64,000 bases of DNA from Dulcicalothrix desertica PCC 7102 (GTDB lineage Bacteria > Cyanobacteriota > Cyanobacteriia > Cyanobacteriales > Nostocaceae): the NCBI RefSeq assembly GCF_003991905.1, contig NZ_RSCL01000028.1, positions 1 to 64,000 on the forward strand, written 5' to 3'. This document shows positions 1 to 64,000 of the stretch, piece by piece (the first letter of the stretch is position 1; every line of letters starts with the position of its first letter). The notes under the pieces are model-generated. The model made no database searches and had not been told where the DNA came from. It saw only the letters and a program-made list of their open reading frames with translations. The position numbers were made by a program, and so were the translations under genes.

Positions 1-65
1 TTTCTTCGTCATCCTGAATTTTTGCTTTTTTCTTGGTTGTAATCTTTTGTACTTCAAATTGAAGT

Positions 66-920
66 GCGGAATGTGGGTTAGATGGTAAAGTTACTAAGAC
101 GACTACTTATAGATATACCAAAGGATGGACAAACGAGCCTAGCGATTCAAGTAATTTTAACTATTCGCAAACACATCATAATCCTAAAAAAGCTTATTCA
201 GACCAACATTATACTGCATCCGGCGCCAAAGTTGGGTTATACGATATTAACATGACTAGTTTCAAAGAGGTAATGCAACGTAAAACCTCATGCGATAGTA
301 ACTCGACTGCGTTGTCATATCCAACAGCACAAGGTATTTATTTAAATAGTAACAGTAGATTACAATTATCTGCACAGTTAATTAAATCAAGTGGTGACGA
401 CGTTAAATTAAAGAATAATTATCTTTTCAAAGGAGAAGGGGCGCCTGAAAATCCTAATATTGGAGATGTACGTATTTGCTATAATGTAATACCAACCAAC
501 TCAACAGTAACAGTTTTTGGAAAACTGGCGCCATCAAATCAAATAACTGTTTATAATGCTCCCAAAGATACTAAATTTTACCAATTATTTGCCACTAACC
601 GCAGTGAAGCAATAAAAACTTTAAACTCAGAGTACACAATCTGGACATGGATAATAAGGGTTTTAGGGTTTTTGGCAATGTCATTTGGAATGGTATTTGC
701 ATTACAACCAATAAATACTTTACTCAACTTAATACCATTTTTCGGTGAATTGATAGAAAACATAACAGTAAGTCTAAGTTTCTTTGTTGCCTTTGTTCTC
801 GCAACCGTCACAATACTTGTTTCTCAACTTTTACATCATCCTTTTGTACTTATAGCAGCAGTTGTCATCACACTTATCACTTTATCAGGAGTAAAAAAAA
901 TTAGAAAAGGTATATCTTAA
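66..920 (+). pseudogene. TMEM43-family membrane protein, 5'-truncated
   Basis: The C-terminal part resembles the TMEM43 (DUF1625) family: a soluble segment with GDVRICYNVIP, then SEYTIWTWIIRVLGF and three to four hydrophobic helices. The reading frame is open upstream of the ATG at 252 back to a TGA near 64. That extra stretch (TTTYRYTKGWTNEPSDSS) also fits the family, so the ATG at 252 is probably not the true start. No plausible start codon or first membrane helix precedes it, and 1-65 does not continue the family in any frame. I infer a gene that lost its N-terminus by deletion or frameshift. A shortened protein starting at 252 cannot be excluded. The family's biochemical function is unknown. 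Confidence 0.55.
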
Positions 921-964
921 TTAAGCTAAAATATAATTTATTGACAAATTTGAGTTTATATGTT

Positions 965-2365
965 CTATTTACGTTTCTTTTTGATGCGTTGCACTTGCTG
1001 TTGAAATTCGGCGCCTTTTTCGGGGTTAACCATTGCGACGAAGTTGGCAAATCCGGTGATTGCTGCAAGTGTATCATGAGAGTTGCCCCAATGTTTTCCT
1101 TGAAGTCCTTCTTGTTCGATTTGGTGTAAGGTGGCACGAAATTTCTTGAGGACTTTTTTGGATATATTTAGTTTGTTGTTGACGATAATGCCTGTAACTT
1201 CCTGTTGGTTTGTGTTACGTAAAACGCGGGTTTTGTCATGATTTATGTTGAAACCTTCGTGGGTTACTATTGATTCGGTGCGTCTCATGATATTACATAT
1301 ATGGCGCCGATTTTCGGTTTTAGCTGAGAAGGTTAAATCATCTGCGTAACGACTATAGGTAAATCCAATATTTTCTGCCATACCTTGTAAACGTCGGTCT
1401 AAACGACGACAGAGTAAATTAGTGATGGCTGGACTTGCGGGTGAACCTTGGGGAAGGTGTCTGTCATCTAAAGCTACGTAATATGTTTTACCGTCGAGTT
1501 CAACTTGTTCGATGTCGGCAGCGGTACAAATTAAGCCAAAAATTGTTGCTGCTGCTTCTGAGTAACCAAAGCTTTGAAATAGTCCTTTAACACGTTTGTA
1601 AGATATTGACGGGAAAAAGTCTTTGAGGTCGAAGTTTATAATAACATCGGCGCCGACGTGGGGGGTTGCGTTGGTGATGATAGAACGATTTTCACGAAAG
1701 CCATGTGCAGCGTCGTGTACTTCGAGTTTGTTGAGTATATTTTCTAGTATCCAGTATTGTGCTTGCTTGAGGTTGGGCATTGGCGCCGATATTAGTCTTT
1801 CTCCACCTGTTTTTTTGGGAACTTTGAAGCGAATATAATGAGATATTGTGGAAGTTTTACGGTTGAAGGCTAAAAAACGGAGTTTACCAATAGTGACTCC
1901 CATTGCTTCTGCAATTTCTAGGGCTGTGTTGCAAAGTGGTAAGTTATGACTTTGCAATCTTTCGATGTTTGCTTCAGTATTATTTAACCCGCCTGATACA
2001 TCTTCCCCAAGGTAGATGATATCTTTCTGTCTTTTCTCTTGCCATGCTGCTGCGCGTTCAAGCCGCTCTTGTTCGCGTCGCTCTTTGGTTTCTTTCTGCT
2101 TGCGTCGTGACTCTTCTAAACGCTGCTTTAACATTTGCTTTCGCAATTCTTTTTCATTGCGAAGCTGACTACTTTGCTGACGTAGTGTTTCTAACTCGCG
2201 TCGTATTTCTCCTTGGCGCCGAATTTCGTCTGCTGGGTCTTCGGGTATTGTACCTTGGGGCGCCCAAAATCCGAAACGTATCATTTCTTCCAGGATAAAT
2301 TCGTCTTTTCCTGTTTGGCGAATGCGGTCGTAGAGTTCCTGACGGGTGCGAGGTTGGTCAGACAT
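965..2365 (-). CDS. Retron-type reverse transcriptase (type XIII-like)
   Basis: Retron RTs copy part of a partner non-coding RNA into a DNA that stays attached to it (msDNA). Counting from the ATG at 2365, the protein has about 466 residues. Visible motifs are NATPH at 232-236 (the retron NAxxH signature), the palm motif FDLKDFF at 245-251, LPQGSPASP at 304-312, the catalytic YADD at 340-343, and VTG at 390-392 (the retron region-Y motif). There is no group II intron maturase or endonuclease domain. An Arg/Glu-rich probable coiled coil lies at about 48-114. An upstream GTG/ATG-type extension to 2509 is open but looks unconserved, so I prefer MSDQPRTRQ as start. Its partners, a SWIM protein and a WGR/ARM protein, lie on the same strand at 4973-9754, but two opposite-strand genes intervene. 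Confidence 0.85.
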   Translation of the reverse strand: MSDQPRTRQELYDRIRQTGKDEFILEEMIRFGFWAPQGTIPEDPADEIRRQGEIRRELETLRQQSSQLRNEKELRKQMLKQRLEESRRKQKETKERREQERLERAAAWQEKRQKDIIYLGEDVSGGLNNTEANIERLQSHNLPLCNTALEIAEAMGVTIGKLRFLAFNRKTSTISHYIRFKVPKKTGGERLISAPMPNLKQAQYWILENILNKLEVHDAAHGFRENRSIITNATPHVGADVIINFDLKDFFPSISYKRVKGLFQSFGYSEAAATIFGLICTAADIEQVELDGKTYYVALDDRHLPQGSPASPAITNLLCRRLDRRLQGMAENIGFTYSRYADDLTFSAKTENRRHICNIMRRTESIVTHEGFNINHDKTRVLRNTNQQEVTGIIVNNKLNISKKVLKKFRATLHQIEQEGLQGKHWGNSHDTLAAITGFANFVAMVNPEKGAEFQQQVQRIKKKRK

Positions 2366-2770
2366 AGCGGTAGTGCAAAATGAGTTGCAAGTTGTTACTT
2401 GCTGATAATCCGCGTGAGCTTTATCCAGTGTATTCGCAGTCTCCCTATTTTGGGTAGGTGTGGAGGAAAAATATTTTTTCACATCTATAAATATGCTTCT
2501 AGGTTTCAATGATTTTATAAGTGAAGATTGTTAGATTATTGGCGCCTTTGAATTTATGGCAGCACATGCCCAATATAAAATAGCATTATTTTACAGATGT
2601 ATTATTATATTACAGGATGTTTGTAATGAATCTTAAAATTAGTTATAAAAAGTTATTTTGCTTCCATATATGGGAACCCTAGTAATAGGTTCAGTTAATT
2701 GTGTTACTTCCTGGGCACGCCTGAATCTGATTGTGATAGTAAACACGATGTGAGGATTTAATAATTAGCT

Positions 2771-4075
2771 ATGGATAAATCGATAATTCAATTGATTGAT
2801 GAGTTACCCAATGATAATATTACTGTCAAGGTATTAAAGGCTCTTGATTTTGTGGCGCCAGGTCAGTGGAGTAATTTGCTGGGATTTGACAATAGTATCC
2901 GTACTATTACGGGAGAAACCGATGCTAATGTAATTCAAAAAATTCGCCAGAAGGCTGTTAGTTTGTATGAAGACCCACAACAAGGCTACCAAACAGCGGT
3001 AAGATTGTATCAAACGATTGATAAAGCTGATACGGCGATGGCAACGGCTGCCTTAGCAAATAAAGTTGGCGAAAAAATTGGCTTTCTCTCTTTTTTGAGC
3101 AACATTACTCCCAAGGCAGATGTAACTCAAACAATTGATTTAGTCTTAAAAATTGCAATTGAAATCATTGCTTTTTCCAAACTCAACGGTATTCCACAAC
3201 CAAATCCACAAGAATTTGCTAATTCTCTTGGCAATCACTACCAAGATGCGTCTTTAATGCGGATGGTTGCTTTGGTTTGTCTTGATGGAATTTTACCTTT
3301 AGGTCCTGATTTTCTTACCAAAATCCAAGAAATTATACAAGGCGCCGATACAAGCATAATAACTCAAAATCCTCTTTTCTCAACTATAAGTAGTTCTCTT
3401 CCAGGTGGCAGCCCTTCTGATAAACTGGGTTTTGTGACTCAGGGTTTTAACTCGGTACAGGGTTGGATGGGTAATTTAGTTTCTAAGACAGGTGTAACAC
3501 CCCAATCTATTTTTAGCAATTTGGGTAATTTTATTCAAATTGCAGATGATAACTTAGATTTTGTAGCTGCATTCTTAGACCAAACTACTAATTATTACGA
3601 ACATACAGGAATTCAAACAGTAGCTCGTAAGTTGATTTTGCAAGCTCATGCTTTAGCCAAGGCAGAAATTCAAGCAGTTCCAAAAGCTCCACAAGATGTT
3701 TTATCTGCTGCAAGCTCAGATACAAGCAATAAGTATGCGTTAGGTCAAACAATAGAGGTTTGGGATTCAGAAGAAGAGGATTGGTACCGAGCAACGATTG
3801 AGAAAATGGAAGAGAAGCGGTTCTTTGTACATTACGTTGGTCAAGGTTCATCTGCTGATGAATGGGTTGATGAGGAAGATATCCGTATTCGTAACCAAAG
3901 TTCCTCTGATGAAAATGGGTACGCGGTCGGTGATAAAGTCAAAGTTTGGGATGAAGATAATGAAGATTGGTATTCAGCAATTATTGGGAAAACCCAGAGT
4001 CAGCAATATTTTGTGCAGTATGTCGGTTACGATTCATCTTACGACGAATGGATTGATTTGGATGAAATGTCTTAA
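2771..4075 (+). CDS. Protein with two C-terminal Tudor-knot domains
   Basis: This is a 434-residue protein. The first 300 or so residues are mostly helical and I do not recognise them. The C-terminus holds two tandem modules of about 50 residues, near 323-375 and 383-433. Each has the pattern W-(D/E)-x-(E/D)-D-W-Y-x-A-x-I followed by YFVxYVGxxxxxDEWVD. That is the Tudor-knot (chromodomain-knot) fold known for RNA and methyl-lysine binding. No signal peptide is obvious. It lies on the plus strand between the retron RNA and the retron RT, and a strong terminator follows at 4093. The function is unknown. The nucleic-acid-binding look and location make a link to the retron possible, but this is inference. 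Confidence 0.6.
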   Translation: MDKSIIQLIDELPNDNITVKVLKALDFVAPGQWSNLLGFDNSIRTITGETDANVIQKIRQKAVSLYEDPQQGYQTAVRLYQTIDKADTAMATAALANKVGEKIGFLSFLSNITPKADVTQTIDLVLKIAIEIIAFSKLNGIPQPNPQEFANSLGNHYQDASLMRMVALVCLDGILPLGPDFLTKIQEIIQGADTSIITQNPLFSTISSSLPGGSPSDKLGFVTQGFNSVQGWMGNLVSKTGVTPQSIFSNLGNFIQIADDNLDFVAAFLDQTTNYYEHTGIQTVARKLILQAHALAKAEIQAVPKAPQDVLSAASSDTSNKYALGQTIEVWDSEEEDWYRATIEKMEEKRFFVHYVGQGSSADEWVDEEDIRIRNQSSSDENGYAVGDKVKVWDEDNEDWYSAIIGKTQSQQYFVQYVGYDSSYDEWIDLDEMS

Positions 4076-4092
4076 TTTTTCTTAAATAATAA

Positions 4093-4118
4093 GGTACCCT
4101 TGAGGGTACCATTATTTT
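4093..4118 (+). terminator. Rho-independent terminator after the Tudor-knot gene
   Basis: GGTACCCT and AGGGTACC form a perfect 8-bp stem with a 2-nt TG loop, followed by ATTATTTTT. It lies 18 bases after the stop codon of the gene ending at 4075. Confidence 0.75.
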
Positions 4119-4187
4119 TCTGGAATTGTCTTGAGGGTGCTTGTAGTTTGGTTATGTAAATTAAAAACTTGTCGAGAGATTTAAAAC

Positions 4188-4697
4188 ATGACTGCTATTC
4201 AATGCCCTACTTTTAAGCCTACTTTAAAACTTGGTAATAATGGTCAAGATGTTAAGGAGATGCAAAAGCGTTTGAATCAACGTTTGGCTGCTATTTATAG
4301 TCCTGCTTTGGAAATTGATGTTGATGGTGATTTTGGCGCTGGGACTGAAACTGCTGTTAGGTATTTACAATGTCTTGGTTTTATTAATGCAAGTGGTGTT
4401 ACTGATGCTGCTACTTGGAATTTTATTTGCGATGGCGCCGCTAGTTTACCTGTTTTAAAGTTAAATAGTTCTGGAAGTGTTGTGAAGTCTCTTCAGGAAG
4501 CTTTGTCTGCTGCTGGTTTTTATAATGGTTCTGTTGATGGTGCGTTTGGTGCTAAGACTGTTCAAGCTGTGAAGGAGTTTCAAGCTTATGTTGGTTTGGT
4601 TGCTGATGGTGTTTTAGGCGCCAAGTCTTGGGATGCTTTAATTAAGCTTGATTCTCATGTTGATAGCTGTTTTGCTATGTATTATGGTGGGTGTTAG
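4188..4697 (+). CDS. Protein with two peptidoglycan-binding (PG_binding_1) domains
   Basis: This 169-residue protein consists almost entirely of two PG_binding_1 repeats. The first is near 14-80 (LKLGNNGQDVKEMQKRL ... VDGDFGAGTETAVRYLQ) and the second near 92-155 (LNSSGSVVKSLQEAL ... VDGAFGAKTVQAVKEFQ ... DGVLGAKSWDAL). These three-helix modules bind cell-wall peptidoglycan or act as protein-docking modules. There is no enzymatic domain and no obvious signal peptide. A cytoplasmic adaptor role is therefore as possible as a wall-binding one. It follows the Tudor-knot gene on the same strand after a terminator. It ends just before the candidate retron RNA and is convergent with it. Confidence 0.8.
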   Translation: MTAIQCPTFKPTLKLGNNGQDVKEMQKRLNQRLAAIYSPALEIDVDGDFGAGTETAVRYLQCLGFINASGVTDAATWNFICDGAASLPVLKLNSSGSVVKSLQEALSAAGFYNGSVDGAFGAKTVQAVKEFQAYVGLVADGVLGAKSWDALIKLDSHVDSCFAMYYGGC

Positions 4698-4699
4698 TG

Positions 4700-4728
4700 T
4701 AAGCACTGAAGTGCTTATTACGACGAAA
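4700..4728 (+). terminator. Tandem hairpins at the convergent gene/RNA end
   Basis: TAAGCAC/GTGCTTA (4700-4717) and ACGAC/GTCGT (4720-4735) are two adjacent small inverted repeats directly after the stop at 4697. They can fold on both strands, so they may end both the plus-strand gene and the minus-strand retron RNA. There is no clear T-run. Confidence 0.4.
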
Positions 4729-4732
4729 ATGT

Positions 4733-4962
4733 CGTGTTTGCGCGCTGGTTTCCCTTCGTAAATCTCTGGGGACTAGGTTACTCAACTCAAGCGGTCACGA
4801 CTAGTAGGCGCCCATTCACTTTATATAAGTCAAACAGGAATGCGCCTACTAGTCGTAAGACCGCACAGTCAAGAGTAGACTAGTGATGTGTGTATAGACT
4901 GAATGCACGGACGGCGATACACCGCCCAATTTGCAAGGAATCTTTACCAGCGCGCTTACACG
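4733..4962 (-). ncRNA. Candidate retron msr-msd RNA
   Basis: The 230-bp segment has the architecture of a retron RNA read on the minus strand. The outer ends are a long-range inverted repeat: CGTGT..GCGCGCTGGT at 4733-4749 pairs with ACCAGCGCGC..ACACG at 4946-4962, 15 of 17 positions, a 10-bp core being perfect. These would be a2 and a1. Inside on the 5' side lie about 80 nt with a small GGCG/CGCC stem (4913-4926), a suitable msr. On the 3' side is a long hairpin with arms 4791-4811 and 4842-4864, 21 paired bases with one 2-nt bulge, a suitable msd stem. It starts 10 bases after the SWIM gene's stop codon and shares the RT's strand. The RT gene itself begins 2.4 kb further downstream. The branching guanosine cannot be fixed from sequence alone. 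Confidence 0.7.
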
Positions 4963-4972
4963 ATTATTTCAT

Positions 4973-6613
4973 TTATTGGCGCCCACGACTATGTTGCATT
5001 CGTAGTGCCAGAATATGCTCGCATGGCCCTTTGAACAGTTTGTTTTGCTGGTGCCAGTTACAAGTACACTCTGCTCCAATTATACGCTCGTCATTATCAA
5101 TCGTCAAAGATGGTGTGTAAGTTTTTTGTTTGTCTTTGACGTTGCCTTGTATTGTTAGTCTGTTGTTGCTGTCGTTTGTTGATGTTATTTGGACGGCGTT
5201 TTTAGTTAAAAAGCTTGTGGCGCCTTCTTCACGTTCATTAGCAAAGCGTAGTCTGTCCATTGGTAAGGGGTCACGACTCAGTTCTCGAATGCGGTAAACT
5301 TTTTTATTTAAGTCGTATATTACACGCCCTGCTTGTGTGTAAACACTTAATGCTCCTGTAATGGCTGCGCGGCTTAGTTTTAGTCGTTTTACTAGATCGT
5401 CTGCTGTTTCTACCCAGTTTTCACGCAGTGCATCAAATATTTGCTTTTGTGTCCATTCATCAACCGAAGCGCGTGGCGCCATTAAGTCGAAGTTTCCTGA
5501 TGTTGACCAGTCGTTTGCTGTCCATCCTGATAACCCTAGGGTAAATGACATGTCGCCTAGGTCGGCAATGTAAAATGATGGCATTCCTGTTCCTAGTAGA
5601 TGAACGGTGAATTTTTTGGCTATGGGTATAAGACGTTCGAGGATTAAAAGGCGCCTACGTCCCCATACTCTTATTGTTTGTGGTTCGGCACCAAGATATG
5701 GTGAACGAGGACAGGTTACTTCGATGTTCCACGGTTCAAATACGATACGGATGGGTTTTCCTGGCTCGAGATGGTAACGCATACTGCGGGGGCCTTGTTT
5801 TTCTTTGTGGCGCCGTAGTATGAAGCACATATTATAGATGTCGGTTGGGTGTAAGTCGAATTGAATTGTTGGTAAGGACATTGCTGAACTTACTTGTAGA
5901 AACCCTCGTACCCAGGTGTCGGGTAGGTCTATTTTTACTTCTTTGTATGCTTCTTCGTTGGTGGTTTCTACTTCAAATCCGGATGGGTCTACTTTTAGTT
6001 CGGTGGTTTTGTAGGTGCGGATTTTTTGAAATTCTTCGTATAGTGCTGCTGAGTAGTCTACGTTTGTTGTTCCACACGCAAATTCGTTGATGTTTTTGAA
6101 GACTTCGTAGCTAGCACTCAGGCGCCCGTAGCTTGATTCGTCTATGCTAAAACATTCAAAGAATACTTCGTCTGGGTGTACTGTAATTACTGGGTCGAGG
6201 ACAAACCATGCGTCTCGGTCTTTTTCGTAAATATAATTAAAGTATTTTTGTCTGGCTGCGTAAAATGGCACCAATCTTTCGTAACTTTGTTTGGTTAGTT
6301 GGTTGTATTCTTGTTGTAAGGTTTGAATTTTTGCTGTTAGGTCTTGACGCATTGCCGCTATTAAGTCCCAGTTAAGGTCTTCTTGTTGTTGACGCCATTC
6401 TTTGTATGCTGTTTTGTCTTTGGGTTTGAAGCGTAGGTCGGAGATTACGACATCATGTAGAGCGCTTATTGCTTCGCGAAATGCTATGTTTTGTCGCAGT
6501 TCGCCAATGAAGTATGTTGGGGGACGGGTGGTGTCGGGTGAAAATGACATTTGGGTGTTGGCGCCATTTTCTTGGACGGTTGTGCTGTTTTTGTAGGTGT
6601 AGTTAAATTGCAT
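4973..6613 (-). CDS. Winged-helix/SWIM zinc-finger protein, retron accessory
   Basis: This 546-residue protein ends in a SWIM zinc finger: C516, C518, C531 and H533 (CTCNW...GPCEHILAL). Before it, about 385-450, lies a winged-helix-like segment (WTQKQIFDALRENWVETADD). The N-terminal part, about 40-330, I do not recognise. SWIM fingers bind DNA or proteins. The set RT plus ARM/WGR protein plus winged-helix SWIM protein is, to my knowledge, that defined for type XIII retrons, where these act as the effector or its regulator. The gene follows the WGR/ARM gene with a 21-base gap, so the two are surely co-transcribed. The candidate retron RNA begins right after the stop codon. The toxic or sensing activity is unknown. 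Confidence 0.75.
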   Translation of the reverse strand: MQFNYTYKNSTTVQENGANTQMSFSPDTTRPPTYFIGELRQNIAFREAISALHDVVISDLRFKPKDKTAYKEWRQQQEDLNWDLIAAMRQDLTAKIQTLQQEYNQLTKQSYERLVPFYAARQKYFNYIYEKDRDAWFVLDPVITVHPDEVFFECFSIDESSYGRLSASYEVFKNINEFACGTTNVDYSAALYEEFQKIRTYKTTELKVDPSGFEVETTNEEAYKEVKIDLPDTWVRGFLQVSSAMSLPTIQFDLHPTDIYNMCFILRRHKEKQGPRSMRYHLEPGKPIRIVFEPWNIEVTCPRSPYLGAEPQTIRVWGRRRLLILERLIPIAKKFTVHLLGTGMPSFYIADLGDMSFTLGLSGWTANDWSTSGNFDLMAPRASVDEWTQKQIFDALRENWVETADDLVKRLKLSRAAITGALSVYTQAGRVIYDLNKKVYRIRELSRDPLPMDRLRFANEREEGATSFLTKNAVQITSTNDSNNRLTIQGNVKDKQKTYTPSLTIDNDERIIGAECTCNWHQQNKLFKGPCEHILALRMQHSRGRQ

Positions 6614-6634
6614 TGGTTTTGTTTTAGGTTAATT

Positions 6635-9600
6635 TTATATTCTGGTTTCGGTCAGTGTAAGGATGTTGAGGGGGAGGGTTAGGTGAGGGTATTTTTTACG
6701 GATTGATAGCATTATTTGTAGGGTGGTGGCTTTGTCTTGTTTGGCTATGGTGAGTGATTGACGGGTCATTATTTCTGCTACTATTTGTGCTGCTTGTTCG
6801 CTTTTTTGTGATTCGTTGTGAAGAAATTGGAAGATGCGTTGTTTGGCTGTTCGGCTACGGTTGATGTTTGATAGTACTGTGGTGAAGTATGGTGTTAGTT
6901 GCTGTAGGCGTTCGAGGTTGTCTTTGGCATAGTTTTCTAGGTAGTTGGTGACTAGGGTTTGCATGTCGGAGGAAGGGTGTTCACTAAATTTGAGGAGGTA
7001 TTGTTCTGCGTCTTGGGTTTGGAAGTTTTGCGTTAGTAAGTCTCTGCCAAATTTTCTGGTTTCTTCTCGCACGCTGTCGCAGATGGAGATTAAGACTTGG
7101 GGGGTGAATTGTTGGGCGCCGAATTGGGTGGTAAATATATTAAATGCGAAATCGCGCGTGTCTTGCCATTTTGCTTCTAGTGTTTTAACTGCGATAGTTA
7201 GTTCTTGGGTATTGTTGCGAAGTTGTTCTATGTTTTGCAATAGCATTTGTTGCGCTGCTTGTCGAACTGCGATTATTTCATGGTTACTGAGTTTGACTAT
7301 TTCGCTGGTTGTAAATTGAGATACCCATGTGTTTAGGTTGGCTTGGAGTAGTAGTCCTCCAAGTTCTTGTGCTGCGGATGATTTGGTTTGAAGTAAGGAT
7401 AATGCTGTGTCTTTAGAAATACTTGTCATCCATCCTTGTTGTTCTTGGAGGAGGTGGAGTAGGTAACTATGCACTCCTTCGTGTTGTTCTGGAGTGAGTA
7501 ATATTTCGATAAGTTCATGTGCTACGTCTATTTGAAAATCTGGATAAGCGGCGCCTAATCTATGGATAATTGGTTTGATGGCGTTGCGTATTTCTGAATT
7601 AGCACTTACCGCCATTGCGATAATTAAGGTACTGTCTTCTAGCAGTTTGGCATCGGGTAGTTGTCCAAATAATCGAATTCCTATAACTCGCAGTGTTTCG
7701 TATGATGATGCTAGTAATGATTCTATAATATTGCTGGGTAGGTTTTCGGGACTGGTTTGGTGGTTGAGTAAAATACGGGCGCCTAATTCTTGAATTTCTA
7801 ATACTGGATGTGCTAGTAAATCATTAATTACACTCATCCCTAATGTACGCAGTTGGGGAGCAAAGCTTATAAGTAATATTTCGTTGATTTCTTTGATAAT
7901 TTCAGTTGGTGCTTCAGGTGTAAATGCTAACAATTCAATAATTATTCTACCTAATAAAACTCGTGCGGTTGTGTCATTAATTACTGTTGCACTTAGGAGT
8001 TTTTTTGCGAAGTTACGAGTATCATCGTGTGTACTGACGATTATAGCTGTAATAAAATTAGTATTTTGTAAGAAAAACTTGCGGTTGCTTTCTATCCAGT
8101 GATACGCTATACTTCTTGCTGTTTGAGATACACTGTTAATTACAGCTAAGACGAGTTCAATATTAGGTTCTTGCGGGTTATATTTAGACTGCCCTAATTC
8201 ACACGCAAATTGTGCAGTGACTTCATAGGGCTTTTGGAGTAGTTGAATAATATTATCTATATTTATAGATGTATGAAAGCTTGTACATGTTTGCAGTGCT
8301 TTGACGGCAAACTCGTGAACTGGAGAGCATTGACTTTGTAGTAATAGTCTGAGTAATAGTTGTGGGTGTTGTTCCCATAATTGTGGAAATGCTTCTTCAC
8401 GTTTCGGTTCTGGTGTACCTGGTTTATATCCTGGTTTACATTTCCATGCTTTCGAGTTTGTTTTTAATTCGTAGCGCGCACTATTCTCATACAAGATATG
8501 ATTAAAAGTTATGTAACCAGCGTATGCATCCCAAGTATTGCAAAATTCTACTCGACTCCAATTAGAACGGTTCCAACGATAAAATTTTGTTTCTCTAATT
8601 GGTTCTGCGTCTGCATCAGAATATTCAAGCAAGACGCTAGCTGCCATATTTACATATTCTACGGCGCCTTCTTCTCCCAATTGTTTGAGTGTACGCCAAA
8701 TTCTTCGCTGCAAGTACGCTTGAGTTTGATTACTATATGCTTTTGTTGATGTCGGACTTTTTAACTCGTCTTCGTGGCGCCGTTTCTCAACCTTGCTATA
8801 TCTTTGAGTAGTAGGGTTCCATTCCCAATAGTTATTATCGTTGTCAAATGTCCCTTGTTCTTTCTCAAATCGATAAGCAAAAATACTGAATACTTCAGCA
8901 TCATAACGATACTCTGCCATTTTGAATATATGTCGAAGATGCTTGAAATAATTAGGTTTGTATGGGGCTGTACGTAATATTTCTAGTAATACTGGACGAA
9001 CATGATTATTATCTATTTGATAGAGCTTATCAAGAACAGCAAAACTCTTATAATCTCCGTGCTTAAAATAATGGTCGAGTTCTGAGGCAAAGCTTTCTGC
9101 CGAACCATTACGCGCTAACTTTTGTAAATTTTTGGGCAAAAACTCTATCATTTCTGCTTGTAACTCAGCTTTGGTGCGAGTATCACTAAGTTGCAATAGC
9201 GCTTCAAATGCAATTCGACTTACAAATTCAGGTGAAGATGCATTTTGATAAAGTTGAATAAGTATGGGGATAGCTTCTTGATTTCCACAGTATCCTAATG
9301 ACCAAGCTATGCAATAATCGCGTAAAGGCTCACCTGTTCCGATAAGGTTGATGAGTAAAGGCGCCGCTTCTTTAATTTGAGCTTCACCAGCACGCCATAT
9401 TGCTCTTTCTAACTTCCATTTACTTGGTTGGTTGTTGGCAAGACGAGTTAATATGGCTTCTTCACGAGTTTTGTTTATTGCTACTGGTTGTGTTTGAGTT
9501 GTAGGTGCGGGAGTGGATACATCTTGATATCCTTTTTTAGTTTTTTCTTGAACAAGCTTGTCGAATACTCGCTCTGCTTCTAGTAAGGGTACAGCTTGAG

Positions 9601-9754
9601 TCGTTTTTACACCCTCTTTTAAATTGGCGCCACGTTTTCCGTAACGAAAGTTAACAACATACTGCGCTTCACCAGTCTGGCAAATATCTACTTCATAAAT
9701 CTTGTCAGATGTACCTTCGCGATAATGCAGCGTCGTCCGCTTGATTAATTTCAT
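6635..9754 (-). CDS. WGR-domain protein with ARM/HEAT repeats, retron accessory
   Basis: This protein of about 1,039 residues starts with a WGR domain at about 1-75 (YREGTSDKIYEVDI ... FRYGKRGANLKEG), a module known from PARPs and DNA-associated proteins. After a linker the rest is an alpha-helical solenoid of HEAT/ARM-like repeats, for example AAPLLINLIGTGEPLRDY near 120 and many degenerate copies to the end. No catalytic motif is seen. I chose the ATG at 9754, which places the WGR domain at the N-terminus. An in-frame TTG at 9781 is possible. It is the first gene of a minus-strand unit with the SWIM gene. Type XIII retrons carry an ARM protein of this kind. A scaffold or sensor role is inference. 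Confidence 0.75.
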   Translation of the reverse strand: MKLIKRTTLHYREGTSDKIYEVDICQTGEAQYVVNFRYGKRGANLKEGVKTTQAVPLLEAERVFDKLVQEKTKKGYQDVSTPAPTTQTQPVAINKTREEAILTRLANNQPSKWKLERAIWRAGEAQIKEAAPLLINLIGTGEPLRDYCIAWSLGYCGNQEAIPILIQLYQNASSPEFVSRIAFEALLQLSDTRTKAELQAEMIEFLPKNLQKLARNGSAESFASELDHYFKHGDYKSFAVLDKLYQIDNNHVRPVLLEILRTAPYKPNYFKHLRHIFKMAEYRYDAEVFSIFAYRFEKEQGTFDNDNNYWEWNPTTQRYSKVEKRRHEDELKSPTSTKAYSNQTQAYLQRRIWRTLKQLGEEGAVEYVNMAASVLLEYSDADAEPIRETKFYRWNRSNWSRVEFCNTWDAYAGYITFNHILYENSARYELKTNSKAWKCKPGYKPGTPEPKREEAFPQLWEQHPQLLLRLLLQSQCSPVHEFAVKALQTCTSFHTSINIDNIIQLLQKPYEVTAQFACELGQSKYNPQEPNIELVLAVINSVSQTARSIAYHWIESNRKFFLQNTNFITAIIVSTHDDTRNFAKKLLSATVINDTTARVLLGRIIIELLAFTPEAPTEIIKEINEILLISFAPQLRTLGMSVINDLLAHPVLEIQELGARILLNHQTSPENLPSNIIESLLASSYETLRVIGIRLFGQLPDAKLLEDSTLIIAMAVSANSEIRNAIKPIIHRLGAAYPDFQIDVAHELIEILLTPEQHEGVHSYLLHLLQEQQGWMTSISKDTALSLLQTKSSAAQELGGLLLQANLNTWVSQFTTSEIVKLSNHEIIAVRQAAQQMLLQNIEQLRNNTQELTIAVKTLEAKWQDTRDFAFNIFTTQFGAQQFTPQVLISICDSVREETRKFGRDLLTQNFQTQDAEQYLLKFSEHPSSDMQTLVTNYLENYAKDNLERLQQLTPYFTTVLSNINRSRTAKQRIFQFLHNESQKSEQAAQIVAEIMTRQSLTIAKQDKATTLQIMLSIRKKYPHLTLPLNILTLTETRI

Positions 9755-10088
9755 ACTGCCCCCACCATTCAACTGTACCAAATTCTATTTTCGCTCTATT
9801 TTTTTGAAGGCGCCAGGGGGGGTGAGTATTTATATATTATTGGGTTTGTTCCTACCCGCATAGGGTTGAAAACCGCTATGCTAATAGCGAAAGTCCTCTT
9901 TTAGAGGACTAAGTAATAACTGTTATTTTAGCTACCACTAAGTTATCTATCATATAGTTTGTGCGCCAATGGCGCACAAATTCTAAATAATGGCTGCAAT
10001 TGGCAATTCTCAGTAAATATATTTTTGGTACTTAAATACTATATAATGTCTACAGAAATTACAAGCTGCTAAATCTAGCAAAGGAGGA
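9755..10088. promoter_or_regulatory. Divergent intergenic region with three hairpins
   Basis: The region separates the retron operon (minus) from the gene at 10095 (plus) and must hold both promoters. It contains perfect inverted repeats: CGCTAT/ATAGCG at 9874-9889, AGTCCTCT/AGAGGACT at 9892-9910, and TTTGTGCGCC/GGCGCACAAA at 9958-9980. The last is nearly a full palindrome and could be an operator. No open reading frame of note is present. Confidence 0.4.
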
Positions 10089-10094
10089 ATGTCT

Positions 10095-10790
10095 ATGACA
10101 AGTTCTGATTCTATCCTTTCCAATTATCAAACATTGGTGGCGAACCATGCTAGCCAATTTGACCCAGAGGTTACAGCTATACAAGAGTTGGTACAAGCAC
10201 GAATGCAAGAACTGCGTCGTTCTGAGCAGACTTTAGTGGAAGCGCAAACGGCAGAACTAAAACGTATTACCGATGCTTTGGCTACTGATGTGCGATGTTT
10301 GCTATCAACACCAGAATTGCGCGCATTTGTAGAAGAGTATAAAAAAGATTCGCGTGCTTGGTATAGTCAAAAATCTGACTCTAGCATTGCAGATGACCCA
10401 ACCACTTGGTTATTAGCAACGGTTGAATTACCTATAGGATTGAGTAACTATCAAACCCAGGAAGACCCTGATGGTTATGATGACGAGCGTCACCACATCT
10501 TATATAGTTATTCACTTTGCCTAACTATAAATGGTGTAGAGCGTCTGATTGAGGTACCTTACAAGCGAACCTACAATATTAATGAAGATAGATATTATTC
10601 ATTAGATGACCAAATCGACTGTTATATTGCAGGTGAGGTGGAAGATTTCCTTGATGAGATAGAGTATCCAAAAACATCAAGAGACCAACTCGTTAAAGAA
10701 TTAAGCGTTTTAATTGGATATGCGGAAAACATTCTTACTCTTAAACCAAGAGTTGTGAGTTTTGAATATATAGGAGCAACCGAAAGATAA
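10095..10790 (+). CDS. Hypothetical protein with N-terminal coiled coil
   Basis: I do not recognise the 231-residue product. Residues about 20-75 are helical and charged (VQARMQELRRSEQTLVEAQ) and probably form a coiled coil. The rest is mixed alpha/beta and rich in acidic and aromatic residues, with no catalytic signature or membrane helix. I start it at the ATG at 10095 because the ribosome-binding site AAGGAGG at 10081-10087 is 7 bases away. The ATG at 10089 is only one base from it. It sits between the retron unit and the isomerase gene. A structured inverted repeat follows the stop. Confidence 0.5.
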   Translation: MTSSDSILSNYQTLVANHASQFDPEVTAIQELVQARMQELRRSEQTLVEAQTAELKRITDALATDVRCLLSTPELRAFVEEYKKDSRAWYSQKSDSSIADDPTTWLLATVELPIGLSNYQTQEDPDGYDDERHHILYSYSLCLTINGVERLIEVPYKRTYNINEDRYYSLDDQIDCYIAGEVEDFLDEIEYPKTSRDQLVKELSVLIGYAENILTLKPRVVSFEYIGATER

Positions 10791-10799
10791 TAAGCGTAG

Positions 10800-10858
10800 G
10801 GTGTGTGGCGCCTTTGAAACAATTTGAACGTAGTTACATGCTTGTAGCGCCACGCACC
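10800..10858. repeat. GGTGYGTGG...CCACGCACC inverted repeat
   Basis: Arms GGTGTGTGGCGC (10800-10811) and GCGCCACGCACC (10847-10858) pair with one mismatch around a 35-nt loop. A similar element lies at 51706-51764. Position after a stop codon suggests a terminator or small mobile palindrome. Confidence 0.5.
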
Positions 10859-10890
10859 AATTTTAAATCATTACAATAACAGGAGGAATA

Positions 10891-11682
10891 ATGGAGTTAT
10901 ATCTAAGTTTATCTGCTTATGGTGGAGTCTCAACCCGTAAAGCATTGAGCGTGTTTTGGGAAGCAGGAGTTCGACATATTGAATTAGCAATTGGACCAAA
11001 ACCAGATATAGATACAGTACAGGCAATTCAGGATTTTAAACAACAAGGAATGATTTACCGCGCACATCATGCTTTTGTCTGGGATAATCGACATTATCCT
11101 TTTAGCTTGGCACAACCGCAAAAATGGGATTATTTTCAACGATTAGTAGATTGGTTAGCAGATAATAGCATTACAGCTTACTCAGTGCATGGTGGTAATT
11201 TTTCGGAGAGAACAGAGCGTGCGGCAGCTTATGCTATTTTCATTGAAAACATCAATTATCTGAACCAGCTATGCCAAGCGCGCGGAATTGTTTTGGGTGT
11301 GGAAACGATGTATCCAACTGTACCTGGTAGCGGATTTGAAAATCTTCTAGATAATAATGAGGAAGTAGAGCAGTTTTGTAAAGATGCTCCTCAAATTAAA
11401 ATAGTTGTTGATATGGCACATCTGAATATCTGGCGCCATTATAGTGATAAAGAAAAATTACAATGGCTCAAACTTCCTCCAGAACGAATTTTGGAAATTC
11501 ATATTTCTGATAATGATGGGTTGCATGACACACACACACGTATTACACAAAATACATGGTGGATATCGGAGGTTGCTCAGTTCCCAAAGGTGGTTCCCAT
11601 TGTGTTAGAAAGTAGATTAAATCGTTTGCCTGTTTCAATTGTGCAGCAAGAATACGACCGTATTGTTACTCTTATTTCATAG
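10891..11682 (+). CDS. Sugar phosphate isomerase/epimerase-like TIM-barrel protein
   Basis: This 263-residue protein has the AP-endonuclease-2/xylose-isomerase-like TIM-barrel layout: an N-terminal SLSAYGGVSTRKALSVFWE, YRAHHAFVW near 50, YSVHGGNF near 96, VLGVETMYP near 130, VVDMAHLNIWR near 168 and LEIHISDNDGLHDTH near 203. The His, Glu and Asp residues in these strand ends are the usual metal ligands. A strong ribosome-binding site AGGAGG lies 4 bases before the ATG. It stands alone between the retron and the CRISPR island, and its substrate is not predictable. Confidence 0.75.
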   Translation: MELYLSLSAYGGVSTRKALSVFWEAGVRHIELAIGPKPDIDTVQAIQDFKQQGMIYRAHHAFVWDNRHYPFSLAQPQKWDYFQRLVDWLADNSITAYSVHGGNFSERTERAAAYAIFIENINYLNQLCQARGIVLGVETMYPTVPGSGFENLLDNNEEVEQFCKDAPQIKIVVDMAHLNIWRHYSDKEKLQWLKLPPERILEIHISDNDGLHDTHTRITQNTWWISEVAQFPKVVPIVLESRLNRLPVSIVQQEYDRIVTLIS

Positions 11683-11744
11683 CTATAGGCGCCGAAGTTT
11701 CTAGTTTAGTGTTGATGCTCCAAATTTCAATATAATTAGATAAC

Positions 11745-11833
11745 CCTGCCATTTGCTATAAAATTTACCGTACTTTACCTTTGTTGGCGCCGAACCTTGG
11801 TAAAAATATCTATAAACTTAAAGAGTTGGACAT
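11745..11833 (+). pseudogene. Decayed copy of the cas3 3' end
   Basis: About 70-90 bases match the coding end of the split cas3 gene at 27893-27980. Shared stretches include GGCGCCGAACC and ATATCTATAAACTTA. The similarity breaks after TTGGA and resumes in the leader. About 140 bases present beside array B are absent here. This remnant shows that array A was copied together with part of cas3. Confidence 0.65.
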
Positions 11834-11849
11834 TTAACTAACAATTAGT

Positions 11850-12072
11850 TTATGATGTTAGTAGATTGATGTTTGGCAAACCGAAGCGGGGGCTAAAACC
11901 TGGGGGGTTCTGCCAAAATCGCCAGAACCTAGACAAGTTAATAGTTACAGAGTTTGGTTACTTGAGATAAATAAGAAATTGTCTCAATAGGAGCGCTTGA
12001 AATGAGGTCATTTTTCAGACCTGACAAAACAGATTGTAGAATCCTTGCTCTATAAGGGTTTCCAATGGCGGA
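11850..12072 (+). promoter_or_regulatory. CRISPR leader A
   Basis: The region is strongly similar to the sequences upstream of arrays B and C, beginning TTATGATGTTAGTAGATTGATG. Conserved parts include TTGGCA..CCGAAGCG, GGTTCTGCC..GCCAGAACC (inverted repeat), GAGATAA..TGTCTC and CAGATGGCGG-like sequence just before the first repeat (here CCAATGGCGG). It should hold the promoter for the precursor RNA and the integration signals for Cas1-Cas2. Confidence 0.8.
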
Positions 12073-13581
12073 CTTGATACGTAGCGATACCCGCTTGCGG
12101 GACTGAAACATAAAACAGGATTGTCTAAAACTAAGGTATTACTTCCTTGATACGTAGCGATACCCGCTTGCGGGACTGAAACGACTATTTTCTTTTAGGT
12201 TAAATACTCTTTTTCTAGCTTGATACGTAGCGATACCCGCTTGCGGGACTGAAACAAGTTTGTTGAACAACTGTCTTTTAAAACTTTCACCTCTTGATAC
12301 GTAGCGATACCCGCTTGCGGGACTGAAACTAATATGGAAGAAACAATTTACGAAGAAGAGTTAGCTTGATACGTAGCGATACCCGCTTGCGGGACTGAAA
12401 CAAAATGCCACAAGAGATAGATGACTATGTTCGTGCCTTGATACGTAGCGATACCCGCTTGCGGGACTGAAACAATCTAAACGCACTAGCCCCATGATTC
12501 GCTTTTATGCGACTTGATACGTAGCGATACCCGCTTGCGGGACTGAAACCCCACTACAACGCGGACAGTCGAACACGCTATCGAACTTGATACGTAGCGA
12601 TACCCGCTTGCGGGACTGAAACCTTTAATAGATGTAGGTGTTATTAAAGAGAAACAGACTTGATACGTAGCGATACCCGCTTGCGGGACTGAAACTTAGT
12701 TAATGGCGAGAGTAGAAATTCATTATCACTTCCAACTTGATACGTAGCGATACCCGCTTGCGGGACTGAAACCGGACAAGCATTAGACTTCTTGGTTGCA
12801 GCAGATGGAGCTTGATACGTAGCGATACCCGCTTGCGGGACTGAAACCATTTTCTAACTTGGGGACTATTAACAACAACTCCTCCTTGATACGTAGCGAT
12901 ACCCGCTTGCGGGACTGAAACTTGTCGTTTTACTCATGGCGCAATACAGACGGCTCTAACTTGATACGTAGCGATACCCGCTTGCGGGACTGAAACCCAA
13001 ATTTACGTTTGATTTGTCAAATGCCAACAGGGCTTGATACGTAGCGATACCCGCTTGCGGGACTGAAACCCTTTCTGTTGCATCTCTAAATCATATTGTA
13101 GACTGACTTGATACGTAGCGATACCCGCTTGCGGGACTGAAACACCGAATGCTTTCGAGAATAGTTTGCGTGCTGCCAGTCTTGATACGTAGCGATACCC
13201 GCTTGCGGGACTGAAACGTTTGATATTTCAATGGTCAAATTACCGCACCATCCAGCTTGATACGTAGCGATACCCGCTTGCGGGACTGAAACCAGAAAAA
13301 GTCAGGTTTTATTACTGAATGGAAGAGTCTTGATACGTAGCGATACCCGCTTGCGGGACTGAAACAACTTATACCGTTAGGCAATCAAGATGAAGTTACC
13401 TTGATACGTAGCGATACCCGCTTGCGGGACTGAAACCTCACTCGATAAAACTTCTCGACTATTTTTATCAACTTGATACGTAGCGATACCCGCTTGCGGG
13501 ACTGAAACTTACCTTGTCGCAAATCCCCAAAACTATCCCAAAAACTTGATACTTAGCGATACCTGCTTGCGGGACTGAAAC
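12073..13581 (+). CRISPR. CRISPR array A, 21 repeats
   Basis: There are 21 copies of a 37-nt repeat that starts CTTGATACGTAGCGATACCC and ends GCTTGCGGGACTGAAAC. Spacers are 34-39 nt. All copies but the last are identical by eye. The last (13545-13581) has two changes (CTTGATACTTAG and ACCTGCTTG), typical of the leader-distal end. After one more 35-nt spacer-sized stretch, a 12-base repeat stub CTTGATACTTAG lies at 13617. The leader is at the left, so new spacers enter on the left and transcription is plus. ACTGAAAC is the expected 8-nt crRNA 5' tag. Confidence 0.98.
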
Positions 13582-13601
13582 CAGTCTCAACTCAAGAGAT
13601 T

Positions 13602-13632
13602 GACCCTAAGTTTAAGCTTGATACTTAGGGTC
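13602..13632. terminator. Hairpin at the end of array A
   Basis: GACCCTAAGT (13602-13611) and ACTTAGGGTC (13623-13632) form a perfect 10-bp inverted repeat. The right arm is built partly from the truncated 22nd repeat and overlaps the stop codon of the convergent WYL gene. It may act as a two-way terminator. Confidence 0.5.
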
Positions 13633-15040
13633 AGTTATTGTATAAATTGTAAGTCTTTTGAATCTCGTCAGCTATTTGTTGGCGTAAGTCCCAAGGTAAT
13701 AATACTTCGACTTTTGAGCCTAAAGCTCGTAGCCATCGGAGTACGTAATAATCTGTGACTCGATAATCTACTCGGTAGTAAGTATCTGTGCTTGGACGTG
13801 ATTTAAAGGTTTTTAGTAAGTTTTTTTGCTGTTCTGGGTCTTGTGTATTTTGTTGGATTAATTCAAATACTGTTTGATGTTCTATTGGTGTAAAGGTTTC
13901 GTGAACGTTTATTCCTCTCATATAGTTGTCATGAAAATTCTGCTCAAACCTTAATATCATTAGTGATTTAGGTTTGTAAAAGTCGCATCCCCAAGCTTCT
14001 TTTAGTTTATCGTTTACAGTTTTTGGAGTATATAATTTATTTTGCCGATGTTGGTCTCTTAATAGCTGTGGAACACGGGGGTCTTCCCATTCTAATGTTT
14101 CTATTCCTGGGGATTTAATTCTATCAAGTCGATATTTGTACCAGTTAATATCATCTTTTGGAGTTAGACCATAAGCACAAAGATATTTAGCATGTTCCAT
14201 GAAGTATATACATACTGGATAGGCGGCACACTCTTTAATTTTATTTTGATGTGCGCTGTAGTAAGATAATAGTACAGGTTGTATTTTACCAGAATCCCAA
14301 ATCTCTTGTAGTTGGCTTTGAATGTCGTCTACGGCATCTTGTATAGGGCTAGATTCGGGTACAACATAATCTACGTACAAGAAAACACGGTGATTGTTTT
14401 CGTCTATATCTTCAGAGAATTCTTCTGCTAAAAGTGGATATCTTGGGTCGAGGAAGCTAAACATACCCAATGCTCCAGCAATATATGCTTGTTTTGTTTG
14501 TGTTAAATTACTGGCTGTATTCTCTGATGTTGCAAATATTTTTAATTCTTCAACACGGCAGAAATGTTTACTTCTCCCTGTTACATTCTCTAGTTGCTTC
14601 AAGCATTTTCGACTTACTAATAAATCAAAGTCACTTTGCAGCGATTTCCGAACCTGGGCAAACAAGCGTTCTTCTAAAAGTTTGTCTATATCAGAGTCAG
14701 CTATGGGTATTTGTTTCTGCAAAGCATTTCGCCATTCATCCAGGTTAACTTCCAAATCAGTTAAGCACTGTTTGGTTGTTTTATTGCAAGCGCAGTGTAT
14801 GTCTTGATGATTTTGTATATCTTCTTGTTTCTCGTCTTTGTGTGTTGTACTAAAAAATGCTTGGCGCCATTCATGATAAGTAAAGTTGTCTCCTATCGCG
14901 TATCCATTATCACTGTAGAGCCAACGTAACAGTACCCATAGCCTCAGCGCACGGGTAAGGTTCTGGATTTGGTCTAAAGAGCCTTTCGCTAAGTTTTGTA
15001 AATGTTGGGGATGAGGAAGACTATGGCAGTTGAGATTCAT
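13631..15040 (-). CDS. WYL-domain CRISPR-associated regulator, TIGR03985 family
   Basis: This 469-residue protein resembles the TIGR03985 family, which cyanobacteria encode beside type III loci. The C-terminal third contains a WYL-like ligand-binding region (YYRVDYRVTDYYVLRWLRALGSKVEVL) and a following helix. WYL proteins sense nucleotides or nucleic acid and control CRISPR-cas transcription. The gene is divergent from the III-D operon with only 113 bases between the starts, so control of that operon and itself is likely. It converges on array A. The CACNKTTKQC stretch near residue 83 may be a metal site, which is unconfirmed. Confidence 0.75.
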   Translation of the reverse strand: MNLNCHSLPHPQHLQNLAKGSLDQIQNLTRALRLWVLLRWLYSDNGYAIGDNFTYHEWRQAFFSTTHKDEKQEDIQNHQDIHCACNKTTKQCLTDLEVNLDEWRNALQKQIPIADSDIDKLLEERLFAQVRKSLQSDFDLLVSRKCLKQLENVTGRSKHFCRVEELKIFATSENTASNLTQTKQAYIAGALGMFSFLDPRYPLLAEEFSEDIDENNHRVFLYVDYVVPESSPIQDAVDDIQSQLQEIWDSGKIQPVLLSYYSAHQNKIKECAAYPVCIYFMEHAKYLCAYGLTPKDDINWYKYRLDRIKSPGIETLEWEDPRVPQLLRDQHRQNKLYTPKTVNDKLKEAWGCDFYKPKSLMILRFEQNFHDNYMRGINVHETFTPIEHQTVFELIQQNTQDPEQQKNLLKTFKSRPSTDTYYRVDYRVTDYYVLRWLRALGSKVEVLLPWDLRQQIADEIQKTYNLYNN

Positions 15041-15153
15041 ATGAGTTAGGCTATTTTAAGTGCAATTACCAAGTTAGCAGGTATCGGAAGAGGGGTATTC
15101 CGGTAGGGTGTAATCTTGGGAATATAAAAGTTAAAAAGGAATACATCTACCCT
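15041..15153. promoter_or_regulatory. Divergent promoter of the WYL gene and III-D operon
   Basis: This 113-base gap serves two opposite transcripts. It has a TATTCC...GGAATA inverted repeat around 15100-15126 and a further GGAATA near 15140, just before the start. These are candidate operator half-sites for the WYL protein. This is inference from symmetry only. Confidence 0.35.
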
Positions 15154-16509
15154 ATGAGTACATCTGAGTTTGACAATTATAAGGTTGACCACCTGTTTTT
15201 GCTAATTGGTGAGAACCCTCTGCCTAACTATGTTGCAGCAAATCTTTTACTTAATAAGGGTGGAACCCCGTACTTAGTTTATTCAACAAGTACAAAAATA
15301 TCAGCAGAACGTCTAAAAAGGATACTGGATAGTGACTTGAAAGGTTTTAAACATGCTCAACTTGTTCCAATTGGTGAATATGAATCAGATGCTTATCATA
15401 TACGAGAAATAATACGTCCTATAATTACATCTTTAAAAAATCAAATAATAGGTTTGAACTATACAGGTGGTACGAAAGCAATGTCTGTTCATTCTTACCG
15501 CACATTGTTTTATGAAGAATTAAACAGCAAAACGCATATACAACGGGAAGGCATATTTTTTAGCTATCTCGATCCTCGTAGACTAGAAATGTGTATTGAT
15601 AGAGAGTATAATGAGCGTGTCCATATTCCTGTTACAGCAAAACAATTGCCCGTAGAACTAGGAAAAGTTTTTCAAATACATGGATGGGTTTGGCAAGAAA
15701 AATCGCCTCCTATATATGCTCCTCAATTACCTGATGCCGCAACAGCCTTTGCTAATTTTCATAATAACGAAAAATTAATTAAGATTTGGCGTACATGGTG
15801 TAATGAGGTTTTGCGTAAACATGCCAAAAATCCTAATAACAAAATTTATTGGTTGTCAGAAAATCAACTAAAACAAAAAGAAGAACTATCTAAGTTGCCT
15901 TTGCAAATTCAATTAGATAATAAAGTAATTGAACTTAATAAAAATGAAGCAATAAATGAAGCTTTAAATTCTTTGGGCATCACAGGAGATAGTTTATCAT
16001 TATCAGCAATTCAAAAGCAAGGTTTAAAAAGCTTAGAGAAAGTTTGTGACTGGTTGGATGGAGAATGGCTAGAGCATTATGTTTTACAGCAAGTACTAAA
16101 TATTCCTAAAAATCTATATATTAATGATGCTGCAACATCTTTTTGGATAAAAAATCCTAATAATAATACGACTAAATTTCAATTTGATGTAGCCTTTATG
16201 AGAGGATATCAATTATTTGCTATATCTTGTACAACTATTGAACGTAAATCTGATTGTAAGTCAAAGTTATTTGAGGCTTATATCAGAGCGCAACAATTAG
16301 GTGGAATTGAAGCACGAGTGGCTTTAGTTTGCTGCGCTAATTCAGATGGTGTTAATGCATTGGAGACTGAAATAATTAACGTGTTAAATCCTACACCTGA
16401 TGAGATAAATAAGAATTATAAGCTAGCCGTATTTGGCAGAGAAGATTTAGCAGAACTTTCAACAAGGATTGGACAATGGATTCGGAACAATGAGGTAAAG
16501 CAAAAATGA
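15154..16509 (+). CDS. CARF-nuclease (Card1/Can2-like, DUF1887) type III effector
   Basis: This 451-residue protein has an N-terminal CARF domain with the cyclic-oligoadenylate-binding loop LNYTGGTKAMS at about 101-111. The C-terminus is a PD-(D/E)xK nuclease-like domain, about 300-400: EWLEHYV (E304/E307), FDVAFMR (D345), FAISCTT (S358) and a lysine near 371. Card1 and Can2 are nucleases switched on by cyclic oligoadenylates made by Cas10 during infection. The gene opens the III-D operon, and its stop overlaps the cas10 start by 4 bases (ATGA). That supports translational coupling and the assignment. Confidence 0.85.
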   Translation: MSTSEFDNYKVDHLFLLIGENPLPNYVAANLLLNKGGTPYLVYSTSTKISAERLKRILDSDLKGFKHAQLVPIGEYESDAYHIREIIRPIITSLKNQIIGLNYTGGTKAMSVHSYRTLFYEELNSKTHIQREGIFFSYLDPRRLEMCIDREYNERVHIPVTAKQLPVELGKVFQIHGWVWQEKSPPIYAPQLPDAATAFANFHNNEKLIKIWRTWCNEVLRKHAKNPNNKIYWLSENQLKQKEELSKLPLQIQLDNKVIELNKNEAINEALNSLGITGDSLSLSAIQKQGLKSLEKVCDWLDGEWLEHYVLQQVLNIPKNLYINDAATSFWIKNPNNNTTKFQFDVAFMRGYQLFAISCTTIERKSDCKSKLFEAYIRAQQLGGIEARVALVCCANSDGVNALETEIINVLNPTPDEINKNYKLAVFGREDLAELSTRIGQWIRNNEVKQK

Positions 16510-18137
16510 CAAAATTCACGATTACTGTAGTTGATACAACAGGTAAGCAGAACTATATATTCAGTAGCAACCGTCTTCGTGAAAATATCGGCGCCTCTTA
16601 TCTTTTATCACAAGCGACAAAAGGGTGGGTTGAAGAAACATTAGAAAAAATGGAAGTTCCAAAAAATCGCCAAGAAGAACCGATTGAGAGTAGCGGTTTG
16701 AAAGCAGAAATGATATATGCGGGTGGTGGTAACGCGCTTATATTATTTCAATCGCGCGCTATTGCTGTTGAGTTTACTGAAATTTTGAGTAAGCGAGTTT
16801 TAAAAGAGGCGTCTGGAGTCAATTTATTAGTTGCTCATGCTGAGTTTGATTGGGATGACGAAAAAAGATTATCTTCACTTGTTGAAGAGTTAAAGAGCAA
16901 TCATATAGAACGTCAGAAATATGAACGCGCTCACTCGGCGCCGTTATTAGGGTTAGGTGTAACTGCTAGCTGTAACTCAACTCAGCTTCCTGCTATTGGT
17001 AGAAGTAATGATAATGGACTTATAAACTATGAAGAAGACGAAGAAGCTGATGGCTATTTAATTTCAACTGAAACTAAACAAAAATTAAAAGCTGTTAGTA
17101 AAGCAAACGCAGAACTTCAAGACTTTTTTAAAGGTATTGTTGACAAGAATATTTTTCCGTTTCCTTATCGAACTGACCATTTAGGTCGTTCTAGAGGTGA
17201 ATCTAGCTATGCTGCAATTGTCCATGCTGACGGTAATGGCATGGGTAAAAGATTTAAAAAGTATGGTAAGGATAAAAACAATAGAGATTATGTTCTTGCC
17301 ATGCGAGAGTTTTCTAAAAGTGTTGATGAGGCAGGTAGAAACGCGCTCAAGGATGTTGTGAAAATTCTTACTCAGTCAATTCAAGAAGGTAAAGTTGTTG
17401 GTAAACTTGGAGAGTTTGAATTAAATAGTAAAAATTATCTACCTTTTCGTCCCTTAGTTTACGGTGGTGATGATATCACTTTTATTTGCGAAGGAAGACT
17501 GGGTTTAGATTTAGCTGCGTTATTTATTAAGCAATTTGAGAAAAAAAAAGTTGCTGATAATGACCCACTGACCGCTTGCGCTGGTGTTTGTGTTGTCAAA
17601 ACTCATTACCCTTTTGCGCGCGCTTATGAAACTAGTGAAGATTTGTGTAAAAAAGCAAAGGGATTTATGAGAGAGGAGCGTAAAAAATACAATACTGAAG
17701 ATTATTTTTCTGCTATTGATTGGCATTTGGCAGCTAGCGGTTTAGTTGGGTCTATTTCGGAAATTCGTGACCGCGAATATAAAATACTTGTCGAAAAGAA
17801 TTCTTTCGATTTGACGATGCGTCCTGTTAGGTTACAAGAAAATGCTAGTGATTGTAGAACTTGGGATGGTTTTACTCAAGTTGTTACACAGTTTAAACAA
17901 GGTTCTGACTGGAAAGAACGGCAAAATAAGATTATGGCTTTGCGTGAGGTTTTACGTAAAGCTTCTAGTGAGGCAATTCAAGATTTTTTAGCTACGTATA
18001 AATTGCCAAATCTACCTTTATTCCCTGAGTTAAGTGGTAACAGTGGGCAGTTGGCACAAAAAGGTTGGCTCAACAATCGGTGTGGATATTTTGATGCTAT
18101 TGAAGCTATGGAATTTTATCTTGGATTGGGGAACTAA
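16506..18137 (+). CDS. cas10: Cas10, type III-D, lacking an HD domain
   Basis: This is the large subunit of the type III complex, 543 residues, short for Cas10. The GGDEF-like cyclase site is intact: LVYGGDDITF with GGDD at 320-323, and the metal-binding strand HADGNGMGK at 240-248. An N-terminal palm copy has YAGGGNALILF at 71-81. There is no N-terminal HD nuclease, so I infer that it makes cyclic oligoadenylates but does not cut ssDNA. The preceding CARF nuclease would be the target of this signal. Tight coupling on both sides (overlap of 4 bases upstream, immediate GTG downstream) marks a single operon. Confidence 0.9.
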   Translation: MTKFTITVVDTTGKQNYIFSSNRLRENIGASYLLSQATKGWVEETLEKMEVPKNRQEEPIESSGLKAEMIYAGGGNALILFQSRAIAVEFTEILSKRVLKEASGVNLLVAHAEFDWDDEKRLSSLVEELKSNHIERQKYERAHSAPLLGLGVTASCNSTQLPAIGRSNDNGLINYEEDEEADGYLISTETKQKLKAVSKANAELQDFFKGIVDKNIFPFPYRTDHLGRSRGESSYAAIVHADGNGMGKRFKKYGKDKNNRDYVLAMREFSKSVDEAGRNALKDVVKILTQSIQEGKVVGKLGEFELNSKNYLPFRPLVYGGDDITFICEGRLGLDLAALFIKQFEKKKVADNDPLTACAGVCVVKTHYPFARAYETSEDLCKKAKGFMREERKKYNTEDYFSAIDWHLAASGLVGSISEIRDREYKILVEKNSFDLTMRPVRLQENASDCRTWDGFTQVVTQFKQGSDWKERQNKIMALREVLRKASSEAIQDFLATYKLPNLPLFPELSGNSGQLAQKGWLNNRCGYFDAIEAMEFYLGLGN

Positions 18138-18785
18138 GTGAGTACATATCAACTATTAATCAAGCTTTTGAGTGATACAACCTTTGGTAGGGGTGATGGT
18201 GTAGCTGGTTTAATTGACCAGGAAGTTGAGCATGATTCATCTGGGTTTCCTTATTTACGTGGACGCACCCTAAAAGGTTTATTGAGTGAAGAGTGTGATA
18301 ATTTGGTATCTGTTTTACCAGGAGATATTCGTTCTAGCTGGGAAAACGTTGCTTGTCGGTTATTTGGTACACCTGGCAGCACTTTAGCAACTATAGGAGA
18401 AATGCATGTTGGTGATGCTTGTTTGCCAGATGATTTACGCGAAGTTGTTGCTTGGCAAATTAAAAATGAAGAATTAACTGATAAAGATGTTCTTGATTCT
18501 TTAACTACTATTAGGCGCCAAACAGCGATTAATTATCAAACTTGTGTTGCTGATAAAGGTAGTTTACGCTCGTTTCGAGTTGTCATTCGCGCGCTTGAAT
18601 TTAAGGCTGATTTACTTTTTGAAAATCAACCAAACGAAGAGTTACTTTCACTGTTAGCGGTAAGTGCATTAGCTTTGCAAAGAGTGGGGAGCGGACGTAA
18701 TAGAGGTCGAGGTCATGTTCAGTGTACGCTTCATGATGGTGCTGGGGAAGATATTACACATAAATACGCAAAGCAATTTGGTTAG
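18138..18785 (+). CDS. Csm3-like Cas7-group RAMP, type III-D
   Basis: This 215-residue RAMP protein has the Cas7-group pattern: a SDTTFGRGDGVAGLID start, FPYLRGRTLKGLLSEECD near 34-50 and a glycine-rich C-terminal loop RVGSGRNRGRGHVQC near 183-198. Cas7 subunits form the backbone along the crRNA and cut target RNA through a conserved aspartate. The N-terminal DTT/D region is a candidate, but the catalytic residue cannot be proved by eye. It starts with GTG directly after the cas10 stop. Confidence 0.8.
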   Translation: MSTYQLLIKLLSDTTFGRGDGVAGLIDQEVEHDSSGFPYLRGRTLKGLLSEECDNLVSVLPGDIRSSWENVACRLFGTPGSTLATIGEMHVGDACLPDDLREVVAWQIKNEELTDKDVLDSLTTIRRQTAINYQTCVADKGSLRSFRVVIRALEFKADLLFENQPNEELLSLLAVSALALQRVGSGRNRGRGHVQCTLHDGAGEDITHKYAKQFG

Positions 18786-18799
18786 CAGGAGGAGAAATT

Positions 18800-20440
18800 A
18801 TGAAAGCAATTACTTTTTCATTACATACTCAACAACCACTACTTGCTACCTCGTTTCAAGGAGACCCTAATAGTGATGTTTCCTATTCCTACATTCCAGG
18901 TAGTATGCTTCGAGGTGCAATAATTGGACGTTATATGAAGCAAAATAGGTTAGCTGAACTAGATTTAGCTAGCGAAGAAGTTAAACGTTTGTTTTTTGAT
19001 GCTAATAGCACATGTTATTTAAATGCTTATTTGCAGAGTTTTGATGGTAAGCGCACGCTACCTATTCCACGTTCTTGGTTCAAAGAAAAAGATGCAGAAC
19101 TAACGGATGAATTACATGTAGATGTTTATGATTTTAGTGTCAATAAAGAAACTCCACTAGAAAGTCCCAAGTTTTTTGGTGAAGGTTTTTGGTCAAAAGA
19201 ACGTGGCACTGTCAAATTTTATAAAGAAAAGCGACGTATTAATATTCACAACTGGCGTGACCGCAAAAAAGGACGTTCTACGCAAACAAAGCTAGAAGAA
19301 GAGACCAAGCAGTTGCAAGGTGAAGGAGAAATTTTTCGTTATGAAGCAATAGATAGCGGGCAAACTCTTCAAGCTGTTATTTTATGCAGTAGCGATGCTG
19401 ATGCCAAATTATTGACTAATTTGCTGAATTTATCACCAGATATTTGGCTTGGTGGTTCGCAAAGTGCAGGATATGGATATACGAAAATTACTAAAATAAA
19501 TTATCATAGTAATTGGAAGGAAGTTAATATTTATGCTGACACAAGTACTGAAAGAGATTTTTTCACAATTACACTTCTTAGTGATTTAATTTTACGGGAT
19601 GAGTATGGACAATATGCTATTATTTCTCCGTCTACAACAAACCAAGTACCCGCACCACTGATAAAAGAAATAAAGACGATTTTGGGCTTAAATATAGAGA
19701 TGAACCCATATATAAGCTTCACGAGCAGTGTTGTGATTGGTGGATTTAATCGAAAGTGGGGATTACCTTTACCTCAAGTTCCAGCATTAGCAGCAGGTAG
19801 TGTATTTGTATTTGATGAATTTTCAATTACGCCAGAACAAATCCAGCAATTAGAAACTCAAGGAATAGGAGAAAGAAGAGTAGAAGGATTTGGTAGAATA
19901 GCAGTTAATTGGCTAAGTCAGCCAGAGGTTAAAGTTCGCAAAGCAAAAAAAGATGTAGCACTTAACTCTCCTCAATTAAAAACAGATGAAGCACGTAGTT
20001 TAGCTGCACAAATGGCGGAACGGCTTCTAGTTCAAAAAATTGAACAAGCACTACAAAAATTCATTGCACGTACAGAAATTAAAGGTGATATTAGTAACAG
20101 TCAACTTTCTCGCTTACAAATTTTTGCAAGAAAAGCCTTGTCAAATGGCGATTGCGATTTAGTTTTATCTTTGATAAATAATATTCCAGCAAATGCAAAA
20201 AGGCAATTTGAAAAAGCGGAAGTAAATAACACTTCATTAAACTTTATACTGGATGAATGGTTAAAAAAACCTACAGATTGGACATGGGTTAGCAATAAAG
20301 ATAAATTGAAAGCTCAAGTTGCCGATGCAGAACGAAGTTTTAATGATGAGTTTGCAATTGAAAGCAAACTAGCAGAAAAATATACCTTACGTTTAATTAT
20401 GGCGCTTGCCAAAAAAGCAACAAAGGAGAAAAATAAATGA
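18800..20440 (+). CDS. csx10: Csx10-family RAMP (Cas5-like), type III-D
   Basis: This 546-residue protein begins like Csx10: FSLHTQQPLLATSFQGDPNS and YSYIPGSMLRGAIIGRYM near 31-48, with LGGSQSAGYGYTKI near 213-226 as the glycine-rich loop and GERRVEGFGRIAVNW near 352-366 as a second. Csx10 is the signature of subtype III-D and probably takes the Cas5 role of holding the crRNA 5' tag. The last 150 residues are helical and unassigned. A ribosome-binding site AGGAGG lies 7 bases upstream, and the stop overlaps the next start by 4 bases. Confidence 0.85.
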   Translation: MKAITFSLHTQQPLLATSFQGDPNSDVSYSYIPGSMLRGAIIGRYMKQNRLAELDLASEEVKRLFFDANSTCYLNAYLQSFDGKRTLPIPRSWFKEKDAELTDELHVDVYDFSVNKETPLESPKFFGEGFWSKERGTVKFYKEKRRINIHNWRDRKKGRSTQTKLEEETKQLQGEGEIFRYEAIDSGQTLQAVILCSSDADAKLLTNLLNLSPDIWLGGSQSAGYGYTKITKINYHSNWKEVNIYADTSTERDFFTITLLSDLILRDEYGQYAIISPSTTNQVPAPLIKEIKTILGLNIEMNPYISFTSSVVIGGFNRKWGLPLPQVPALAAGSVFVFDEFSITPEQIQQLETQGIGERRVEGFGRIAVNWLSQPEVKVRKAKKDVALNSPQLKTDEARSLAAQMAERLLVQKIEQALQKFIARTEIKGDISNSQLSRLQIFARKALSNGDCDLVLSLINNIPANAKRQFEKAEVNNTSLNFILDEWLKKPTDWTWVSNKDKLKAQVADAERSFNDEFAIESKLAEKYTLRLIMALAKKATKEKNK

Positions 20441-21876
20441 ATTATGAACGTCTCAAACATCGCAACCAACGCTGTATAATTGAGCGAATAATAGTTAGAG
20501 GCTCTTTAGTCTTAGAAACTCCCGCGTGTTTAGGTAGTGGTGATACCTATAGTGATGTTGACTTAGCTATCTTGCGAGACAGCATAGAAGACAAAGCTTT
20601 GCTCATGGGTTCTTCTGTTGCAGGCGCCTTGCGTAACTATTTGCATGAATTGTATGATGGAAAAGAAACATCTTTATTATTCGGCGCCGAACGTAGCAAT
20701 GACGATGGCGAACAAAGTCCTCTAATTATTAGCGATGCATTAAGTAGCGAAGTAATAAAGGTTGAACTGCGCGATTTAGTTAAAATTAATAGCGTTAGGA
20801 GAACAGCGGAAGAAGGTAAAAAATATGACTTTGAGGTATTAGAAGCAGGTACGACATTTGAACTGTGCTTCGAGTTATTAATAGATTCAACTAGTAAACG
20901 AGAGCAACTGCTTCAAGAATTAATAATTGTATTACAAGGTTTAGAAAAAGCTGAAATTCCTATTGGAATGAAAAAGCGACGCGGTTTTGGGAAGTGTTGT
21001 GTAAAACAATGGCAAGTATGGAAATTCGGTTTGCAAGACTCTAAACAACGTCAAGAGTGGTTAAACTTTCCTCACTGGACTACTGGTTTACTTACCGAGT
21101 ACCCCAATAATATCTATAGTAGTATACAGCAAGCTTTTGATATATTACCCGTAATCGATGATAAACGTACACGTTTAACAATCGAAGCTATATTTACTCT
21201 TGCAAGTCCCCTATTGATACGCTCCGGTCAAGCATCTGTTGATAAAGCACCTGACGTTGTGCATCTTAAATCTCGGCGCCATAATCAACTAGTACCAATC
21301 TTATCAGGTACAAGTTTAGCAGGAGTACTGCGTCATCGTGCCGAACGAATTGTAAACACTTTACACACAAAAAAAAGTATAATCGATGAAATCTTTGGTG
21401 CCGATTTTACTGCTAATAAAACTAAGGAAACAAAAGCTAGTCGTTTAATAGTTGATGAAGTTGAAATTATAGATACAACAGATTTAATCCAAAACCGTAT
21501 TGCAATAGATAGATTTACAGGTGGTGCCTTACATGGAGCATTATTTGATGAACAACCAATTTTTGGTAATGACAATACAAAATTAGTGATAAAATTAGAA
21601 CTGCGCCAACTAAATAATAATAATGATGCTGAGATTGGATTGTTGCTGTTATTACTCAAAGATTTATGGACAGGAGACTTACCTGTAGGTGGAACCAGTA
21701 GTATTGGACGAGGAAGATTACAGGGTATTCAAGCTAATATCACTCATTACAAAGCCGGAAAACCAGAACCAACTTTGACTATTTCCCAATCATCAAAAAA
21801 TGAACCTGTTATGGTAACTGACGCTAACGCTTTAGAAAAATATGTTGCTGCTTTACGTAAGGAGGTAGTTGCTTGA
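20437..21876 (+). CDS. Double RAMP (tandem Csm3/Cas7-like) protein, type III-D
   Basis: This 479-residue protein is made of two Cas7-like halves. The first has LETPACLGSGDTYSDVDLAI, LLMGSSVAGALRNYL and KKRRGFGKCCV near 180-190. The second, from about residue 245, has ASPLLIRSGQASVDKAPDVV, LSGTSLAGVLRHRAERI and GGTSSIGRGRLQG near 427-439. III-D complexes are known to contain fused Cas7 subunits, so this probably supplies two adjacent backbone positions. Starts and stops overlap its neighbours by 4 bases on both sides. Confidence 0.8.
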   Translation: MNYERLKHRNQRCIIERIIVRGSLVLETPACLGSGDTYSDVDLAILRDSIEDKALLMGSSVAGALRNYLHELYDGKETSLLFGAERSNDDGEQSPLIISDALSSEVIKVELRDLVKINSVRRTAEEGKKYDFEVLEAGTTFELCFELLIDSTSKREQLLQELIIVLQGLEKAEIPIGMKKRRGFGKCCVKQWQVWKFGLQDSKQRQEWLNFPHWTTGLLTEYPNNIYSSIQQAFDILPVIDDKRTRLTIEAIFTLASPLLIRSGQASVDKAPDVVHLKSRRHNQLVPILSGTSLAGVLRHRAERIVNTLHTKKSIIDEIFGADFTANKTKETKASRLIVDEVEIIDTTDLIQNRIAIDRFTGGALHGALFDEQPIFGNDNTKLVIKLELRQLNNNNDAEIGLLLLLLKDLWTGDLPVGGTSSIGRGRLQGIQANITHYKAGKPEPTLTISQSSKNEPVMVTDANALEKYVAALRKEVVA

Positions 21877-22424
21877 ATAAACTAATACTTAAATCTCTAG
21901 ATATTCCTGATAAATTAGAAATAAAGCAATGGCTCGAAGAACTAGCTGAAACACACAACTTAAGATTTTTGTTAGCACACGCAGAAGATGGAGTTATCTG
22001 GGGAGAATTTCGAGATGGCAAGTTAGTAACTTCAGATAGTGCATTTTCTTATTTACCTAAATTGCGTCTTTTAACATTACAACAATGTCGAGCTTTTGGA
22101 ACTAATGCCGAAGTAATGCTTTGGCAAAGCGATGAAGGTTTAAACGGTCGCTTTATCGAAGATAAACATATAACCAAAGAAGATTACATTCCCGAAAATC
22201 AAATTCTTTGGGGAACGCAAGCTGATGAAGTTAGTAATGGCTTCACTCTAGTTTCTGATGGTTCGCAAGGTTTGCGTCATGCTGTACCTTTAACTAACAT
22301 TAATTTTGACAAAAGTCAAAAACTACACCGCCCGCTTCGATTAAGCGTTCGTCATTATGTTACTACTGATGAACAAACAGGTATTGCTCGTATTTATCTC
22401 AGTCGCTTAGTTAAACTTTACTAG
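21873..22424 (+). CDS. csx19: Csx19 (TIGR03984 family), type III-D
   Basis: This 183-residue protein resembles TIGR03984/Csx19, a small subunit found only with III-D loci. Recognisable parts are the N-terminal ELAETHNLRFLLAHAEDGV and a RPLRLSVRHYV stretch near 151-161. It starts with TTG inside TTGA overlapping the previous stop. The AAGGAGG seven bases upstream fixes that unusual start. The biochemical role is not known to me. A structural role in the complex is inference. Confidence 0.75.
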   Translation: MNKLILKSLDIPDKLEIKQWLEELAETHNLRFLLAHAEDGVIWGEFRDGKLVTSDSAFSYLPKLRLLTLQQCRAFGTNAEVMLWQSDEGLNGRFIEDKHITKEDYIPENQILWGTQADEVSNGFTLVSDGSQGLRHAVPLTNINFDKSQKLHRPLRLSVRHYVTTDEQTGIARIYLSRLVKLY

Positions 22425-22441
22425 TTACAAGGAGTTATCAA

Positions 22442-24664
22442 ATGTTACCAAGACATATTATTAATGTACCTGAAGATAAAAAAGCAATAGCTCCTTATAA
22501 CTTTGTTGAATTACCAAATAATATAATTGAGGTTAAATCAGAATCGCTGCCACAAGAAAATAGTTATTCTTTTCAATCAGAAAATAGATACACTGGTAGA
22601 GTCGAATGTAAGCTAACAACGAAATCCCCTTTATATATTCGTTGCGGGTTAACTAAAGAAGAATTTGAATGTGGAACAGAATCTAAAGATTTACCAGACT
22701 TTTTTTATACGCAGCTAGAACATAAAGGGAAAAAACCTGTTCTTCCAGCTAGTAGCTTGCGAGGAATGCTACGAAGTATAGTTGAAATTATTAGCTTTAG
22801 CAAAATTGACAGAGTATCTGAAAGCCAGAGGTTATTTTTTCGTGCAGTAGCAGCTAACCGGGAAAAGGATTCTTTAGGTCGAGCATATAAACGTCATATT
22901 TACCCGAAAAAAGTTCAAGCTGGTTACTTAAAAAAAGATAGTCAAGGATGGTACGTTCAACCTACTATAAGTTGTAATGGCAGTTCTTTCGCTTGGGTTA
23001 GACAAGCTAATTTAGAATTACCAGACTTAAAAATATTTGATGATGATAATTATTGTCCTCAGTATTTGAATGTAAGTTATACAAGCGTAAAAATTGATAA
23101 TACTGATAAAGCTAAACGTTTATTTGCCCATAATGTTGACTTACCCAATACGCATCTAAAAAAAGGTGTGCTAGTTACTAGCGGAAATATGAAACAAGGT
23201 AGTAAAGACTCACCACGTAGAAATCACTGTGTTGTTTTTGAGGCTGACTCTAATTCTACCAAATTAAGAATAGATGATAAAGCTATTGAACATTACCGTA
23301 ATGCTCTTACTGATTTTCAAAAAAAAGCACCTTTTGATAAAAATTTTGGGATATTAGAAGAAGAGCGACCTGTTTTTTACTCTCTTAATGAAGATGAAAG
23401 CACAGTTGGCTTTTTTGGTCAGAGTCCTAATTTTCGTATTGCTTACTCTCCTCAAGGTAATGGACACGCTAAAACAGTAGTAGATTTTATACCATCAGAT
23501 TTAAAAAACCCTTTAGTTATTGATTTAGCCGATGCAATTTTTGGTTGGGTTAAAGAAGACAAAAATCTACCTGAAGATATGCGGCAACGCGGAAGTAGAG
23601 TATTTATTTCTGATGCTAACTATCAATCTGCTGAAAATGGTATTTGGTATAAGGGCAACCCAAATGATACCTTAACTCCTCAAATTATGAGCGAGCCAAA
23701 AGTAACCTGCTTTCAACATTATTTAGTTCAACCAAATGAAACAGAAGCTGATAAATCTAAACTTGAACATTACGCTAGCACACCAATTGAGAAAACAGTT
23801 ATAAGGGGTCATAAGTTATACTGGCACAAAGGCAGTAATCCTGTGATTAATCATCCTAATCCTAATAATGCTCCAGAAACTCAACTCACTAAAATTAAGC
23901 CAATAAATAAAGGCGTAAATTTTGATGTTAATATTGACTTTGAAAATCTAAGTGATGTGGAGCTAGGCGCGTTATTATGGGTAGTAAGTATTTCTAGCAA
24001 TAAAGCACAAGTATTTGGTATTGGCGATAAAGATAAAGAATACTGTCTATCGCTAGGGATGGGTAAGCCTTTAGGAATGGGTAGCATAAAAATTGAGCAT
24101 CAGCTTTATCTAAGCAATCGTACTTCACGTTACCAAACCTTATTCGATGGTAATAAATGGAATGAAGCCGAGCAGTTAGTAACTGATGAGCAACAGATTA
24201 ATTTTATACAAGCATTTGAAAATTATATAGCTGAATTTGTCAGTGACGATGATAAGCCAAATGACGGGAAAGTAAATAATTTGAAGGATTTACGACGTAT
24301 TAAAATGCTTTTAGCAATGTTAAGGTGGGATGCGCCATCTGACGTTGAAAGAGAAACTAGATATATGGAAATTGAACGAGATGTGAATAAATTTCCTATT
24401 GGAAAACCAACTAAAGCAAGTGACCCTACTGTAAATGAATACAAAGAGCGCTTTGTTTTACCTACTCCATTACAAATAATGGATATCACAGATAATCGTA
24501 AATTACCTACTAATTTAACACCATCAACAAGTCCAGTTGAAAAGCCAATTTTGAAAAATAAGCAGATTGCTAAAGATTCTAAGTCAAATAAGCATGGATA
24601 TCATTCTGGAAATGGAACTAAATTTAATTCAGCTACAGCCAGACCTAAAAAACCACGAAGCTAG
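22442..24664 (+). CDS. TIGR03986-family RAMP protein, type III-D
   Basis: This is a large RAMP protein of 740 residues. Key parts are KKPVLPASSLRGMLRSIVEI near 98-117, FRAVAANREKD near 133, and the glycine-rich SLGMGKPLGMGSIKIE near 537-552. The C-terminus is a low-complexity basic tail (KNKQIAKDSKSNKHGYHSG). It closes the III-D operon and has a good ribosome-binding site, AAGGAG. The family is typical of cyanobacterial III-D loci and is taken as another Cas7-like backbone subunit, here with a long insertion. Confidence 0.8.
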   Translation: MLPRHIINVPEDKKAIAPYNFVELPNNIIEVKSESLPQENSYSFQSENRYTGRVECKLTTKSPLYIRCGLTKEEFECGTESKDLPDFFYTQLEHKGKKPVLPASSLRGMLRSIVEIISFSKIDRVSESQRLFFRAVAANREKDSLGRAYKRHIYPKKVQAGYLKKDSQGWYVQPTISCNGSSFAWVRQANLELPDLKIFDDDNYCPQYLNVSYTSVKIDNTDKAKRLFAHNVDLPNTHLKKGVLVTSGNMKQGSKDSPRRNHCVVFEADSNSTKLRIDDKAIEHYRNALTDFQKKAPFDKNFGILEEERPVFYSLNEDESTVGFFGQSPNFRIAYSPQGNGHAKTVVDFIPSDLKNPLVIDLADAIFGWVKEDKNLPEDMRQRGSRVFISDANYQSAENGIWYKGNPNDTLTPQIMSEPKVTCFQHYLVQPNETEADKSKLEHYASTPIEKTVIRGHKLYWHKGSNPVINHPNPNNAPETQLTKIKPINKGVNFDVNIDFENLSDVELGALLWVVSISSNKAQVFGIGDKDKEYCLSLGMGKPLGMGSIKIEHQLYLSNRTSRYQTLFDGNKWNEAEQLVTDEQQINFIQAFENYIAEFVSDDDKPNDGKVNNLKDLRRIKMLLAMLRWDAPSDVERETRYMEIERDVNKFPIGKPTKASDPTVNEYKERFVLPTPLQIMDITDNRKLPTNLTPSTSPVEKPILKNKQIAKDSKSNKHGYHSGNGTKFNSATARPKKPRS

Positions 24665-24756
24665 AACGTACCTAACATAGCATCTACTCTTTATTTTAAA
24701 ATGATTAATGCGACTGTAAAGCTTGTACTTTATATCAACATGTAATATCATTTCTC

Positions 24757-25263
24757 ATGTCTAAAATCCTCATTGTTACCATTGGTGGTTCTTTCCAACC
24801 TATAGTTACTGCAATACGCAGCTTACAGCCAGACCGCGTAATATTTATCGCTTCGGATGGTGATAAGGGTAGTAAGTCTCAAGTTATCGGCGCCGATACT
24901 CCATGTGAAGTAAGACGTGGCGCCGAAGTAATTGAGAGATTACCTAACATTCCTACCCAAGTAGAATTAAGAGATAAATTTCAACAGTCGCGCGACCTGA
25001 TTTTAATTAAAAACCCTGATAATCTACGAGAATGCTATCTCGGCGCCACTAAATGTATTCGTGAGTTACAGCAAAACCCAGACGCAGAAATTCTTGCCGA
25101 CTATACGGGGGGAACTAAAACCATGTCAGCAGCGTTAGTTTTAGCGGCAGTTGATTGTGGTATTCCTCTTTATCTTACTATTGCAGGTGCCAGAGAGAAC
25201 TTGATTAAATTTGAGCGTGGTGAATTTACGAAACAGGTAGATACAAGTTTTCCGCGTGCTTAG
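24757..25263 (+). CDS. Solitary CARF-domain protein, TIGR02710-like
   Basis: This 168-residue protein is essentially just a CARF domain. It starts ILIVTIGGSFQPIVTAI, the nucleotide-fold start of TIGR02710-type CARF proteins, and has ILADYTGGTKTMSAALVLA near 113-131, the ligand loop. TIGR02710 proteins normally carry a C-terminal effector domain. Here the protein stops right after the CARF fold. It may be a truncated effector, a ring nuclease that degrades the second messenger, or a sponge that binds it. It stands alone between the III-D operon and split cas3, with no clear ribosome-binding site. Confidence 0.7.
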   Translation: MSKILIVTIGGSFQPIVTAIRSLQPDRVIFIASDGDKGSKSQVIGADTPCEVRRGAEVIERLPNIPTQVELRDKFQQSRDLILIKNPDNLRECYLGATKCIRELQQNPDAEILADYTGGTKTMSAALVLAAVDCGIPLYLTIAGARENLIKFERGEFTKQVDTSFPRA

Positions 25264-25355
25264 TAATAGCTCCTTTCTCGCTTATAAAGCAAAGACAAAC
25301 AAGGCTAATTTTACTCCTTCAAGAGAAGACGGTAGCATCAAAAATATTAAATATT

Positions 25356-25991
25356 ATGAGTAACACAAATCAACTTAATGTTCCTCAGCTTTTCCATACA
25401 CTTACTAACCATCAACCCTATAACTTTCAGGCTCAAACGATTACACGTATTCTTAACCGTCAAGATACCATTTTACGCGCGCCTACAGGTTCGGGGAAAA
25501 CAGAAACAGCAGTGGCGCCTTTTTTGTTTGCGAAATCTCTCAACATCGATTTTCCCAATAAACTTATCTATGTTGTACCTCTCCGCACTCTGGCAAATAG
25601 TTTGCGTCAACGGGTGGAGATGTTGGTTACAAACTGGGAAAATGTATATCCACTCTCTCATCGTCGGTTGGTAGTAACTTTGCAAACTGGTGAAAACCCG
25701 GAAGACCCACGTTTTGAGGGTGATATTGTCTTTTGTACAATTGACCAGATGTTGAGTAGTTTTTTAAATATTCCTTATTCGGTTGGTCGTGGTTCGGCAA
25801 ATGTGAATTCAGGAGCTATTTTTGCATCTTATCTGGTGTTTGATGAGTTGCACTTGCTCGACCCTGATAGGTCTTTTATTACTGTTTTAAAGGTGTTGCA
25901 ACAAGTTAAAGGAATTTCACCATTTTTATTGATGACAGCAACTTTAACTGATGATTTGGCAATGAAAATTAAAGAGATAGTTGAGAGTTAA
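25356..25991 (+). CDS. cas3: Cas3, N-terminal helicase half (split gene)
   Basis: This part, 211 residues, holds the first RecA-like half of a Cas3 helicase: the Q-motif region YNFQAQTITRIL, Walker A RAPTGSGKTETA near 42-53, YVVPLRTLANSLRQR, the DELH box VFDELHLLD near 168, and the SAT-like motif LLMTATLT near 195. It then stops. The remaining helicase motifs and the HD domain follow in another frame two bases later. Cas3 unwinds and shreds DNA marked by Cascade. The split falls between the two helicase lobes. It looks like a frameshift but might be two translationally coupled pieces (TAACAATG). Confidence 0.85.
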   Translation: MSNTNQLNVPQLFHTLTNHQPYNFQAQTITRILNRQDTILRAPTGSGKTETAVAPFLFAKSLNIDFPNKLIYVVPLRTLANSLRQRVEMLVTNWENVYPLSHRRLVVTLQTGENPEDPRFEGDIVFCTIDQMLSSFLNIPYSVGRGSANVNSGAIFASYLVFDELHLLDPDRSFITVLKVLQQVKGISPFLLMTATLTDDLAMKIKEIVES

Positions 25992-25993
25992 CA

Positions 25994-28087
25994 ATGGAAG
26001 TTATACGAGTTGAAGATGCTGATTTAAAAATAATAGAAGCTAATCGTTGTCGAACTTTTCGTGCAGTTCATCAACCTCTGACAGCACAAGCTATTTGGGA
26101 GGACATTCATAAACAGCAACGGCACCGAGTTATTGTTATTTGTAATACGGTTTCCCAAGCGCAAGGACTTTACCGCGACTTAGAGGAATTAAATCGAGAT
26201 TGTAGTATAGAAATTACTCTTTTACATTCGAGATTTTTACCAGAGCATCGTGCTGTTAAAGAAAATTATTTGAAGGATATATTTGCTCAAAATTGGCAAG
26301 ATAATGATTATTACAATGTTTGCCAAGTTTTAATTTCCACTCAAGTAATAGAAGCGGGAATTAATATTACTTGCCAAGTGTTGCATACTCAACTGAGTCC
26401 AATGAACTCCTTGTTGCAGCGCGCGGGACGTTGTGCGAGATTTCCGGGGGAAGTTGGAGAGGTTTTTGTTTATAGGAAGGTAGAAGTAAATCCAGAGAAT
26501 CAAGATTTAGCAGAAACTGATTTATTCGATTGGGAAGAAAATAATCCAATAAGTAAAGAGACCGAAAGTATTGTTGCAGTTGAAGAAAAAAAGAAAGAAA
26601 GTTTTTTACCTTATGGAAAAGAAATTTGCGAATTAACTTGGCAAGTTTTAGAAGCACATACTAACTCTGATTGCGTCAACGAGCATGTTAATTTTAGGAT
26701 TGAAGAAGAATGGATTAATTGCGTCCATTATACCGAAGACTTACTCACACTGGAACGTCGCGAAAATAACCAAATGGAATTTGAGAATAATTTTCATACT
26801 GCCATATTCCGAGGGGATGAATCAAAAGCACTTGACTTGATTAGAAAAGTAGATAATCGCAATATTTTTACTTGGACAGAATCGAGTATTTTAGATTTCG
26901 ATGATGAAGAAATTATTGATATTCAAAAATTATTACCATTCTCAGTACCCATTTCTACACTATGTAAAGCTTGGCGAGATTTTCAAGAAAGTTTAGGCTT
27001 TGGCGATGATTGGATTTTTAAGCGAATTGAAACACCAAAAAAGAAAGCTCAAACTTACAGTCAGCCTATTTTGAGTCCAATTACATCTCGTGACTTTTTA
27101 ATTAGTTGCTATCGAATTTTTGTCAATCCTCGTTTTATTTACTATGACGAGCATATAGGTTTAAAAATTGGTGTTGACATCAGAGGTAATGCTTTTAATT
27201 CGCCACCAAAGCAAGATAGAAAAATTAGCAGTCAATATTGTTATCGGATGGATACATATGTAGCTCATTTGGGCAGTATGTGGACTTGTTGGCGAAGAGA
27301 TTTTAGGACAAGTACATTGAAGAATGGTGAATCTATCAATGTAATATATTCTGCTGTTCAAGATGAAATATTACCCATTGGTGGTAAATTTATTCACACT
27401 AAAGTGTTACCTAAGCTCCAAGCTAATGAAGCTGAAACATTATTTGAAATTTTAGTATTTTTAGCAATTTTTACCCATGATTTAGGAAAGCTACAGTTGA
27501 AATGGCAGCAAGTGATGAGAGGATGGCAAAATATTGCTCATCAGAAACATGAAGGTCAAAATCCGCGAGATTATTTGCTAGCGCATACTGATTATAATCC
27601 AGAAAAAAAAGAGCAAAAAGATGATTTAAAAGCTTATGAAAATAAAAATAGGCGCCCTAACCATGCTGTAGAGAGCGCTTTTTTAGCCAAAGAAATTCTT
27701 GCAAAATCTTTAGTTCCATTCTTGCGACAACATACTTCCAATCAAGAGCAGATAAAATACTTATGCTATACAGTAATGATGGCTGCTGGTCGTCATCATT
27801 CGGCTTGGGCTAGTGGGTTTAAAAGTTCTGATGTAGCTAAGTTACAGCAAATTGAGCTATGTAGCGGATATGAAAAAGCAATCACAGATAGTTGGCGCCA
27901 TATGATACGTTTTTTACCAAATACTTTACCCCTATCGGCGCCGAACCTAAGTAAGAATATCTATAAACTTAGCGAATTGGATTTGGAACAATTTTCCGAC
28001 CCAAATGAGGTAGAGTTTTTGCAGCTTTATTCTTTAGTCGTTCGGGCTTTGCGCTTGTGTGACCAGCGCGCGGTACAATTGATGTAA
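25994..28087 (+). CDS. cas3: Cas3, C-terminal helicase and HD part (split gene)
   Basis: This 697-residue piece begins at the second RecA lobe. HRVIVICNTVSQAQGLYRDL near 38-57 is motif IV, LISTQVIEAGINI motif V, and LLQRAGRCARFPGE motif VI. An HD nuclease domain follows at about 480-620 (FTHDLGKLQLKWQ, RPNHAVESAFLAKE, AAGRHHSAWASG). The helicase-then-HD order is the reverse of common Cas3. The piece cannot work as a helicase without the ORF ending at 25991. The gene ends 52 bases before leader B, where cas8 and cas7 would be expected. Its last 90 coding bases are copied beside array A. Confidence 0.85.
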   Translation: MEVIRVEDADLKIIEANRCRTFRAVHQPLTAQAIWEDIHKQQRHRVIVICNTVSQAQGLYRDLEELNRDCSIEITLLHSRFLPEHRAVKENYLKDIFAQNWQDNDYYNVCQVLISTQVIEAGINITCQVLHTQLSPMNSLLQRAGRCARFPGEVGEVFVYRKVEVNPENQDLAETDLFDWEENNPISKETESIVAVEEKKKESFLPYGKEICELTWQVLEAHTNSDCVNEHVNFRIEEEWINCVHYTEDLLTLERRENNQMEFENNFHTAIFRGDESKALDLIRKVDNRNIFTWTESSILDFDDEEIIDIQKLLPFSVPISTLCKAWRDFQESLGFGDDWIFKRIETPKKKAQTYSQPILSPITSRDFLISCYRIFVNPRFIYYDEHIGLKIGVDIRGNAFNSPPKQDRKISSQYCYRMDTYVAHLGSMWTCWRRDFRTSTLKNGESINVIYSAVQDEILPIGGKFIHTKVLPKLQANEAETLFEILVFLAIFTHDLGKLQLKWQQVMRGWQNIAHQKHEGQNPRDYLLAHTDYNPEKKEQKDDLKAYENKNRRPNHAVESAFLAKEILAKSLVPFLRQHTSNQEQIKYLCYTVMMAAGRHHSAWASGFKSSDVAKLQQIELCSGYEKAITDSWRHMIRFLPNTLPLSAPNLSKNIYKLSELDLEQFSDPNEVEFLQLYSLVVRALRLCDQRAVQLM

Positions 28088-28138
28088 ATTTTGTTTGAGT
28101 GTAAAGAAACGTTAGCCTATTCTGGACATTGGGCAACA

Positions 28139-28367
28139 ATAAGTTTATGATGTTACTACATTGATGTTTGGCAAACCGAAGCGAGGTCTAAAACCTAGGG
28201 AGTTCTGCCAAAATCGCCAGAACCTAGACAAGTTAATAGTTACAGCGTTTAGATATTTGAGATAAATAAGAAATTATCTCAATAACGGTGGCTGAAATGA
28301 GGTCATTTTTGAGGTCTGCCAAAACCGCTTGTAGAATCCTTACTCTGTAAGGGTTTCAGATGGCGGG
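28139..28367 (+). promoter_or_regulatory. CRISPR leader B
   Basis: The leader is paralogous to leaders A and C over its full length. It contains TTGGCAAACCGAAGCG, the inverted repeat GGTTCTG.../CAGAACC or close variant, and the perfect hairpin TTGAGATAA/TTATCTCAA near 28256-28282. It starts directly after cas3. It shares some differences with A and others with C, so it looks intermediate between them. Confidence 0.75.
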
Positions 28368-28550
28368 CTTGAAGCGTAGCGATACCCGTTCGCGGGACTG
28401 AAACTGAAAAGTATAAAGGCTATGTTACTCTACGTACTTTGCTTGAAGCGTAGCGATACCCGTTCGCGGGACTGAAACTGTTCATAAAATTACCTTGCAA
28501 AACGCGCCCCCAACTTGAAGCGTAGCGATACCCGTTCGCGGGACTGAAAC
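28368..28550 (+). CRISPR. CRISPR array B, 3 repeats
   Basis: Three 37-nt repeats (28368, 28442, 28514) start CTTGAAGCGTAGCGATACCC and end GTTCGCGGGACTGAAAC. Spacers are 37 and 35 nt. The third repeat runs straight into the open frame of a cas7-like gene tail. The array sits inside the type I operon, between cas3 and cas5. Confidence 0.95.
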
Positions 28551-28551
28551 T

Positions 28552-28761
28552 TTAATAGTTTCTTCATCAAAGACGGGCCAACTGGAAGAAAGCTATAATC
28601 GTCAAATTCTTAGTTTGGCAAACACGTTAAATAATCTTAACGGTGAAGGTACAATTCGCTGCTTTGAATTCGATTCTATGGCAAAATTTGCTGAACAAAT
28701 CCAAACCATTATAGAACAAGCACAACCTTGGGAGAGTGAAGATGCCGAAGCACTCGAATAA
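28552..28761 (+). pseudogene. 3' remnant of a Cas7-like gene
   Basis: A reading frame is open from the last repeat of array B to a TAA at 28759-28761. It encodes about 69 residues, including LANTLNNLNGEGTIRCFEFD and ending with a coiled EIQ-type helix (FAEQIQTIIEQAQPWE). There is no start codon in the repeat. Its stop overlaps the cas5 start by about 20 bases, the coupling expected for a Cas7-Cas5 pair. By position and by the tail's character I infer the C-terminus of a type I Cas7 whose upstream part was lost. The match to Cas7 needs a profile search. Confidence 0.55.
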
Positions 28762-29476
28762 TTCCCTAGAGAAAAAATGGCTTACAGTCAGCTACCAACC
28801 CGTGAGTTTATTTACGCTCAAACGCTCTGATGCTACCAGCATGGCTGCACGCTCTAACCTAGTTCCTACACCCTATGCTATCAAGATGGCACTGCTTAAA
28901 GCCTTACTCGAAAGCCAAGGGAAATATCATCAAGACGACTTCGGCGCCTGGATAAAAGAGGAATTTGCTTGGATTAGAGATTTACTCATATATATTCTCC
29001 CACCAGAGCAATTAGTAGTCAATCGCAACGGTTATAAACTCCGATATTACGACCAAACCGCAGATAAAGCAGATAAAAGTCGCTCGACTATACCCATGCA
29101 AGATGGGTTTGTGTTTCGGGAATGGATACATTTGCAAGGGGAATTACAAATTTGTTGTGGAGATGGGTTAAATAAGTTACAAGAATTAACCAACTTATTT
29201 GCCCAAATCAACTATTTTGGTAAAAAAGGTTGCTTCTTCCAATACTTACCTGACTGCACTCAAGTCACAAACGAGCCAACCTTTATACCTAACCCCAACG
29301 CTAGTTTTACCATCCAACCGATGGATGACTTAGGCGAAAAAACCACCTTTAACCGTATTAATCCCTTTTCTAATGATAAAGCCCAGATTGATAAAGACAG
29401 AATTATCACACCGGGATTTTTACCGTTAAAACTTCACTCTACCAGTACACGTTATGACTTCTACCAAAGAGACTAA
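28742..29476 (+). CDS. cas5: Cas5-like protein, type I
   Basis: This protein of about 244 residues lies between the cas7 remnant and cas6, the position of cas5. The N-terminus has a RAMP-like strand (LTVSYQPVSLFTLKRSD), then LVPTPYAIKMALLKALLES near 38-56. A YFGKKGCFFQYLPD stretch near 158-171 recalls some type I Cas5 proteins. Cas5 caps the crRNA 5' end in Cascade. The ATG at 28742 is chosen because GGAG at 28731 is 7 bases away. The GTG at 28736 is too close. With cas8 absent and cas7 truncated it probably has no complex to join. Confidence 0.55.
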   Translation: MPKHSNNSLEKKWLTVSYQPVSLFTLKRSDATSMAARSNLVPTPYAIKMALLKALLESQGKYHQDDFGAWIKEEFAWIRDLLIYILPPEQLVVNRNGYKLRYYDQTADKADKSRSTIPMQDGFVFREWIHLQGELQICCGDGLNKLQELTNLFAQINYFGKKGCFFQYLPDCTQVTNEPTFIPNPNASFTIQPMDDLGEKTTFNRINPFSNDKAQIDKDRIITPGFLPLKLHSTSTRYDFYQRD

Positions 29477-30506
29477 TACCAACACAACTGCAAATTGGGA
29501 AAATGCCTTGAAAGGAGTACCAACTTTTGCTGGACTAAGTGTGGTTTTACGTCCGACCCAAACAACTTCTACCCTTGTTAACTTAAACGAATGGTTAACA
29601 TCCATCGTTCCTAAACCCATTTGGATACCTCTACGTAAAATTGATGGCGCCACCAAAATTATGCCTGTACTACCAGAGGCAAATTTATACACCAATTTAA
29701 TGCAATCACTCTTAGGGCAAATAGCAGGTGGAAACTTTGTAGAATGGCGCCAAAAACCCTATGAACTAAGTGGTGTGGAAGTTAATTCCAGTTCTTTGCA
29801 CAAATTTCAAGTTGCGATTTCCGCAGTTCAACCTTTTCCCCCAACGTTAGCACGTGCGATTCATGCATTGTGTTTTCGCTGGTTTGCCAACACTAATCCA
29901 GAATTAGCCGAAACCCTACATAAACAGGAAACCTTACCCTTGACAACGGGATGGGAATACTGCTCTCCGAAAAAAATCCTTCTTAAAATAAGCCTTTTAC
30001 GAAAAGAATTACTGGCGCCATTATTATGGGGAATGAGTGCAGATTTAGGTCAAGAAATAACTGTAACAGGAATACCCTGCCGTCTCGATGGTTGGATTGA
30101 TATTACCCAAACAAGTAACTTCGAGAAAATTGTTCAACAACCAACCCAAAGCACCATCGACTTGAAATTTCTAACCCCCACCAGTTTCAAACAGGGTAAA
30201 AACGTCCAACCGTTCCCCCTACCTGAATTAGTTTTTGGTGGACTACTGCGACGCTGGAATATATTTGCACCAGAAGCCTTAAAATTCCCCACAATTGAGT
30301 GGAATGGTATAGTTTCAGCCTATGAACTTAAAACTTATGCCATGAAAATGGAAGGTGGAGCGGAAATTGGCGCCGAAGGATTGGCGAGATATAAATTTAC
30401 AGACAGCGAACAAGCTCGAATCGCCACTATATTAGCCCACTTTGCCACCTTCGCCGGAATTGGTAGAAAAACTGCAATGGGAATGGGACAGACAGCAATT
30501 AATTAA
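29454..30506 (+). CDS. cas6: Cas6 CRISPR RNA endonuclease
   Basis: This 350-residue protein ends with the Cas6 glycine-rich loop FAGIGRKTAMGMGQ. It has the ferredoxin-like RAMP pattern VPTFAGLSVVLRPT at the start and IDLKFLTPTSFKQGK near 228-242. Cas6 cuts precursor crRNA within the repeat stem and leaves the 8-nt 5' tag. It overlaps cas5 by 23 bases. It is the only Cas6 in the window, and all three arrays have closely related repeats. It therefore probably processes arrays A, B and C, and feeds the III-D complex, which has no Cas6 of its own. Confidence 0.85.
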   Translation: MTSTKETNTNTTANWENALKGVPTFAGLSVVLRPTQTTSTLVNLNEWLTSIVPKPIWIPLRKIDGATKIMPVLPEANLYTNLMQSLLGQIAGGNFVEWRQKPYELSGVEVNSSSLHKFQVAISAVQPFPPTLARAIHALCFRWFANTNPELAETLHKQETLPLTTGWEYCSPKKILLKISLLRKELLAPLLWGMSADLGQEITVTGIPCRLDGWIDITQTSNFEKIVQQPTQSTIDLKFLTPTSFKQGKNVQPFPLPELVFGGLLRRWNIFAPEALKFPTIEWNGIVSAYELKTYAMKMEGGAEIGAEGLARYKFTDSEQARIATILAHFATFAGIGRKTAMGMGQTAIN

Positions 30507-30508
30507 AT

Positions 30509-30536
30509 GTAGAGACGCGAAATTTCGCGTCTCTAC
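30509..30536. repeat. 28-bp palindrome, GTAGAGACG family
   Basis: This is a perfect palindrome beginning GTAGAGACGCGAAA and mirrored to TTTCGCGTCTCTAC. It lies between cas6 and cas4. Related palindromes lie at 39721, 54610 and 63380. Confidence 0.8.
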
Positions 30537-30551
30537 GGGAGTTAGAAATAA

Positions 30552-31139
30552 ATGGAAGATTATTTGCCTCTAGCATATCTTAATGCTTGGGAATATTGCC
30601 CACGCCGATTTTATCTAGAATATGTGCTAGGCGAAATGGAAGACAACGAGCATATTATTTTAGGGCGCCATTTACACCGTAATATAGATGAAGAAATAGT
30701 AATTACCGAAGGCGCCACAATAATTCACCAGCAACAATGGGTATGGAGCGAGCGATTAAAAATTGCTGGAATTATTGATGCAGTTGAAGAAACTGACGGA
30801 CAACTTGTGCCAGTGGAATATAAAAAAGGCAAAATGGCACAACATCTTAACGACCATTTTCAACTTTGCGGCGCCGCATTGTGTTTAGAAGAACGTACTG
30901 GACGCAGTATTACTTATGGAGAAATTTTTTACCACAGTAATCGCAGAAGGCAAACCGTAGCATTTACACAAGAACTACGAAAAGCCACAGAAAACGCAAT
31001 AGCCCTTGCCCAAATTGCTGCTACTAGAGCAATGCCAGCCCCAATTGACAATACTAAAAAATGTCAATCGTGTAGTTTACAAAGGATTTGTTTACCCTTT
31101 GAAGTCAAAGTTCTTCGCACAATTTCCACAAATCCATAA
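30552..31139 (+). CDS. cas4: Cas4 nuclease of CRISPR adaptation
   Basis: This is a 195-residue RecB-like nuclease. It has an N-terminal cysteine in AWEYCPRRFYLEY (about 12-24), the active-site segment GIIDAVEE...VPVEYKKGK near 77-99, and the C-terminal cysteine cluster KCQSCSLQRIC near 169-179 for a 4Fe-4S cluster. Cas4 trims prespacers and checks the PAM before Cas1-Cas2 integration. It is followed by cas1 and cas2. A 28-bp palindrome separates it from cas6. Confidence 0.92.
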   Translation: MEDYLPLAYLNAWEYCPRRFYLEYVLGEMEDNEHIILGRHLHRNIDEEIVITEGATIIHQQQWVWSERLKIAGIIDAVEETDGQLVPVEYKKGKMAQHLNDHFQLCGAALCLEERTGRSITYGEIFYHSNRRRQTVAFTQELRKATENAIALAQIAATRAMPAPIDNTKKCQSCSLQRICLPFEVKVLRTISTNP

Positions 31140-31179
31140 TCCATAATCTAAAATCCATTCATATACGAAGTAAAATCGA

Positions 31180-32157
31180 ATGACTGTTATTTACGTTACT
31201 CAACCAGAAGCAGTTTTAAGTAAAGTTTACGAAGCATTTACCGTCTCACTCAAACAAGAAGACGGTACTTGGAAGAAGAAAACTATACCCGCTCAAACAG
31301 CGGAACAAGTAATTCTCATGGGGAACCCTCAAGTTACCGGAGATGCTCTGGTATACGCTCTTGAATTGGGAATGCCTGTTCACTATCTATCTTTCTTCGG
31401 TAAATACTTAGGTTCAGCGCTTCCCGGATACTCACGTAACGGTCAGTTAAGACTGGCGCAATATCAAGTTTATAATGATGTTCCTAAAAGATTGGAACTT
31501 GTCAAAGCTATAGTTACTACCAAAATTCACAACCAATACAACGTACTTTATCGTCACAACCAAAGAGATAATCCCCTTAAAGAGCGGAAAAACTTAGTAA
31601 AAACCCAACAAACCATCGACCAAGTGCGGGGAGTAGAAGGTTTAGCAGCACGAGAATATTTTGCGTGCTGGCAGAATATGGTAGGTAAACAGTGGGTATT
31701 TAACGGACGAAATCGTAATCCACCCACTGACCCAGTTAACGCTTTATTGAGCTTCTCTTATGCTCTGCTCAAAACCCAAGTTACTGCTGCGGTTCATCTT
31801 GCTGGTCTTGACCCTTATATTGGTTATTTGCATGAAGTTCATCACGGGCAACCTGCAATGGTACTGGATTTAATGGAAGAATTCCGCGCGCTGATTTCCG
31901 ATAACATCGTTTTGGGAGTATTAAGCAAACGGGAAATTCAACCTCAAGATTTTACCGAAAGTTTAGGCGCCTATCGTCTTTCCGAAGCAGGAAGAAAAAC
32001 TTTTTTGACAGCATTTGAGCGGAAAATGAACGATGAATTTACTCATCCCGTGTTTAATTACCGTTGCACTTATCGACGGGCAATAGAGCTACAAGCAAGA
32101 TTATTGAGTCGCTACTTACAAGAAGGAGTTCCCTACAAACCTTTGGCTTTACGATGA
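31180..32157 (+). CDS. cas1: Cas1 integrase
   Basis: Cas1 inserts new spacers at the leader end of arrays. The 325-residue protein keeps the metal-binding set: E in GVEGLAAREYF near 151-161, H in YLHEVHHG near 216-223 and E in DLMEEFRA near 229-236. Length and the C-terminal helical domain fit the family. It forms a unit with cas4 and cas2 and is the only Cas1 in the window. It therefore presumably serves all three arrays, whose leaders are alike. Confidence 0.95.
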   Translation: MTVIYVTQPEAVLSKVYEAFTVSLKQEDGTWKKKTIPAQTAEQVILMGNPQVTGDALVYALELGMPVHYLSFFGKYLGSALPGYSRNGQLRLAQYQVYNDVPKRLELVKAIVTTKIHNQYNVLYRHNQRDNPLKERKNLVKTQQTIDQVRGVEGLAAREYFACWQNMVGKQWVFNGRNRNPPTDPVNALLSFSYALLKTQVTAAVHLAGLDPYIGYLHEVHHGQPAMVLDLMEEFRALISDNIVLGVLSKREIQPQDFTESLGAYRLSEAGRKTFLTAFERKMNDEFTHPVFNYRCTYRRAIELQARLLSRYLQEGVPYKPLALR

Positions 32158-32209
32158 AGAACTTGTCCATGCTTATAAATCGTTTCTTTTTGTAAATTCA
32201 ATAGCTCTA

Positions 32210-32503
32210 ATGACTACACTATTTTACTTGATTATTTACGACCTGCCAGATAACAAAGCCGCAAACAAACGTCGCAATCGTTTACACAAAATGCTAAGTG
32301 GTTATGGCGCCTGGACGCAATATAGTGTGTTTGAATGTTTTTTAACTGTGGTAAAATTTACTCAAATGCAAATTAAAATTGAAAAGCTGATCAAACCAGA
32401 GGAAGATTCGGTGCGTGTTTACGTACTTGATGCTGGCGCCGTCAAACGAACCATAACCTACGGCTCAGAAAAACCTCGACAAGAACAAGCTATTATTATA
32501 TAG
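32210..32503 (+). CDS. cas2: Cas2
   Basis: This is a 97-residue ferredoxin-fold protein with the Cas2 start FYLIIYDLPDNKAANKRRN, including the conserved Asp near 11, then YSVFECFLT near 39-47 and VRVYVLDAGAVKRTITYG near 68-85. It is the dimeric core of the Cas1-Cas2 integrase. Leader C begins 12 bases after its stop. Confidence 0.95.
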   Translation: MTTLFYLIIYDLPDNKAANKRRNRLHKMLSGYGAWTQYSVFECFLTVVKFTQMQIKIEKLIKPEEDSVRVYVLDAGAVKRTITYGSEKPRQEQAIII

Positions 32504-32514
32504 TTGGTTGATAG

Positions 32515-32722
32515 CTTGATGTTTGGCAGACCGAAGCGAGGTCTAAAACCTAGGGGGTTCTGCCAAAAACGCCAGAACCTAGACAAATTAATAGTTACAG
32601 CGTTTAGAAAATCAAACTAAATGAGATATTATCTCAATAAGAGTGCCTGAAATGAAGTCATTTTTGAGATCTGCCAAAACCGCTTGTAGAGTCCTTGCTC
32701 TATAAAGGTTTCAGATGGCGGA
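32515..32722 (+). promoter_or_regulatory. CRISPR leader C
   Basis: This is the third copy of the leader family, starting TTGATGTTTGGCAGACCGAAG. It keeps GGTTCTGCC..GCCAGAACC and GAGATATTATCTC, the latter with a shorter loop than in A and B, and CAGATGGCGGA before the first repeat. It follows cas2, the usual ancestral place. Confidence 0.8.
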
Positions 32723-33416
32723 CTTGAAACGTAGCGATACCCGCTCGCGGGACTGAAACGCTAAATTCTTTCTTTTGTGCCTCGTATATTAAGTCTTGAA
32801 ACGTAGCGATACCCGCTCGCGGGACTGAAACGTCTACCACCTTCTTCTATATTAAATGGATTATAGTCTTGAAACGTAGCGATACCCGCTCGCGGGACTG
32901 AAACACTGCATATTCGCTAGCTCTATTTGGGTCGAGTTCCTTGAAACGTAGCGATACCCGCTCGCGGGACTGAAACAAATTAAAAAGACTGAAAAGAAAA
33001 AAGTTGCCCGTGGTCCTTGAAACGTAGCGATACCCGCTCGCGGGACTGAAACATAGTATTGATGGCGCCGAAATTGGGCTAGCTTTCCTTGAAACGTAGC
33101 GATACCCGCTCGCGGGACTGAAACGCGCCGTTATTGCCGAGAAATTAACTAAATTCAATCTTGAAACGTAGCGATACCCGCTCGCGGGACTGAAACCTTG
33201 ATTACTTTAAGGCGCCGTTTCTCCTCGGTCGGCTTGAAACGTAGCGATACCCGCTCGCGGGACTGAAACCAAACTGGTGCATGGGAGAGATGGGAATACA
33301 GGAAGCCTTGAAACGTAGCGATACCCGCTCGCGGGACTGAAACACTTAATTGATTATTTATTTGGCTTGTACTTTATTACTTGAAACGTAGCGATACCCG
33401 CTCGCGGGACTGAAAC
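32723..33416 (+). CRISPR. CRISPR array C, 10 repeats
   Basis: Ten identical 37-nt repeats start CTTGAAACGTAGCGATACCC and end GCTCGCGGGACTGAAAC, at 32723, 32795, 32868, 32940, 33016, 33088, 33160, 33233, 33307 and 33380. The nine spacers are 35-39 nt. Two spacers (at 33053 and 33197) contain GGCGCC, the host's own over-represented word. The last repeat ends one base before the lysR stop codon. Confidence 0.98.
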
Positions 33417-33417
33417 A

Positions 33418-34335
33418 TCAGATTTGTTTGCATACAGTTTTAAGTGTTTGCCGCAACCAGCTATTAGCATCATCTTTGTCTGTTAATTGACTCCATATCA
33501 TTGAAACAGTCCAAGGTTGTATTTCTAGTGGTAGTTCAAAAATCTCTATATTAGCTAAATTAGAGAAATAGGCGCCAATTCGATATGGTACTGCGGCAAT
33601 CATATCGCTGGATGAAATAATTGCTGGTAATATTAATAAATGTGGCGTGGTTAGTTGAACACGACGTTGGAGATTATGAGTTGCTAGAATTTTATCAATT
33701 TCACCTGTTGCATCTTGGCGAAGAGTAACTAGTACGTGGGATAAATTGGCAAATGTTTCTAGAGAAATTAGTTTATTCTTGATGGCAGGATGCTTTTGAC
33801 GTGCGATTCCAACAAAACGTTCTTGAAATAGTGGTACACAAATTGTTTGCCGAGGTGGATTTGGAAACACGCCTAATCCTACTTGAATTGTACCTTGTTC
33901 TAACATTTCCCCTATATTATCTTTCTCAAATCCAATCATTCGGAAATTTATAGAAGGCGCCTTTTTACGACAATGCTCTAATAATTTTGGCAGAATTACA
34001 AAGCTAGTATAATCAGCACTACCAATTGAAAAATTTCGTTGTGCTGAACTAGGGTTAAAAGTTTGGCTAGATTCTATAGTATGGCGAATTTGTCTAAGTG
34101 CAGCAAAAATATCTGGTGCTATTGCTGCTGCTTTACTCGTTGGCTGCATTTCTCGACCGATGCGAATAAATAACTCATCGTTGAATAATATTCTTAGGCG
34201 CCCTAATGCAGCACTCATTGCTGGTTGTCCAAGATAAAGCCGTTTGGCTGCTGCCGTAACGCTTCTTTCCTCGAGCAACGCTTCAAAAGCAACAAGTAAA
34301 TTTAAATCGATAGACGCTAAGTCAATTGATTTCAT
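33418..34335 (-). CDS. LysR-family transcriptional regulator
   Basis: This regulator of about 305 residues has an N-terminal winged helix-turn-helix: LNLLVAFEALLEERSVTAAAK and LGQPAMSAALGRLRILFNDELFIR (about 11-60). The C-terminal periplasmic-binding-protein-like effector domain is near 90-300. I use the ATG at 34335. An upstream TTG would add seven unlikely residues. It points away from the operon at 35264, which it probably controls, although a toxin-antitoxin pair now lies between. A related 65-base sequence occurs both at its start and before that operon. Confidence 0.9.
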   Translation of the reverse strand: MKSIDLASIDLNLLVAFEALLEERSVTAAAKRLYLGQPAMSAALGRLRILFNDELFIRIGREMQPTSKAAAIAPDIFAALRQIRHTIESSQTFNPSSAQRNFSIGSADYTSFVILPKLLEHCRKKAPSINFRMIGFEKDNIGEMLEQGTIQVGLGVFPNPPRQTICVPLFQERFVGIARQKHPAIKNKLISLETFANLSHVLVTLRQDATGEIDKILATHNLQRRVQLTTPHLLILPAIISSSDMIAAVPYRIGAYFSNLANIEIFELPLEIQPWTVSMIWSQLTDKDDANSWLRQTLKTVCKQI

Positions 34336-34380
34336 TGATAAGTCTCGTCTATACAATCAATTTAATTAATGCGCGAGTTG
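34313..34380. repeat. lysR promoter repeat, copy 1
   Basis: About 65 bases covering the lysR start and upstream region, including ACAATCAATTTAATTAATG. A copy with roughly two-thirds identity lies at 35141-35207 in the same orientation and flanks the other side of the toxin-antitoxin pair. Confidence 0.5.
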
Positions 34381-34414
34381 TGATTTTATATACGGTTTAG
34401 TAAACAGTAAAAAA

Positions 34415-34819
34415 TCAGGTATAAATAGAAACTATTTTAATACTTGACACCCGAAACATAGGTTTCGTTGGCTTCTCTGTTGTGACAAATTCTGAGGCAT
34501 TTACTGATAATGCAGCAGCAATATGTAACGCATCCATTGCGGCTAAACTATATTGACATCCAATGCTATAAGCATCTCGCATAACTTGTTCTAAATTGCT
34601 AGCCCAGTAGACAACATCATCAAAGAAAGTTTCATATACTTCAACTTCTGTTATCTTCTGATTATAAGTTGCTTTCGGTATGACCTCCAACTTCAAAAAC
34701 GCACTCGAAGCAAATTCTCTTTCATCATCTTCTAAAATAGCAAGAGCTTTTTCTGATGATTCTTTTATAGCACGTGCCGCAGTAATTAACACCCCGGAAT
34801 CAATAAAAGTTATCTTCAT
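34415..34819 (-). CDS. PIN-domain toxin (VapC-like)
   Basis: This 134-residue protein has the PIN nuclease layout: D7 in MKITFIDSGVL, an acidic residue in FLKLEVIP near 42-49, and SLAAMDALHIAAALSV near 91-106 with D96. VapC-type toxins cut tRNA or rRNA in the cytoplasm and are blocked by the partner antitoxin. The start ATG overlaps the antitoxin stop (ATGA), a typical toxin-antitoxin arrangement with the antitoxin first. Confidence 0.8.
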   Translation of the reverse strand: MKITFIDSGVLITAARAIKESSEKALAILEDDEREFASSAFLKLEVIPKATYNQKITEVEVYETFFDDVVYWASNLEQVMRDAYSIGCQYSLAAMDALHIAAALSVNASEFVTTEKPTKPMFRVSSIKIVSIYT

Positions 34820-35055
34820 TCGTTGTCTTGAAACCCACCACGACGACTAGCTACTTCTTTTTCAATCTCTTCTGGAGTTAATAACGGTTCTCCAGAAGCA
34901 ACTATTTTGGCACGTAATTTTCGCAAACGTTCTCCTAAAGGGGGTTTACTCGAAGAAGTTTTTAAATACAGAAATTCTACAAAGTCTTCCACTTGTTCTT
35001 GTTTATCTTTTGGAAGAGAACGCCATTTTGTCAATAAATTTTGCTCTGGACTCAT
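34816..35055 (-). CDS. Antitoxin of the PIN toxin
   Basis: This 79-residue protein starts MSPEQNLLTKWRSLPKDKQEQVEDFVEFL, a pattern seen in DUF2281-like antitoxins. The rest is basic and then disordered, as expected for the toxin-neutralising tail. The ATG at 35055 has AGGAGG 6 bases upstream, so it is preferred over the codon at 35061. It is first in the operon and overlaps the toxin gene by 4 bases. It probably represses its own promoter. Confidence 0.7.
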   Translation of the reverse strand: MSPEQNLLTKWRSLPKDKQEQVEDFVEFLYLKTSSSKPPLGERLRKLRAKIVASGEPLLTPEEIEKEVASRRGGFQDNE

Positions 35056-35140
35056 TAGCAACCTCCTACAGTTTTAGTAGTTTATATGTATTTTAATATC
35101 TATTTTGCTTTTATTTTACTAAGCTACAGTCATCTTAACA

Positions 35141-35207
35141 GGCGCCTCAGTAATTAATCTCATTGATGATAACTATCTTTACAATCGATTTGATTAATGT
35201 GCCACAT
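35141..35207. repeat. lysR promoter repeat, copy 2
   Basis: It matches copy 1 at 34313-34380 (for example TTTACAATCGATTTGATTAATG against TATACAATCAATTTAATTAATG). Its left end resembles a decayed lysR start (CAT then GATGA). It lies before the operon at 35264 and likely contains its LysR-binding site and promoter. Confidence 0.5.
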
Positions 35208-35263
35208 CTTGGTAAGTTTATGGTTAGCCATGAAGGGAGCTAGTCAAAATCGTAGGAGTTTCA

Positions 35264-36190
35264 ATGTCTACCTCACCAGAATTACCACCAATATTTGCAG
35301 AAACGCCAGTTATGGAGGTTCCAGCACGTCGAGTTGCTGAGTTTCCTGTCAGTACTTTTTTGGAAAGCATTGCTGTTGGAAAAGATAACACTCTGTTTGT
35401 TAGTAGTCATTATGATGGCAAAGTGTTTCGGATTAGTGCAGATGGTGTACCTGTTTTACACACAGCAATTGCTGGAAAAGCAACTGGGCTAGCTGTTAAA
35501 GAAGATGGTAGTTTATTACTTAGTGCTTGGGATAACCAAGATGTTCCCACTGTGTTTATAGTTTCTCCGCAAGGAAAAGCGGAGGTGTTAGTGACTCTGC
35601 CTGATGCGATTTTTTTAAATGGACTCACTTATATTAAAGATGATATTTACTTAATTGCTGACTCTTATCGCGGCGCCATTTGGAAATTGAATGTAGTTTC
35701 TAAAACAGTAGAGATTTGGTTGGAACATCCGATGTTGGCACGAAGTTCTTCTGGGAGTGTTTTTCCAGGAGTAAATGGATTGAAGATTTATGATAATGTT
35801 TTATACGCTTCGGTTACTGAAAAGATGCAATTAGTCAAGATTCCATTGCTATCTAATGGTCAACCTGGTACACCAGAGATATTTCTGCAAAATATCAATC
35901 TTGATGATTTTGCTTTTGATGTTGATGGTAATATATACAGTACTACTCATGTTTACAATAGCGTTGTGAAAATTACGCCAAGTGGCAGTATTACTACTAT
36001 CGCTCAAGCAGAACAAGGCATGATTGGTACTACTGCTTTAGCTTTTGGTCGAATTGAAGGTGAGCAAACTAAGGTATATGTTGTCACTAATGGTGGTATG
36101 TCGCTGCCACCTGCTACCGGAATTGAAAGTGGAAAAGTTGTATGTCTTGATGTTTCTTCCGTTGGTTTACCTTTGAAATTGCAACCGTAG
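35264..36190 (+). CDS. SMP-30/gluconolactonase-like beta-propeller protein
   Basis: This 308-residue protein consists of repeated beta-blades: VGKDNTLFVSSHYDGKVFRI, VKEDGSLLLSAWDN, LNGLTYIKDDIYLIADSYRGAIWKL and PGVNGLKIYDNVLYAS. These match the SMP-30/NHL-type propeller of lactonases and strictosidine-synthase-like proteins. No signal peptide is apparent. It opens a five-gene operon with gaps of 8-11 bases or overlaps. A ribosome-binding site GGAG lies 6 bases before the ATG. A lactone-opening step in a small oxidative pathway is possible. Confidence 0.75.
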   Translation: MSTSPELPPIFAETPVMEVPARRVAEFPVSTFLESIAVGKDNTLFVSSHYDGKVFRISADGVPVLHTAIAGKATGLAVKEDGSLLLSAWDNQDVPTVFIVSPQGKAEVLVTLPDAIFLNGLTYIKDDIYLIADSYRGAIWKLNVVSKTVEIWLEHPMLARSSSGSVFPGVNGLKIYDNVLYASVTEKMQLVKIPLLSNGQPGTPEIFLQNINLDDFAFDVDGNIYSTTHVYNSVVKITPSGSITTIAQAEQGMIGTTALAFGRIEGEQTKVYVVTNGGMSLPPATGIESGKVVCLDVSSVGLPLKLQP

Positions 36191-36198
36191 GTGGCGCC

Positions 36199-36771
36199 AT
36201 GATTTCAAATCCTAACGACCCACCAACAACTGTTGATATAATTCAGGAGGTAAAACCTGGTTGTGAAGAAGCTTTTGAAGATGTTTTGTTAGGATTAACG
36301 GAAGCTGCCAAAACGTTTGATGGACATTTAGGAGTGAATGTCTTTCGTCCCACAGATTCTACACACCCTGAATATCGAATTGTTTTTAAGTTTGACCATT
36401 TAAGTAGTTTACAACGCTGGGAAAATTCTGCAATTCGTAAAACTTGGTTACAGCGAGCAGAAAAATTAACGGTTGGTTCGCGCAAGATGCAAGTTTTAAC
36501 TGGTTTGGAAACTTGGTTTACTTTACCTAACCGAAGCGCGATTGTTCCACCACCCCGTTATAAGATGTTAGTTATCACCTGTATAGCAGCATTTCCAACG
36601 CTCAATATAATTAATTTTATTTTACAACCATTGTTAGTTATTCTTTCTCCACTACTTCGCAGTTTGATTGCAACGGTTGTGTTGTTATCTTTAATGACTT
36701 ATGTGGTTATGCCACGCATGACTAAATTATTTGCAGGATGGTTATATCCAACATCTAAAGGAAAATTATGA
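36199..36771 (+). CDS. Antibiotic-biosynthesis-monooxygenase-like membrane protein
   Basis: The N-terminal 100 or so residues of this 190-residue protein look like an ABM-type ferredoxin fold (DIIQEVKPGCEEAFEDVLLGL ... HPEYRIVFKFDHLSSLQRWENS). ABM proteins are small cofactor-free monooxygenases or related dimer modules. The C-terminus has two hydrophobic helices, about 125-143 and 150-170, so it is anchored in the membrane. The stop overlaps the next start (ATGA). Confidence 0.7.
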   Translation: MISNPNDPPTTVDIIQEVKPGCEEAFEDVLLGLTEAAKTFDGHLGVNVFRPTDSTHPEYRIVFKFDHLSSLQRWENSAIRKTWLQRAEKLTVGSRKMQVLTGLETWFTLPNRSAIVPPPRYKMLVITCIAAFPTLNIINFILQPLLVILSPLLRSLIATVVLLSLMTYVVMPRMTKLFAGWLYPTSKGKL

Positions 36772-37625
36772 CGATTCTTATTACTGGCGCCACTGGGAAT
36801 ATTGGTGGTGAGCTTATTCAACATTTGCTTCGTAAAAATGTTCCTATTCGTGGATTAGTTCGGGACTTGAAGAAAGGCGCCAAATTATCAGAACAGGATG
36901 TAGAGCTTGCTCAAGGAGATTTTTCACAACCTGAAAGTCTTAATGTTGCGCTACAAGGTATTGAAAAAGCATTTCTTGTATCTTCTAATTTACCAAATCA
37001 AGTTGAACTCGAATGCAATTTTATTGAAGCGGCAAAGTATGCAGGAGTAAAGCACATTGTCAAGCTTTCTGTTATGGGCGCCGGAGAGTTGCCTAGCACG
37101 TTTCAAAAATGGCATCGTGAGATCGAAGTGCAGTTAGAACAGTCAGGTATTGCATGGACACATCTTCAACCGAATATGTTAATGCAAAACATGCGATGGT
37201 TTGCAGAGACTATTGCCCAAAACGGCGCCTTTTATAATTGTGTTGGTGATGCTAAAATTTCTCACGTTGACGCACGCGATGTTGCGGCAGTTGCTGCGGT
37301 TTGCTTAACTGAAGCAGGACATGAAAACATTAGCTATGTTTTGACTGGCGATAAAGCAATTACATTTAACGAAGTTGCTGATATTTTGGGTAAAGCGTTA
37401 GGTTGGTCTGTGAACTACGTTGACCTTCCACCCGTAGATTTGAAAGCAGCACGACTTGCTAATGGCGAACCAGAATGGTATTTGGATGCTGAATTAGAAT
37501 TATGTGCCTGTTGGAAACAAGGTGCAGGCAGTGCTGTAAACGATACTATTGCTCAAATTACTAACAAAAAAGCAACTTCCTATGAGGAGTTTGCTCAATA
37601 TTATACTCAAACTATCTTAAATTAG
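36768..37625 (+). CDS. NmrA-like NAD(P)-binding protein
   Basis: This 285-residue Rossmann protein has the glycine motif ILITGATGNIGGELIQHLL at 3-21 and LVRDLKKGAKL, then FLVSSNLPNQVELECNFIEAAK. It fits the NmrA/atypical SDR group (SDR_a5), including quinone-reductase-like proteins that lack the YxxxK catalytic pair. It probably reduces or senses a small molecule with NADPH. It is central in the LysR-linked operon. Confidence 0.8.
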   Translation: MTILITGATGNIGGELIQHLLRKNVPIRGLVRDLKKGAKLSEQDVELAQGDFSQPESLNVALQGIEKAFLVSSNLPNQVELECNFIEAAKYAGVKHIVKLSVMGAGELPSTFQKWHREIEVQLEQSGIAWTHLQPNMLMQNMRWFAETIAQNGAFYNCVGDAKISHVDARDVAAVAAVCLTEAGHENISYVLTGDKAITFNEVADILGKALGWSVNYVDLPPVDLKAARLANGEPEWYLDAELELCACWKQGAGSAVNDTIAQITNKKATSYEEFAQYYTQTILN

Positions 37626-37634
37626 GAGCTATCT

Positions 37635-37940
37635 ATGATTGTTGAATATATTCGCTACAATTTACCATCTGGATTAAACACGCAATTTGAATCTGATTAT
37701 GCTGAAGCTGCTGAATTTTTGAAAGCATCTTCGGTTTGTTTAGGCTATGATTTGACGCATTGTGAAGAAGAACCTCAACGTTATATTCTGCGAATTCTTT
37801 GGACTTCTACAGAAGAACACCTTACTGTATTTCGTAATAGTGAAGAATTTAAAGGTTTCTTTGCTCTTGTTCAGCCTTATATTCCACAGATAGAAGAAAT
37901 GCAGCATTACAATCAAACTTCCATTGCTTTTGTAAAATAG
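37635..37940 (+). CDS. Small ABM-domain protein
   Basis: This 101-residue single-domain protein has the ABM pattern: VEYIRYNLPSGLNTQFESDY, then SVCLGYDLTHCEEEPQRYILRILW and a helix ending in EEFKGFFALV. Such proteins are dimeric cofactor-free monooxygenases. It is the second ABM protein in the operon, nine bases after the NmrA-like gene. Its substrate is unknown. Confidence 0.7.
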   Translation: MIVEYIRYNLPSGLNTQFESDYAEAAEFLKASSVCLGYDLTHCEEEPQRYILRILWTSTEEHLTVFRNSEEFKGFFALVQPYIPQIEEMQHYNQTSIAFVK

Positions 37941-37951
37941 GTAAAAATCAA

Positions 37952-38611
37952 ATGAAGCCACTTTGCATTATTGTTGGATTTGGGACAGGTGTTGGTTTAG
38001 GTGTTGCGCGCGCATTTGGTCAAGCGGGTTTTCAATTAGGATTAATTGCTCGGAATCCTTCTAAATATACTGGCGCCTTACAATCTTTAGAAGAAGCAGG
38101 TATTAACGCAACTTTTGAAGCTGCTGATGTGAGTAATGAAAAGTCGCTTACAGATGCTATCACTAAATTTCAGCAATCTCAAAAAGTAGAAGTATTAATT
38201 TACAATGTTGTATCTCCAAGATATGGTAAGCCTACTAGTTTAGATGCTGAACAAGTAGTGCAAGATTTTCGTATTAATGTTGTAGGCGCCTTGGTTGCTG
38301 CGAAAGCTGTTATACCAAATATGCTTTCTCAAGAACATGGCAGCATTTTATTTACAGGTGGCGGTTGGGCACATTACCCTTGGGATGAAGCTGCTTCTAT
38401 TAGTATTGGTAAAGCTGGACTGCGTAGTTTAGCATTTACACTATCACAAGAACTTGCTAATACTAATGTTCGTGTAGCTTTAGTTAGTATTATGGGTCAA
38501 GTTGCTCCTGATACTCCATTTGACCCTGATAAAATTGGTGGCGCCTTCTTAGCTATGCATCGTCAGCCAAAAGACGAATATCAAACAGAGATGTTGTTTA
38601 AAGGAGCTTAA
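37952..38611 (+). CDS. SDR-family protein with atypical active site
   Basis: This is a 219-residue short-chain dehydrogenase fold with GFGTGVGLGVARAF at 9-22 for NAD(P), DVSNEKSL near 66 and a NVV motif replacing NNAG. At the catalytic helix, where YxxxK is normal, it reads ISIGKAGLRSL. The tyrosine is therefore missing while the lysine remains. It may be inactive, or use another residue. It is the last gene of the operon. Confidence 0.75.
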   Translation: MKPLCIIVGFGTGVGLGVARAFGQAGFQLGLIARNPSKYTGALQSLEEAGINATFEAADVSNEKSLTDAITKFQQSQKVEVLIYNVVSPRYGKPTSLDAEQVVQDFRINVVGALVAAKAVIPNMLSQEHGSILFTGGGWAHYPWDEAASISIGKAGLRSLAFTLSQELANTNVRVALVSIMGQVAPDTPFDPDKIGGAFLAMHRQPKDEYQTEMLFKGA

Positions 38612-38642
38612 TTATACTGTAAAAGGGTAAAATCTAGACTTT

Positions 38643-38772
38643 TGTCGTGCCCAGGTAGAAGCATCTCTCTGGTCATGCTGAGGTACGAAGCATCTAAAAG
38701 GTTTTAATGTCATGCCCAGGTAGAAGCATCTCTCTGGTCATGCTGAGGTACGAAGCATCTAAAAGGTTTTAA
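38643..38772. repeat. 66-bp direct repeat, two copies
   Basis: Two nearly identical units of about 66 bases begin GTCATGCCCAGGTAGAAGC or GTCGTGCCC and include CATGCTGAGGTACGAAGC. The inner segment is the reverse complement of the 25-bp tandem unit at 39572-39696. Non-coding. Confidence 0.8.
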
Positions 38773-38815
38773 TTGTATTTAAAAGTAAAGTTATAACCCG
38801 TTTTCAGTACACCTT

Positions 38816-38986
38816 TTATTTAGCATCAATATTTTTCAATTTTGATAATGCTTCTTTCACAGCTTCACGGACATTATTATCTTCATCTTTTAGAAGTTGT
38901 GAAAGTGGCTCTATTGCTTTAATATCTCCAACCTCACCCAATGCCCAAACCGCCATTTTTTTAAGAGCATTAGTTAGTTCTGTCAT
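38816..38986 (-). CDS. Small HEAT-repeat protein
   Basis: This is a 56-residue protein of one to two HEAT-like helix pairs: MAVWALGEVGDIKAIEPLSQ then LKDEDNNVREAVKEAL. This pattern is known from phycobilisome lyase-type HEAT and many protein-protein adaptors. AGGAG lies a few bases before the ATG, and the start overlaps the stop of the upstream gene (ATGA), so it is translated with it. No catalytic role is expected. Confidence 0.6.
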   Translation of the reverse strand: MTELTNALKKMAVWALGEVGDIKAIEPLSQLLKDEDNNVREAVKEALSKLKNIDAK

Positions 38987-39480
38987 ATGTCTCCTACTCT
39001 CATTTTAGCAACGCTATAGAGTGATAAAAAATCATCTTTTACCTCTTTATCTATCAATTTTTGTTTATCGTGTAAATTTTTTAATTTATTCAATATAATA
39101 CTAACTATTTTAGAGGTATCTTGAGTTGCAAAGTTGGATAATTTTTCTATCATTAGCTGCATAACCTCGTTCAACATAAATAAATCAAAGTGCTGTACTT
39201 GCTTGTTTATATAATCTAATGCTTTTTCTTTATCTGTTTAAAATAATACATTTAATGCGGCAGTTTGTAAGTAATAATCGCCTTTTAAAGTAGACAAAAT
39301 TTCCCAACCCACAACAGAAGCTTGATTACTATCACGTGCAGATAGTTCTGCCAAGGCATAATTGGTAATATATAATTCATCGCATAAAGCAAGTTTTACC
39401 AACATATCCTCTGGTAAGTTAGTATACTCTATATCTGAAGCATCCATCAACATAAATAAGTCTAATTCATCAATTTTCAT
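38983..39480 (-). pseudogene. Gene interrupted by one in-frame stop
   Basis: One frame runs from the ATG at 39480 to the TGA at 38983 with a single TAA at 39238-39240. The parts read ...LQTAALNVLF, stop, TDKEKALDYINKQVQHFDLF and on to MRVGDI, in the same frame and with coding character on both sides. The full product would have about 164 residues. It is acidic, mostly helical and of unknown family. It may be an immunity-type protein. The lower half is coupled to the HEAT gene by ATGA. It is either a recent nonsense pseudogene or two pieces. Confidence 0.55.
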
Positions 39481-39571
39481 ATTTCAAGCTTTTGTGAGCT
39501 AGTCGGTGTAAATGATTACGTAAATATAATTAAAATTTTACTTGTAATAAGTATCAAAATCTTTAAGATGC

Positions 39572-39696
39572 TTCGTTCCTCAGCATGACATTATATTTCG
39601 TTCCTCAGCATGACATTATATTTCGTTCCTCAGCATGACATTATGCTTCGTTCCTCAGCATGACATTATATTTCGTTCCTCAGCATGACATTATAT
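39572..39696. repeat. 25-bp tandem repeat, five copies
   Basis: Five head-to-tail copies of TTCGTTCCTCAGCATGACAT plus TATAT or a near variant, starting at 39572, 39597, 39622, 39647 and 39672. The core is the reverse complement of part of the repeat at 38643-38772, so the two clusters face each other around the small genes. Confidence 0.9.
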
Positions 39697-39720
39697 TTTA
39701 TATTCGGTTGATTGCCTATG

Positions 39721-39750
39721 TGTAGAGACGTGACATGTCGCGTCTCTACA
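39721..39750. repeat. Palindrome, GTAGAGACG family
   Basis: A 30-bp near-perfect inverted repeat, TGTAGAGACG...CGTCTCTACA, 13 bases before the end of pgm. A terminator role is possible. Confidence 0.75.
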
Positions 39751-39762
39751 TGGGTTAAGGTA

Positions 39763-42131
<2,369 letters not shown>

Positions 42132-42545
42132 ATGTTAAAGCAATCTGTTGTATTTACTATACTGGCTACTATTTTTATTTCTGCTGTTGCAACTGCTCAA
42201 AGTTCTGGTCGTTCTGGTTATAGAGTGGTGGATGTAAAAAACTTTGTTGCTCAAAATCAGATTTTAAACTCAAATCCGAATCAAGTTGCGGTTAAGTTAT
42301 TTGCTGATGCTGAAGAAGCAGAGGGAAGAAAATCAGAAAATGTTGAAGTTAAGTACCCAATGCGCGATACAGCAGTAATTGTGATGACTAAAGAAGGTTT
42401 GGCAGATGATTCTGTTGCTGCTATACGACGAAGGGTTGAGATGCAACGCAGTCAAAACAAATGGCGGGTTGTTTGGGTTGGGGAGCAAAATAAGTGTGCA
42501 AGAGGAAAAGTAAGCCAAGTTTGGACTAGTAAGCTTTGTCCTTGA
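42132..42545 (+). CDS. Small secreted hypothetical protein
   Basis: From the ATG at 42132 the product has 137 residues. It begins with a clear signal peptide, LKQSVVFTILATIFISAVA, and a likely cleavage site at ATAQS. The mature part is about 110 residues, with a VVDVKNFVAQNQ segment and two C-terminal cysteines (NKCARGK and KLCP) that could form a disulfide bond. The latter part, NKWRVVWVGEQNKCARG, recalls small cyanobacterial periplasmic proteins. I do not know a function. The neighbours are not co-directional. Confidence 0.6.
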   Translation: MLKQSVVFTILATIFISAVATAQSSGRSGYRVVDVKNFVAQNQILNSNPNQVAVKLFADAEEAEGRKSENVEVKYPMRDTAVIVMTKEGLADDSVAAIRRRVEMQRSQNKWRVVWVGEQNKCARGKVSQVWTSKLCP

Positions 42546-42604
42546 TATTAATTACGGGCAAGGATGCCCGTTCCACAAGAGTTTAGAGATTTTTGCACTC
42601 AATT

Positions 42605-43420
42605 TTAGCGCGCTTCTTTATAAAGTTTTGTAGCAAGTTGTTTATCAGTTAATTGTTTGGCTATTGTACTTACGGTTTGTGTCCAAGCATGTTCTGGATA
42701 ACGTAGCGAGAAGATATCGCTGCTTGCTAGTTGGAACATTTCATCACATACTGGTAAAATTCCGGCGACAGTAGCATTATAGTTTTTTTGTACTTGATTT
42801 CGCAGTGCTTCTTGATTGATGCTTGGTAATACTTTATTGACGACTAAAAGCATTTTTGGGACTTCTAGTTTGCGTGCGACATCTATAGTTACTGCGGTTC
42901 CTTGATAGTCTTGTTTGTCGGGACGCAGGATGACTATTAGTATATCGGAGATAATTACTGAGAGCAGAGTTTCTTCGTTTATTCCTGGGTGGGTGTCTAT
43001 AAATAAGTAATCTAGTTTGAGTTGTTGGGTAAGATGACGAAACCCATCGTTAAGTAAACGTGCGTCGTATCCTTCACGTAAAATTTTGGATATTTCGTTG
43101 GTTTTTATGCTTGATGGGATTAAATATATTTTGCCTTTATTATTGCTGAACCAGCTAGTTTTTTGTCGAGTCGTAAAAACTGAGCTAACGTCGTAGGTAG
43201 CTGCTTCGAGTTTACATTTTCCCCACAAGTAATCATTGAGAGTGTATTTAATTTGGGTGTCATCTAAACCAAAGGGAATATGAATACCTGGAGATTGAAT
43301 GTCTGTATCTACTATACCAACACGGTAGCCAGCCCGCGCAATCATTGTTGCTAAGTTCGCGGTAATGTTTGATTTTCCTGTACCACCACGGAAAGAATGA
43401 ATTGATATAATTTTAGTCAT
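42605..43420 (-). CDS. MinD/ParA-like ATPase
   Basis: This is a P-loop ATPase of about 271 residues with the deviant Walker A SFRGGTGKSNITANLA near 7-22, the switch-like VDTDIQSPGIHIPF near 38-51, and DYLFIDTHPG near 134-143. MinD/ParA proteins position or activate membrane or nucleoid-bound partners by ATP-driven dimerisation. The start at 43420 precedes the P-loop. The longer frame to 43507 has an unrelated basic prefix. It is the last gene of a three-gene unit with the haem-HAMP protein and the UspA protein. Confidence 0.85.
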   Translation of the reverse strand: MTKIISIHSFRGGTGKSNITANLATMIARAGYRVGIVDTDIQSPGIHIPFGLDDTQIKYTLNDYLWGKCKLEAATYDVSSVFTTRQKTSWFSNNKGKIYLIPSSIKTNEISKILREGYDARLLNDGFRHLTQQLKLDYLFIDTHPGINEETLLSVIISDILIVILRPDKQDYQGTAVTIDVARKLEVPKMLLVVNKVLPSINQEALRNQVQKNYNATVAGILPVCDEMFQLASSDIFSLRYPEHAWTQTVSTIAKQLTDKQLATKLYKEAR

Positions 43421-43436
43421 TGTCCTGAGTCTCCTG

Positions 43437-44492
43437 TTATTTATCCCACTGATTACGAATTTCTTTTGCTGTTTTCTGAAGATTTTTAAAATAATCGCTT
43501 TCTTCAATCTCTGCTACTTCACGTTGGCGTTTGCTATGGTTTATTTCAACTTGTAATTGTTGCAGCTGTTGTGTTAATTGTTGTTCACGCAGGTAAATTT
43601 CATGCATCATTTTTTGAAATACTCTTCCTAAGTATCCAAACTCATCAGTGCGTTTGGCTATTTTAGTCAGTGCTGAACGCTCTTGTGCCCAAATTTCGCT
43701 TTTCATTGCTGCATCTTGAGTCATTTGTGAAGCAAGTTGAGCCATTGGTTTTAAAGGTTGAATTACTCTCCATTTAAGTAAATAATTAATACAGACTATA
43801 ACTAATGCAAAAATGATGATAAATATACCAACGAACATTAAAAGTGCTTTGTGCGCGTTTTCAAATAATTCGCTGGCAGGTACATAAATTATCTGTGTGC
43901 CAATAATTTGATTGAGTTTCCATCCATATCCATTTTTAGTACCGTACAGATGAACGTGACTTTTCGGCGCCATTTCTGGTGTAGAATGACATTTTAAGCA
44001 GGTGGGGCTATTAACGGTTAGTGGTTGTGCGCTGTAAAATAATTGTTCACCCTTTACAGACCTAAACCCAGAGAAGTTTTTAGTATCTCTGTTTTGTTCA
44101 AACTTTTCGACTAAATTAGCTTCAAATAGATCAGCTTTATCATGAGGGTTTGTAGGGTTTAACGCTGCATCCTTATATATTAAGTCTTTATATTTCCAAT
44201 CTTGCTTAAACCGCTCAAAAACTCTTCTCCCACTCAAACTTGGGACAGTTTCGGGAAAAAAACGCGATTCTGGATTCGTCACCGAAGCTAGCAACGGTGC
44301 AATGTCATTACTGGTATAACTTTTAACGGCGTTGACTAATTGCATCGCCAACTGTGCGCGGTAGGTCATTTCGATTTGAGCCTTGTTCTCCAGGGCTTTC
44401 GATAACGACAAACCACCAATAAAAATCCCAATAACGAAGATTATTGATAATATGAGTGTAAATTGAGACGCGAGATTTAAACGACGTACCAT
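43437..44492 (-). CDS. Membrane haem sensor, DUF3365 (Tll0287-like) with HAMP
   Basis: This protein of about 351 residues has an N-terminal membrane helix (about 11-32) and a Tll0287-like extracytoplasmic domain with one c-type haem site, CLKCH at 165-169. A second membrane helix follows at about 221-244, then a HAMP linker and a C-terminal coiled coil rich in Q (about 300-350). It has no kinase or cyclase domain, so the signal must pass to a partner. The MinD-like ATPase encoded 16 bases downstream is the obvious candidate. A redox or gas-sensing role is inference. Confidence 0.8.
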   Translation of the reverse strand: MVRRLNLASQFTLILSIIFVIGIFIGGLSLSKALENKAQIEMTYRAQLAMQLVNAVKSYTSNDIAPLLASVTNPESRFFPETVPSLSGRRVFERFKQDWKYKDLIYKDAALNPTNPHDKADLFEANLVEKFEQNRDTKNFSGFRSVKGEQLFYSAQPLTVNSPTCLKCHSTPEMAPKSHVHLYGTKNGYGWKLNQIIGTQIIYVPASELFENAHKALLMFVGIFIIIFALVIVCINYLLKWRVIQPLKPMAQLASQMTQDAAMKSEIWAQERSALTKIAKRTDEFGYLGRVFQKMMHEIYLREQQLTQQLQQLQVEINHSKRQREVAEIEESDYFKNLQKTAKEIRNQWDK

Positions 44493-44552
44493 TTTGTTTA
44501 GTACCAACTGTCTGTAATATCTCTATATCCGGCGCCTCATAACTTATGCAAT

Positions 44553-45422
44553 TTAAGATGGAAAAAATAAAACAGGGTACCAACTTTGTCGTAAAATTTC
44601 AGCAGCAAAACTGGAAACGAGCCATTCTTGGAGTTTACCTATTGTTCCTGATGAGATTGCAATAGCAGTAATATCTTCCATTACAGCGATATCTAAAATG
44701 GTAGTAACAGAGCTTCCTTCCCGCACTTCTGTGTCCACCTGTAAATTAAGCTTCTCTAAATCGGCTTTAATTATAGATAGAGTTTCTTGTGCTTGCTGCG
44801 GTGAGACTTTTACTGGTACGTCTCGACGACCACTTGATTCTAAAACCCAACAAAGCTTACATTTTTGGAGATATTCCCCAGGTTTTTGAGCTAATTGCTT
44901 GATTTGTTCGATTAAATTATCTGCTACTTGACTTTGATTATAGGGAATTAGCAAGGAACGAAAAAGATGCTGACAGCGAAGCGCCAGTTCTTCGTTTGTA
45001 TATGCAGCGATTAATTGAGGACGTAGTACTAATAAAGGAATCTTGGTTTGACGTGATAAATCAGCCATTGTACTACCTACTAATTTCTCCGTTATGGAAC
45101 TACGGCTTTGTGAACCCACTATAATTAATTGGGATTGATATGTTCGAGCTACTTTCAGAATTGTTTCTACTGGTTTTCCTGATTGAACTTCTATTTTTAC
45201 TTCTACACCAGCAGGACTTTCACCGATAGCTTCCGCTAATCGAGTTTGAGCTTGCTCGATTTTGTCGCTATCGACTCGTACTATAACTCCTTTATCAGAT
45301 AATGCGACAGTATGGAGAAACACTATTTGCTTTACTCCTGCTTTCTCTAAGCTAGGGACAAAATGCGCTAGACGATGTAAACCGTCGGAAAAGTCCGTAC
45401 AAATCAATATTTGTGTAAACAT
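44553..45422 (-). CDS. Tandem universal stress (UspA) domain protein
   Basis: This protein of about 289 residues contains two UspA-like halves. The first starts TQILICTDFSDGLHRLAHF and ends with the ATP-type motif IVGSQSRSSITEKLVGSTMADLSRQ near 101-125. The second, about 150-289, is diverged and has AIAISSGTIGKLQEWLVSSFA. The start at 45422 removes an unlikely hydrophobic prefix. It heads the unit with the haem-HAMP and MinD-like genes. The shared order suggests a stress- or redox-linked switch. Confidence 0.8.
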   Translation of the reverse strand: MFTQILICTDFSDGLHRLAHFVPSLEKAGVKQIVFLHTVALSDKGVIVRVDSDKIEQAQTRLAEAIGESPAGVEVKIEVQSGKPVETILKVARTYQSQLIIVGSQSRSSITEKLVGSTMADLSRQTKIPLLVLRPQLIAAYTNEELALRCQHLFRSLLIPYNQSQVADNLIEQIKQLAQKPGEYLQKCKLCWVLESSGRRDVPVKVSPQQAQETLSIIKADLEKLNLQVDTEVREGSSVTTILDIAVMEDITAIAISSGTIGKLQEWLVSSFAAEILRQSWYPVLFFPS

Positions 45423-45451
45423 ATACAAGTAGATACATAGAGTTAAAGATA

Positions 45452-45603
45452 TTTTAAACCACAAAGCATACAAAGGGCACGAAGGAAGAAGAGAAAAGTT
45501 TCAGTGAATATAGGAACACTATAGCAGCTTGGAATGAATTGTAACTGCATAAAAACATGGTTTAATATTTTTCTTTGTGTTCTTTGTGACCTTTGTGGTT
45601 TAT
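45452..45603. repeat. MITE-like inverted repeat (CCACAAAG type)
   Basis: TAAACCACAAAGCATACAAAG at the left and CTTTGTGACCTTTGTGGTTTA at the right are imperfect mirror images about 150 bases apart. This word family is frequent in bacterial intergenic regions. No gene inside. Confidence 0.45.
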
Positions 45604-45636
45604 TGAAATACTGTATTTAATTAATAACTGACAACC

Positions 45637-45910
45637 TACATGGACAAATAAACAACCAGATATAATTAATACACAAAAATCGGCGTCAGTACTTAACGAA
45701 CAACAACTTCAAATCCATAAATTATTACATAGTCAAAGGATAGTAACAAACACATTAGCACATCTCCTAGGAGTAAAAAACACAGACTGGGAAACATATG
45801 ATAATAGTAACAATCAAACTAAATTATCAGAAACCGAAGTGAAAATCCAACAATTAATACTCGCAAATCCAGCCACCTTACAACATTTGTGTCTAGTGTA
45901 CAAAATGTGA
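45637..45910 (+). pseudogene. Coding-like frame without a start codon
   Basis: A frame is open from a TGA near 45630 to the TGA at 45908. It encodes about 90 residues including SVLNEQQLQIHKLLHSQRIV and ANPATLQHLCLVYKM. The amino-acid composition is protein-like, but no ATG, GTG or TTG with a ribosome-binding site is present at its head. It may be the tail of a lost gene or start at an ATT. Function unknown. Confidence 0.35.
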
Positions 45911-45956
45911 GATATTAGAGAAAATAGATGTGTTGTAATCCTTATATTAACCAAGC

Positions 45957-46916
45957 ATGTCCAACCGTAGTTTCGCCATTCTGGGAACTGGTGCATTAGG
46001 TGGCTTTTACGGCGCCAAACTGCAAAAAGCTGGTAAAGATGTCCACTTTTTGCTGAACAGTGATTACGACTATGTTAGTAAACATGGTTTGGTTATTGAG
46101 TCAAAAGATGGTGATTTCACCCTTCCTCAAGTCAATGCCTACAATGATGTAGAAAAAATGCCACAATGCGATGTCGTGGTGATAGCACTGAAGACGACAC
46201 AAAACCATTTATTGCCGCAAATGTTACCGTCTGTCGTCAGAGATGATGGCGTAGTGTTGGTCTTGCAAAATGGACTAGCAGTGGAAGAAGAAGTTGCCAA
46301 AATAGTTGGTAATGTCAATATTATTGGTGGGTTGTGTTTTCTCTGTTCCAATAAAGTCGCAGCAGGACATATCCGTCACCTCGACTATGGACAAATTACT
46401 CTAGGGGGATATGCAAATGACTATGAGTCAACTGGAGTTACACATTATATGCAGCAAATTGCCAATGATTTTGCTAGTGCTGGAATCTCAATGGAATTAG
46501 CTAAAGATTTATTACTAGCTCGATGGAAAAAATTAGTGTGGAATATTCCCTATAATGGGTTGTCTGTAATTCTCGACGCTAGAACAGATGAATTAATGTC
46601 TTATGTCCACACTCGCCAATTAGTTGAACAGTTGATGCATGAAGTTGCATTAGGGTCATTAAGTTGTGGACGCATAATTCCTGATAGCTTTATTCAAACA
46701 ATGTTAAATTACACCATAAATATGAAGCCTTATCGTACTAGTATGAAAATTGATTATGACGAAAGGCGCCCTTTAGAAGTAGAAGCAATTTTTGGAAACC
46801 CATTACGAAAAGCCCATTTATTAGGTGTAAATTTACCACAGATTAGTTGCATATACCAGCAGCTAAAGTTTTTAGATGAGATTAGAAGAGTGGAAGTAAG
46901 GGATTTAAATTCTTAA
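45957..46916 (+). CDS. Ketopantoate reductase-like protein
   Basis: This 319-residue protein has the PanE/ApbA fold. It has the NADP-binding FAILGTGALGGFYGAKL at 6-22, VVIALKTTQNH near 74-84, LQNGLAVEEEV near 102-112, and the C-terminal helical domain with KLVWNIPYNGLSVILDA near 190-206 and NPLRKAHLLGVNLP. The lysine in RWKKLVWN and the asparagine are the usual catalytic pair. PanE makes pantoate for coenzyme A, but many paralogues act on other 2-oxo acids. Confidence 0.85.
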   Translation: MSNRSFAILGTGALGGFYGAKLQKAGKDVHFLLNSDYDYVSKHGLVIESKDGDFTLPQVNAYNDVEKMPQCDVVVIALKTTQNHLLPQMLPSVVRDDGVVLVLQNGLAVEEEVAKIVGNVNIIGGLCFLCSNKVAAGHIRHLDYGQITLGGYANDYESTGVTHYMQQIANDFASAGISMELAKDLLLARWKKLVWNIPYNGLSVILDARTDELMSYVHTRQLVEQLMHEVALGSLSCGRIIPDSFIQTMLNYTINMKPYRTSMKIDYDERRPLEVEAIFGNPLRKAHLLGVNLPQISCIYQQLKFLDEIRRVEVRDLNS

Positions 46917-47070
46917 CCGAGGGGTATTTCGATGATAAATTCTGTTCCTTCTCCTGGTGTCGAGATGCATGTAATTTCACCCTTGTATTTTTCGACTATA
47001 ATTTCATGACTGACTGCTAAACCTAAACCTGTTCCTTTTCCCACCTGCGACAATGAATGCGTAGAAACCA
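46913..47070 (-). pseudogene. Histidine kinase C-terminal remnant
   Basis: On the minus strand the frame reads VGKGTGLGLAVSHEIIVEKY, then GEITCISTPGEGTEFIIEIP and a stop. That is the G2 box and end of a HATPase domain. The segment before it (expected FFTTKP) is already decayed, and nothing upstream to 47262 continues the kinase. Its stop codon overlaps the end of the ketopantoate reductase-like gene. It is a dead 3' fragment. Confidence 0.75.
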
Positions 47071-47262
47071 GGTTTATGCAGCGTAAGTCCTATATAACTT
47101 CACTTTGTCAGTTGCGGTTGAGGTCAACTGCATATAATTTCCCTCTTTTACATGTTGGCTGTAATCATTAAGTATTCTACTCTTGTTTCTCCCAATAGTT
47201 AGATGTAATTGCCTTTGGGAGCAATGCAATGTAGTAGTTGTGAATTATAGAAGGATTGCTTC
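47071..47262. other. Intergenic region before the lactonase-like gene
   Basis: With the kinase remnant, about 345 bases carry no intact gene. TAGAAGGATTGCTTC supplies a weak ribosome-binding site for the ATG at 47263. A GTTGCGGTTGAGGTCAAC-like inverted repeat lies near 47110. Nothing else seen. Confidence 0.35.
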
Positions 47263-48114
47263 ATGCGTATTCACCATTTAAACTGCGGTTGCATGTGCCC
47301 TATAGGAGGCGCCCTTTTTGACGGTTTTAGTCGTGGACTTACTGCGAGTCTTGTTTGTCACTGTTTGCTAATTGAGACTAATCAGGGATTGGTTCTGATT
47401 GATACTGGGTTTGGGGTACGTGACGTTAAGGCGCCGTTATCACGACTCAGCCCATTTTTCATGAATCTAAATAGAATTCAGTTTGAAGAAAAATATACCG
47501 CGCGCGCTCAAATAGAGCAGTTAGGATTTAAAACAAGTGATGTACGTCATATTGTGCTTACGCATTTAGATTTTGACCATGCTGGAGGATTGGAAGATTT
47601 TCCGGAAGCGACTATACACGTTATGCAAGCAGAGCTTGATGCAGCACAGGAACGAAAAGGTTTTATATCTACACAGCGCTACCGTCCAAATCAATGGGAT
47701 GAAGTTAAACAGTGGAAGTTATATAGTGCATTGGGTGAATCTTGGTATGGTTTTGAAGCAGTTCGCGACCTCGATGGATTACCCGAATCTATTTTAATGA
47801 TTCCTTTGGCAGGTCATACACGTGGTCATGCTGGTATTGCTATTGAAACATCTGAAGGTTGGCTTTTACACGCAGGTGATGCTTATTTTTACCGAGATGA
47901 AGTCGGAACAGATAAACCAAACTGTACCCCCGGTTTACGTGCTTACCAATGGTTTATGGAAGTTGACCGCAAAACTAGACTTTTGAATCAAGAACGATTA
48001 CGTGCGTTATCTGTAGCACATAGTAATGAGGTACGATTGTTTTGTAGTCATGATGCCATTGAATTTGATACTGCCAAAAAAATCAATCCTTCCCCTGTAC
48101 ACGGTCGAGGTTAG
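47263..48114 (+). CDS. Metallo-beta-lactamase-fold hydrolase (lactonase-like)
   Basis: This 283-residue protein has the zinc-binding signature VLTHLDFDHAGG near 98-109, LVLIDTGFG near 42-50, AGHTRGHAG near 184-192 and LHAGDAYF near 203-210. The HxxxDH arrangement is that of the AHL-lactonase-like branch of the MBL superfamily. Zinc-dependent hydrolysis of an ester or lactone is likely, but the substrate is unknown. Its end overlaps the convergent NDH-2 gene by 32 bases. Confidence 0.85.
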   Translation: MRIHHLNCGCMCPIGGALFDGFSRGLTASLVCHCLLIETNQGLVLIDTGFGVRDVKAPLSRLSPFFMNLNRIQFEEKYTARAQIEQLGFKTSDVRHIVLTHLDFDHAGGLEDFPEATIHVMQAELDAAQERKGFISTQRYRPNQWDEVKQWKLYSALGESWYGFEAVRDLDGLPESILMIPLAGHTRGHAGIAIETSEGWLLHAGDAYFYRDEVGTDKPNCTPGLRAYQWFMEVDRKTRLLNQERLRALSVAHSNEVRLFCSHDAIEFDTAKKINPSPVHGRG

Positions 48115-49378
48115 GAAGTGGGACATCCTGATATTTAGCCAAACTATCTTGCCTAAAGATTAACCGTATAGGATGTTCGCGCAAAAAGTATATCCATCCC
48201 CAGCTAATTAAAACGTGTAAACGATTTAGATTTCCTGGTAAACAAGCGAGGTGAATTACTAGCCACAACAACCAAGCAGGAAACCCTGTTAATTTAACTT
48301 TACCAATATGAGCTACTGCTGCATGGCGCCCAATAATGACCATTGAACCTTGGTGTTGATAATGTAGTGGTTGCGGATTTTTACCTTTGATTTGCCGTAA
48401 AATATTATTTGCGGCAGTTATTCCTTGCTGTATTGCTACTGGCGCCACCATTGGTAATTGTTTATCGTGAAGTGCTGCTAAATCTCCAACGGCATATACT
48501 TGGGGATGTTCGGGAACCTGTAATGTCGAGAAAACCTTCACTTGATTGTTGCGATTTGTTAACAGTCCCCATTTATTAAGTTTATTATCTCCCTCAACTC
48601 CCGCAGTCCATATTACTGTGTGGCAAGGAATAACGCGCGAGTCTTCTAAATGAACAGCGTTTTCTGTCACCCCAGTCACGCGAGAATTTAATTGTACTTC
48701 TACTCCTAATTGCCACAATTGACGCGCAGTATAATTACTCAAACGAGTTGGCATATCTGGAAGTAGTCTTTCTCCTGAGTGCAGTAATAAAACTCTAACT
48801 CGACGAAAATCTAAATTTGGATAATCTTTACTCAGCGTTCCGTAAACTAAGGTCGCTAACTCTCCTGCCATCTCAACCCCAGTGGCGCCTCCTCCTACAA
48901 TTGTAAATGTCAATTGCTGTTGTTGTCGAGATACCCGTACTTCCTCTTGCGCTACCTCAAAACAATGTAATAGATGATTACGTATATTTACTGAATTTGA
49001 CAAAGATTTCAGCGTTAATGAATGCTCGTAAGCACCAGGTACTCCAAAAAAACGCGAAGTACTGCCACAGGCTAAAATCAAGTAATCATAGGTAATTAAG
49101 ACACCATTGACTTCAATAATTTTGTTTCCTAAATCTATTTTGTCAACTTCGCTAGTGACAAATTTGATATTGCTATATTTTTTGATTAAATTCCGAATCG
49201 AGTAAACAATGTGTTCTGGCGCCAGTCCACAGGTTGCCACTTGATGCAGTAAAGGTACAAAAGTATGATAGTTTTCGCGGTTGACTAGCAGCACCTCACA
49301 AGGGGAATTTCCTAAAGCGCGTGCTGCTGATAGTCCAGCAAACCCAGCTCCTATAATCACAACCCTTTGACGTGTCAT
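48083..49378 (-). CDS. Type II NADH dehydrogenase (NDH-2-like)
   Basis: This is a 431-residue two-dinucleotide-binding flavoprotein: RVVIIGAGFAGLSAARAL at 4-21 for FAD, FTIVGGGATGVEMAGELA near 154-171 for NADH, and VYAVGDLAAL near 305-314. NDH-2 enzymes pass electrons from NAD(P)H to quinones at the membrane without pumping protons. The C-terminal part has the amphipathic and hydrophobic stretch AWLLWLVIHLACLPG, fitting peripheral membrane binding. It stands alone, followed by the convergent lactonase-like gene. Confidence 0.88.
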   Translation of the reverse strand: MTRQRVVIIGAGFAGLSAARALGNSPCEVLLVNRENYHTFVPLLHQVATCGLAPEHIVYSIRNLIKKYSNIKFVTSEVDKIDLGNKIIEVNGVLITYDYLILACGSTSRFFGVPGAYEHSLTLKSLSNSVNIRNHLLHCFEVAQEEVRVSRQQQQLTFTIVGGGATGVEMAGELATLVYGTLSKDYPNLDFRRVRVLLLHSGERLLPDMPTRLSNYTARQLWQLGVEVQLNSRVTGVTENAVHLEDSRVIPCHTVIWTAGVEGDNKLNKWGLLTNRNNQVKVFSTLQVPEHPQVYAVGDLAALHDKQLPMVAPVAIQQGITAANNILRQIKGKNPQPLHYQHQGSMVIIGRHAAVAHIGKVKLTGFPAWLLWLVIHLACLPGNLNRLHVLISWGWIYFLREHPIRLIFRQDSLAKYQDVPLPNLDRVQGKD

Positions 49379-49601
49379 TATCCCCCCAACACCAAATGCT
49401 TAAAAAATTTCCACATAATAGCTCAAACAATAATTATTGTTCTTACAAGTAATCTTATGAGAAGCGGAATAATTCCGCAACTCGGAAATTTCTAGTATTT
49501 ACAATCAATACAGCTAGACATATCAAGTAAAATTACCTAAGTGCATTGGACATAAATAATACAAGCATTAACAGAGAGGGAAGGGAGGATATAAGCTGGA
49601 G

Positions 49602-50093
49602 TTAGTTAGGGAAAAAGCTTCTGAGTTTTTCTATGGCCAGACGAATTTCTTCAAGTTCTTGAATTTCGAGAGTCGCGAAGCACTCCTTAAGATATTCGGT
49701 GTGTGCAGGGAAAACTTCTTCAAATATTTGCTCACCCTCTGGAGTCAAAACAGCTAAAAAGCTACGACGGTCATTTGGGGGAACCTCGCGACGCACCAAA
49801 CCTTTTTTTTCCAGACGGTCGATAATACCAGTTAACTCACCCTTAGTGGTTAGGGTTTTCTTCGCTAACTTATTAAAAGTCATACCTGAAGTATTGCCCA
49901 GAGTGCAAATCACATCGAATTGGGACGAAGTTAAACCAAGCTGACGAACGTGAGCATCAGAATAACTGCGGTATGCATGATATGCAGAAACTAGCGCGCT
50001 TAAAGTGGGGTAAAACGTTTCAGACGCGGCAACTTCTACAGATTTTTTTCCATCGATTGTGGTCACAGGCTTGATTATATCTAAACAGTACAT
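49602..50093 (-). CDS. MarR-family transcriptional regulator
   Basis: This is a winged-helix repressor of about 163 residues. LTSSQFDVICTLGNTSGM and FNKLAKKTLTTKGELTGIID are the recognition region, near 59-98. LEKKGLVRREVPPNDRRSFLAVLTP near 101-125 is the wing. The start at 50093 (MYCLDIIKP) is chosen over a TTG-like upstream extension. MarR proteins respond to phenolic or oxidative compounds. No target operon is apparent in the adjacent genes. Confidence 0.88.
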   Translation of the reverse strand: MYCLDIIKPVTTIDGKKSVEVAASETFYPTLSALVSAYHAYRSYSDAHVRQLGLTSSQFDVICTLGNTSGMTFNKLAKKTLTTKGELTGIIDRLEKKGLVRREVPPNDRRSFLAVLTPEGEQIFEEVFPAHTEYLKECFATLEIQELEEIRLAIEKLRSFFPN

Positions 50094-50213
50094 TAAAGAA
50101 TGGCTTGGATGTAATAGGCGACTGGACAAATCGAGAATCAACGTGTTAATTCTTTATCGCCAATTAGCTATCGACAATTAGCCGTCTAACTATTATCCAT
50201 TAATTGTTTAATA

Positions 50214-50717
50214 TTATCCATTCACGATTCGGATAAACTTCGACAGCAAAGTATTAAACGACTTTTTGAGTTGGTGTCTACGATTCCACTTCTGAAACTC
50301 CAACTCATACTCTTCGGTATTTTTGTTAAAGTTGTTCCATCCATCTAGTCCAACTGCCAATACTGATATCAGCAAAGGATATAGTGCCCAAGAAATACTC
50401 CAACCACCGACAAAATCCACCATTAACAAGAACGCATTTACTATAGTATAATTACCTATACGTTTATGAAACTGTTTTTGACGGTACTTAGAAAATGCGA
50501 GTCGTTGCTGTACATCACCTTGTTGAACTATCCACTCACCTTCAGCAAGGTTTAGCAATTCTGGAGAAATTTCTAATTCTCTTGCAATTTCTCGTAATTG
50601 TTCGTAACTAAACTCTTTTTCCTGGTCTGAAGCTTGACGTGTAATTGCCAGGTGAAGAATTTGCTGTATGTCTTCTTGGGTATAAGAGCGTATAGGTTTG
50701 TTATCTGAAGGCGCCAT
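50214..50717 (-). CDS. 2TM-domain protein
   Basis: This 167-residue protein has a cytoplasmic N-terminus with YTQEDIQQILHLAITRQASD and a helix-rich segment FSYEQLREIARELEISPELL. Two membrane helices follow at about 90-108 and 112-128 (2TM domain), then a charged tail. The N-terminal module is common in cyanobacterial 2TM proteins. Role unknown. A membrane-signalling or scaffolding part is possible. Confidence 0.75.
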   Translation of the reverse strand: MAPSDNKPIRSYTQEDIQQILHLAITRQASDQEKEFSYEQLREIARELEISPELLNLAEGEWIVQQGDVQQRLAFSKYRQKQFHKRIGNYTIVNAFLLMVDFVGGWSISWALYPLLISVLAVGLDGWNNFNKNTEEYELEFQKWNRRHQLKKSFNTLLSKFIRIVNG

Positions 50718-50923
50718 AGTACTAAAATTCCAAATTAATATATAAAGTGGCGTATATAGTCATTGCTCTATTATTCCTAGCGTAACACTTATAGCCCAGA
50801 CAGCGCGCGTCTGGATTTCACAACCGTTTGTATACTAATTACCGTACAAGTTACAAAACTACACAATTTGTGTTAATTGTTTATTTATTACTTTTAGCAA
50901 CCACTACCAAAAAGTACAAAAAT

Positions 50924-51700
50924 ATGTATTTAACTTGGCTTGATAGCAATTCATGGCTAATTGAAATAGCCGATTTAAAAATTTTGGTTGACCCTTGGCT
51001 AGTTGGTCCATTAGTTTTTGGAAATGCACCTTGGTTTTTCAAGGGAGAACGAACCCAACAACGTTCAATACCAGAAAAAATAGACTTAATTTTATTATCA
51101 CAAGGGTTAGAAGACCATGCTCATCCACCAACATTAGAAAAGCTTGACCGTGGTATACCAGTTATTGCTTCTGTAAATGCAGCCAAAGTAGTATCAAAAT
51201 TGGGTTACACCAAAATTACAACCTTAGCGCATGGAGAATCATTTACTTTTGCAGATAAAGTCACTATCATAGCGACTCCAGGTTCACCAATTGGCCCAAT
51301 GCTTACAGAAAACGGGTATGTGTTGGTAGATACAATTAATCAAACTAGTTTATACTACGAACCTCATGGTTATCACTCACCCACCCTCAAAGAATTAACA
51401 CCAATCGATGTAGTCATAACCCCAATAATAGATATAGAAATAGTCTTATTTGGGTCATTTATCAAAGGTGTAAGCAGTGCTTTAGAATTAATCGAATGGT
51501 TAAAACCACAAGTAATAATTAATACCGCAGCCGGTGGGGATGTCAAATTTGACGGGTTGCTAGCATCAGCATTACGAGCAAAGGGAGGCGCCGCAGAACT
51601 GCGTAATCTTCTCGCACAGAAAAATCTTTCTACAAAAGTAATAGAAGTGGCGCCAGGTAAACGCTTTGAAGTTGAACTTGCTCGCGCAATTGGTACATAA
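50924..51700 (+). CDS. UlaG-like MBL-fold protein
   Basis: From the ATG at 50924 the protein has 258 residues and starts MYLTWLDSNSWLIEIADLKI, then LVDPWLVGP, as in UlaG/YjjX-type MBL proteins. The expected HxHxDH site is replaced by LLSQGLEDHAHPPTLEKL: GLEDHAHPP still has D, H and H. Later VITPIID and INTAAGGDVKFDG replace the downstream ligands. The metal site is partly altered, and activity is uncertain. The upstream frame to 50828 is an unlikely extension. Confidence 0.75.
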   Translation: MYLTWLDSNSWLIEIADLKILVDPWLVGPLVFGNAPWFFKGERTQQRSIPEKIDLILLSQGLEDHAHPPTLEKLDRGIPVIASVNAAKVVSKLGYTKITTLAHGESFTFADKVTIIATPGSPIGPMLTENGYVLVDTINQTSLYYEPHGYHSPTLKELTPIDVVITPIIDIEIVLFGSFIKGVSSALELIEWLKPQVIINTAAGGDVKFDGLLASALRAKGGAAELRNLLAQKNLSTKVIEVAPGKRFEVELARAIGT

Positions 51701-51705
51701 AGTAG

Positions 51706-51764
51706 GGTGCGTGAAAGCCATTACAATCAAAAAGCGAAACGAAATTAAAGTGCTTTCACGCACC
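51706..51764. repeat. GGTGCGTGAAAGC...GCTTTCACGCACC inverted repeat
   Basis: A perfect 13-bp inverted repeat (51706-51718 with 51752-51764) around a 33-nt loop directly follows the stop at 51700. It is related in sequence and layout to 10800-10858 and may be a terminator or small mobile palindrome. Confidence 0.65.
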
Positions 51765-51929
51765 ATCTAATTAAAATTTTGTAATGGCGCCGTACATTCT
51801 ACGCCAAAAGTCATATACCCTACGCTTAAAACCTCGCGTGAGAGCGATTACAGACAAAAGCGGGAACAGTTTAGAGAATAAACCACTCTGAAGGCAGAGA
51901 AGTTTCTTTATAAATCTTAGTAAAAATGT

Positions 51930-52050
51930 TTAGTGTAAAAGTCTATAAACTACAACACCACCATAAGCAATTCCAGAATTCGTATGTTTAGTAACATCCC
52001 CCCCATATCCAAGCTTTATCATTACGGTTATCCGGATAGAGAGTAGGCAT
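51930..52050 (-). pseudogene. Short frameshifted coding fragment
   Basis: On the minus strand a frame from the ATG at 52050 reads MPTLYPDNRNDKAWIWGG. It would continue DVTKHTNSGIAYGGVVVYRL to the stop at 51930 if one base of the seven-G run at 51998-52004 were absent. Both sides look coding. It is a small remnant or a gene with a homopolymer frameshift. Family not recognised. Confidence 0.35.
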
Positions 52051-52486
52051 GGAACTAGGAGTTTTCACGTCAGTATATATATAGTGAGTTGTGAGGAACT
52101 GTATTTTTTCACTCAGATTTTTTAGTAAGTGCATTTTTTTAAACTATAATAATAAGTTTTGGCTATGCTACTTTACTAACGCTAAAATTTGTCGTACTAT
52201 TAGATTAAAGCAAAACTCATACTGACTTCGTATTTTTACCGTCGCCGCCAGCGACCAAGAGCTATAGATACTCTTAAGCGAAAAACAGCGTGCTTCTAAA
52301 TAATTTTCAACTAATGGGAAAGTAGGGGAACAAATTTGGATAACCGCTCGTCTTGACAAAACCTGTATAGACGCTCTTGTGACACCCGTGTTACCCAACA
52401 GCTGCGTAAGATTAAAACTGCCTTTCCCAACCAGCCTTAATAATTCAAGATTTATTCTTTAATGCGAGTAGAGGAAAAGCGCACCA
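52051..52486. promoter_or_regulatory. Upstream region of the sigma factor gene
   Basis: This stretch contains no convincing gene. A minus frame at 52168-52398 lacks protein character. It should hold the promoter of the sigma gene. AT-rich TTTTTTAAACTATAATAATAAG near 52134-52155 contains a TATAAT-like -10 element. Confidence 0.35.
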
Positions 52487-53473
52487 ATGCCTATAGTAAA
52501 CATTTCAACCGAAGAAAATACGAACGCCAAATTCACGGCTGATATGGTGCGAACCTATCTGCGCGAGATTGGTCGTGTACCGTTATTAACCCGCGAACAA
52601 GAAATTGTTTTCGGGAAGCAAGTCCAGCAAATGATGACGCTTGTTGAAGCCAAAGAGGCTTTAGAGAAAAAACTGCGTCGCGAAGCTAGTCTGAAAGAAT
52701 GGGCAGAACATGTCAAACAGCCAGAAGCTGATGTAAAGCAGACTGTGCATCAAGGTAAGCGAGCCAAGCAGAAGATGATAGAAGCCAATTTGCGCTTGGT
52801 AGTAGCGATTGCTAAAAAATACCAAAAGCGGAATATGGAATTTCTGGACTTAATTCAGGAAGGAACGCTTGGTTTAGAGCGAGGAGTTGAGAAATTTGAC
52901 CCAACTCGCGGTTATAAATTCTCTACCTACGCTTACTGGTGGATTCGTCAAGCTATTACCCGTGCTATTGCCCAGCAAGGACGCACTATTCGCTTGCCAA
53001 TTCACATCACCGAAAAACTCAACAAAATCAAAAAAGTACAACGAGAGTTAGCGCAACAGCTAGGTCGCTCCCCAACACCTGGGGAAATTGCCAAGGAACT
53101 CGAATTAGAGCCAGCGCAAATCCGTGAGTACATGAATATGGCTCGTCAGCCAGTTTCTTTAGATGTGCGAGTTGGTGACAACCAAGATACTGAGTTGCAA
53201 GAAATGCTTGAGGATGATGGTCCATCACCTGAGTATTACACCACTCAAGAGTTCTTACGCCAAGATTTAAACAACTTGCTTTCTGAGCTAACTCCTCAGC
53301 AGCGCGAAGTTCTTGCTTTACGTTTTGGTTTAGAAGACGGTCACGAATTATCGCTTGCCAAAGTTGGCGAACGTTTAAATTTAAGTCGTGAGCGCGTCCG
53401 TCAATTAGAGCATCAAGCTCTTGCTCACTTACGTCGGCGCCGAGCTAACGTCAAAGAGTATGTAGCTAGCTAG
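52487..53473 (+). CDS. Group 2 RpoD-like sigma factor
   Basis: This is a 328-residue sigma-70 protein without the long N-terminal region 1 of the housekeeping factor. Region 1.2 is [21 protein letters not shown] (18-38). Region 2 is [20 protein letters not shown] and [17 protein letters not shown] near 144-160. Region 3 follows, and region 4.2 has [19 protein letters not shown] near 292-310 with the HTH. Group 2 sigma factors of cyanobacteria (the SigB/C/D/E type) direct stress and nutrient responses. A clear terminator follows at 53512. Confidence 0.92.
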
Positions 53474-53511
53474 ATTTGTGGGCAAAGCCCCACTAAGCTT
53501 AATTAATTTAC

Positions 53512-53542
53512 CCATAGGCTAAGTAAAGCCTATGGTTTTTTT
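53512..53542 (+). terminator. Rho-independent terminator of the sigma gene
   Basis: CCATAGGCT (53512-53520) pairs perfectly with AGCCTATGG (53527-53535) around a 6-nt loop, then seven T. A smaller GTGGG/CCCAC hairpin lies at 53479-53492. Confidence 0.9.
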
Positions 53543-53932
53543 GTAAAAACTGTCTTTTAATAGATTTTTGAAGATATTTATTTCAAAAAAATCTAAAGAA
53601 AATATAAATATTGTTCATTAAGAATAATTACGTAGTTGGTTGAAATATTTAGATAACCAATCATTTTTTAAGTAAAACTGGTTTTTGTGTAAATAATCGT
53701 GTGGGAACAGCAAAAAAGACCTAAAAACATGGTAATTTAATCATTATTGTTAAAATATTACCAAAAATTTACCTACTAAAATTGTTTTGCTGAGAGAATA
53801 AAATATCAAACCTTAGACCGAGTGTCTACGTACAATAACTTAGGTATATTTATGTAAGTTAAAACAAGAACATATAAAGTCGAATATAAAGGCTTAAAAG
53901 TTTAGATATAGATTTGTGAGGAGGTGGCGAGG
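53543..53932. other. AT-rich intergenic region
   Basis: About 390 AT-rich bases with no open frame of note. It ends with GAGGAGG at 53918-53924, the ribosome-binding site of the next gene, and must contain its promoter. Nothing else seen. Confidence 0.4.
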
Positions 53933-54595
53933 GTGCGTAAATTTACAAAAAACACAAAATTATTTCGTCGTTGGGGACTTCCTTTAGTAGGGTTATCATT
54001 GGTATTGGGCATGGTAACAGACCGCTCAAAACCAGTATTTAGTAATCAATTCGATAACGACCCATATTCTTACAGGGTACAACTACCTGACTCAGGAGCA
54101 TACTTTGAAACGTGGAAAGAGCAACCGTCAAGTCTAGCTCAAAATGTGCCTAACCCTGAACAGTCAATGGTAACAGCAATTGTTCCCGAAGTTGAAACAC
54201 CCAGAAGCAAGTCAACAGTTAGAACTAGTAGTAATTATCCTCAGCAAGACGGGATATATCTTTACGGACAATCACCTCAACCAGGACAATTGGGACAAGG
54301 TTATGTAGTGTTTGAGAAAAAACAAGGTCGCGTAGTTGGCGCCTTATATATGCCAGACTCAGAATATAGCTGTTTTAACGGTACCGTTGACGAAACGGGT
54401 GAGTTAGCAATGACCGTCAACCCTTATGGAGGTGAAAGTGGTCAAACTCAAGTTGCTACAAATAAAGACGAACCTAAACTCAACACAGACGAACCAACAA
54501 GCTATGCTTACTCAATAGCATTACGCGATTTTCATCAAATTGAGCAAATGAGCAGAATTGACCGCGACACCTTAAAAAAATGTCAAAATCAATAA
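53933..54595 (+). CDS. Cyanobacterial hypothetical protein with membrane anchor
   Basis: This is a protein of about 220 residues. A basic start is followed by a hydrophobic segment WGLPLVGLSLVLGMV near 14-28, probably a signal or anchor. The rest is periplasmic-type. A proline/serine linker lies near 80-105. A compact domain of about 90 residues begins DGIYLYGQSPQPGQLGQGYV and includes VVGALYMPDSEYSCFNGTV. GTG at 53933 has the ribosome-binding site 8 bases upstream, whereas GTG at 53924 overlaps it, hence this start. Function unknown. Confidence 0.65.
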   Translation: MRKFTKNTKLFRRWGLPLVGLSLVLGMVTDRSKPVFSNQFDNDPYSYRVQLPDSGAYFETWKEQPSSLAQNVPNPEQSMVTAIVPEVETPRSKSTVRTSSNYPQQDGIYLYGQSPQPGQLGQGYVVFEKKQGRVVGALYMPDSEYSCFNGTVDETGELAMTVNPYGGESGQTQVATNKDEPKLNTDEPTSYAYSIALRDFHQIEQMSRIDRDTLKKCQNQ

Positions 54596-54609
54596 AATCA
54601 ATCATCGTA

Positions 54610-54645
54610 GAGACGTGATTTATCACGTCTCCTTTATCACGTCTC
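54610..54645. repeat. GAGACGTGAT palindrome cluster
   Basis: GAGACGTGAT (54610-54619) faces two copies of ATCACGTCTC (54622-54631, 54636-54645). It is a variant of the GTAGAGACG palindrome with a duplicated arm, between two convergent genes. Confidence 0.6.
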
Positions 54646-54664
54646 TTAATTAGTTATTCGTTTA

Positions 54665-55249
54665 CTAATTTATAACTTGACTACCGTGACTGCGGGGGTC
54701 TTCTTCGCTACCAGTGGGCGCCACAGGAGCAGAAAATTTAGAAACTTCTCCACTAGCAGTAGCGTAAGGTAAAGGAAAATTATTAACTAATGCGCTAAGA
54801 TTATTAGCCATGATAACGCGGGGTTGGTCCCCAATTGCTTGAGCAAGTGCTTCTCCATTTTTATCAAGAAACACGAAATGAGGTATACCGTCTACTCGGT
54901 AGCGCAGCATTTCGGGCAACCACTTAGTATTATCTACATTCAGCATCACAAAATTAAGTTTGCCTGCGTACTCTTTCTCTAGCGCTGCAATATCCGGCGC
55001 CATTTTTTGACAAACAGTACACCAGTTAGCATAAAACTCTACTATAGAAGGTTTACCGTTACTCAAAGCCACATCCAGCGGTGTAGACTCTTCACCTAAA
55101 GTTGTCAATGTTGCAGTAGTTGTTTCAGTACGTAAACCCAAAATTAGCGCAACACTCAAAACAATTGCTACGATTGCAATTAGGAAATTTCTAACCCGTG
55201 TTCCTGACACAGCGCTTTGCTGCGTATTAATTTGCTCTTCACCAGCCAT
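54665..55249 (-). CDS. Membrane-anchored thioredoxin (TxlA/HCF164-like)
   Basis: This 194-residue protein has one N-terminal membrane helix (FLIAIVAIVLSVALILGL, about 22-39). A thioredoxin domain follows with the active site WCTVC at 76-80 (EFYANWCTVCQKMAPD) and the cis-proline loop DGIPHFVFLD near 124-133. Relatives such as HCF164 deliver reducing power across the thylakoid membrane for cytochrome b6f assembly. The disordered C-terminal tail (SKFSAPVAPTGSEEDPR) is common in the family. It is divergent from the NIL-ferredoxin gene. Confidence 0.85.
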   Translation of the reverse strand: MAGEEQINTQQSAVSGTRVRNFLIAIVAIVLSVALILGLRTETTTATLTTLGEESTPLDVALSNGKPSIVEFYANWCTVCQKMAPDIAALEKEYAGKLNFVMLNVDNTKWLPEMLRYRVDGIPHFVFLDKNGEALAQAIGDQPRVIMANNLSALVNNFPLPYATASGEVSKFSAPVAPTGSEEDPRSHGSQVIN

Positions 55250-55314
55250 AGCAGAATTATTAAAACATATTAAGGTACTATCATCATTTAGTTTAACGAA
55301 ATATACATATATAT

Positions 55315-55719
55315 ATGAAAAAACGAGTTACTCTCACCTTTCCCAAACGCACAGTGCAAATGCCAGTTACATACCGACTAGCAAAAGACTTTAACGTCGC
55401 GGCAAATATCATCCGCGCACAAGTGGCGCCAAATCAAGTTGGTAAACTAGTAGTAGAGCTTTCGGGAGATATTGACCAGTTAGATGCAGCAATAGACTGG
55501 ATGCGCGCTCAAAATATTGCTGTATCGTTGACACTTGGTGAAATATATGTAGATGAAGACATTTGTGTAGACTGCGGGTTATGCACTGGGGTATGTCCAA
55601 CAGAAGCGCTGACCCTCAACCCAGAAACTTATAAACTAGTATTTACACGCTCACGTTGCATCGTTTGCGAACAATGTATACCTACTTGTCCAGTACAAGC
55701 AATTTCTACAAACTTATAA
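55315..55719 (+). CDS. NIL-domain ferredoxin (two 4Fe-4S clusters)
   Basis: This 134-residue protein fuses a NIL domain (about 1-75, VTLTFPKRTVQMPVTYRLAK), the ligand-binding module of some ABC importers, to a bacterial-type ferredoxin. Cysteines 84, 87, 90, 94 and 115, 118, 121, 125 form two CxxCxxCxxxCP motifs. Such NIL-ferredoxins are near-universal in cyanobacteria. A redox role linked to methionine or sulfur metabolism is supposed but not shown. It is divergent from the thioredoxin gene. Confidence 0.88.
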   Translation: MKKRVTLTFPKRTVQMPVTYRLAKDFNVAANIIRAQVAPNQVGKLVVELSGDIDQLDAAIDWMRAQNIAVSLTLGEIYVDEDICVDCGLCTGVCPTEALTLNPETYKLVFTRSRCIVCEQCIPTCPVQAISTNL

Positions 55720-55723
55720 CATT

Positions 55724-55783
55724 GGCAACGGATTACAACGGATGTAACGGATGAGTTAAAATATATCCGTTTTATCCGTTGCC
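55724..55783. terminator. GGCAACGGAT inverted repeat between convergent genes
   Basis: GGCAACGGAT (55724-55733) and ATCCGTTGCC (55774-55783) are perfect mirror images. AACGGAT is repeated tandemly in the loop (ACAACGGATGTAACGGATG). Position suggests a two-way terminator. A similar repeat string lies near 41529. Confidence 0.6.
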
Positions 55784-56712
55784 TAAAACTGATACGAAAC
55801 ACCAACTGAAATAACTGGATAAAATTTAAATCCTTTAATATCGTCTTCAAGCTCTCTTTCTTCAACTCTCAAGTCACGGTTAATTTGTTCGCGTAAGCTT
55901 TCGTTAACTATATCAGCATCTAAATTAACTTGCGGCGCCCCTGCAAAAATAACTCCTAGGTTAGCAGAGAATCCCCAACGGTTTCCTGCTTTTACTGCAT
56001 TACCCCAACCAATACCTAAATATGGTGCAATGTTATTGGGGAATGAAACTTTGCCTTTTACAGAAGAAATATCTTTGGTGGTATAGCGGTTGTTGTTGTA
56101 CTCAAATTCTACGTTATCTCTAATTCTGCCTCTACCTTCAACTTTATTATCGTTGAATACCAAACCACCACTGACTCTAAATCCAGAATTTTTAAATGGA
56201 TGGTAATCAACCAACGTCGAGACGTTTAGTAAATCTAAGTTGGCATCGTAGGTAACTTCATTTCGACGCTTCTGATAACCACCGACACTTATCGATGCTG
56301 CATTTACACCGACTCGTGCGTTTAAATTCGGTGTTAATGATTTTGTTACTGAGGCGCCAACACCTAGTGTACCAATTTCTGGTGTTATTGCCCATCCACT
56401 GGTATTATTGGTAGTGTCACTTGTTGATTTTAAATTGGAACTTACTTGTAAATCAGCAGCTTGATAAGATATTTCTGTAGGTATAGGCGCCGCATCTGAA
56501 CTAAATGTATTGTCTAATAATTCTGGCACCGTTGAGTTAGTTGTAATTTTTTGAGTTTGTGCAGTTTCTATGGTTTGATTTAAAGTATTATTAGGTGATT
56601 GCACAGTTTCAAAGTTGATTTCGTTAGCAATGACGCGATTAGTTAATGATGTTGATGCTAAACTGGTTAATGTTAATTCTAATAATGGTAATCTCAATTT
56701 TGACTTTGACAC
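55783..56712 (-). CDS. Outer-membrane beta-barrel-like protein
   Basis: This protein of about 309 residues has alternating beta strands in its C-terminal half: SGFRVSGGLVFNDNKVEGRG, APYLGIGWGNAVKAGNRWGFS. It ends VISVGVSYQF with a terminal phenylalanine, as in outer-membrane proteins recognised by BamA. The N-terminus has a weak signal-like stretch, LPLLELTLTSLASTSLT. Residues about 30-120 are low-complexity (T, N, S). GTG at 56712 with GGAGG 8 bases upstream is preferred. Function unknown. Confidence 0.65.
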   Translation of the reverse strand: MSKSKLRLPLLELTLTSLASTSLTNRVIANEINFETVQSPNNTLNQTIETAQTQKITTNSTVPELLDNTFSSDAAPIPTEISYQAADLQVSSNLKSTSDTTNNTSGWAITPEIGTLGVGASVTKSLTPNLNARVGVNAASISVGGYQKRRNEVTYDANLDLLNVSTLVDYHPFKNSGFRVSGGLVFNDNKVEGRGRIRDNVEFEYNNNRYTTKDISSVKGKVSFPNNIAPYLGIGWGNAVKAGNRWGFSANLGVIFAGAPQVNLDADIVNESLREQINRDLRVEERELEDDIKGFKFYPVISVGVSYQF

Positions 56713-57001
56713 TTCTATATCCTCCACTCCACATCTATTTTTTAGTTTTTATCTGCCAATTGCGTAAGCTTGATATTTAAGTGGTGGATGAACCCTTTAA
56801 GCTTTTATACCAATAATTTCACTCAAATATATCATTGATGTCTCAATCTAAGTGATTACACTTGGTTCTTTAAGCAATCTTCATCAATTTTTTTACCTAT
56901 TCTTTGTGATTATATTTAGCGCTAGGATAGATGATGCGCTTTTTACAACGGTTTATTCTCTATATTGAGAGTCATATCGCAATTTTATTATCTTGATATA
57001 T

Positions 57002-58378
57002 ATGGTGCATTTGCATGTTAAACCTATAAAACCTAATACTCGTACAGAAATTAGTTCACTGTTACATTTGTCTATTCCTCTGGCATCTGCACAAATAGCT
57101 CAAGCTGCTACTGGTTTTGTTGATACTGTGATGATGGGTTGGTTAGGACAAGAAACTCTTGCAGCAGGAGGTTTGGCAACTACTACGTTTACGACGTTGT
57201 TGGTTATGGCAACAGGTGTGGTTGTGGGTATTAGTCCCCTCGTTGCAGAAGCGTTTGGGAGTGGTAATAATGCCAAAATTCAACAAGTTACACGACAAGG
57301 ATTTTGGTTATGTTTACTTTTATCGATACCTTTAATGATACTACTTGCACATGCTGATTCGCTGATGTTGCGATTTGGTCAGGCGCCATCTGTAGTAAGT
57401 TTAGCAAAAAAGTACCTTGATTTTATCGTTTGGGGTTTTCTGCCAGCTTTAACTTTTTCAATGCTCAAAAGCGTTTTATCTTCACTTTCTCAGGTTCGAC
57501 CCATCACTACCATTGTTGTTCTTGGAACTCTGTTAAATGCAGTTGGTAATTATATACTAGGGTTTGGCAAGTTAGGATTTCCAGCGCTGGGGTTATCGGG
57601 AATTGCCATAGCAAGTGTATTATCACAGTGGGTAATGCTAGTGTCTTTGATTGTTTATACGCTCAAGCACAGGGAACTGAGAAGTTTTCGGCTATTTAAA
57701 AAGTTACATCAAATTGAACCTAAGATATTACGCGAAATGATATGGATTGGGGCGCCGATTGGTATATCATTTGGTTTTGAGGTGGGATTATTCAGCGTTA
57801 CAACATATTTAATGGGATTACTGGGTACCGATATACTTGCTGCCCATCAAATTGTATTTCAAACTATTGCTGTAATATTCATGGTTCCTTTGGGAATTTC
57901 TTTTGCCACAACAATTAGAGTTGGATGGTGGAGTGGACAAAATAATTCTGATGGAGTGCGACGTACAGCGAATATTAGTATGTGTTTGGGTGCAATATTT
58001 ATGACTTTGATGGCAGTGTTATTACTAGCATTTCCACGCCCGATTATTAGTCTTTACTTAGATATTAACAAACCAGAGAACGCAAAATTGATACCATTAG
58101 TTACGTCAATGTTAGTTGTGGCAGCAGTATCACAAATTTTAGATGGAGTACAGACCACAGCACAAGGCGCCTTGCGTGGACTTAAAGACACACAAGTACC
58201 AATGTTATTAAGTTTCGCTGCATTTTGGCTAGTTGGGTTAGCAAGCGGTTATTTTCTAGGATTCCACTTGGGTTTAAATGGTGTAGGTTTATGGATAGGA
58301 CAAGCTATTGGTGTAGGTACATCAGCAGGAGCGTTTATTTGGCGCTTGCGTCGTTTGATTGTAAAATTGGAAAGTTAA
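57002..58378 (+). CDS. MATE-family efflux transporter
   Basis: This is a 458-residue membrane protein with 12 predicted helices. The N-half begins LLHLSIPLASAQIAQAATGF and VDTVMMGWLGQETLAAGGLA. The C-half repeats the pattern with GFEVGLFSVTTYLMGLLGTDILAAHQ and LDGVQTTAQGALRGLKDTQVP. This is the DinF/NorM type, which exports cationic drugs or metabolites in exchange for Na+ or H+. A perfect 16-bp inverted repeat follows the stop. Confidence 0.92.
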   Translation: MVHLHVKPIKPNTRTEISSLLHLSIPLASAQIAQAATGFVDTVMMGWLGQETLAAGGLATTTFTTLLVMATGVVVGISPLVAEAFGSGNNAKIQQVTRQGFWLCLLLSIPLMILLAHADSLMLRFGQAPSVVSLAKKYLDFIVWGFLPALTFSMLKSVLSSLSQVRPITTIVVLGTLLNAVGNYILGFGKLGFPALGLSGIAIASVLSQWVMLVSLIVYTLKHRELRSFRLFKKLHQIEPKILREMIWIGAPIGISFGFEVGLFSVTTYLMGLLGTDILAAHQIVFQTIAVIFMVPLGISFATTIRVGWWSGQNNSDGVRRTANISMCLGAIFMTLMAVLLLAFPRPIISLYLDINKPENAKLIPLVTSMLVVAAVSQILDGVQTTAQGALRGLKDTQVPMLLSFAAFWLVGLASGYFLGFHLGLNGVGLWIGQAIGVGTSAGAFIWRLRRLIVKLES

Positions 58379-58388
58379 TTAAGTCCTA

Positions 58389-58453
58389 AGAAACCGGGCT
58401 TCTTCACATAAAATAAACTGATAGCAATATATTTGGCAAGAAGCCCGGTTTCT
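58389..58453. terminator. AGAAACCGGGCTTCTT inverted repeat
   Basis: AGAAACCGGGCTTCTT (58389-58404) and AAGAAGCCCGGTTTCT (58438-58453) are perfect 16-bp mirror images 33 bases apart, between convergent genes. This type of palindrome is common in cyanobacteria. Either terminator or mobile repeat. Confidence 0.65.
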
Positions 58454-58464
58454 ATTCAGGTAAA

Positions 58465-58812
58465 TTAAGATTGACTTTGACAATGCAAAATCTCTATAAA
58501 ATTATGTGCGTCTAAAGGTTTAGCGTCCATCTTTATTGCTTCGCACAGCTTATGTATCTCATTTATATCCTCTCGGTGTTGCAAAACATAATTTTTTAGT
58601 TCCAACTTACCTGTATTATCATCACTGAGAGTCGTGTTGTAATAAACTTGACCATCTGGAGGTATAAGTGTCTCCAACTCATCACCTGCGAGAATTAAGA
58701 CATTCATAGTCAGCTCGTCAGTGGTAATCATATTCAGCGTGAATTTATGAGAAGTGAGTAAACAACTCATGTTGACGAATTCGCGTAGCTGCTGATGATT
58801 AGGTAACTTCAT
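58465..58812 (-). CDS. Hypothetical protein, 115 residues
   Basis: I do not recognise this small soluble protein. It has NHQQLREFVNMSCLLTSHKF near the start, a beta-type middle (NVLILAGDELETLIPPDGQVYY) and a helical, acidic end (LQHREDINEIHKLCEAI). It contains no signal or membrane helix. The ATG at 58812 is taken over one six bases upstream. Convergent to MATE and followed by a palindrome. Composition supports a real gene. Confidence 0.5.
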   Translation of the reverse strand: MKLPNHQQLREFVNMSCLLTSHKFTLNMITTDELTMNVLILAGDELETLIPPDGQVYYNTTLSDDNTGKLELKNYVLQHREDINEIHKLCEAIKMDAKPLDAHNFIEILHCQSQS

Positions 58813-58948
58813 AATCAAAATTTATTCGTCAATTTGTATTTATAGGAGCTAATTATAACCGCATTGGGTGAAAGCTAGCGCACGTGTAACGTCATGGTTT
58901 AAAGTAAAAGATGCATTTAATATTAATTTAATCTTGACGAAGGCGCCT

Positions 58949-59674
58949 GTGCGAAAGAAAGTTCTTGCTGGTAACTGGAAAATGTTCAAAACCCAGGCAG
59001 AGTCCGAAATGTTTTTAAAAGGATTTCTGCCTACGTTGGAGGAAACACCCGAAGCGCGCGAAATAATTTTGTGCGTCCCCTTCACAGATTTGAACGTATT
59101 ATCGAGAAATCTACATGGTAGTCGAGTCCAACTTGGTGCCCAAAATGTCCACTGGGCAGAAAACGGCGCCTACACAGGTGAGATTTCGGGCGAAATGCTC
59201 ACAGAAATTGGTGTACGCTACGTTATTATCGGGCATAGCGAAAGGCGCCAATTTTTCGGAGAAACCGACGAAACAGTTAATTTACGTTTGAGAGCAGCGC
59301 AAAAATACGGGTTAACACCAATTTTGTGTGTGGGTGAAACCAAACAGCAGCGTGATGCAGGAGAAGCAGAAGCGTTGATATCGATGCAACTCAAAAAAGA
59401 CCTAGTAGATGTTGACCAAAGTAATTTAATTATTGCTTACGAACCAATTTGGGCTATTGGAACTGGTGACACCTGCGAAACAAAAGAAGCAAACTATATC
59501 ATTGGAATGATTCGTAACCAACTAACAAACCAAAACGTTCCCATTCAATACGGTGGTTCAGTCAAACCAAATAACATCGACGAAATTATGGCACAACCCG
59601 AAATAGACGGGGTTTTGGTAGGAGGTGCAAGTCTCGAAGCAGACAGCTTTGCCAGAATTGTCAATTATCAATAA
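58949..59674 (+). CDS. tpiA: Triosephosphate isomerase
   Basis: This enzyme interconverts dihydroxyacetone phosphate and glyceraldehyde-3-phosphate in glycolysis and the Calvin cycle. Signatures are [10 protein letters not shown] at the start, [13 protein letters not shown] with the electrophilic His, [12 protein letters not shown] with the catalytic Glu, and [10 protein letters not shown] ... GVLVGGASL for phosphate binding. I start it at GTG 58949 ([12 protein letters not shown]), which gives 241 residues, the usual length. The frame is open to 58868, but those 27 residues lack family similarity. Confidence 0.93.
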
Positions 59675-59681
59675 TACATAA

Positions 59682-59701
59682 CCTAGGGTTCCAACCCTAG
59701 G
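59682..59701. terminator. CCTAGGGTT hairpin after tpiA
   Basis: CCTAGGGTT and AACCCTAGG pair perfectly with a 2-nt loop between tpiA and folP. There is no T-run, so it may be an RNA-stability or pausing element and need not separate the two genes. Confidence 0.5.
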
Positions 59702-59715
59702 CAAAATTTATTCTT

Positions 59716-60558
59716 ATGTCCAGTCAACTACATATACGTAACCATACTTTTGATTGGGGAGCTAAAACTTATATTATGGGTGTATTAAATATTACGCCCG
59801 ATAGTTTTAGTGATGGTGGTGAATTTAACCGCGTTGATGCTGCTGTAATTCAAGCGCAAGAAATGGCATCATCAGGCGCCGATATAATTGATGTAGGTGG
59901 ACAGTCCACAAGACCTGGCGCCGAACAAATTTCTTTACAAGAAGAATTAAATCGAGTTATACCTGTAATCACTGCAATTCGTGCGGCTACAGATAAAATA
60001 ATTTCAGTAGATACAACTAGGTCAGAAGTAGCGAAATTAGCAATCGAAGCGGGTGGAGATATTATAAACGATATTTCGGGCGGTACATATGACCCTGAAA
60101 TATTTAAAGTTGCTTTTTCTATGCAGGCGCCTATTATTTTAATGCATATCAGAGGCACACCAGCAACGATGCAAAAGTTAACAAATTATGATGATGTAGT
60201 GGGGGAAATAATCAGCTTTTTGAAGGGGCAAATAGAAAGAGCTGTAAATACAGGTATAAAACGTAATCAAATAATAATAGACCCAGGAATAGGATTTGCG
60301 AAAAACTACGAGCAAAACCTAGAAATATTTCATCGTTTAAAAGAATTGCATCAACTGGATTGTCCGATATTAATAGGTCCATCGCGTAAAAGTTTCATTG
60401 GTCGTATTCTAAACCAACCTGACCCTAAAGGGCGCCTGATGGGAACAGCAGCAGCATGTAGTGCTGCTATTTCTCAAGGTGCTGATATCGTTAGAGTTCA
60501 CGATGTCAAAGAAATACGCGATGTTTGCCTAGTTACAGATGCATTAGTAAGAAGTTAA
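59716..60558 (+). CDS. folP: Dihydropteroate synthase
   Basis: This is a 280-residue TIM-barrel enzyme of folate synthesis that joins p-aminobenzoate to the pterin. Signatures are MGVLNITPDSFSDGGEF near 21-37, GADIIDVGGQSTRPGA near 54-69, INDISGG near 116-122, LMHIRGTP near 143-150, IIDPGIGFAK near 192-201 and GPSRKSFIGRIL near 222-233. All pterin- and phosphate-binding residues appear intact. It follows tpiA by 41 bases. Confidence 0.95.
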   Translation: MSSQLHIRNHTFDWGAKTYIMGVLNITPDSFSDGGEFNRVDAAVIQAQEMASSGADIIDVGGQSTRPGAEQISLQEELNRVIPVITAIRAATDKIISVDTTRSEVAKLAIEAGGDIINDISGGTYDPEIFKVAFSMQAPIILMHIRGTPATMQKLTNYDDVVGEIISFLKGQIERAVNTGIKRNQIIIDPGIGFAKNYEQNLEIFHRLKELHQLDCPILIGPSRKSFIGRILNQPDPKGRLMGTAAACSAAISQGADIVRVHDVKEIRDVCLVTDALVRS

Positions 60559-60560
60559 AA

Positions 60561-60660
60561 GTGCTGAGTGCTGAGTGCTGAGTAACAACTTTTAATCTAT
60601 AACTCCGTTCCTCCGTTCCTCCGTTCCTTCACTCAGCACTCAGCACTTTCTACTCAGCAC
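60561..60660. repeat. GTGCTGA heptamer tandem and mirror repeats
   Basis: GTGCTGAGTGCTGAGTGCTGAGT (three heptamers) at 60562 faces CTCAGCACTCAGCAC and CTCAGCAC near 60632-60660. CTCCGTTC is repeated three times in the loop. Such heptanucleotide repeats are typical of filamentous cyanobacteria. It separates convergent genes. Confidence 0.8.
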
Positions 60661-60667
60661 TAAATAA

Positions 60668-61522
60668 TTATGCTGTTGCAGAACCATTTTCGGGGGGGTT
60701 ATTATTTTGTACTAATTCATCAGTACCAATATCACCAACCATTTGAGCATAAGCTTCTGAGTTGACACCAGGGTTGAGGAAGACAACTTTTGCGTTGTTG
60801 CTTGTACCTAACCTGTGACTTGCTTCTACCTGTTCTTGAGCTACTAAGTATTTTAAAATCTCTTTGCTTTCAGGGTTGGTACGCAATGCTTCGGAAAGAA
60901 TTTGAACGGATGTTCTAGTTGCTTGTGCGCGTTTAATAGCTGCTTCTTGCTCACCTTCTGCTGCTGTTATTGCCGCACGTTTTCTAATTACAGCAGCATT
61001 TTGGTCTGCCATCGATTTTTGAACGCTCTCAGGAGGTGTAATGCTTTGAATGTCTACCCGAATAACTTGTACTCCCCAGTCAGCAGCAGTTTCATTTACT
61101 GTTTTTAGTAAAGCTTGGTTGACTTCGGTACGTGATGCAATTGCTTGTTCAAATGTACGCTCTGCAAGATTTGCACGCAGTTCAACTTGAATCAAATTTG
61201 CTAACGCTACCTGAATATCATCAATTCGGTAGAAGCTTTTTTCCATATCGTTAATACGCCAAAATATCACACCATCAACTAGGATGTAGACGTTATCAGC
61301 GGTAATTACGTTTTGGGGTTTGATATCGAGAACCTGCTCCCTTGTTGTATCTTCCATCACAATGGAATCGATGAGGGGAACAATAAAGTTCATTCCAGGT
61401 CGAAGCTTACGGTGGTATCGACCTAACCGCTCTACAAGTGCTTCGTTTCCTTCATTAATTAGTTTAGCCGAACCTAATGCATAGCCGATAAGCACTAACA
61501 CTATAGCTGCAAATGCTTCCAT
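60668..61522 (-). CDS. SPFH/band-7 (stomatin-like) protein
   Basis: This 284-residue protein has one N-terminal membrane helix (AFAAIVLVLIGYALG) and a band-7 domain: ALVERLGRYHRKLRPGMNFIVPLID, TREQVLDIKPQNVITADN and ALLKTVNETAADWGVQVIRVDI. A helical region (QNAAVIRKRAAITAAEGEQEAA) drives oligomerisation. Members scaffold membrane proteases and lipid domains. No nfeD-type partner is next to it. The tail (NNPPENGSATA) is disordered. Confidence 0.9.
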   Translation of the reverse strand: MEAFAAIVLVLIGYALGSAKLINEGNEALVERLGRYHRKLRPGMNFIVPLIDSIVMEDTTREQVLDIKPQNVITADNVYILVDGVIFWRINDMEKSFYRIDDIQVALANLIQVELRANLAERTFEQAIASRTEVNQALLKTVNETAADWGVQVIRVDIQSITPPESVQKSMADQNAAVIRKRAAITAAEGEQEAAIKRAQATRTSVQILSEALRTNPESKEILKYLVAQEQVEASHRLGTSNNAKVVFLNPGVNSEAYAQMVGDIGTDELVQNNNPPENGSATA

Positions 61523-61637
61523 GTATACTCCTTAGAATGGTGTTTGAGGAATTATATCGTTTATGGGACAACACGTAGATTGTGCCCTACTTTAAGTCTA
61601 ATAAGTTGATATTGTAAAGTTCATATCACAATATGGC

Positions 61638-63296
61638 TCAATTTGCCGCGAACTCTGCCCATTTTTTCAAGTTACCTGGTAGTTCTGATACTAAACGTAG
61701 TGGTAGCTGTGTTGTGGATAGTGATTTCGCGTATGCTGGGGTTAGAAATGGTTGATAGGTTTTTGCTTCATCGGTTTGCTGTTTAATAAACGCTAAACTG
61801 ACTCCAGATACTAATTGACGCAGGTTGTTTGTTTCGGCGCCGCGTCGTTCTTTTACTATATTGGTAATATCGGCTGTTTGGTATGTGGGGTCACTGACGC
61901 TTAGGTGTGTTCCTCCAATTGCTGTAATTAAATATTTATTGCCTCTTAATTCTGTGAATGGAGCAAATTGATGTTTTAATGCTGGTGTTAAAGCATCATC
62001 ACTGCTTGCTAACATTAATACTGGAGTATTAATATTCTCTAAACCTTTTCTACCAAATAAGTTACCGACTAGTGGGTTTAAAACAATGGCACCTTTAATA
62101 CGTTTATCTTGAAGTAGGGTTCGGATATCACTATCTTTAAGTTCGACTGCTGCACATTGTAACCAGTCTCCAGGCGCCTCACCAAATAAAAGTGAATTTT
62201 TACAGAATTTACGTAGACTATCTAAGTCTAATTTACCTCCAGCTAAAGCTAACGCAGTATAACCTCCTAAAGAGTGACCAACAACGGTGACATTATCGGT
62301 ATTGAGTTTATTTTGGAGTTGACCAGGTTGTAAATTGAGCTTTGAGAATTCGTTGAGTAAAAAGCTGACATCTTGGGGACGGTCGATAAATTCTTTTGCG
62401 CTAATAAGTTTTGATAAGTCAGAACTACTGTTTGTGACACGGTTAACTGCGACTGCATTACTACCGGGATGCTCTAAAGCTGCTACAGTAAAACCATACG
62501 AAGCTAAATGCTGCGCTAAATACTGTAAATGGCGCCTGTTTGCACCAAAACCATGAGATATTACAACTAATGGTTGCTGTGTTGTACCCGTAGTAGAATA
62601 AATATCAACCGGAATCGTGCGATTTCTTTGACGGTCTTGGAATGTAAAACTAGTTAATTGTACTTGTTCGTTTCCTCTTCTACCTGGATTGATGTTTCTA
62701 GGTAATGATATTATATCATTTTTGGGTAACTCACGTTCGAGTAAGGCAGCAAACGCTTGACTCTGTAAATTATTCGCATTCAGTTCGAGTGATAAGCCAA
62801 TCGCTTTTGTCGCATCAACGGTAATATTCTCACCTGGATAGGAACGTACAAATCCTAAAACCGTCAAACCATTAAAACGACGAGCAGTTAAATTCAGGGT
62901 ATCTTTAAGACTTTGAGCAGTACTACCAGGTATGATTCCACCTAAAGAAGAAATTAATCGCTGACCTTGAGGAGTTTTGGCAAGTCCATCAATAAAATTA
63001 TCAGCAAACTCTGGATTTAATTGTAGCCTTTGATTCAGTACTTCCTTGACTTGTGGTGTTAAAAACGATGAGAACACCTGTAATTCTTTAGGTAATTTTC
63101 CGTTCTTTGCAAAATCTTCTAAATCATCAACTTGAATTTTTTGCTCAAAAGGTCCCAACTGTATAGTAATAGATTCTGCAGCTTGAGCAGTTGGCGCCAC
63201 TATACCCCAACCACAAACAACACCCAAGCTGCACAAAAGAGAATTTAAAAAAGAGACCTTTTTCTGCCGCAGAATAGAACCCATAAATACATCCAT
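61638..63296 (-). CDS. DUF1400 alpha/beta hydrolase, exported
   Basis: This protein of about 552 residues begins with a signal peptide (FLNSLLCSLGVVCGWGIVAPTAQA). The cyanobacterial DUF1400 domain lies near 35-160 (ESITIQLGPFEQKIQVDDLEDF). A hydrolase domain follows: PLVVISHGFGANRRHL (oxyanion), GHSLGGYTALALAGG with the nucleophile serine, an acid near ASSDDAL and GGTHLSVSD with the catalytic histidine. It is a probable periplasmic lipase or esterase. The start at 63296 is one of several ATGs before the signal peptide. Confidence 0.85.
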   Translation of the reverse strand: MDVFMGSILRQKKVSFLNSLLCSLGVVCGWGIVAPTAQAAESITIQLGPFEQKIQVDDLEDFAKNGKLPKELQVFSSFLTPQVKEVLNQRLQLNPEFADNFIDGLAKTPQGQRLISSLGGIIPGSTAQSLKDTLNLTARRFNGLTVLGFVRSYPGENITVDATKAIGLSLELNANNLQSQAFAALLERELPKNDIISLPRNINPGRRGNEQVQLTSFTFQDRQRNRTIPVDIYSTTGTTQQPLVVISHGFGANRRHLQYLAQHLASYGFTVAALEHPGSNAVAVNRVTNSSSDLSKLISAKEFIDRPQDVSFLLNEFSKLNLQPGQLQNKLNTDNVTVVGHSLGGYTALALAGGKLDLDSLRKFCKNSLLFGEAPGDWLQCAAVELKDSDIRTLLQDKRIKGAIVLNPLVGNLFGRKGLENINTPVLMLASSDDALTPALKHQFAPFTELRGNKYLITAIGGTHLSVSDPTYQTADITNIVKERRGAETNNLRQLVSGVSLAFIKQQTDEAKTYQPFLTPAYAKSLSTTQLPLRLVSELPGNLKKWAEFAAN

Positions 63297-63379
63297 TATA
63301 AAGAGCGCGCGTTGACACACGTGTTTGTCAGACAGAATTATGGTAATTTTGTTCCTTATAGCAGCAAAAAATGGGCGTT

Positions 63380-63407
63380 GTAGAGACGTTACATGTAACG
63401 TCTCTAC
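63380..63407. repeat. 28-bp palindrome, GTAGAGACG family
   Basis: A perfect palindrome, GTAGAGACGTTACA mirrored to TGTAACGTCTCTAC, just after the SLBB gene's stop. Fourth member of the family in the window. Confidence 0.8.
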
Positions 63408-63424
63408 GTAATATATCGTTGAAA

Positions 63425-64000
63425 TTAGAATGCGAAGAGAGCGCGGAAAATACCGAGAAGACCTCCCAATGGGTTAAGAACCGTACCAAGAGTGTCACCT
63501 GTTTTGGTGATACCGTTACGGCTAACGATTACAACGTCGTTATTGCTGAGAATAGGATTAGTTTGTTCGTTAATACCTGCTGCTAAGTCAACTTTGACTT
63601 CACGCTTAGTTACTGAACCATCAGGGTTGAGACGCACTAGGTCAACAGTTTGTCGTGAAGCACGCGCGTCATTAAACCCTCCTGCTGCCAGTAGAGCTTG
63701 GTTTAAAGAACTATTAGGTTGAATATCTACAGGACCAGGACGTTTAACTTCTCCCACTACACCAACTTGAATTCTGGTTGGTGATAAAGTTGTTGTTGCT
63801 AACTGGGTTGCTTCGGAGCGGTTGACTTCGGTAGCTGTGGCAACAAAGATAGTATCACCATCTTGAAGTATGGCATCTTGGTCGATATCACCTTGGAGTA
63901 GTTGCCACAAGTTGATATTAATATCTTGCGGCGCCCCGGTTCGTGTTTGACGACGAATAACTACGTTACGTACATCTGCTCTAGCACCAATACCTCCTGC
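63425..64000 (-). CDS. Polysaccharide-export SLBB protein, partial
   Basis: The frame stays open to the right edge, so the gene's start lies outside the window. The visible 190 residues include QVGVVGEVKRPGPVDIQPNSSLNQALLAAGGF, an SLBB domain, and LLQGDIDQDAILQDGDTIFVATATE before it. Another soluble-ligand-binding segment NDVVIVSRNG follows. These match Wza/BexD-type outer-membrane polysaccharide-export proteins. The C-terminus (LGGLLGIFRALFAF) is short and hydrophobic and may anchor it. It would export capsule or exopolysaccharide. Confidence 0.85.
   Translation of the reverse strand, partial: AGGIGARADVRNVVIRRQTRTGAPQDININLWQLLQGDIDQDAILQDGDTIFVATATEVNRSEATQLATTTLSPTRIQVGVVGEVKRPGPVDIQPNSSLNQALLAAGGFNDARASRQTVDLVRLNPDGSVTKREVKVDLAAGINEQTNPILSNNDVVIVSRNGITKTGDTLGTVLNPLGGLLGIFRALFAF

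Follow-up and report, generated by a model that had tools for sequence, protein, structure and literature searches.

Retrons, a kind of bacterial anti-virus element, are usually described, and detected, as compact cassettes of RNA, reverse transcriptase (RT) and effector, and in the known myxococcal retrons the RNA lies just upstream of the RT. Type XIII is reportedly the retron class of Mestre et al. 2020, as coded in PADLOC. In the accessible text of a 2019 review (PMC6868368), putative cyanobacterial retron RTs (Nostoc punctiforme, Trichodesmium) are grouped with myxococcal RTs; the myxococcal retrons Mx162 and Mx65 are among the closest known systems. The accessible part of PMC12548924 presents Retron-Sda1 and Retron-Bth1 as loci with other genes inside them or replacing the usual effectors; the locus examined here resembles these in its intervening genes and differs from them in that neither an unlinked RT nor an effector-RNA module without an RT is described in that part. 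The phrase "retron type XIII" occurs once in PMC11953036, and a partial literature search of titles and abstracts returned nothing on a type XIII retron RNA, on RTs encoded away from their RNA, or on the mechanism of type XIII. Type XIII retrons are a known class, and the dispersed, in-trans arrangement reported here appears to be a new variant of it.

Organization of the locus

The window, the whole stretch of 64,000 nucleotides of Dulcicalothrix desertica PCC 7102 that was analysed, contains a locus that by its anatomy is a type XIII retron. The RT, SWIM and WGR/HEAT proteins all match type XIII profiles, the RT has the YADD and VTG motifs of a retron-type RT, and the order WGR-SWIM-ncRNA-RT is that of most loci from other phyla. 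The window differs in that 2.4 kb with two opposite-strand genes separate the RT from the RNA, and the RT-proximal copy of the RNA has been deleted. The features are as follows.

968..2365, minus strand: retron RT, type XIII (PADLOC RT_XIII, E 4e-203), with YADD and VTG; likely start ATG at 2365
2384..2419, minus strand: 36-nt remnant of a second, RT-proximal ncRNA, comprising the a1 side and CAACUUGCAAC; the rest is deleted at the junction 2384/2383
2771..4075, plus strand: intervening gene for a Tudor-knot/chromo-like protein, presumably foreign to the retron
4188..4697, plus strand: intervening gene for a peptidoglycan-binding protein, presumably foreign to the retron as well
4733..4962, minus strand: very probably an intact retron ncRNA (msr-msd) of type XIII, from its fold, homologues and covariation
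about 4973..6613, minus strand: SWIM_XIII protein, 546 aa (PADLOC SWIM_XIII, E 6e-248)
6635..9781, minus strand: WGR_XIII protein, 1048 aa, with a WGR domain and a HEAT solenoid (PADLOC WGR_XIII, E 0)

The open reading frame of the RT spans 965–2509, and a 514-aa version beginning with TTG and reaching up to 2509 takes in the upstream sequence with the RNA remnant. The best matches of the RT profile in the PDB are the Ec86 retron RT structures. NCBIfam gave no match for SWIM or WGR, and matches for the RT only below curated cut-offs. The Tudor-knot/chromo-like gene is at the same place in Calothrix HK-06, PCC 7716 and PCC 7103, and NIES-4105 and the remaining loci searched gave no sign of it; the peptidoglycan-binding gene is present only in HK-06, PCC 7716, PCC 7103 and NIES-4105 among the loci compared. 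Across the window the palindrome GGCGCC is strongly over-represented (116 occurrences, 5 expected), which is reminiscent of the HIP1 sites of cyanobacteria.

Structure and conservation of the RNA

A preliminary description, made from the letters of the window, had proposed an msr-msd RNA at 4733–4962 on the minus strand, the strand of the RT. Its parts are listed here from the RNA 5' end to the 3' end, all on the minus strand.

4946..4962: a1 arm, RNA 5' end
4931..4938: CCUUGCAA box; G 4934 is the predicted branching guanosine, directly after the CCUU/AAGG helix
4909..4927: msr hairpin GGGCGGUGUAUCGCCGUCC; both-side changes in 3 of 8 pairs, 99% of cells pair
4880..4888: conserved CAUCACUAG, 5' side of a long msd-closing helix with its partner at about 4768–4790
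4791..4864: msd hairpin
4753..4762: UUUACGAAGG box; predicted start of the reverse-transcription template just 5' of AAGG
4733..4749: a2 arm, RNA 3' end

The end inverted repeat of the preliminary description is present: minus-strand CGTGTAAGCGCGCTGGT (4962–4946) pairs with ACCAGCGCGCAAACACG (4749–4733) at 15 of 17 positions, and the GCGCGCTGGT core is perfect. The inner hairpin, GCGGTC-TT-ACGACTAGTAGGCGC against GCGCCTACTAGTCGT-GACCGC (4864–4842 with 4811–4791), likewise has the proposed 21 bp, which divide into 6 + 15 at the single 2-nt bulge, and the proposed loop of 30 nt. Folding of the minus strand, which had been suggested as a check, gave −106 kcal/mol against a shuffle mean of −63.8 (z −9.7; none of 200 shuffles did as well). 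The plus strand folds too (z −8.7), as an inverted repeat would, and fold alone therefore cannot assign the strand; it is settled by the homologues. Among ncRNA-SWIM pairs within 1 kb, the two are on the same strand in 59 of 59 and the ncRNA is downstream of SWIM in 58 of 59, and in all 40 ncRNA-RT pairs within 6 kb the ncRNA is on the same strand as the RT and upstream of it, which bears out the minus strand. The a1/a2 arms, msr hairpin and msd stem are thus on the strand of the RT. The RNA starts about 10 bases past the SWIM stop codon. No Rfam family matched positions 1–20000 of the window at gathering scores.

Covariation was examined in an alignment of the window RNA with 12 homologous copies from the same order, one of which is the second copy of this genome and two of which are in G172. 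RNAalifold found 49 pairs in these 13 rows, 21 of them with changes on both sides. In a named structure of 43 pairs, 95.1% of cells pair and 54 cells are changed on both sides, compared with 15.3 in shuffles (none of 500 reached 54) and with 4 to 14 after sliding of the partner; in the long msd-closing helix, 7 of 15 pairs have such changes. The base helix CCUU/AAGG is invariant in 13 of 13 rows and hence beyond covariation testing; the columns that define it and the branching G do not vary, and G 4934 is predicted from its position. The CCTTGCAA motif was found in 93 of 111 distinct RNA cores and TTACGAAGG in 88 of 111.

An arm-swap test was done with strict anchors (23 of 263 matches without anchors were dropped) and with duplicates and near-duplicates removed, leaving 66 RNAs, or 63 for the msd. 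The a1 and a2 arms pair at −30.1 kcal/mol with their own partner and at −16.3 with swapped ones, the own partner being strictly best in 38 of the 66; for the msd stem the values are −32.8 and −15.1 kcal/mol, and the own partner is strictly best in 50 of the 63. The RNA core is 182–188 nt long in 58 of the 66 dereplicated RNAs. Covariation is strong in the msr hairpin, the msd stem and the a1/a2 arms, and homologous RNAs are found order-wide and in other phyla. A conserved, covarying msr-msd-like RNA is present in a type XIII context. The msr-msd candidate has gained support from its type XIII neighbours, from this covariation, and from there being no intact rival RNA immediately upstream of the RT.

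The RT-proximal copy of the RNA

A location of the RNA directly upstream of the RT is usual for retrons, if not strictly defining, and the window departs from it by 2.4 kb. A better conserved RNA in that position, which the preliminary description had named as grounds for abandoning the candidate, did not emerge: what is there is the 36-nt remnant of the same RNA family, recognised by alignment with two relatives that keep the RT-proximal copy (G634, and G661, which is Calothrix sp. HK-06). In these two members of the same genus the order is WGR-SWIM-ncRNA1-intervening gene(s)-ncRNA2-RT; G661 has both intervening genes, and in G634 the peptidoglycan-binding gene alone was found. In the window, ncRNA2 breaks off after its a1 side and first bases, and the deletion ends shortly ahead of the RT start. 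The genome of Calothrix sp. PCC 7716, complete by its title, has the same deletion junction and keeps the arrangement of the window, with an RT 97% identical to that of the window. PCC 7103 has a different, partial deletion of the RT-proximal copy, and NIES-4105 and HK-06 keep the copy. Another candidate upstream of the RT, at 2510–2770, was rejected as unstructured (z 0.23).

A model, R1, comprising 82 nt of the msr and built on 13 sequences, has its sole match in the window at the 4857–4938 copy. Because the RT-proximal copy is deleted, the RNA at 4733–4962 is the intact candidate template. We consider it very probable that the type XIII retron of the window has its intact msr-msd RNA at 4962–4733 (minus strand) and that the RT uses this RNA, 2.4 kb away.

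Linkage of RT and RNA across the order

An even sample of 388 genomes of the order, taken out of a larger group, was searched with cut-offs of 48 bits for the ncRNA (R1), 600 bits for RT_XIII and 450 bits for SWIM_XIII. Thirteen of the RNAs built R1, so those rows match by construction, and RTs below 600 bits, some with a weak ncRNA match of their own, are left out of the counts; some RT is present at E ≤ 1e-30 in 130 of the 388. Of 73 genomes with any of the three parts, 68 have ncRNA, RT and SWIM. The other five are G469 (RT and ncRNA), G509 (SWIM only), G649 and G658 (SWIM and ncRNA) and G630 (ncRNA, with partial RT and SWIM below the cut-offs). In G649, which is 99% complete in 470 contigs, a search for RT_XIII at E ≤ 0.001 came back empty, which points to a dispensable RT or to an incomplete assembly. 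RT and ncRNA are both present in 69 genomes, RT alone in none, ncRNA alone in three and neither in 316 (Fisher 1.5e-73, shared ancestry ignored).

RT and RNA co-occur without being linked. The nearest ncRNA-RT distance, in 68 genomes, is at most 1 kb in 17, 1–6 kb in 15 and more than 6 kb on the same contig in 4, and in 32 the two are on different contigs; no ncRNA is within 6 kb of the RT in 36 of 69 genomes, which in this respect differ from the compact arrangement by having the two parts more than 6 kb apart or on separate contigs. Lower bounds from contig ends, taken over every ncRNA and every RT, are at least 6 kb in 31 of the 69, at least 20 kb in 22 and at least 50 kb in 13. Six genomes have ncRNA, RT and SWIM on three contigs, and in G456 one contig carries all three, with 45 kb between RNA and SWIM and 1.1 Mb between RNA and RT. 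The 90 ncRNA copies are within 6 kb of both RT and SWIM (34), SWIM only (34), RT only (6) or neither (16). More than one ncRNA occurs in 14 genomes and more than one RT in only two. In a first sample, the ncRNA was within 1 kb of SWIM in 10 of 11 SWIM_XIII genomes of the same order, this genome included; in G320 the distance is 2.3 kb. On a tree of 75 RTs (36 detached, 35 linked and 4 outgroup) the linkage label needs 12 changes, at least 9 of them forced by supported branches, and linkage has therefore been lost, or regained, repeatedly.

The detached ncRNAs score like linked ones (median 93.7 bits, n=36, and 92.5 bits, n=33, best copy per genome; p 0.47). The profile scores of detached RTs are somewhat below those of linked RTs (653 and 670 bits, p 2e-5). 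Of the 36 detached RTs, 35 are open over at least 466 residues with YADD, NAxxH and VTG; the exception, in the MAG G426, carries an in-frame stop after about 61 codons, from a pseudogene or a sequence error. R1 found no copy in the 36 detached RT loci, of which 9 span about 9–16 kb and the others about 2–4.5 kb, and gave one chance-level match (E 4.4). Upstream of detached RTs, the adjoining 300 nt show on average no structure (mean z −0.6, n=33, +1.3 to −2.2, first-order shuffles), compared with a mean z of −2.2 (−0.3 to −4.9) for 20 linked RTs, with single values that overlap the detached range.

Two other observations were made at the RT loci. Six detached RTs (L091, L185, L210, L214, L217 and L220, of genomes G172, G456, G489, G468, G411 and G508) have about 70–100 extra residues, apparently C-terminal. 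A gene for RNase III lies at most about 0.4 kb upstream of the RT in 12 relatives, with the RT linked or detached (L025, L027, L089, L092, L126, L132, L137, L139, L142, L145, L147 and L149); the enzyme could process the RNA, or the RT could merely sit at a stable site.

Other phyla and modules without an RT

In a scan of named genomes, the best 80 of 187 RT relatives were kept, with flanks of at most 10 kb, some of them cut by contig ends. R1 finds the RNA in 32 of the 61 loci titled cyanobacterial and in 18 of the 19 others, which include Myxococcota/Polyangia, Cytophagales, Bradyrhizobium, Hahella and Blastocatellia; in those 18 the ncRNA is upstream of the RT. A lineage that branches deeply within the same phylum (L093, L037) likewise has the RNA right before the RT, and from this distribution adjacency of RNA and RT is likely the ancestral state. 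The long distances recur in the named genomes: Calothrix parasitica NIES-267 has its RT at about 3.05 Mb and only two RNAs were found, at 1.858 and 1.864 Mb, about 1.19 Mb away, and on one 8.26-Mb contig of Moorena bouillonii PNG the RT and RNA are at 1.86 and 7.56 Mb. Two small genomes of the same class (L038 and L039, 1.7–1.8 Mb) have SWIM followed directly by an RT_XIII-like RT, with no R1 match in the region; each may be a divergent relative with an unrecognised RNA, or have none.

The genome of the window has a second WGR-SWIM-ncRNA-RT locus (G000:C8) and a third RNA copy (C9:16179), directly downstream of a gene for a 1126-aa HEAT protein that matches WGR_XIII and is without the WGR domain; HEAT gene and RNA together form a module at L363, 3061–6720. 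Neither SWIM nor RT was found in the 11 kb examined around this third copy. The same HEAT-RNA module is present in G634 and G661 (L360, L361; about 93% DNA identity), on contigs with no RT_XIII or SWIM_XIII match. NIES-4105 and NIES-267 have similar WGR/HEAT-RNA pairs, the one in NIES-267 adjoining a WGR-SWIM-RNA set. Possibly, a HEAT-repeat effector with its own retron RNA and no RT beside it constitutes a satellite module. The large neighbours of lone ncRNAs outside Calothrix that were scanned, six of them with Pfam matches, are unrelated proteins, so that the module is seen in Calothrix only.

Proposed mechanism and alternative explanations

By its predicted anatomy, the RNA would be closed by the a1/a2 stem, and the 2'-OH of G 4934, conserved in CCUUGCAA, would most likely serve the RT as primer. 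Starting at about 4757, the enzyme would copy the template through the 21-bp hairpin and so make a branched msDNA; its length, at a guess from the anatomy, would be about 110–130 nt, compared with the 70–115 nt of the preliminary description. The RT of the window, its proximal copy being deleted, would use the RNA 2.4 kb off, behind the two opposite-strand genes, and since RNA, SWIM and RT are unlinked yet found together in dozens of relatives, we infer that the RT works in trans. Points against this explanation are G649, with RNA and SWIM and no RT match, the in-frame stop in one detached RT, and the lower profile scores of detached RTs. By analogy with retrons as a class, the complex of RNA, DNA and RT probably restrains the effector proteins until phage infection. 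A more far-reaching reading, to which we give a probability of about 0.7, is that the cyanobacterial type XIII retron is naturally dispersed, with one RT serving one or several unlinked RNAs in trans, including those of HEAT-RNA satellites that lack an RT, and with one effector a PCNA-like clamp bearing a SWIM zinc finger.

The RNA could instead be a structured 3' element of the WGR-SWIM operon (a terminator, a stability element or a regulatory RNA), unrelated to the RT. In most of the 68 three-part genomes SWIM is indeed no more than 1 kb away from it, and a T run follows a2 in many homologues. However, in four of the 68 (G446, G500, G516 and G543) the RNA sits at most 1 kb from the RT, with SWIM on a different contig, in G435 the RNA is 164 bp from the RT and SWIM is 5.2 Mb away along the contig, and the six genomes with the parts on three contigs also speak against such an element, as do the RNA upstream of the RT in nearly all loci not titled cyanobacterial, the lack of any genome with RT alone beside 69 with both, and the msr-msd anatomy itself. 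We regard a 3' element as highly improbable. That the RT of the window is an orphan without a template, and that the RNA at 4733–4962 serves only the second complete retron (G000:C8), is a reading suggested by the deletion in the window and in Calothrix PCC 7716 and by the presence of that second locus; it is improbable, given that the RT has an unbroken reading frame and the YADD and VTG motifs, that PCC 7716 keeps the arrangement with a nearly identical RT, and that in genomes with a single RT the detached RT has no nearby template found by R1. Many of the genomes are drafts with hundreds of contigs, which might make the unlinked loci seem products of assembly, but the lower bounds of at least 20 kb in 22 of the 69, the distances along single long contigs (639 kb in G308, 1.1 Mb in G456 and 5.7 Mb in G486) and the separation of about 1.19 Mb in NIES-267 leave this explanation a negligible probability.

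If RT, template and effectors are indeed unlinked yet kept together, as in a naturally dispersed retron, detection by neighbourhood misses them; several RNAs and effectors can then share one RT, and effector-RNA modules without an RT become possible. The natural RT-RNA pairs make recognition of the template by the RT testable.

The effector proteins

The WGR/HEAT model retrieved generic alpha-solenoids in a fold search, with TM at most about 0.26. The AlphaFold2 model of the SWIM protein has a mean pLDDT of 75 (71–97 per 10-residue block over 241–360). A Foldseek search with it returned PCNA-type sliding clamps in all of the best 50 of 473 PDB matches at E ≤ 0.001; the best clamp match has E 1.4e-9 and a TM by target of 0.72, and values reach 0.77 among the matches listed. 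Matches in a second structure library are mostly viral clamps. A PDB sequence search with the SWIM profile gave weak matches only (E 0.18 and 0.31), and no SWIM relatives were found in viral contigs. From the model, SWIM_XIII is predicted to combine a pair of clamp domains, with a helical insertion, with a winged helix and a C-terminal SWIM zinc finger; of the four helices that would line the ring, two are basic and two are not. We know of no earlier description of a clamp fold for this protein, and none was found in the partial literature search. Such an effector would give type XIII its first concrete mechanism hypothesis: since the predicted fold is that of a sliding clamp, the target is plausibly, if speculatively, DNA or the replication fork.
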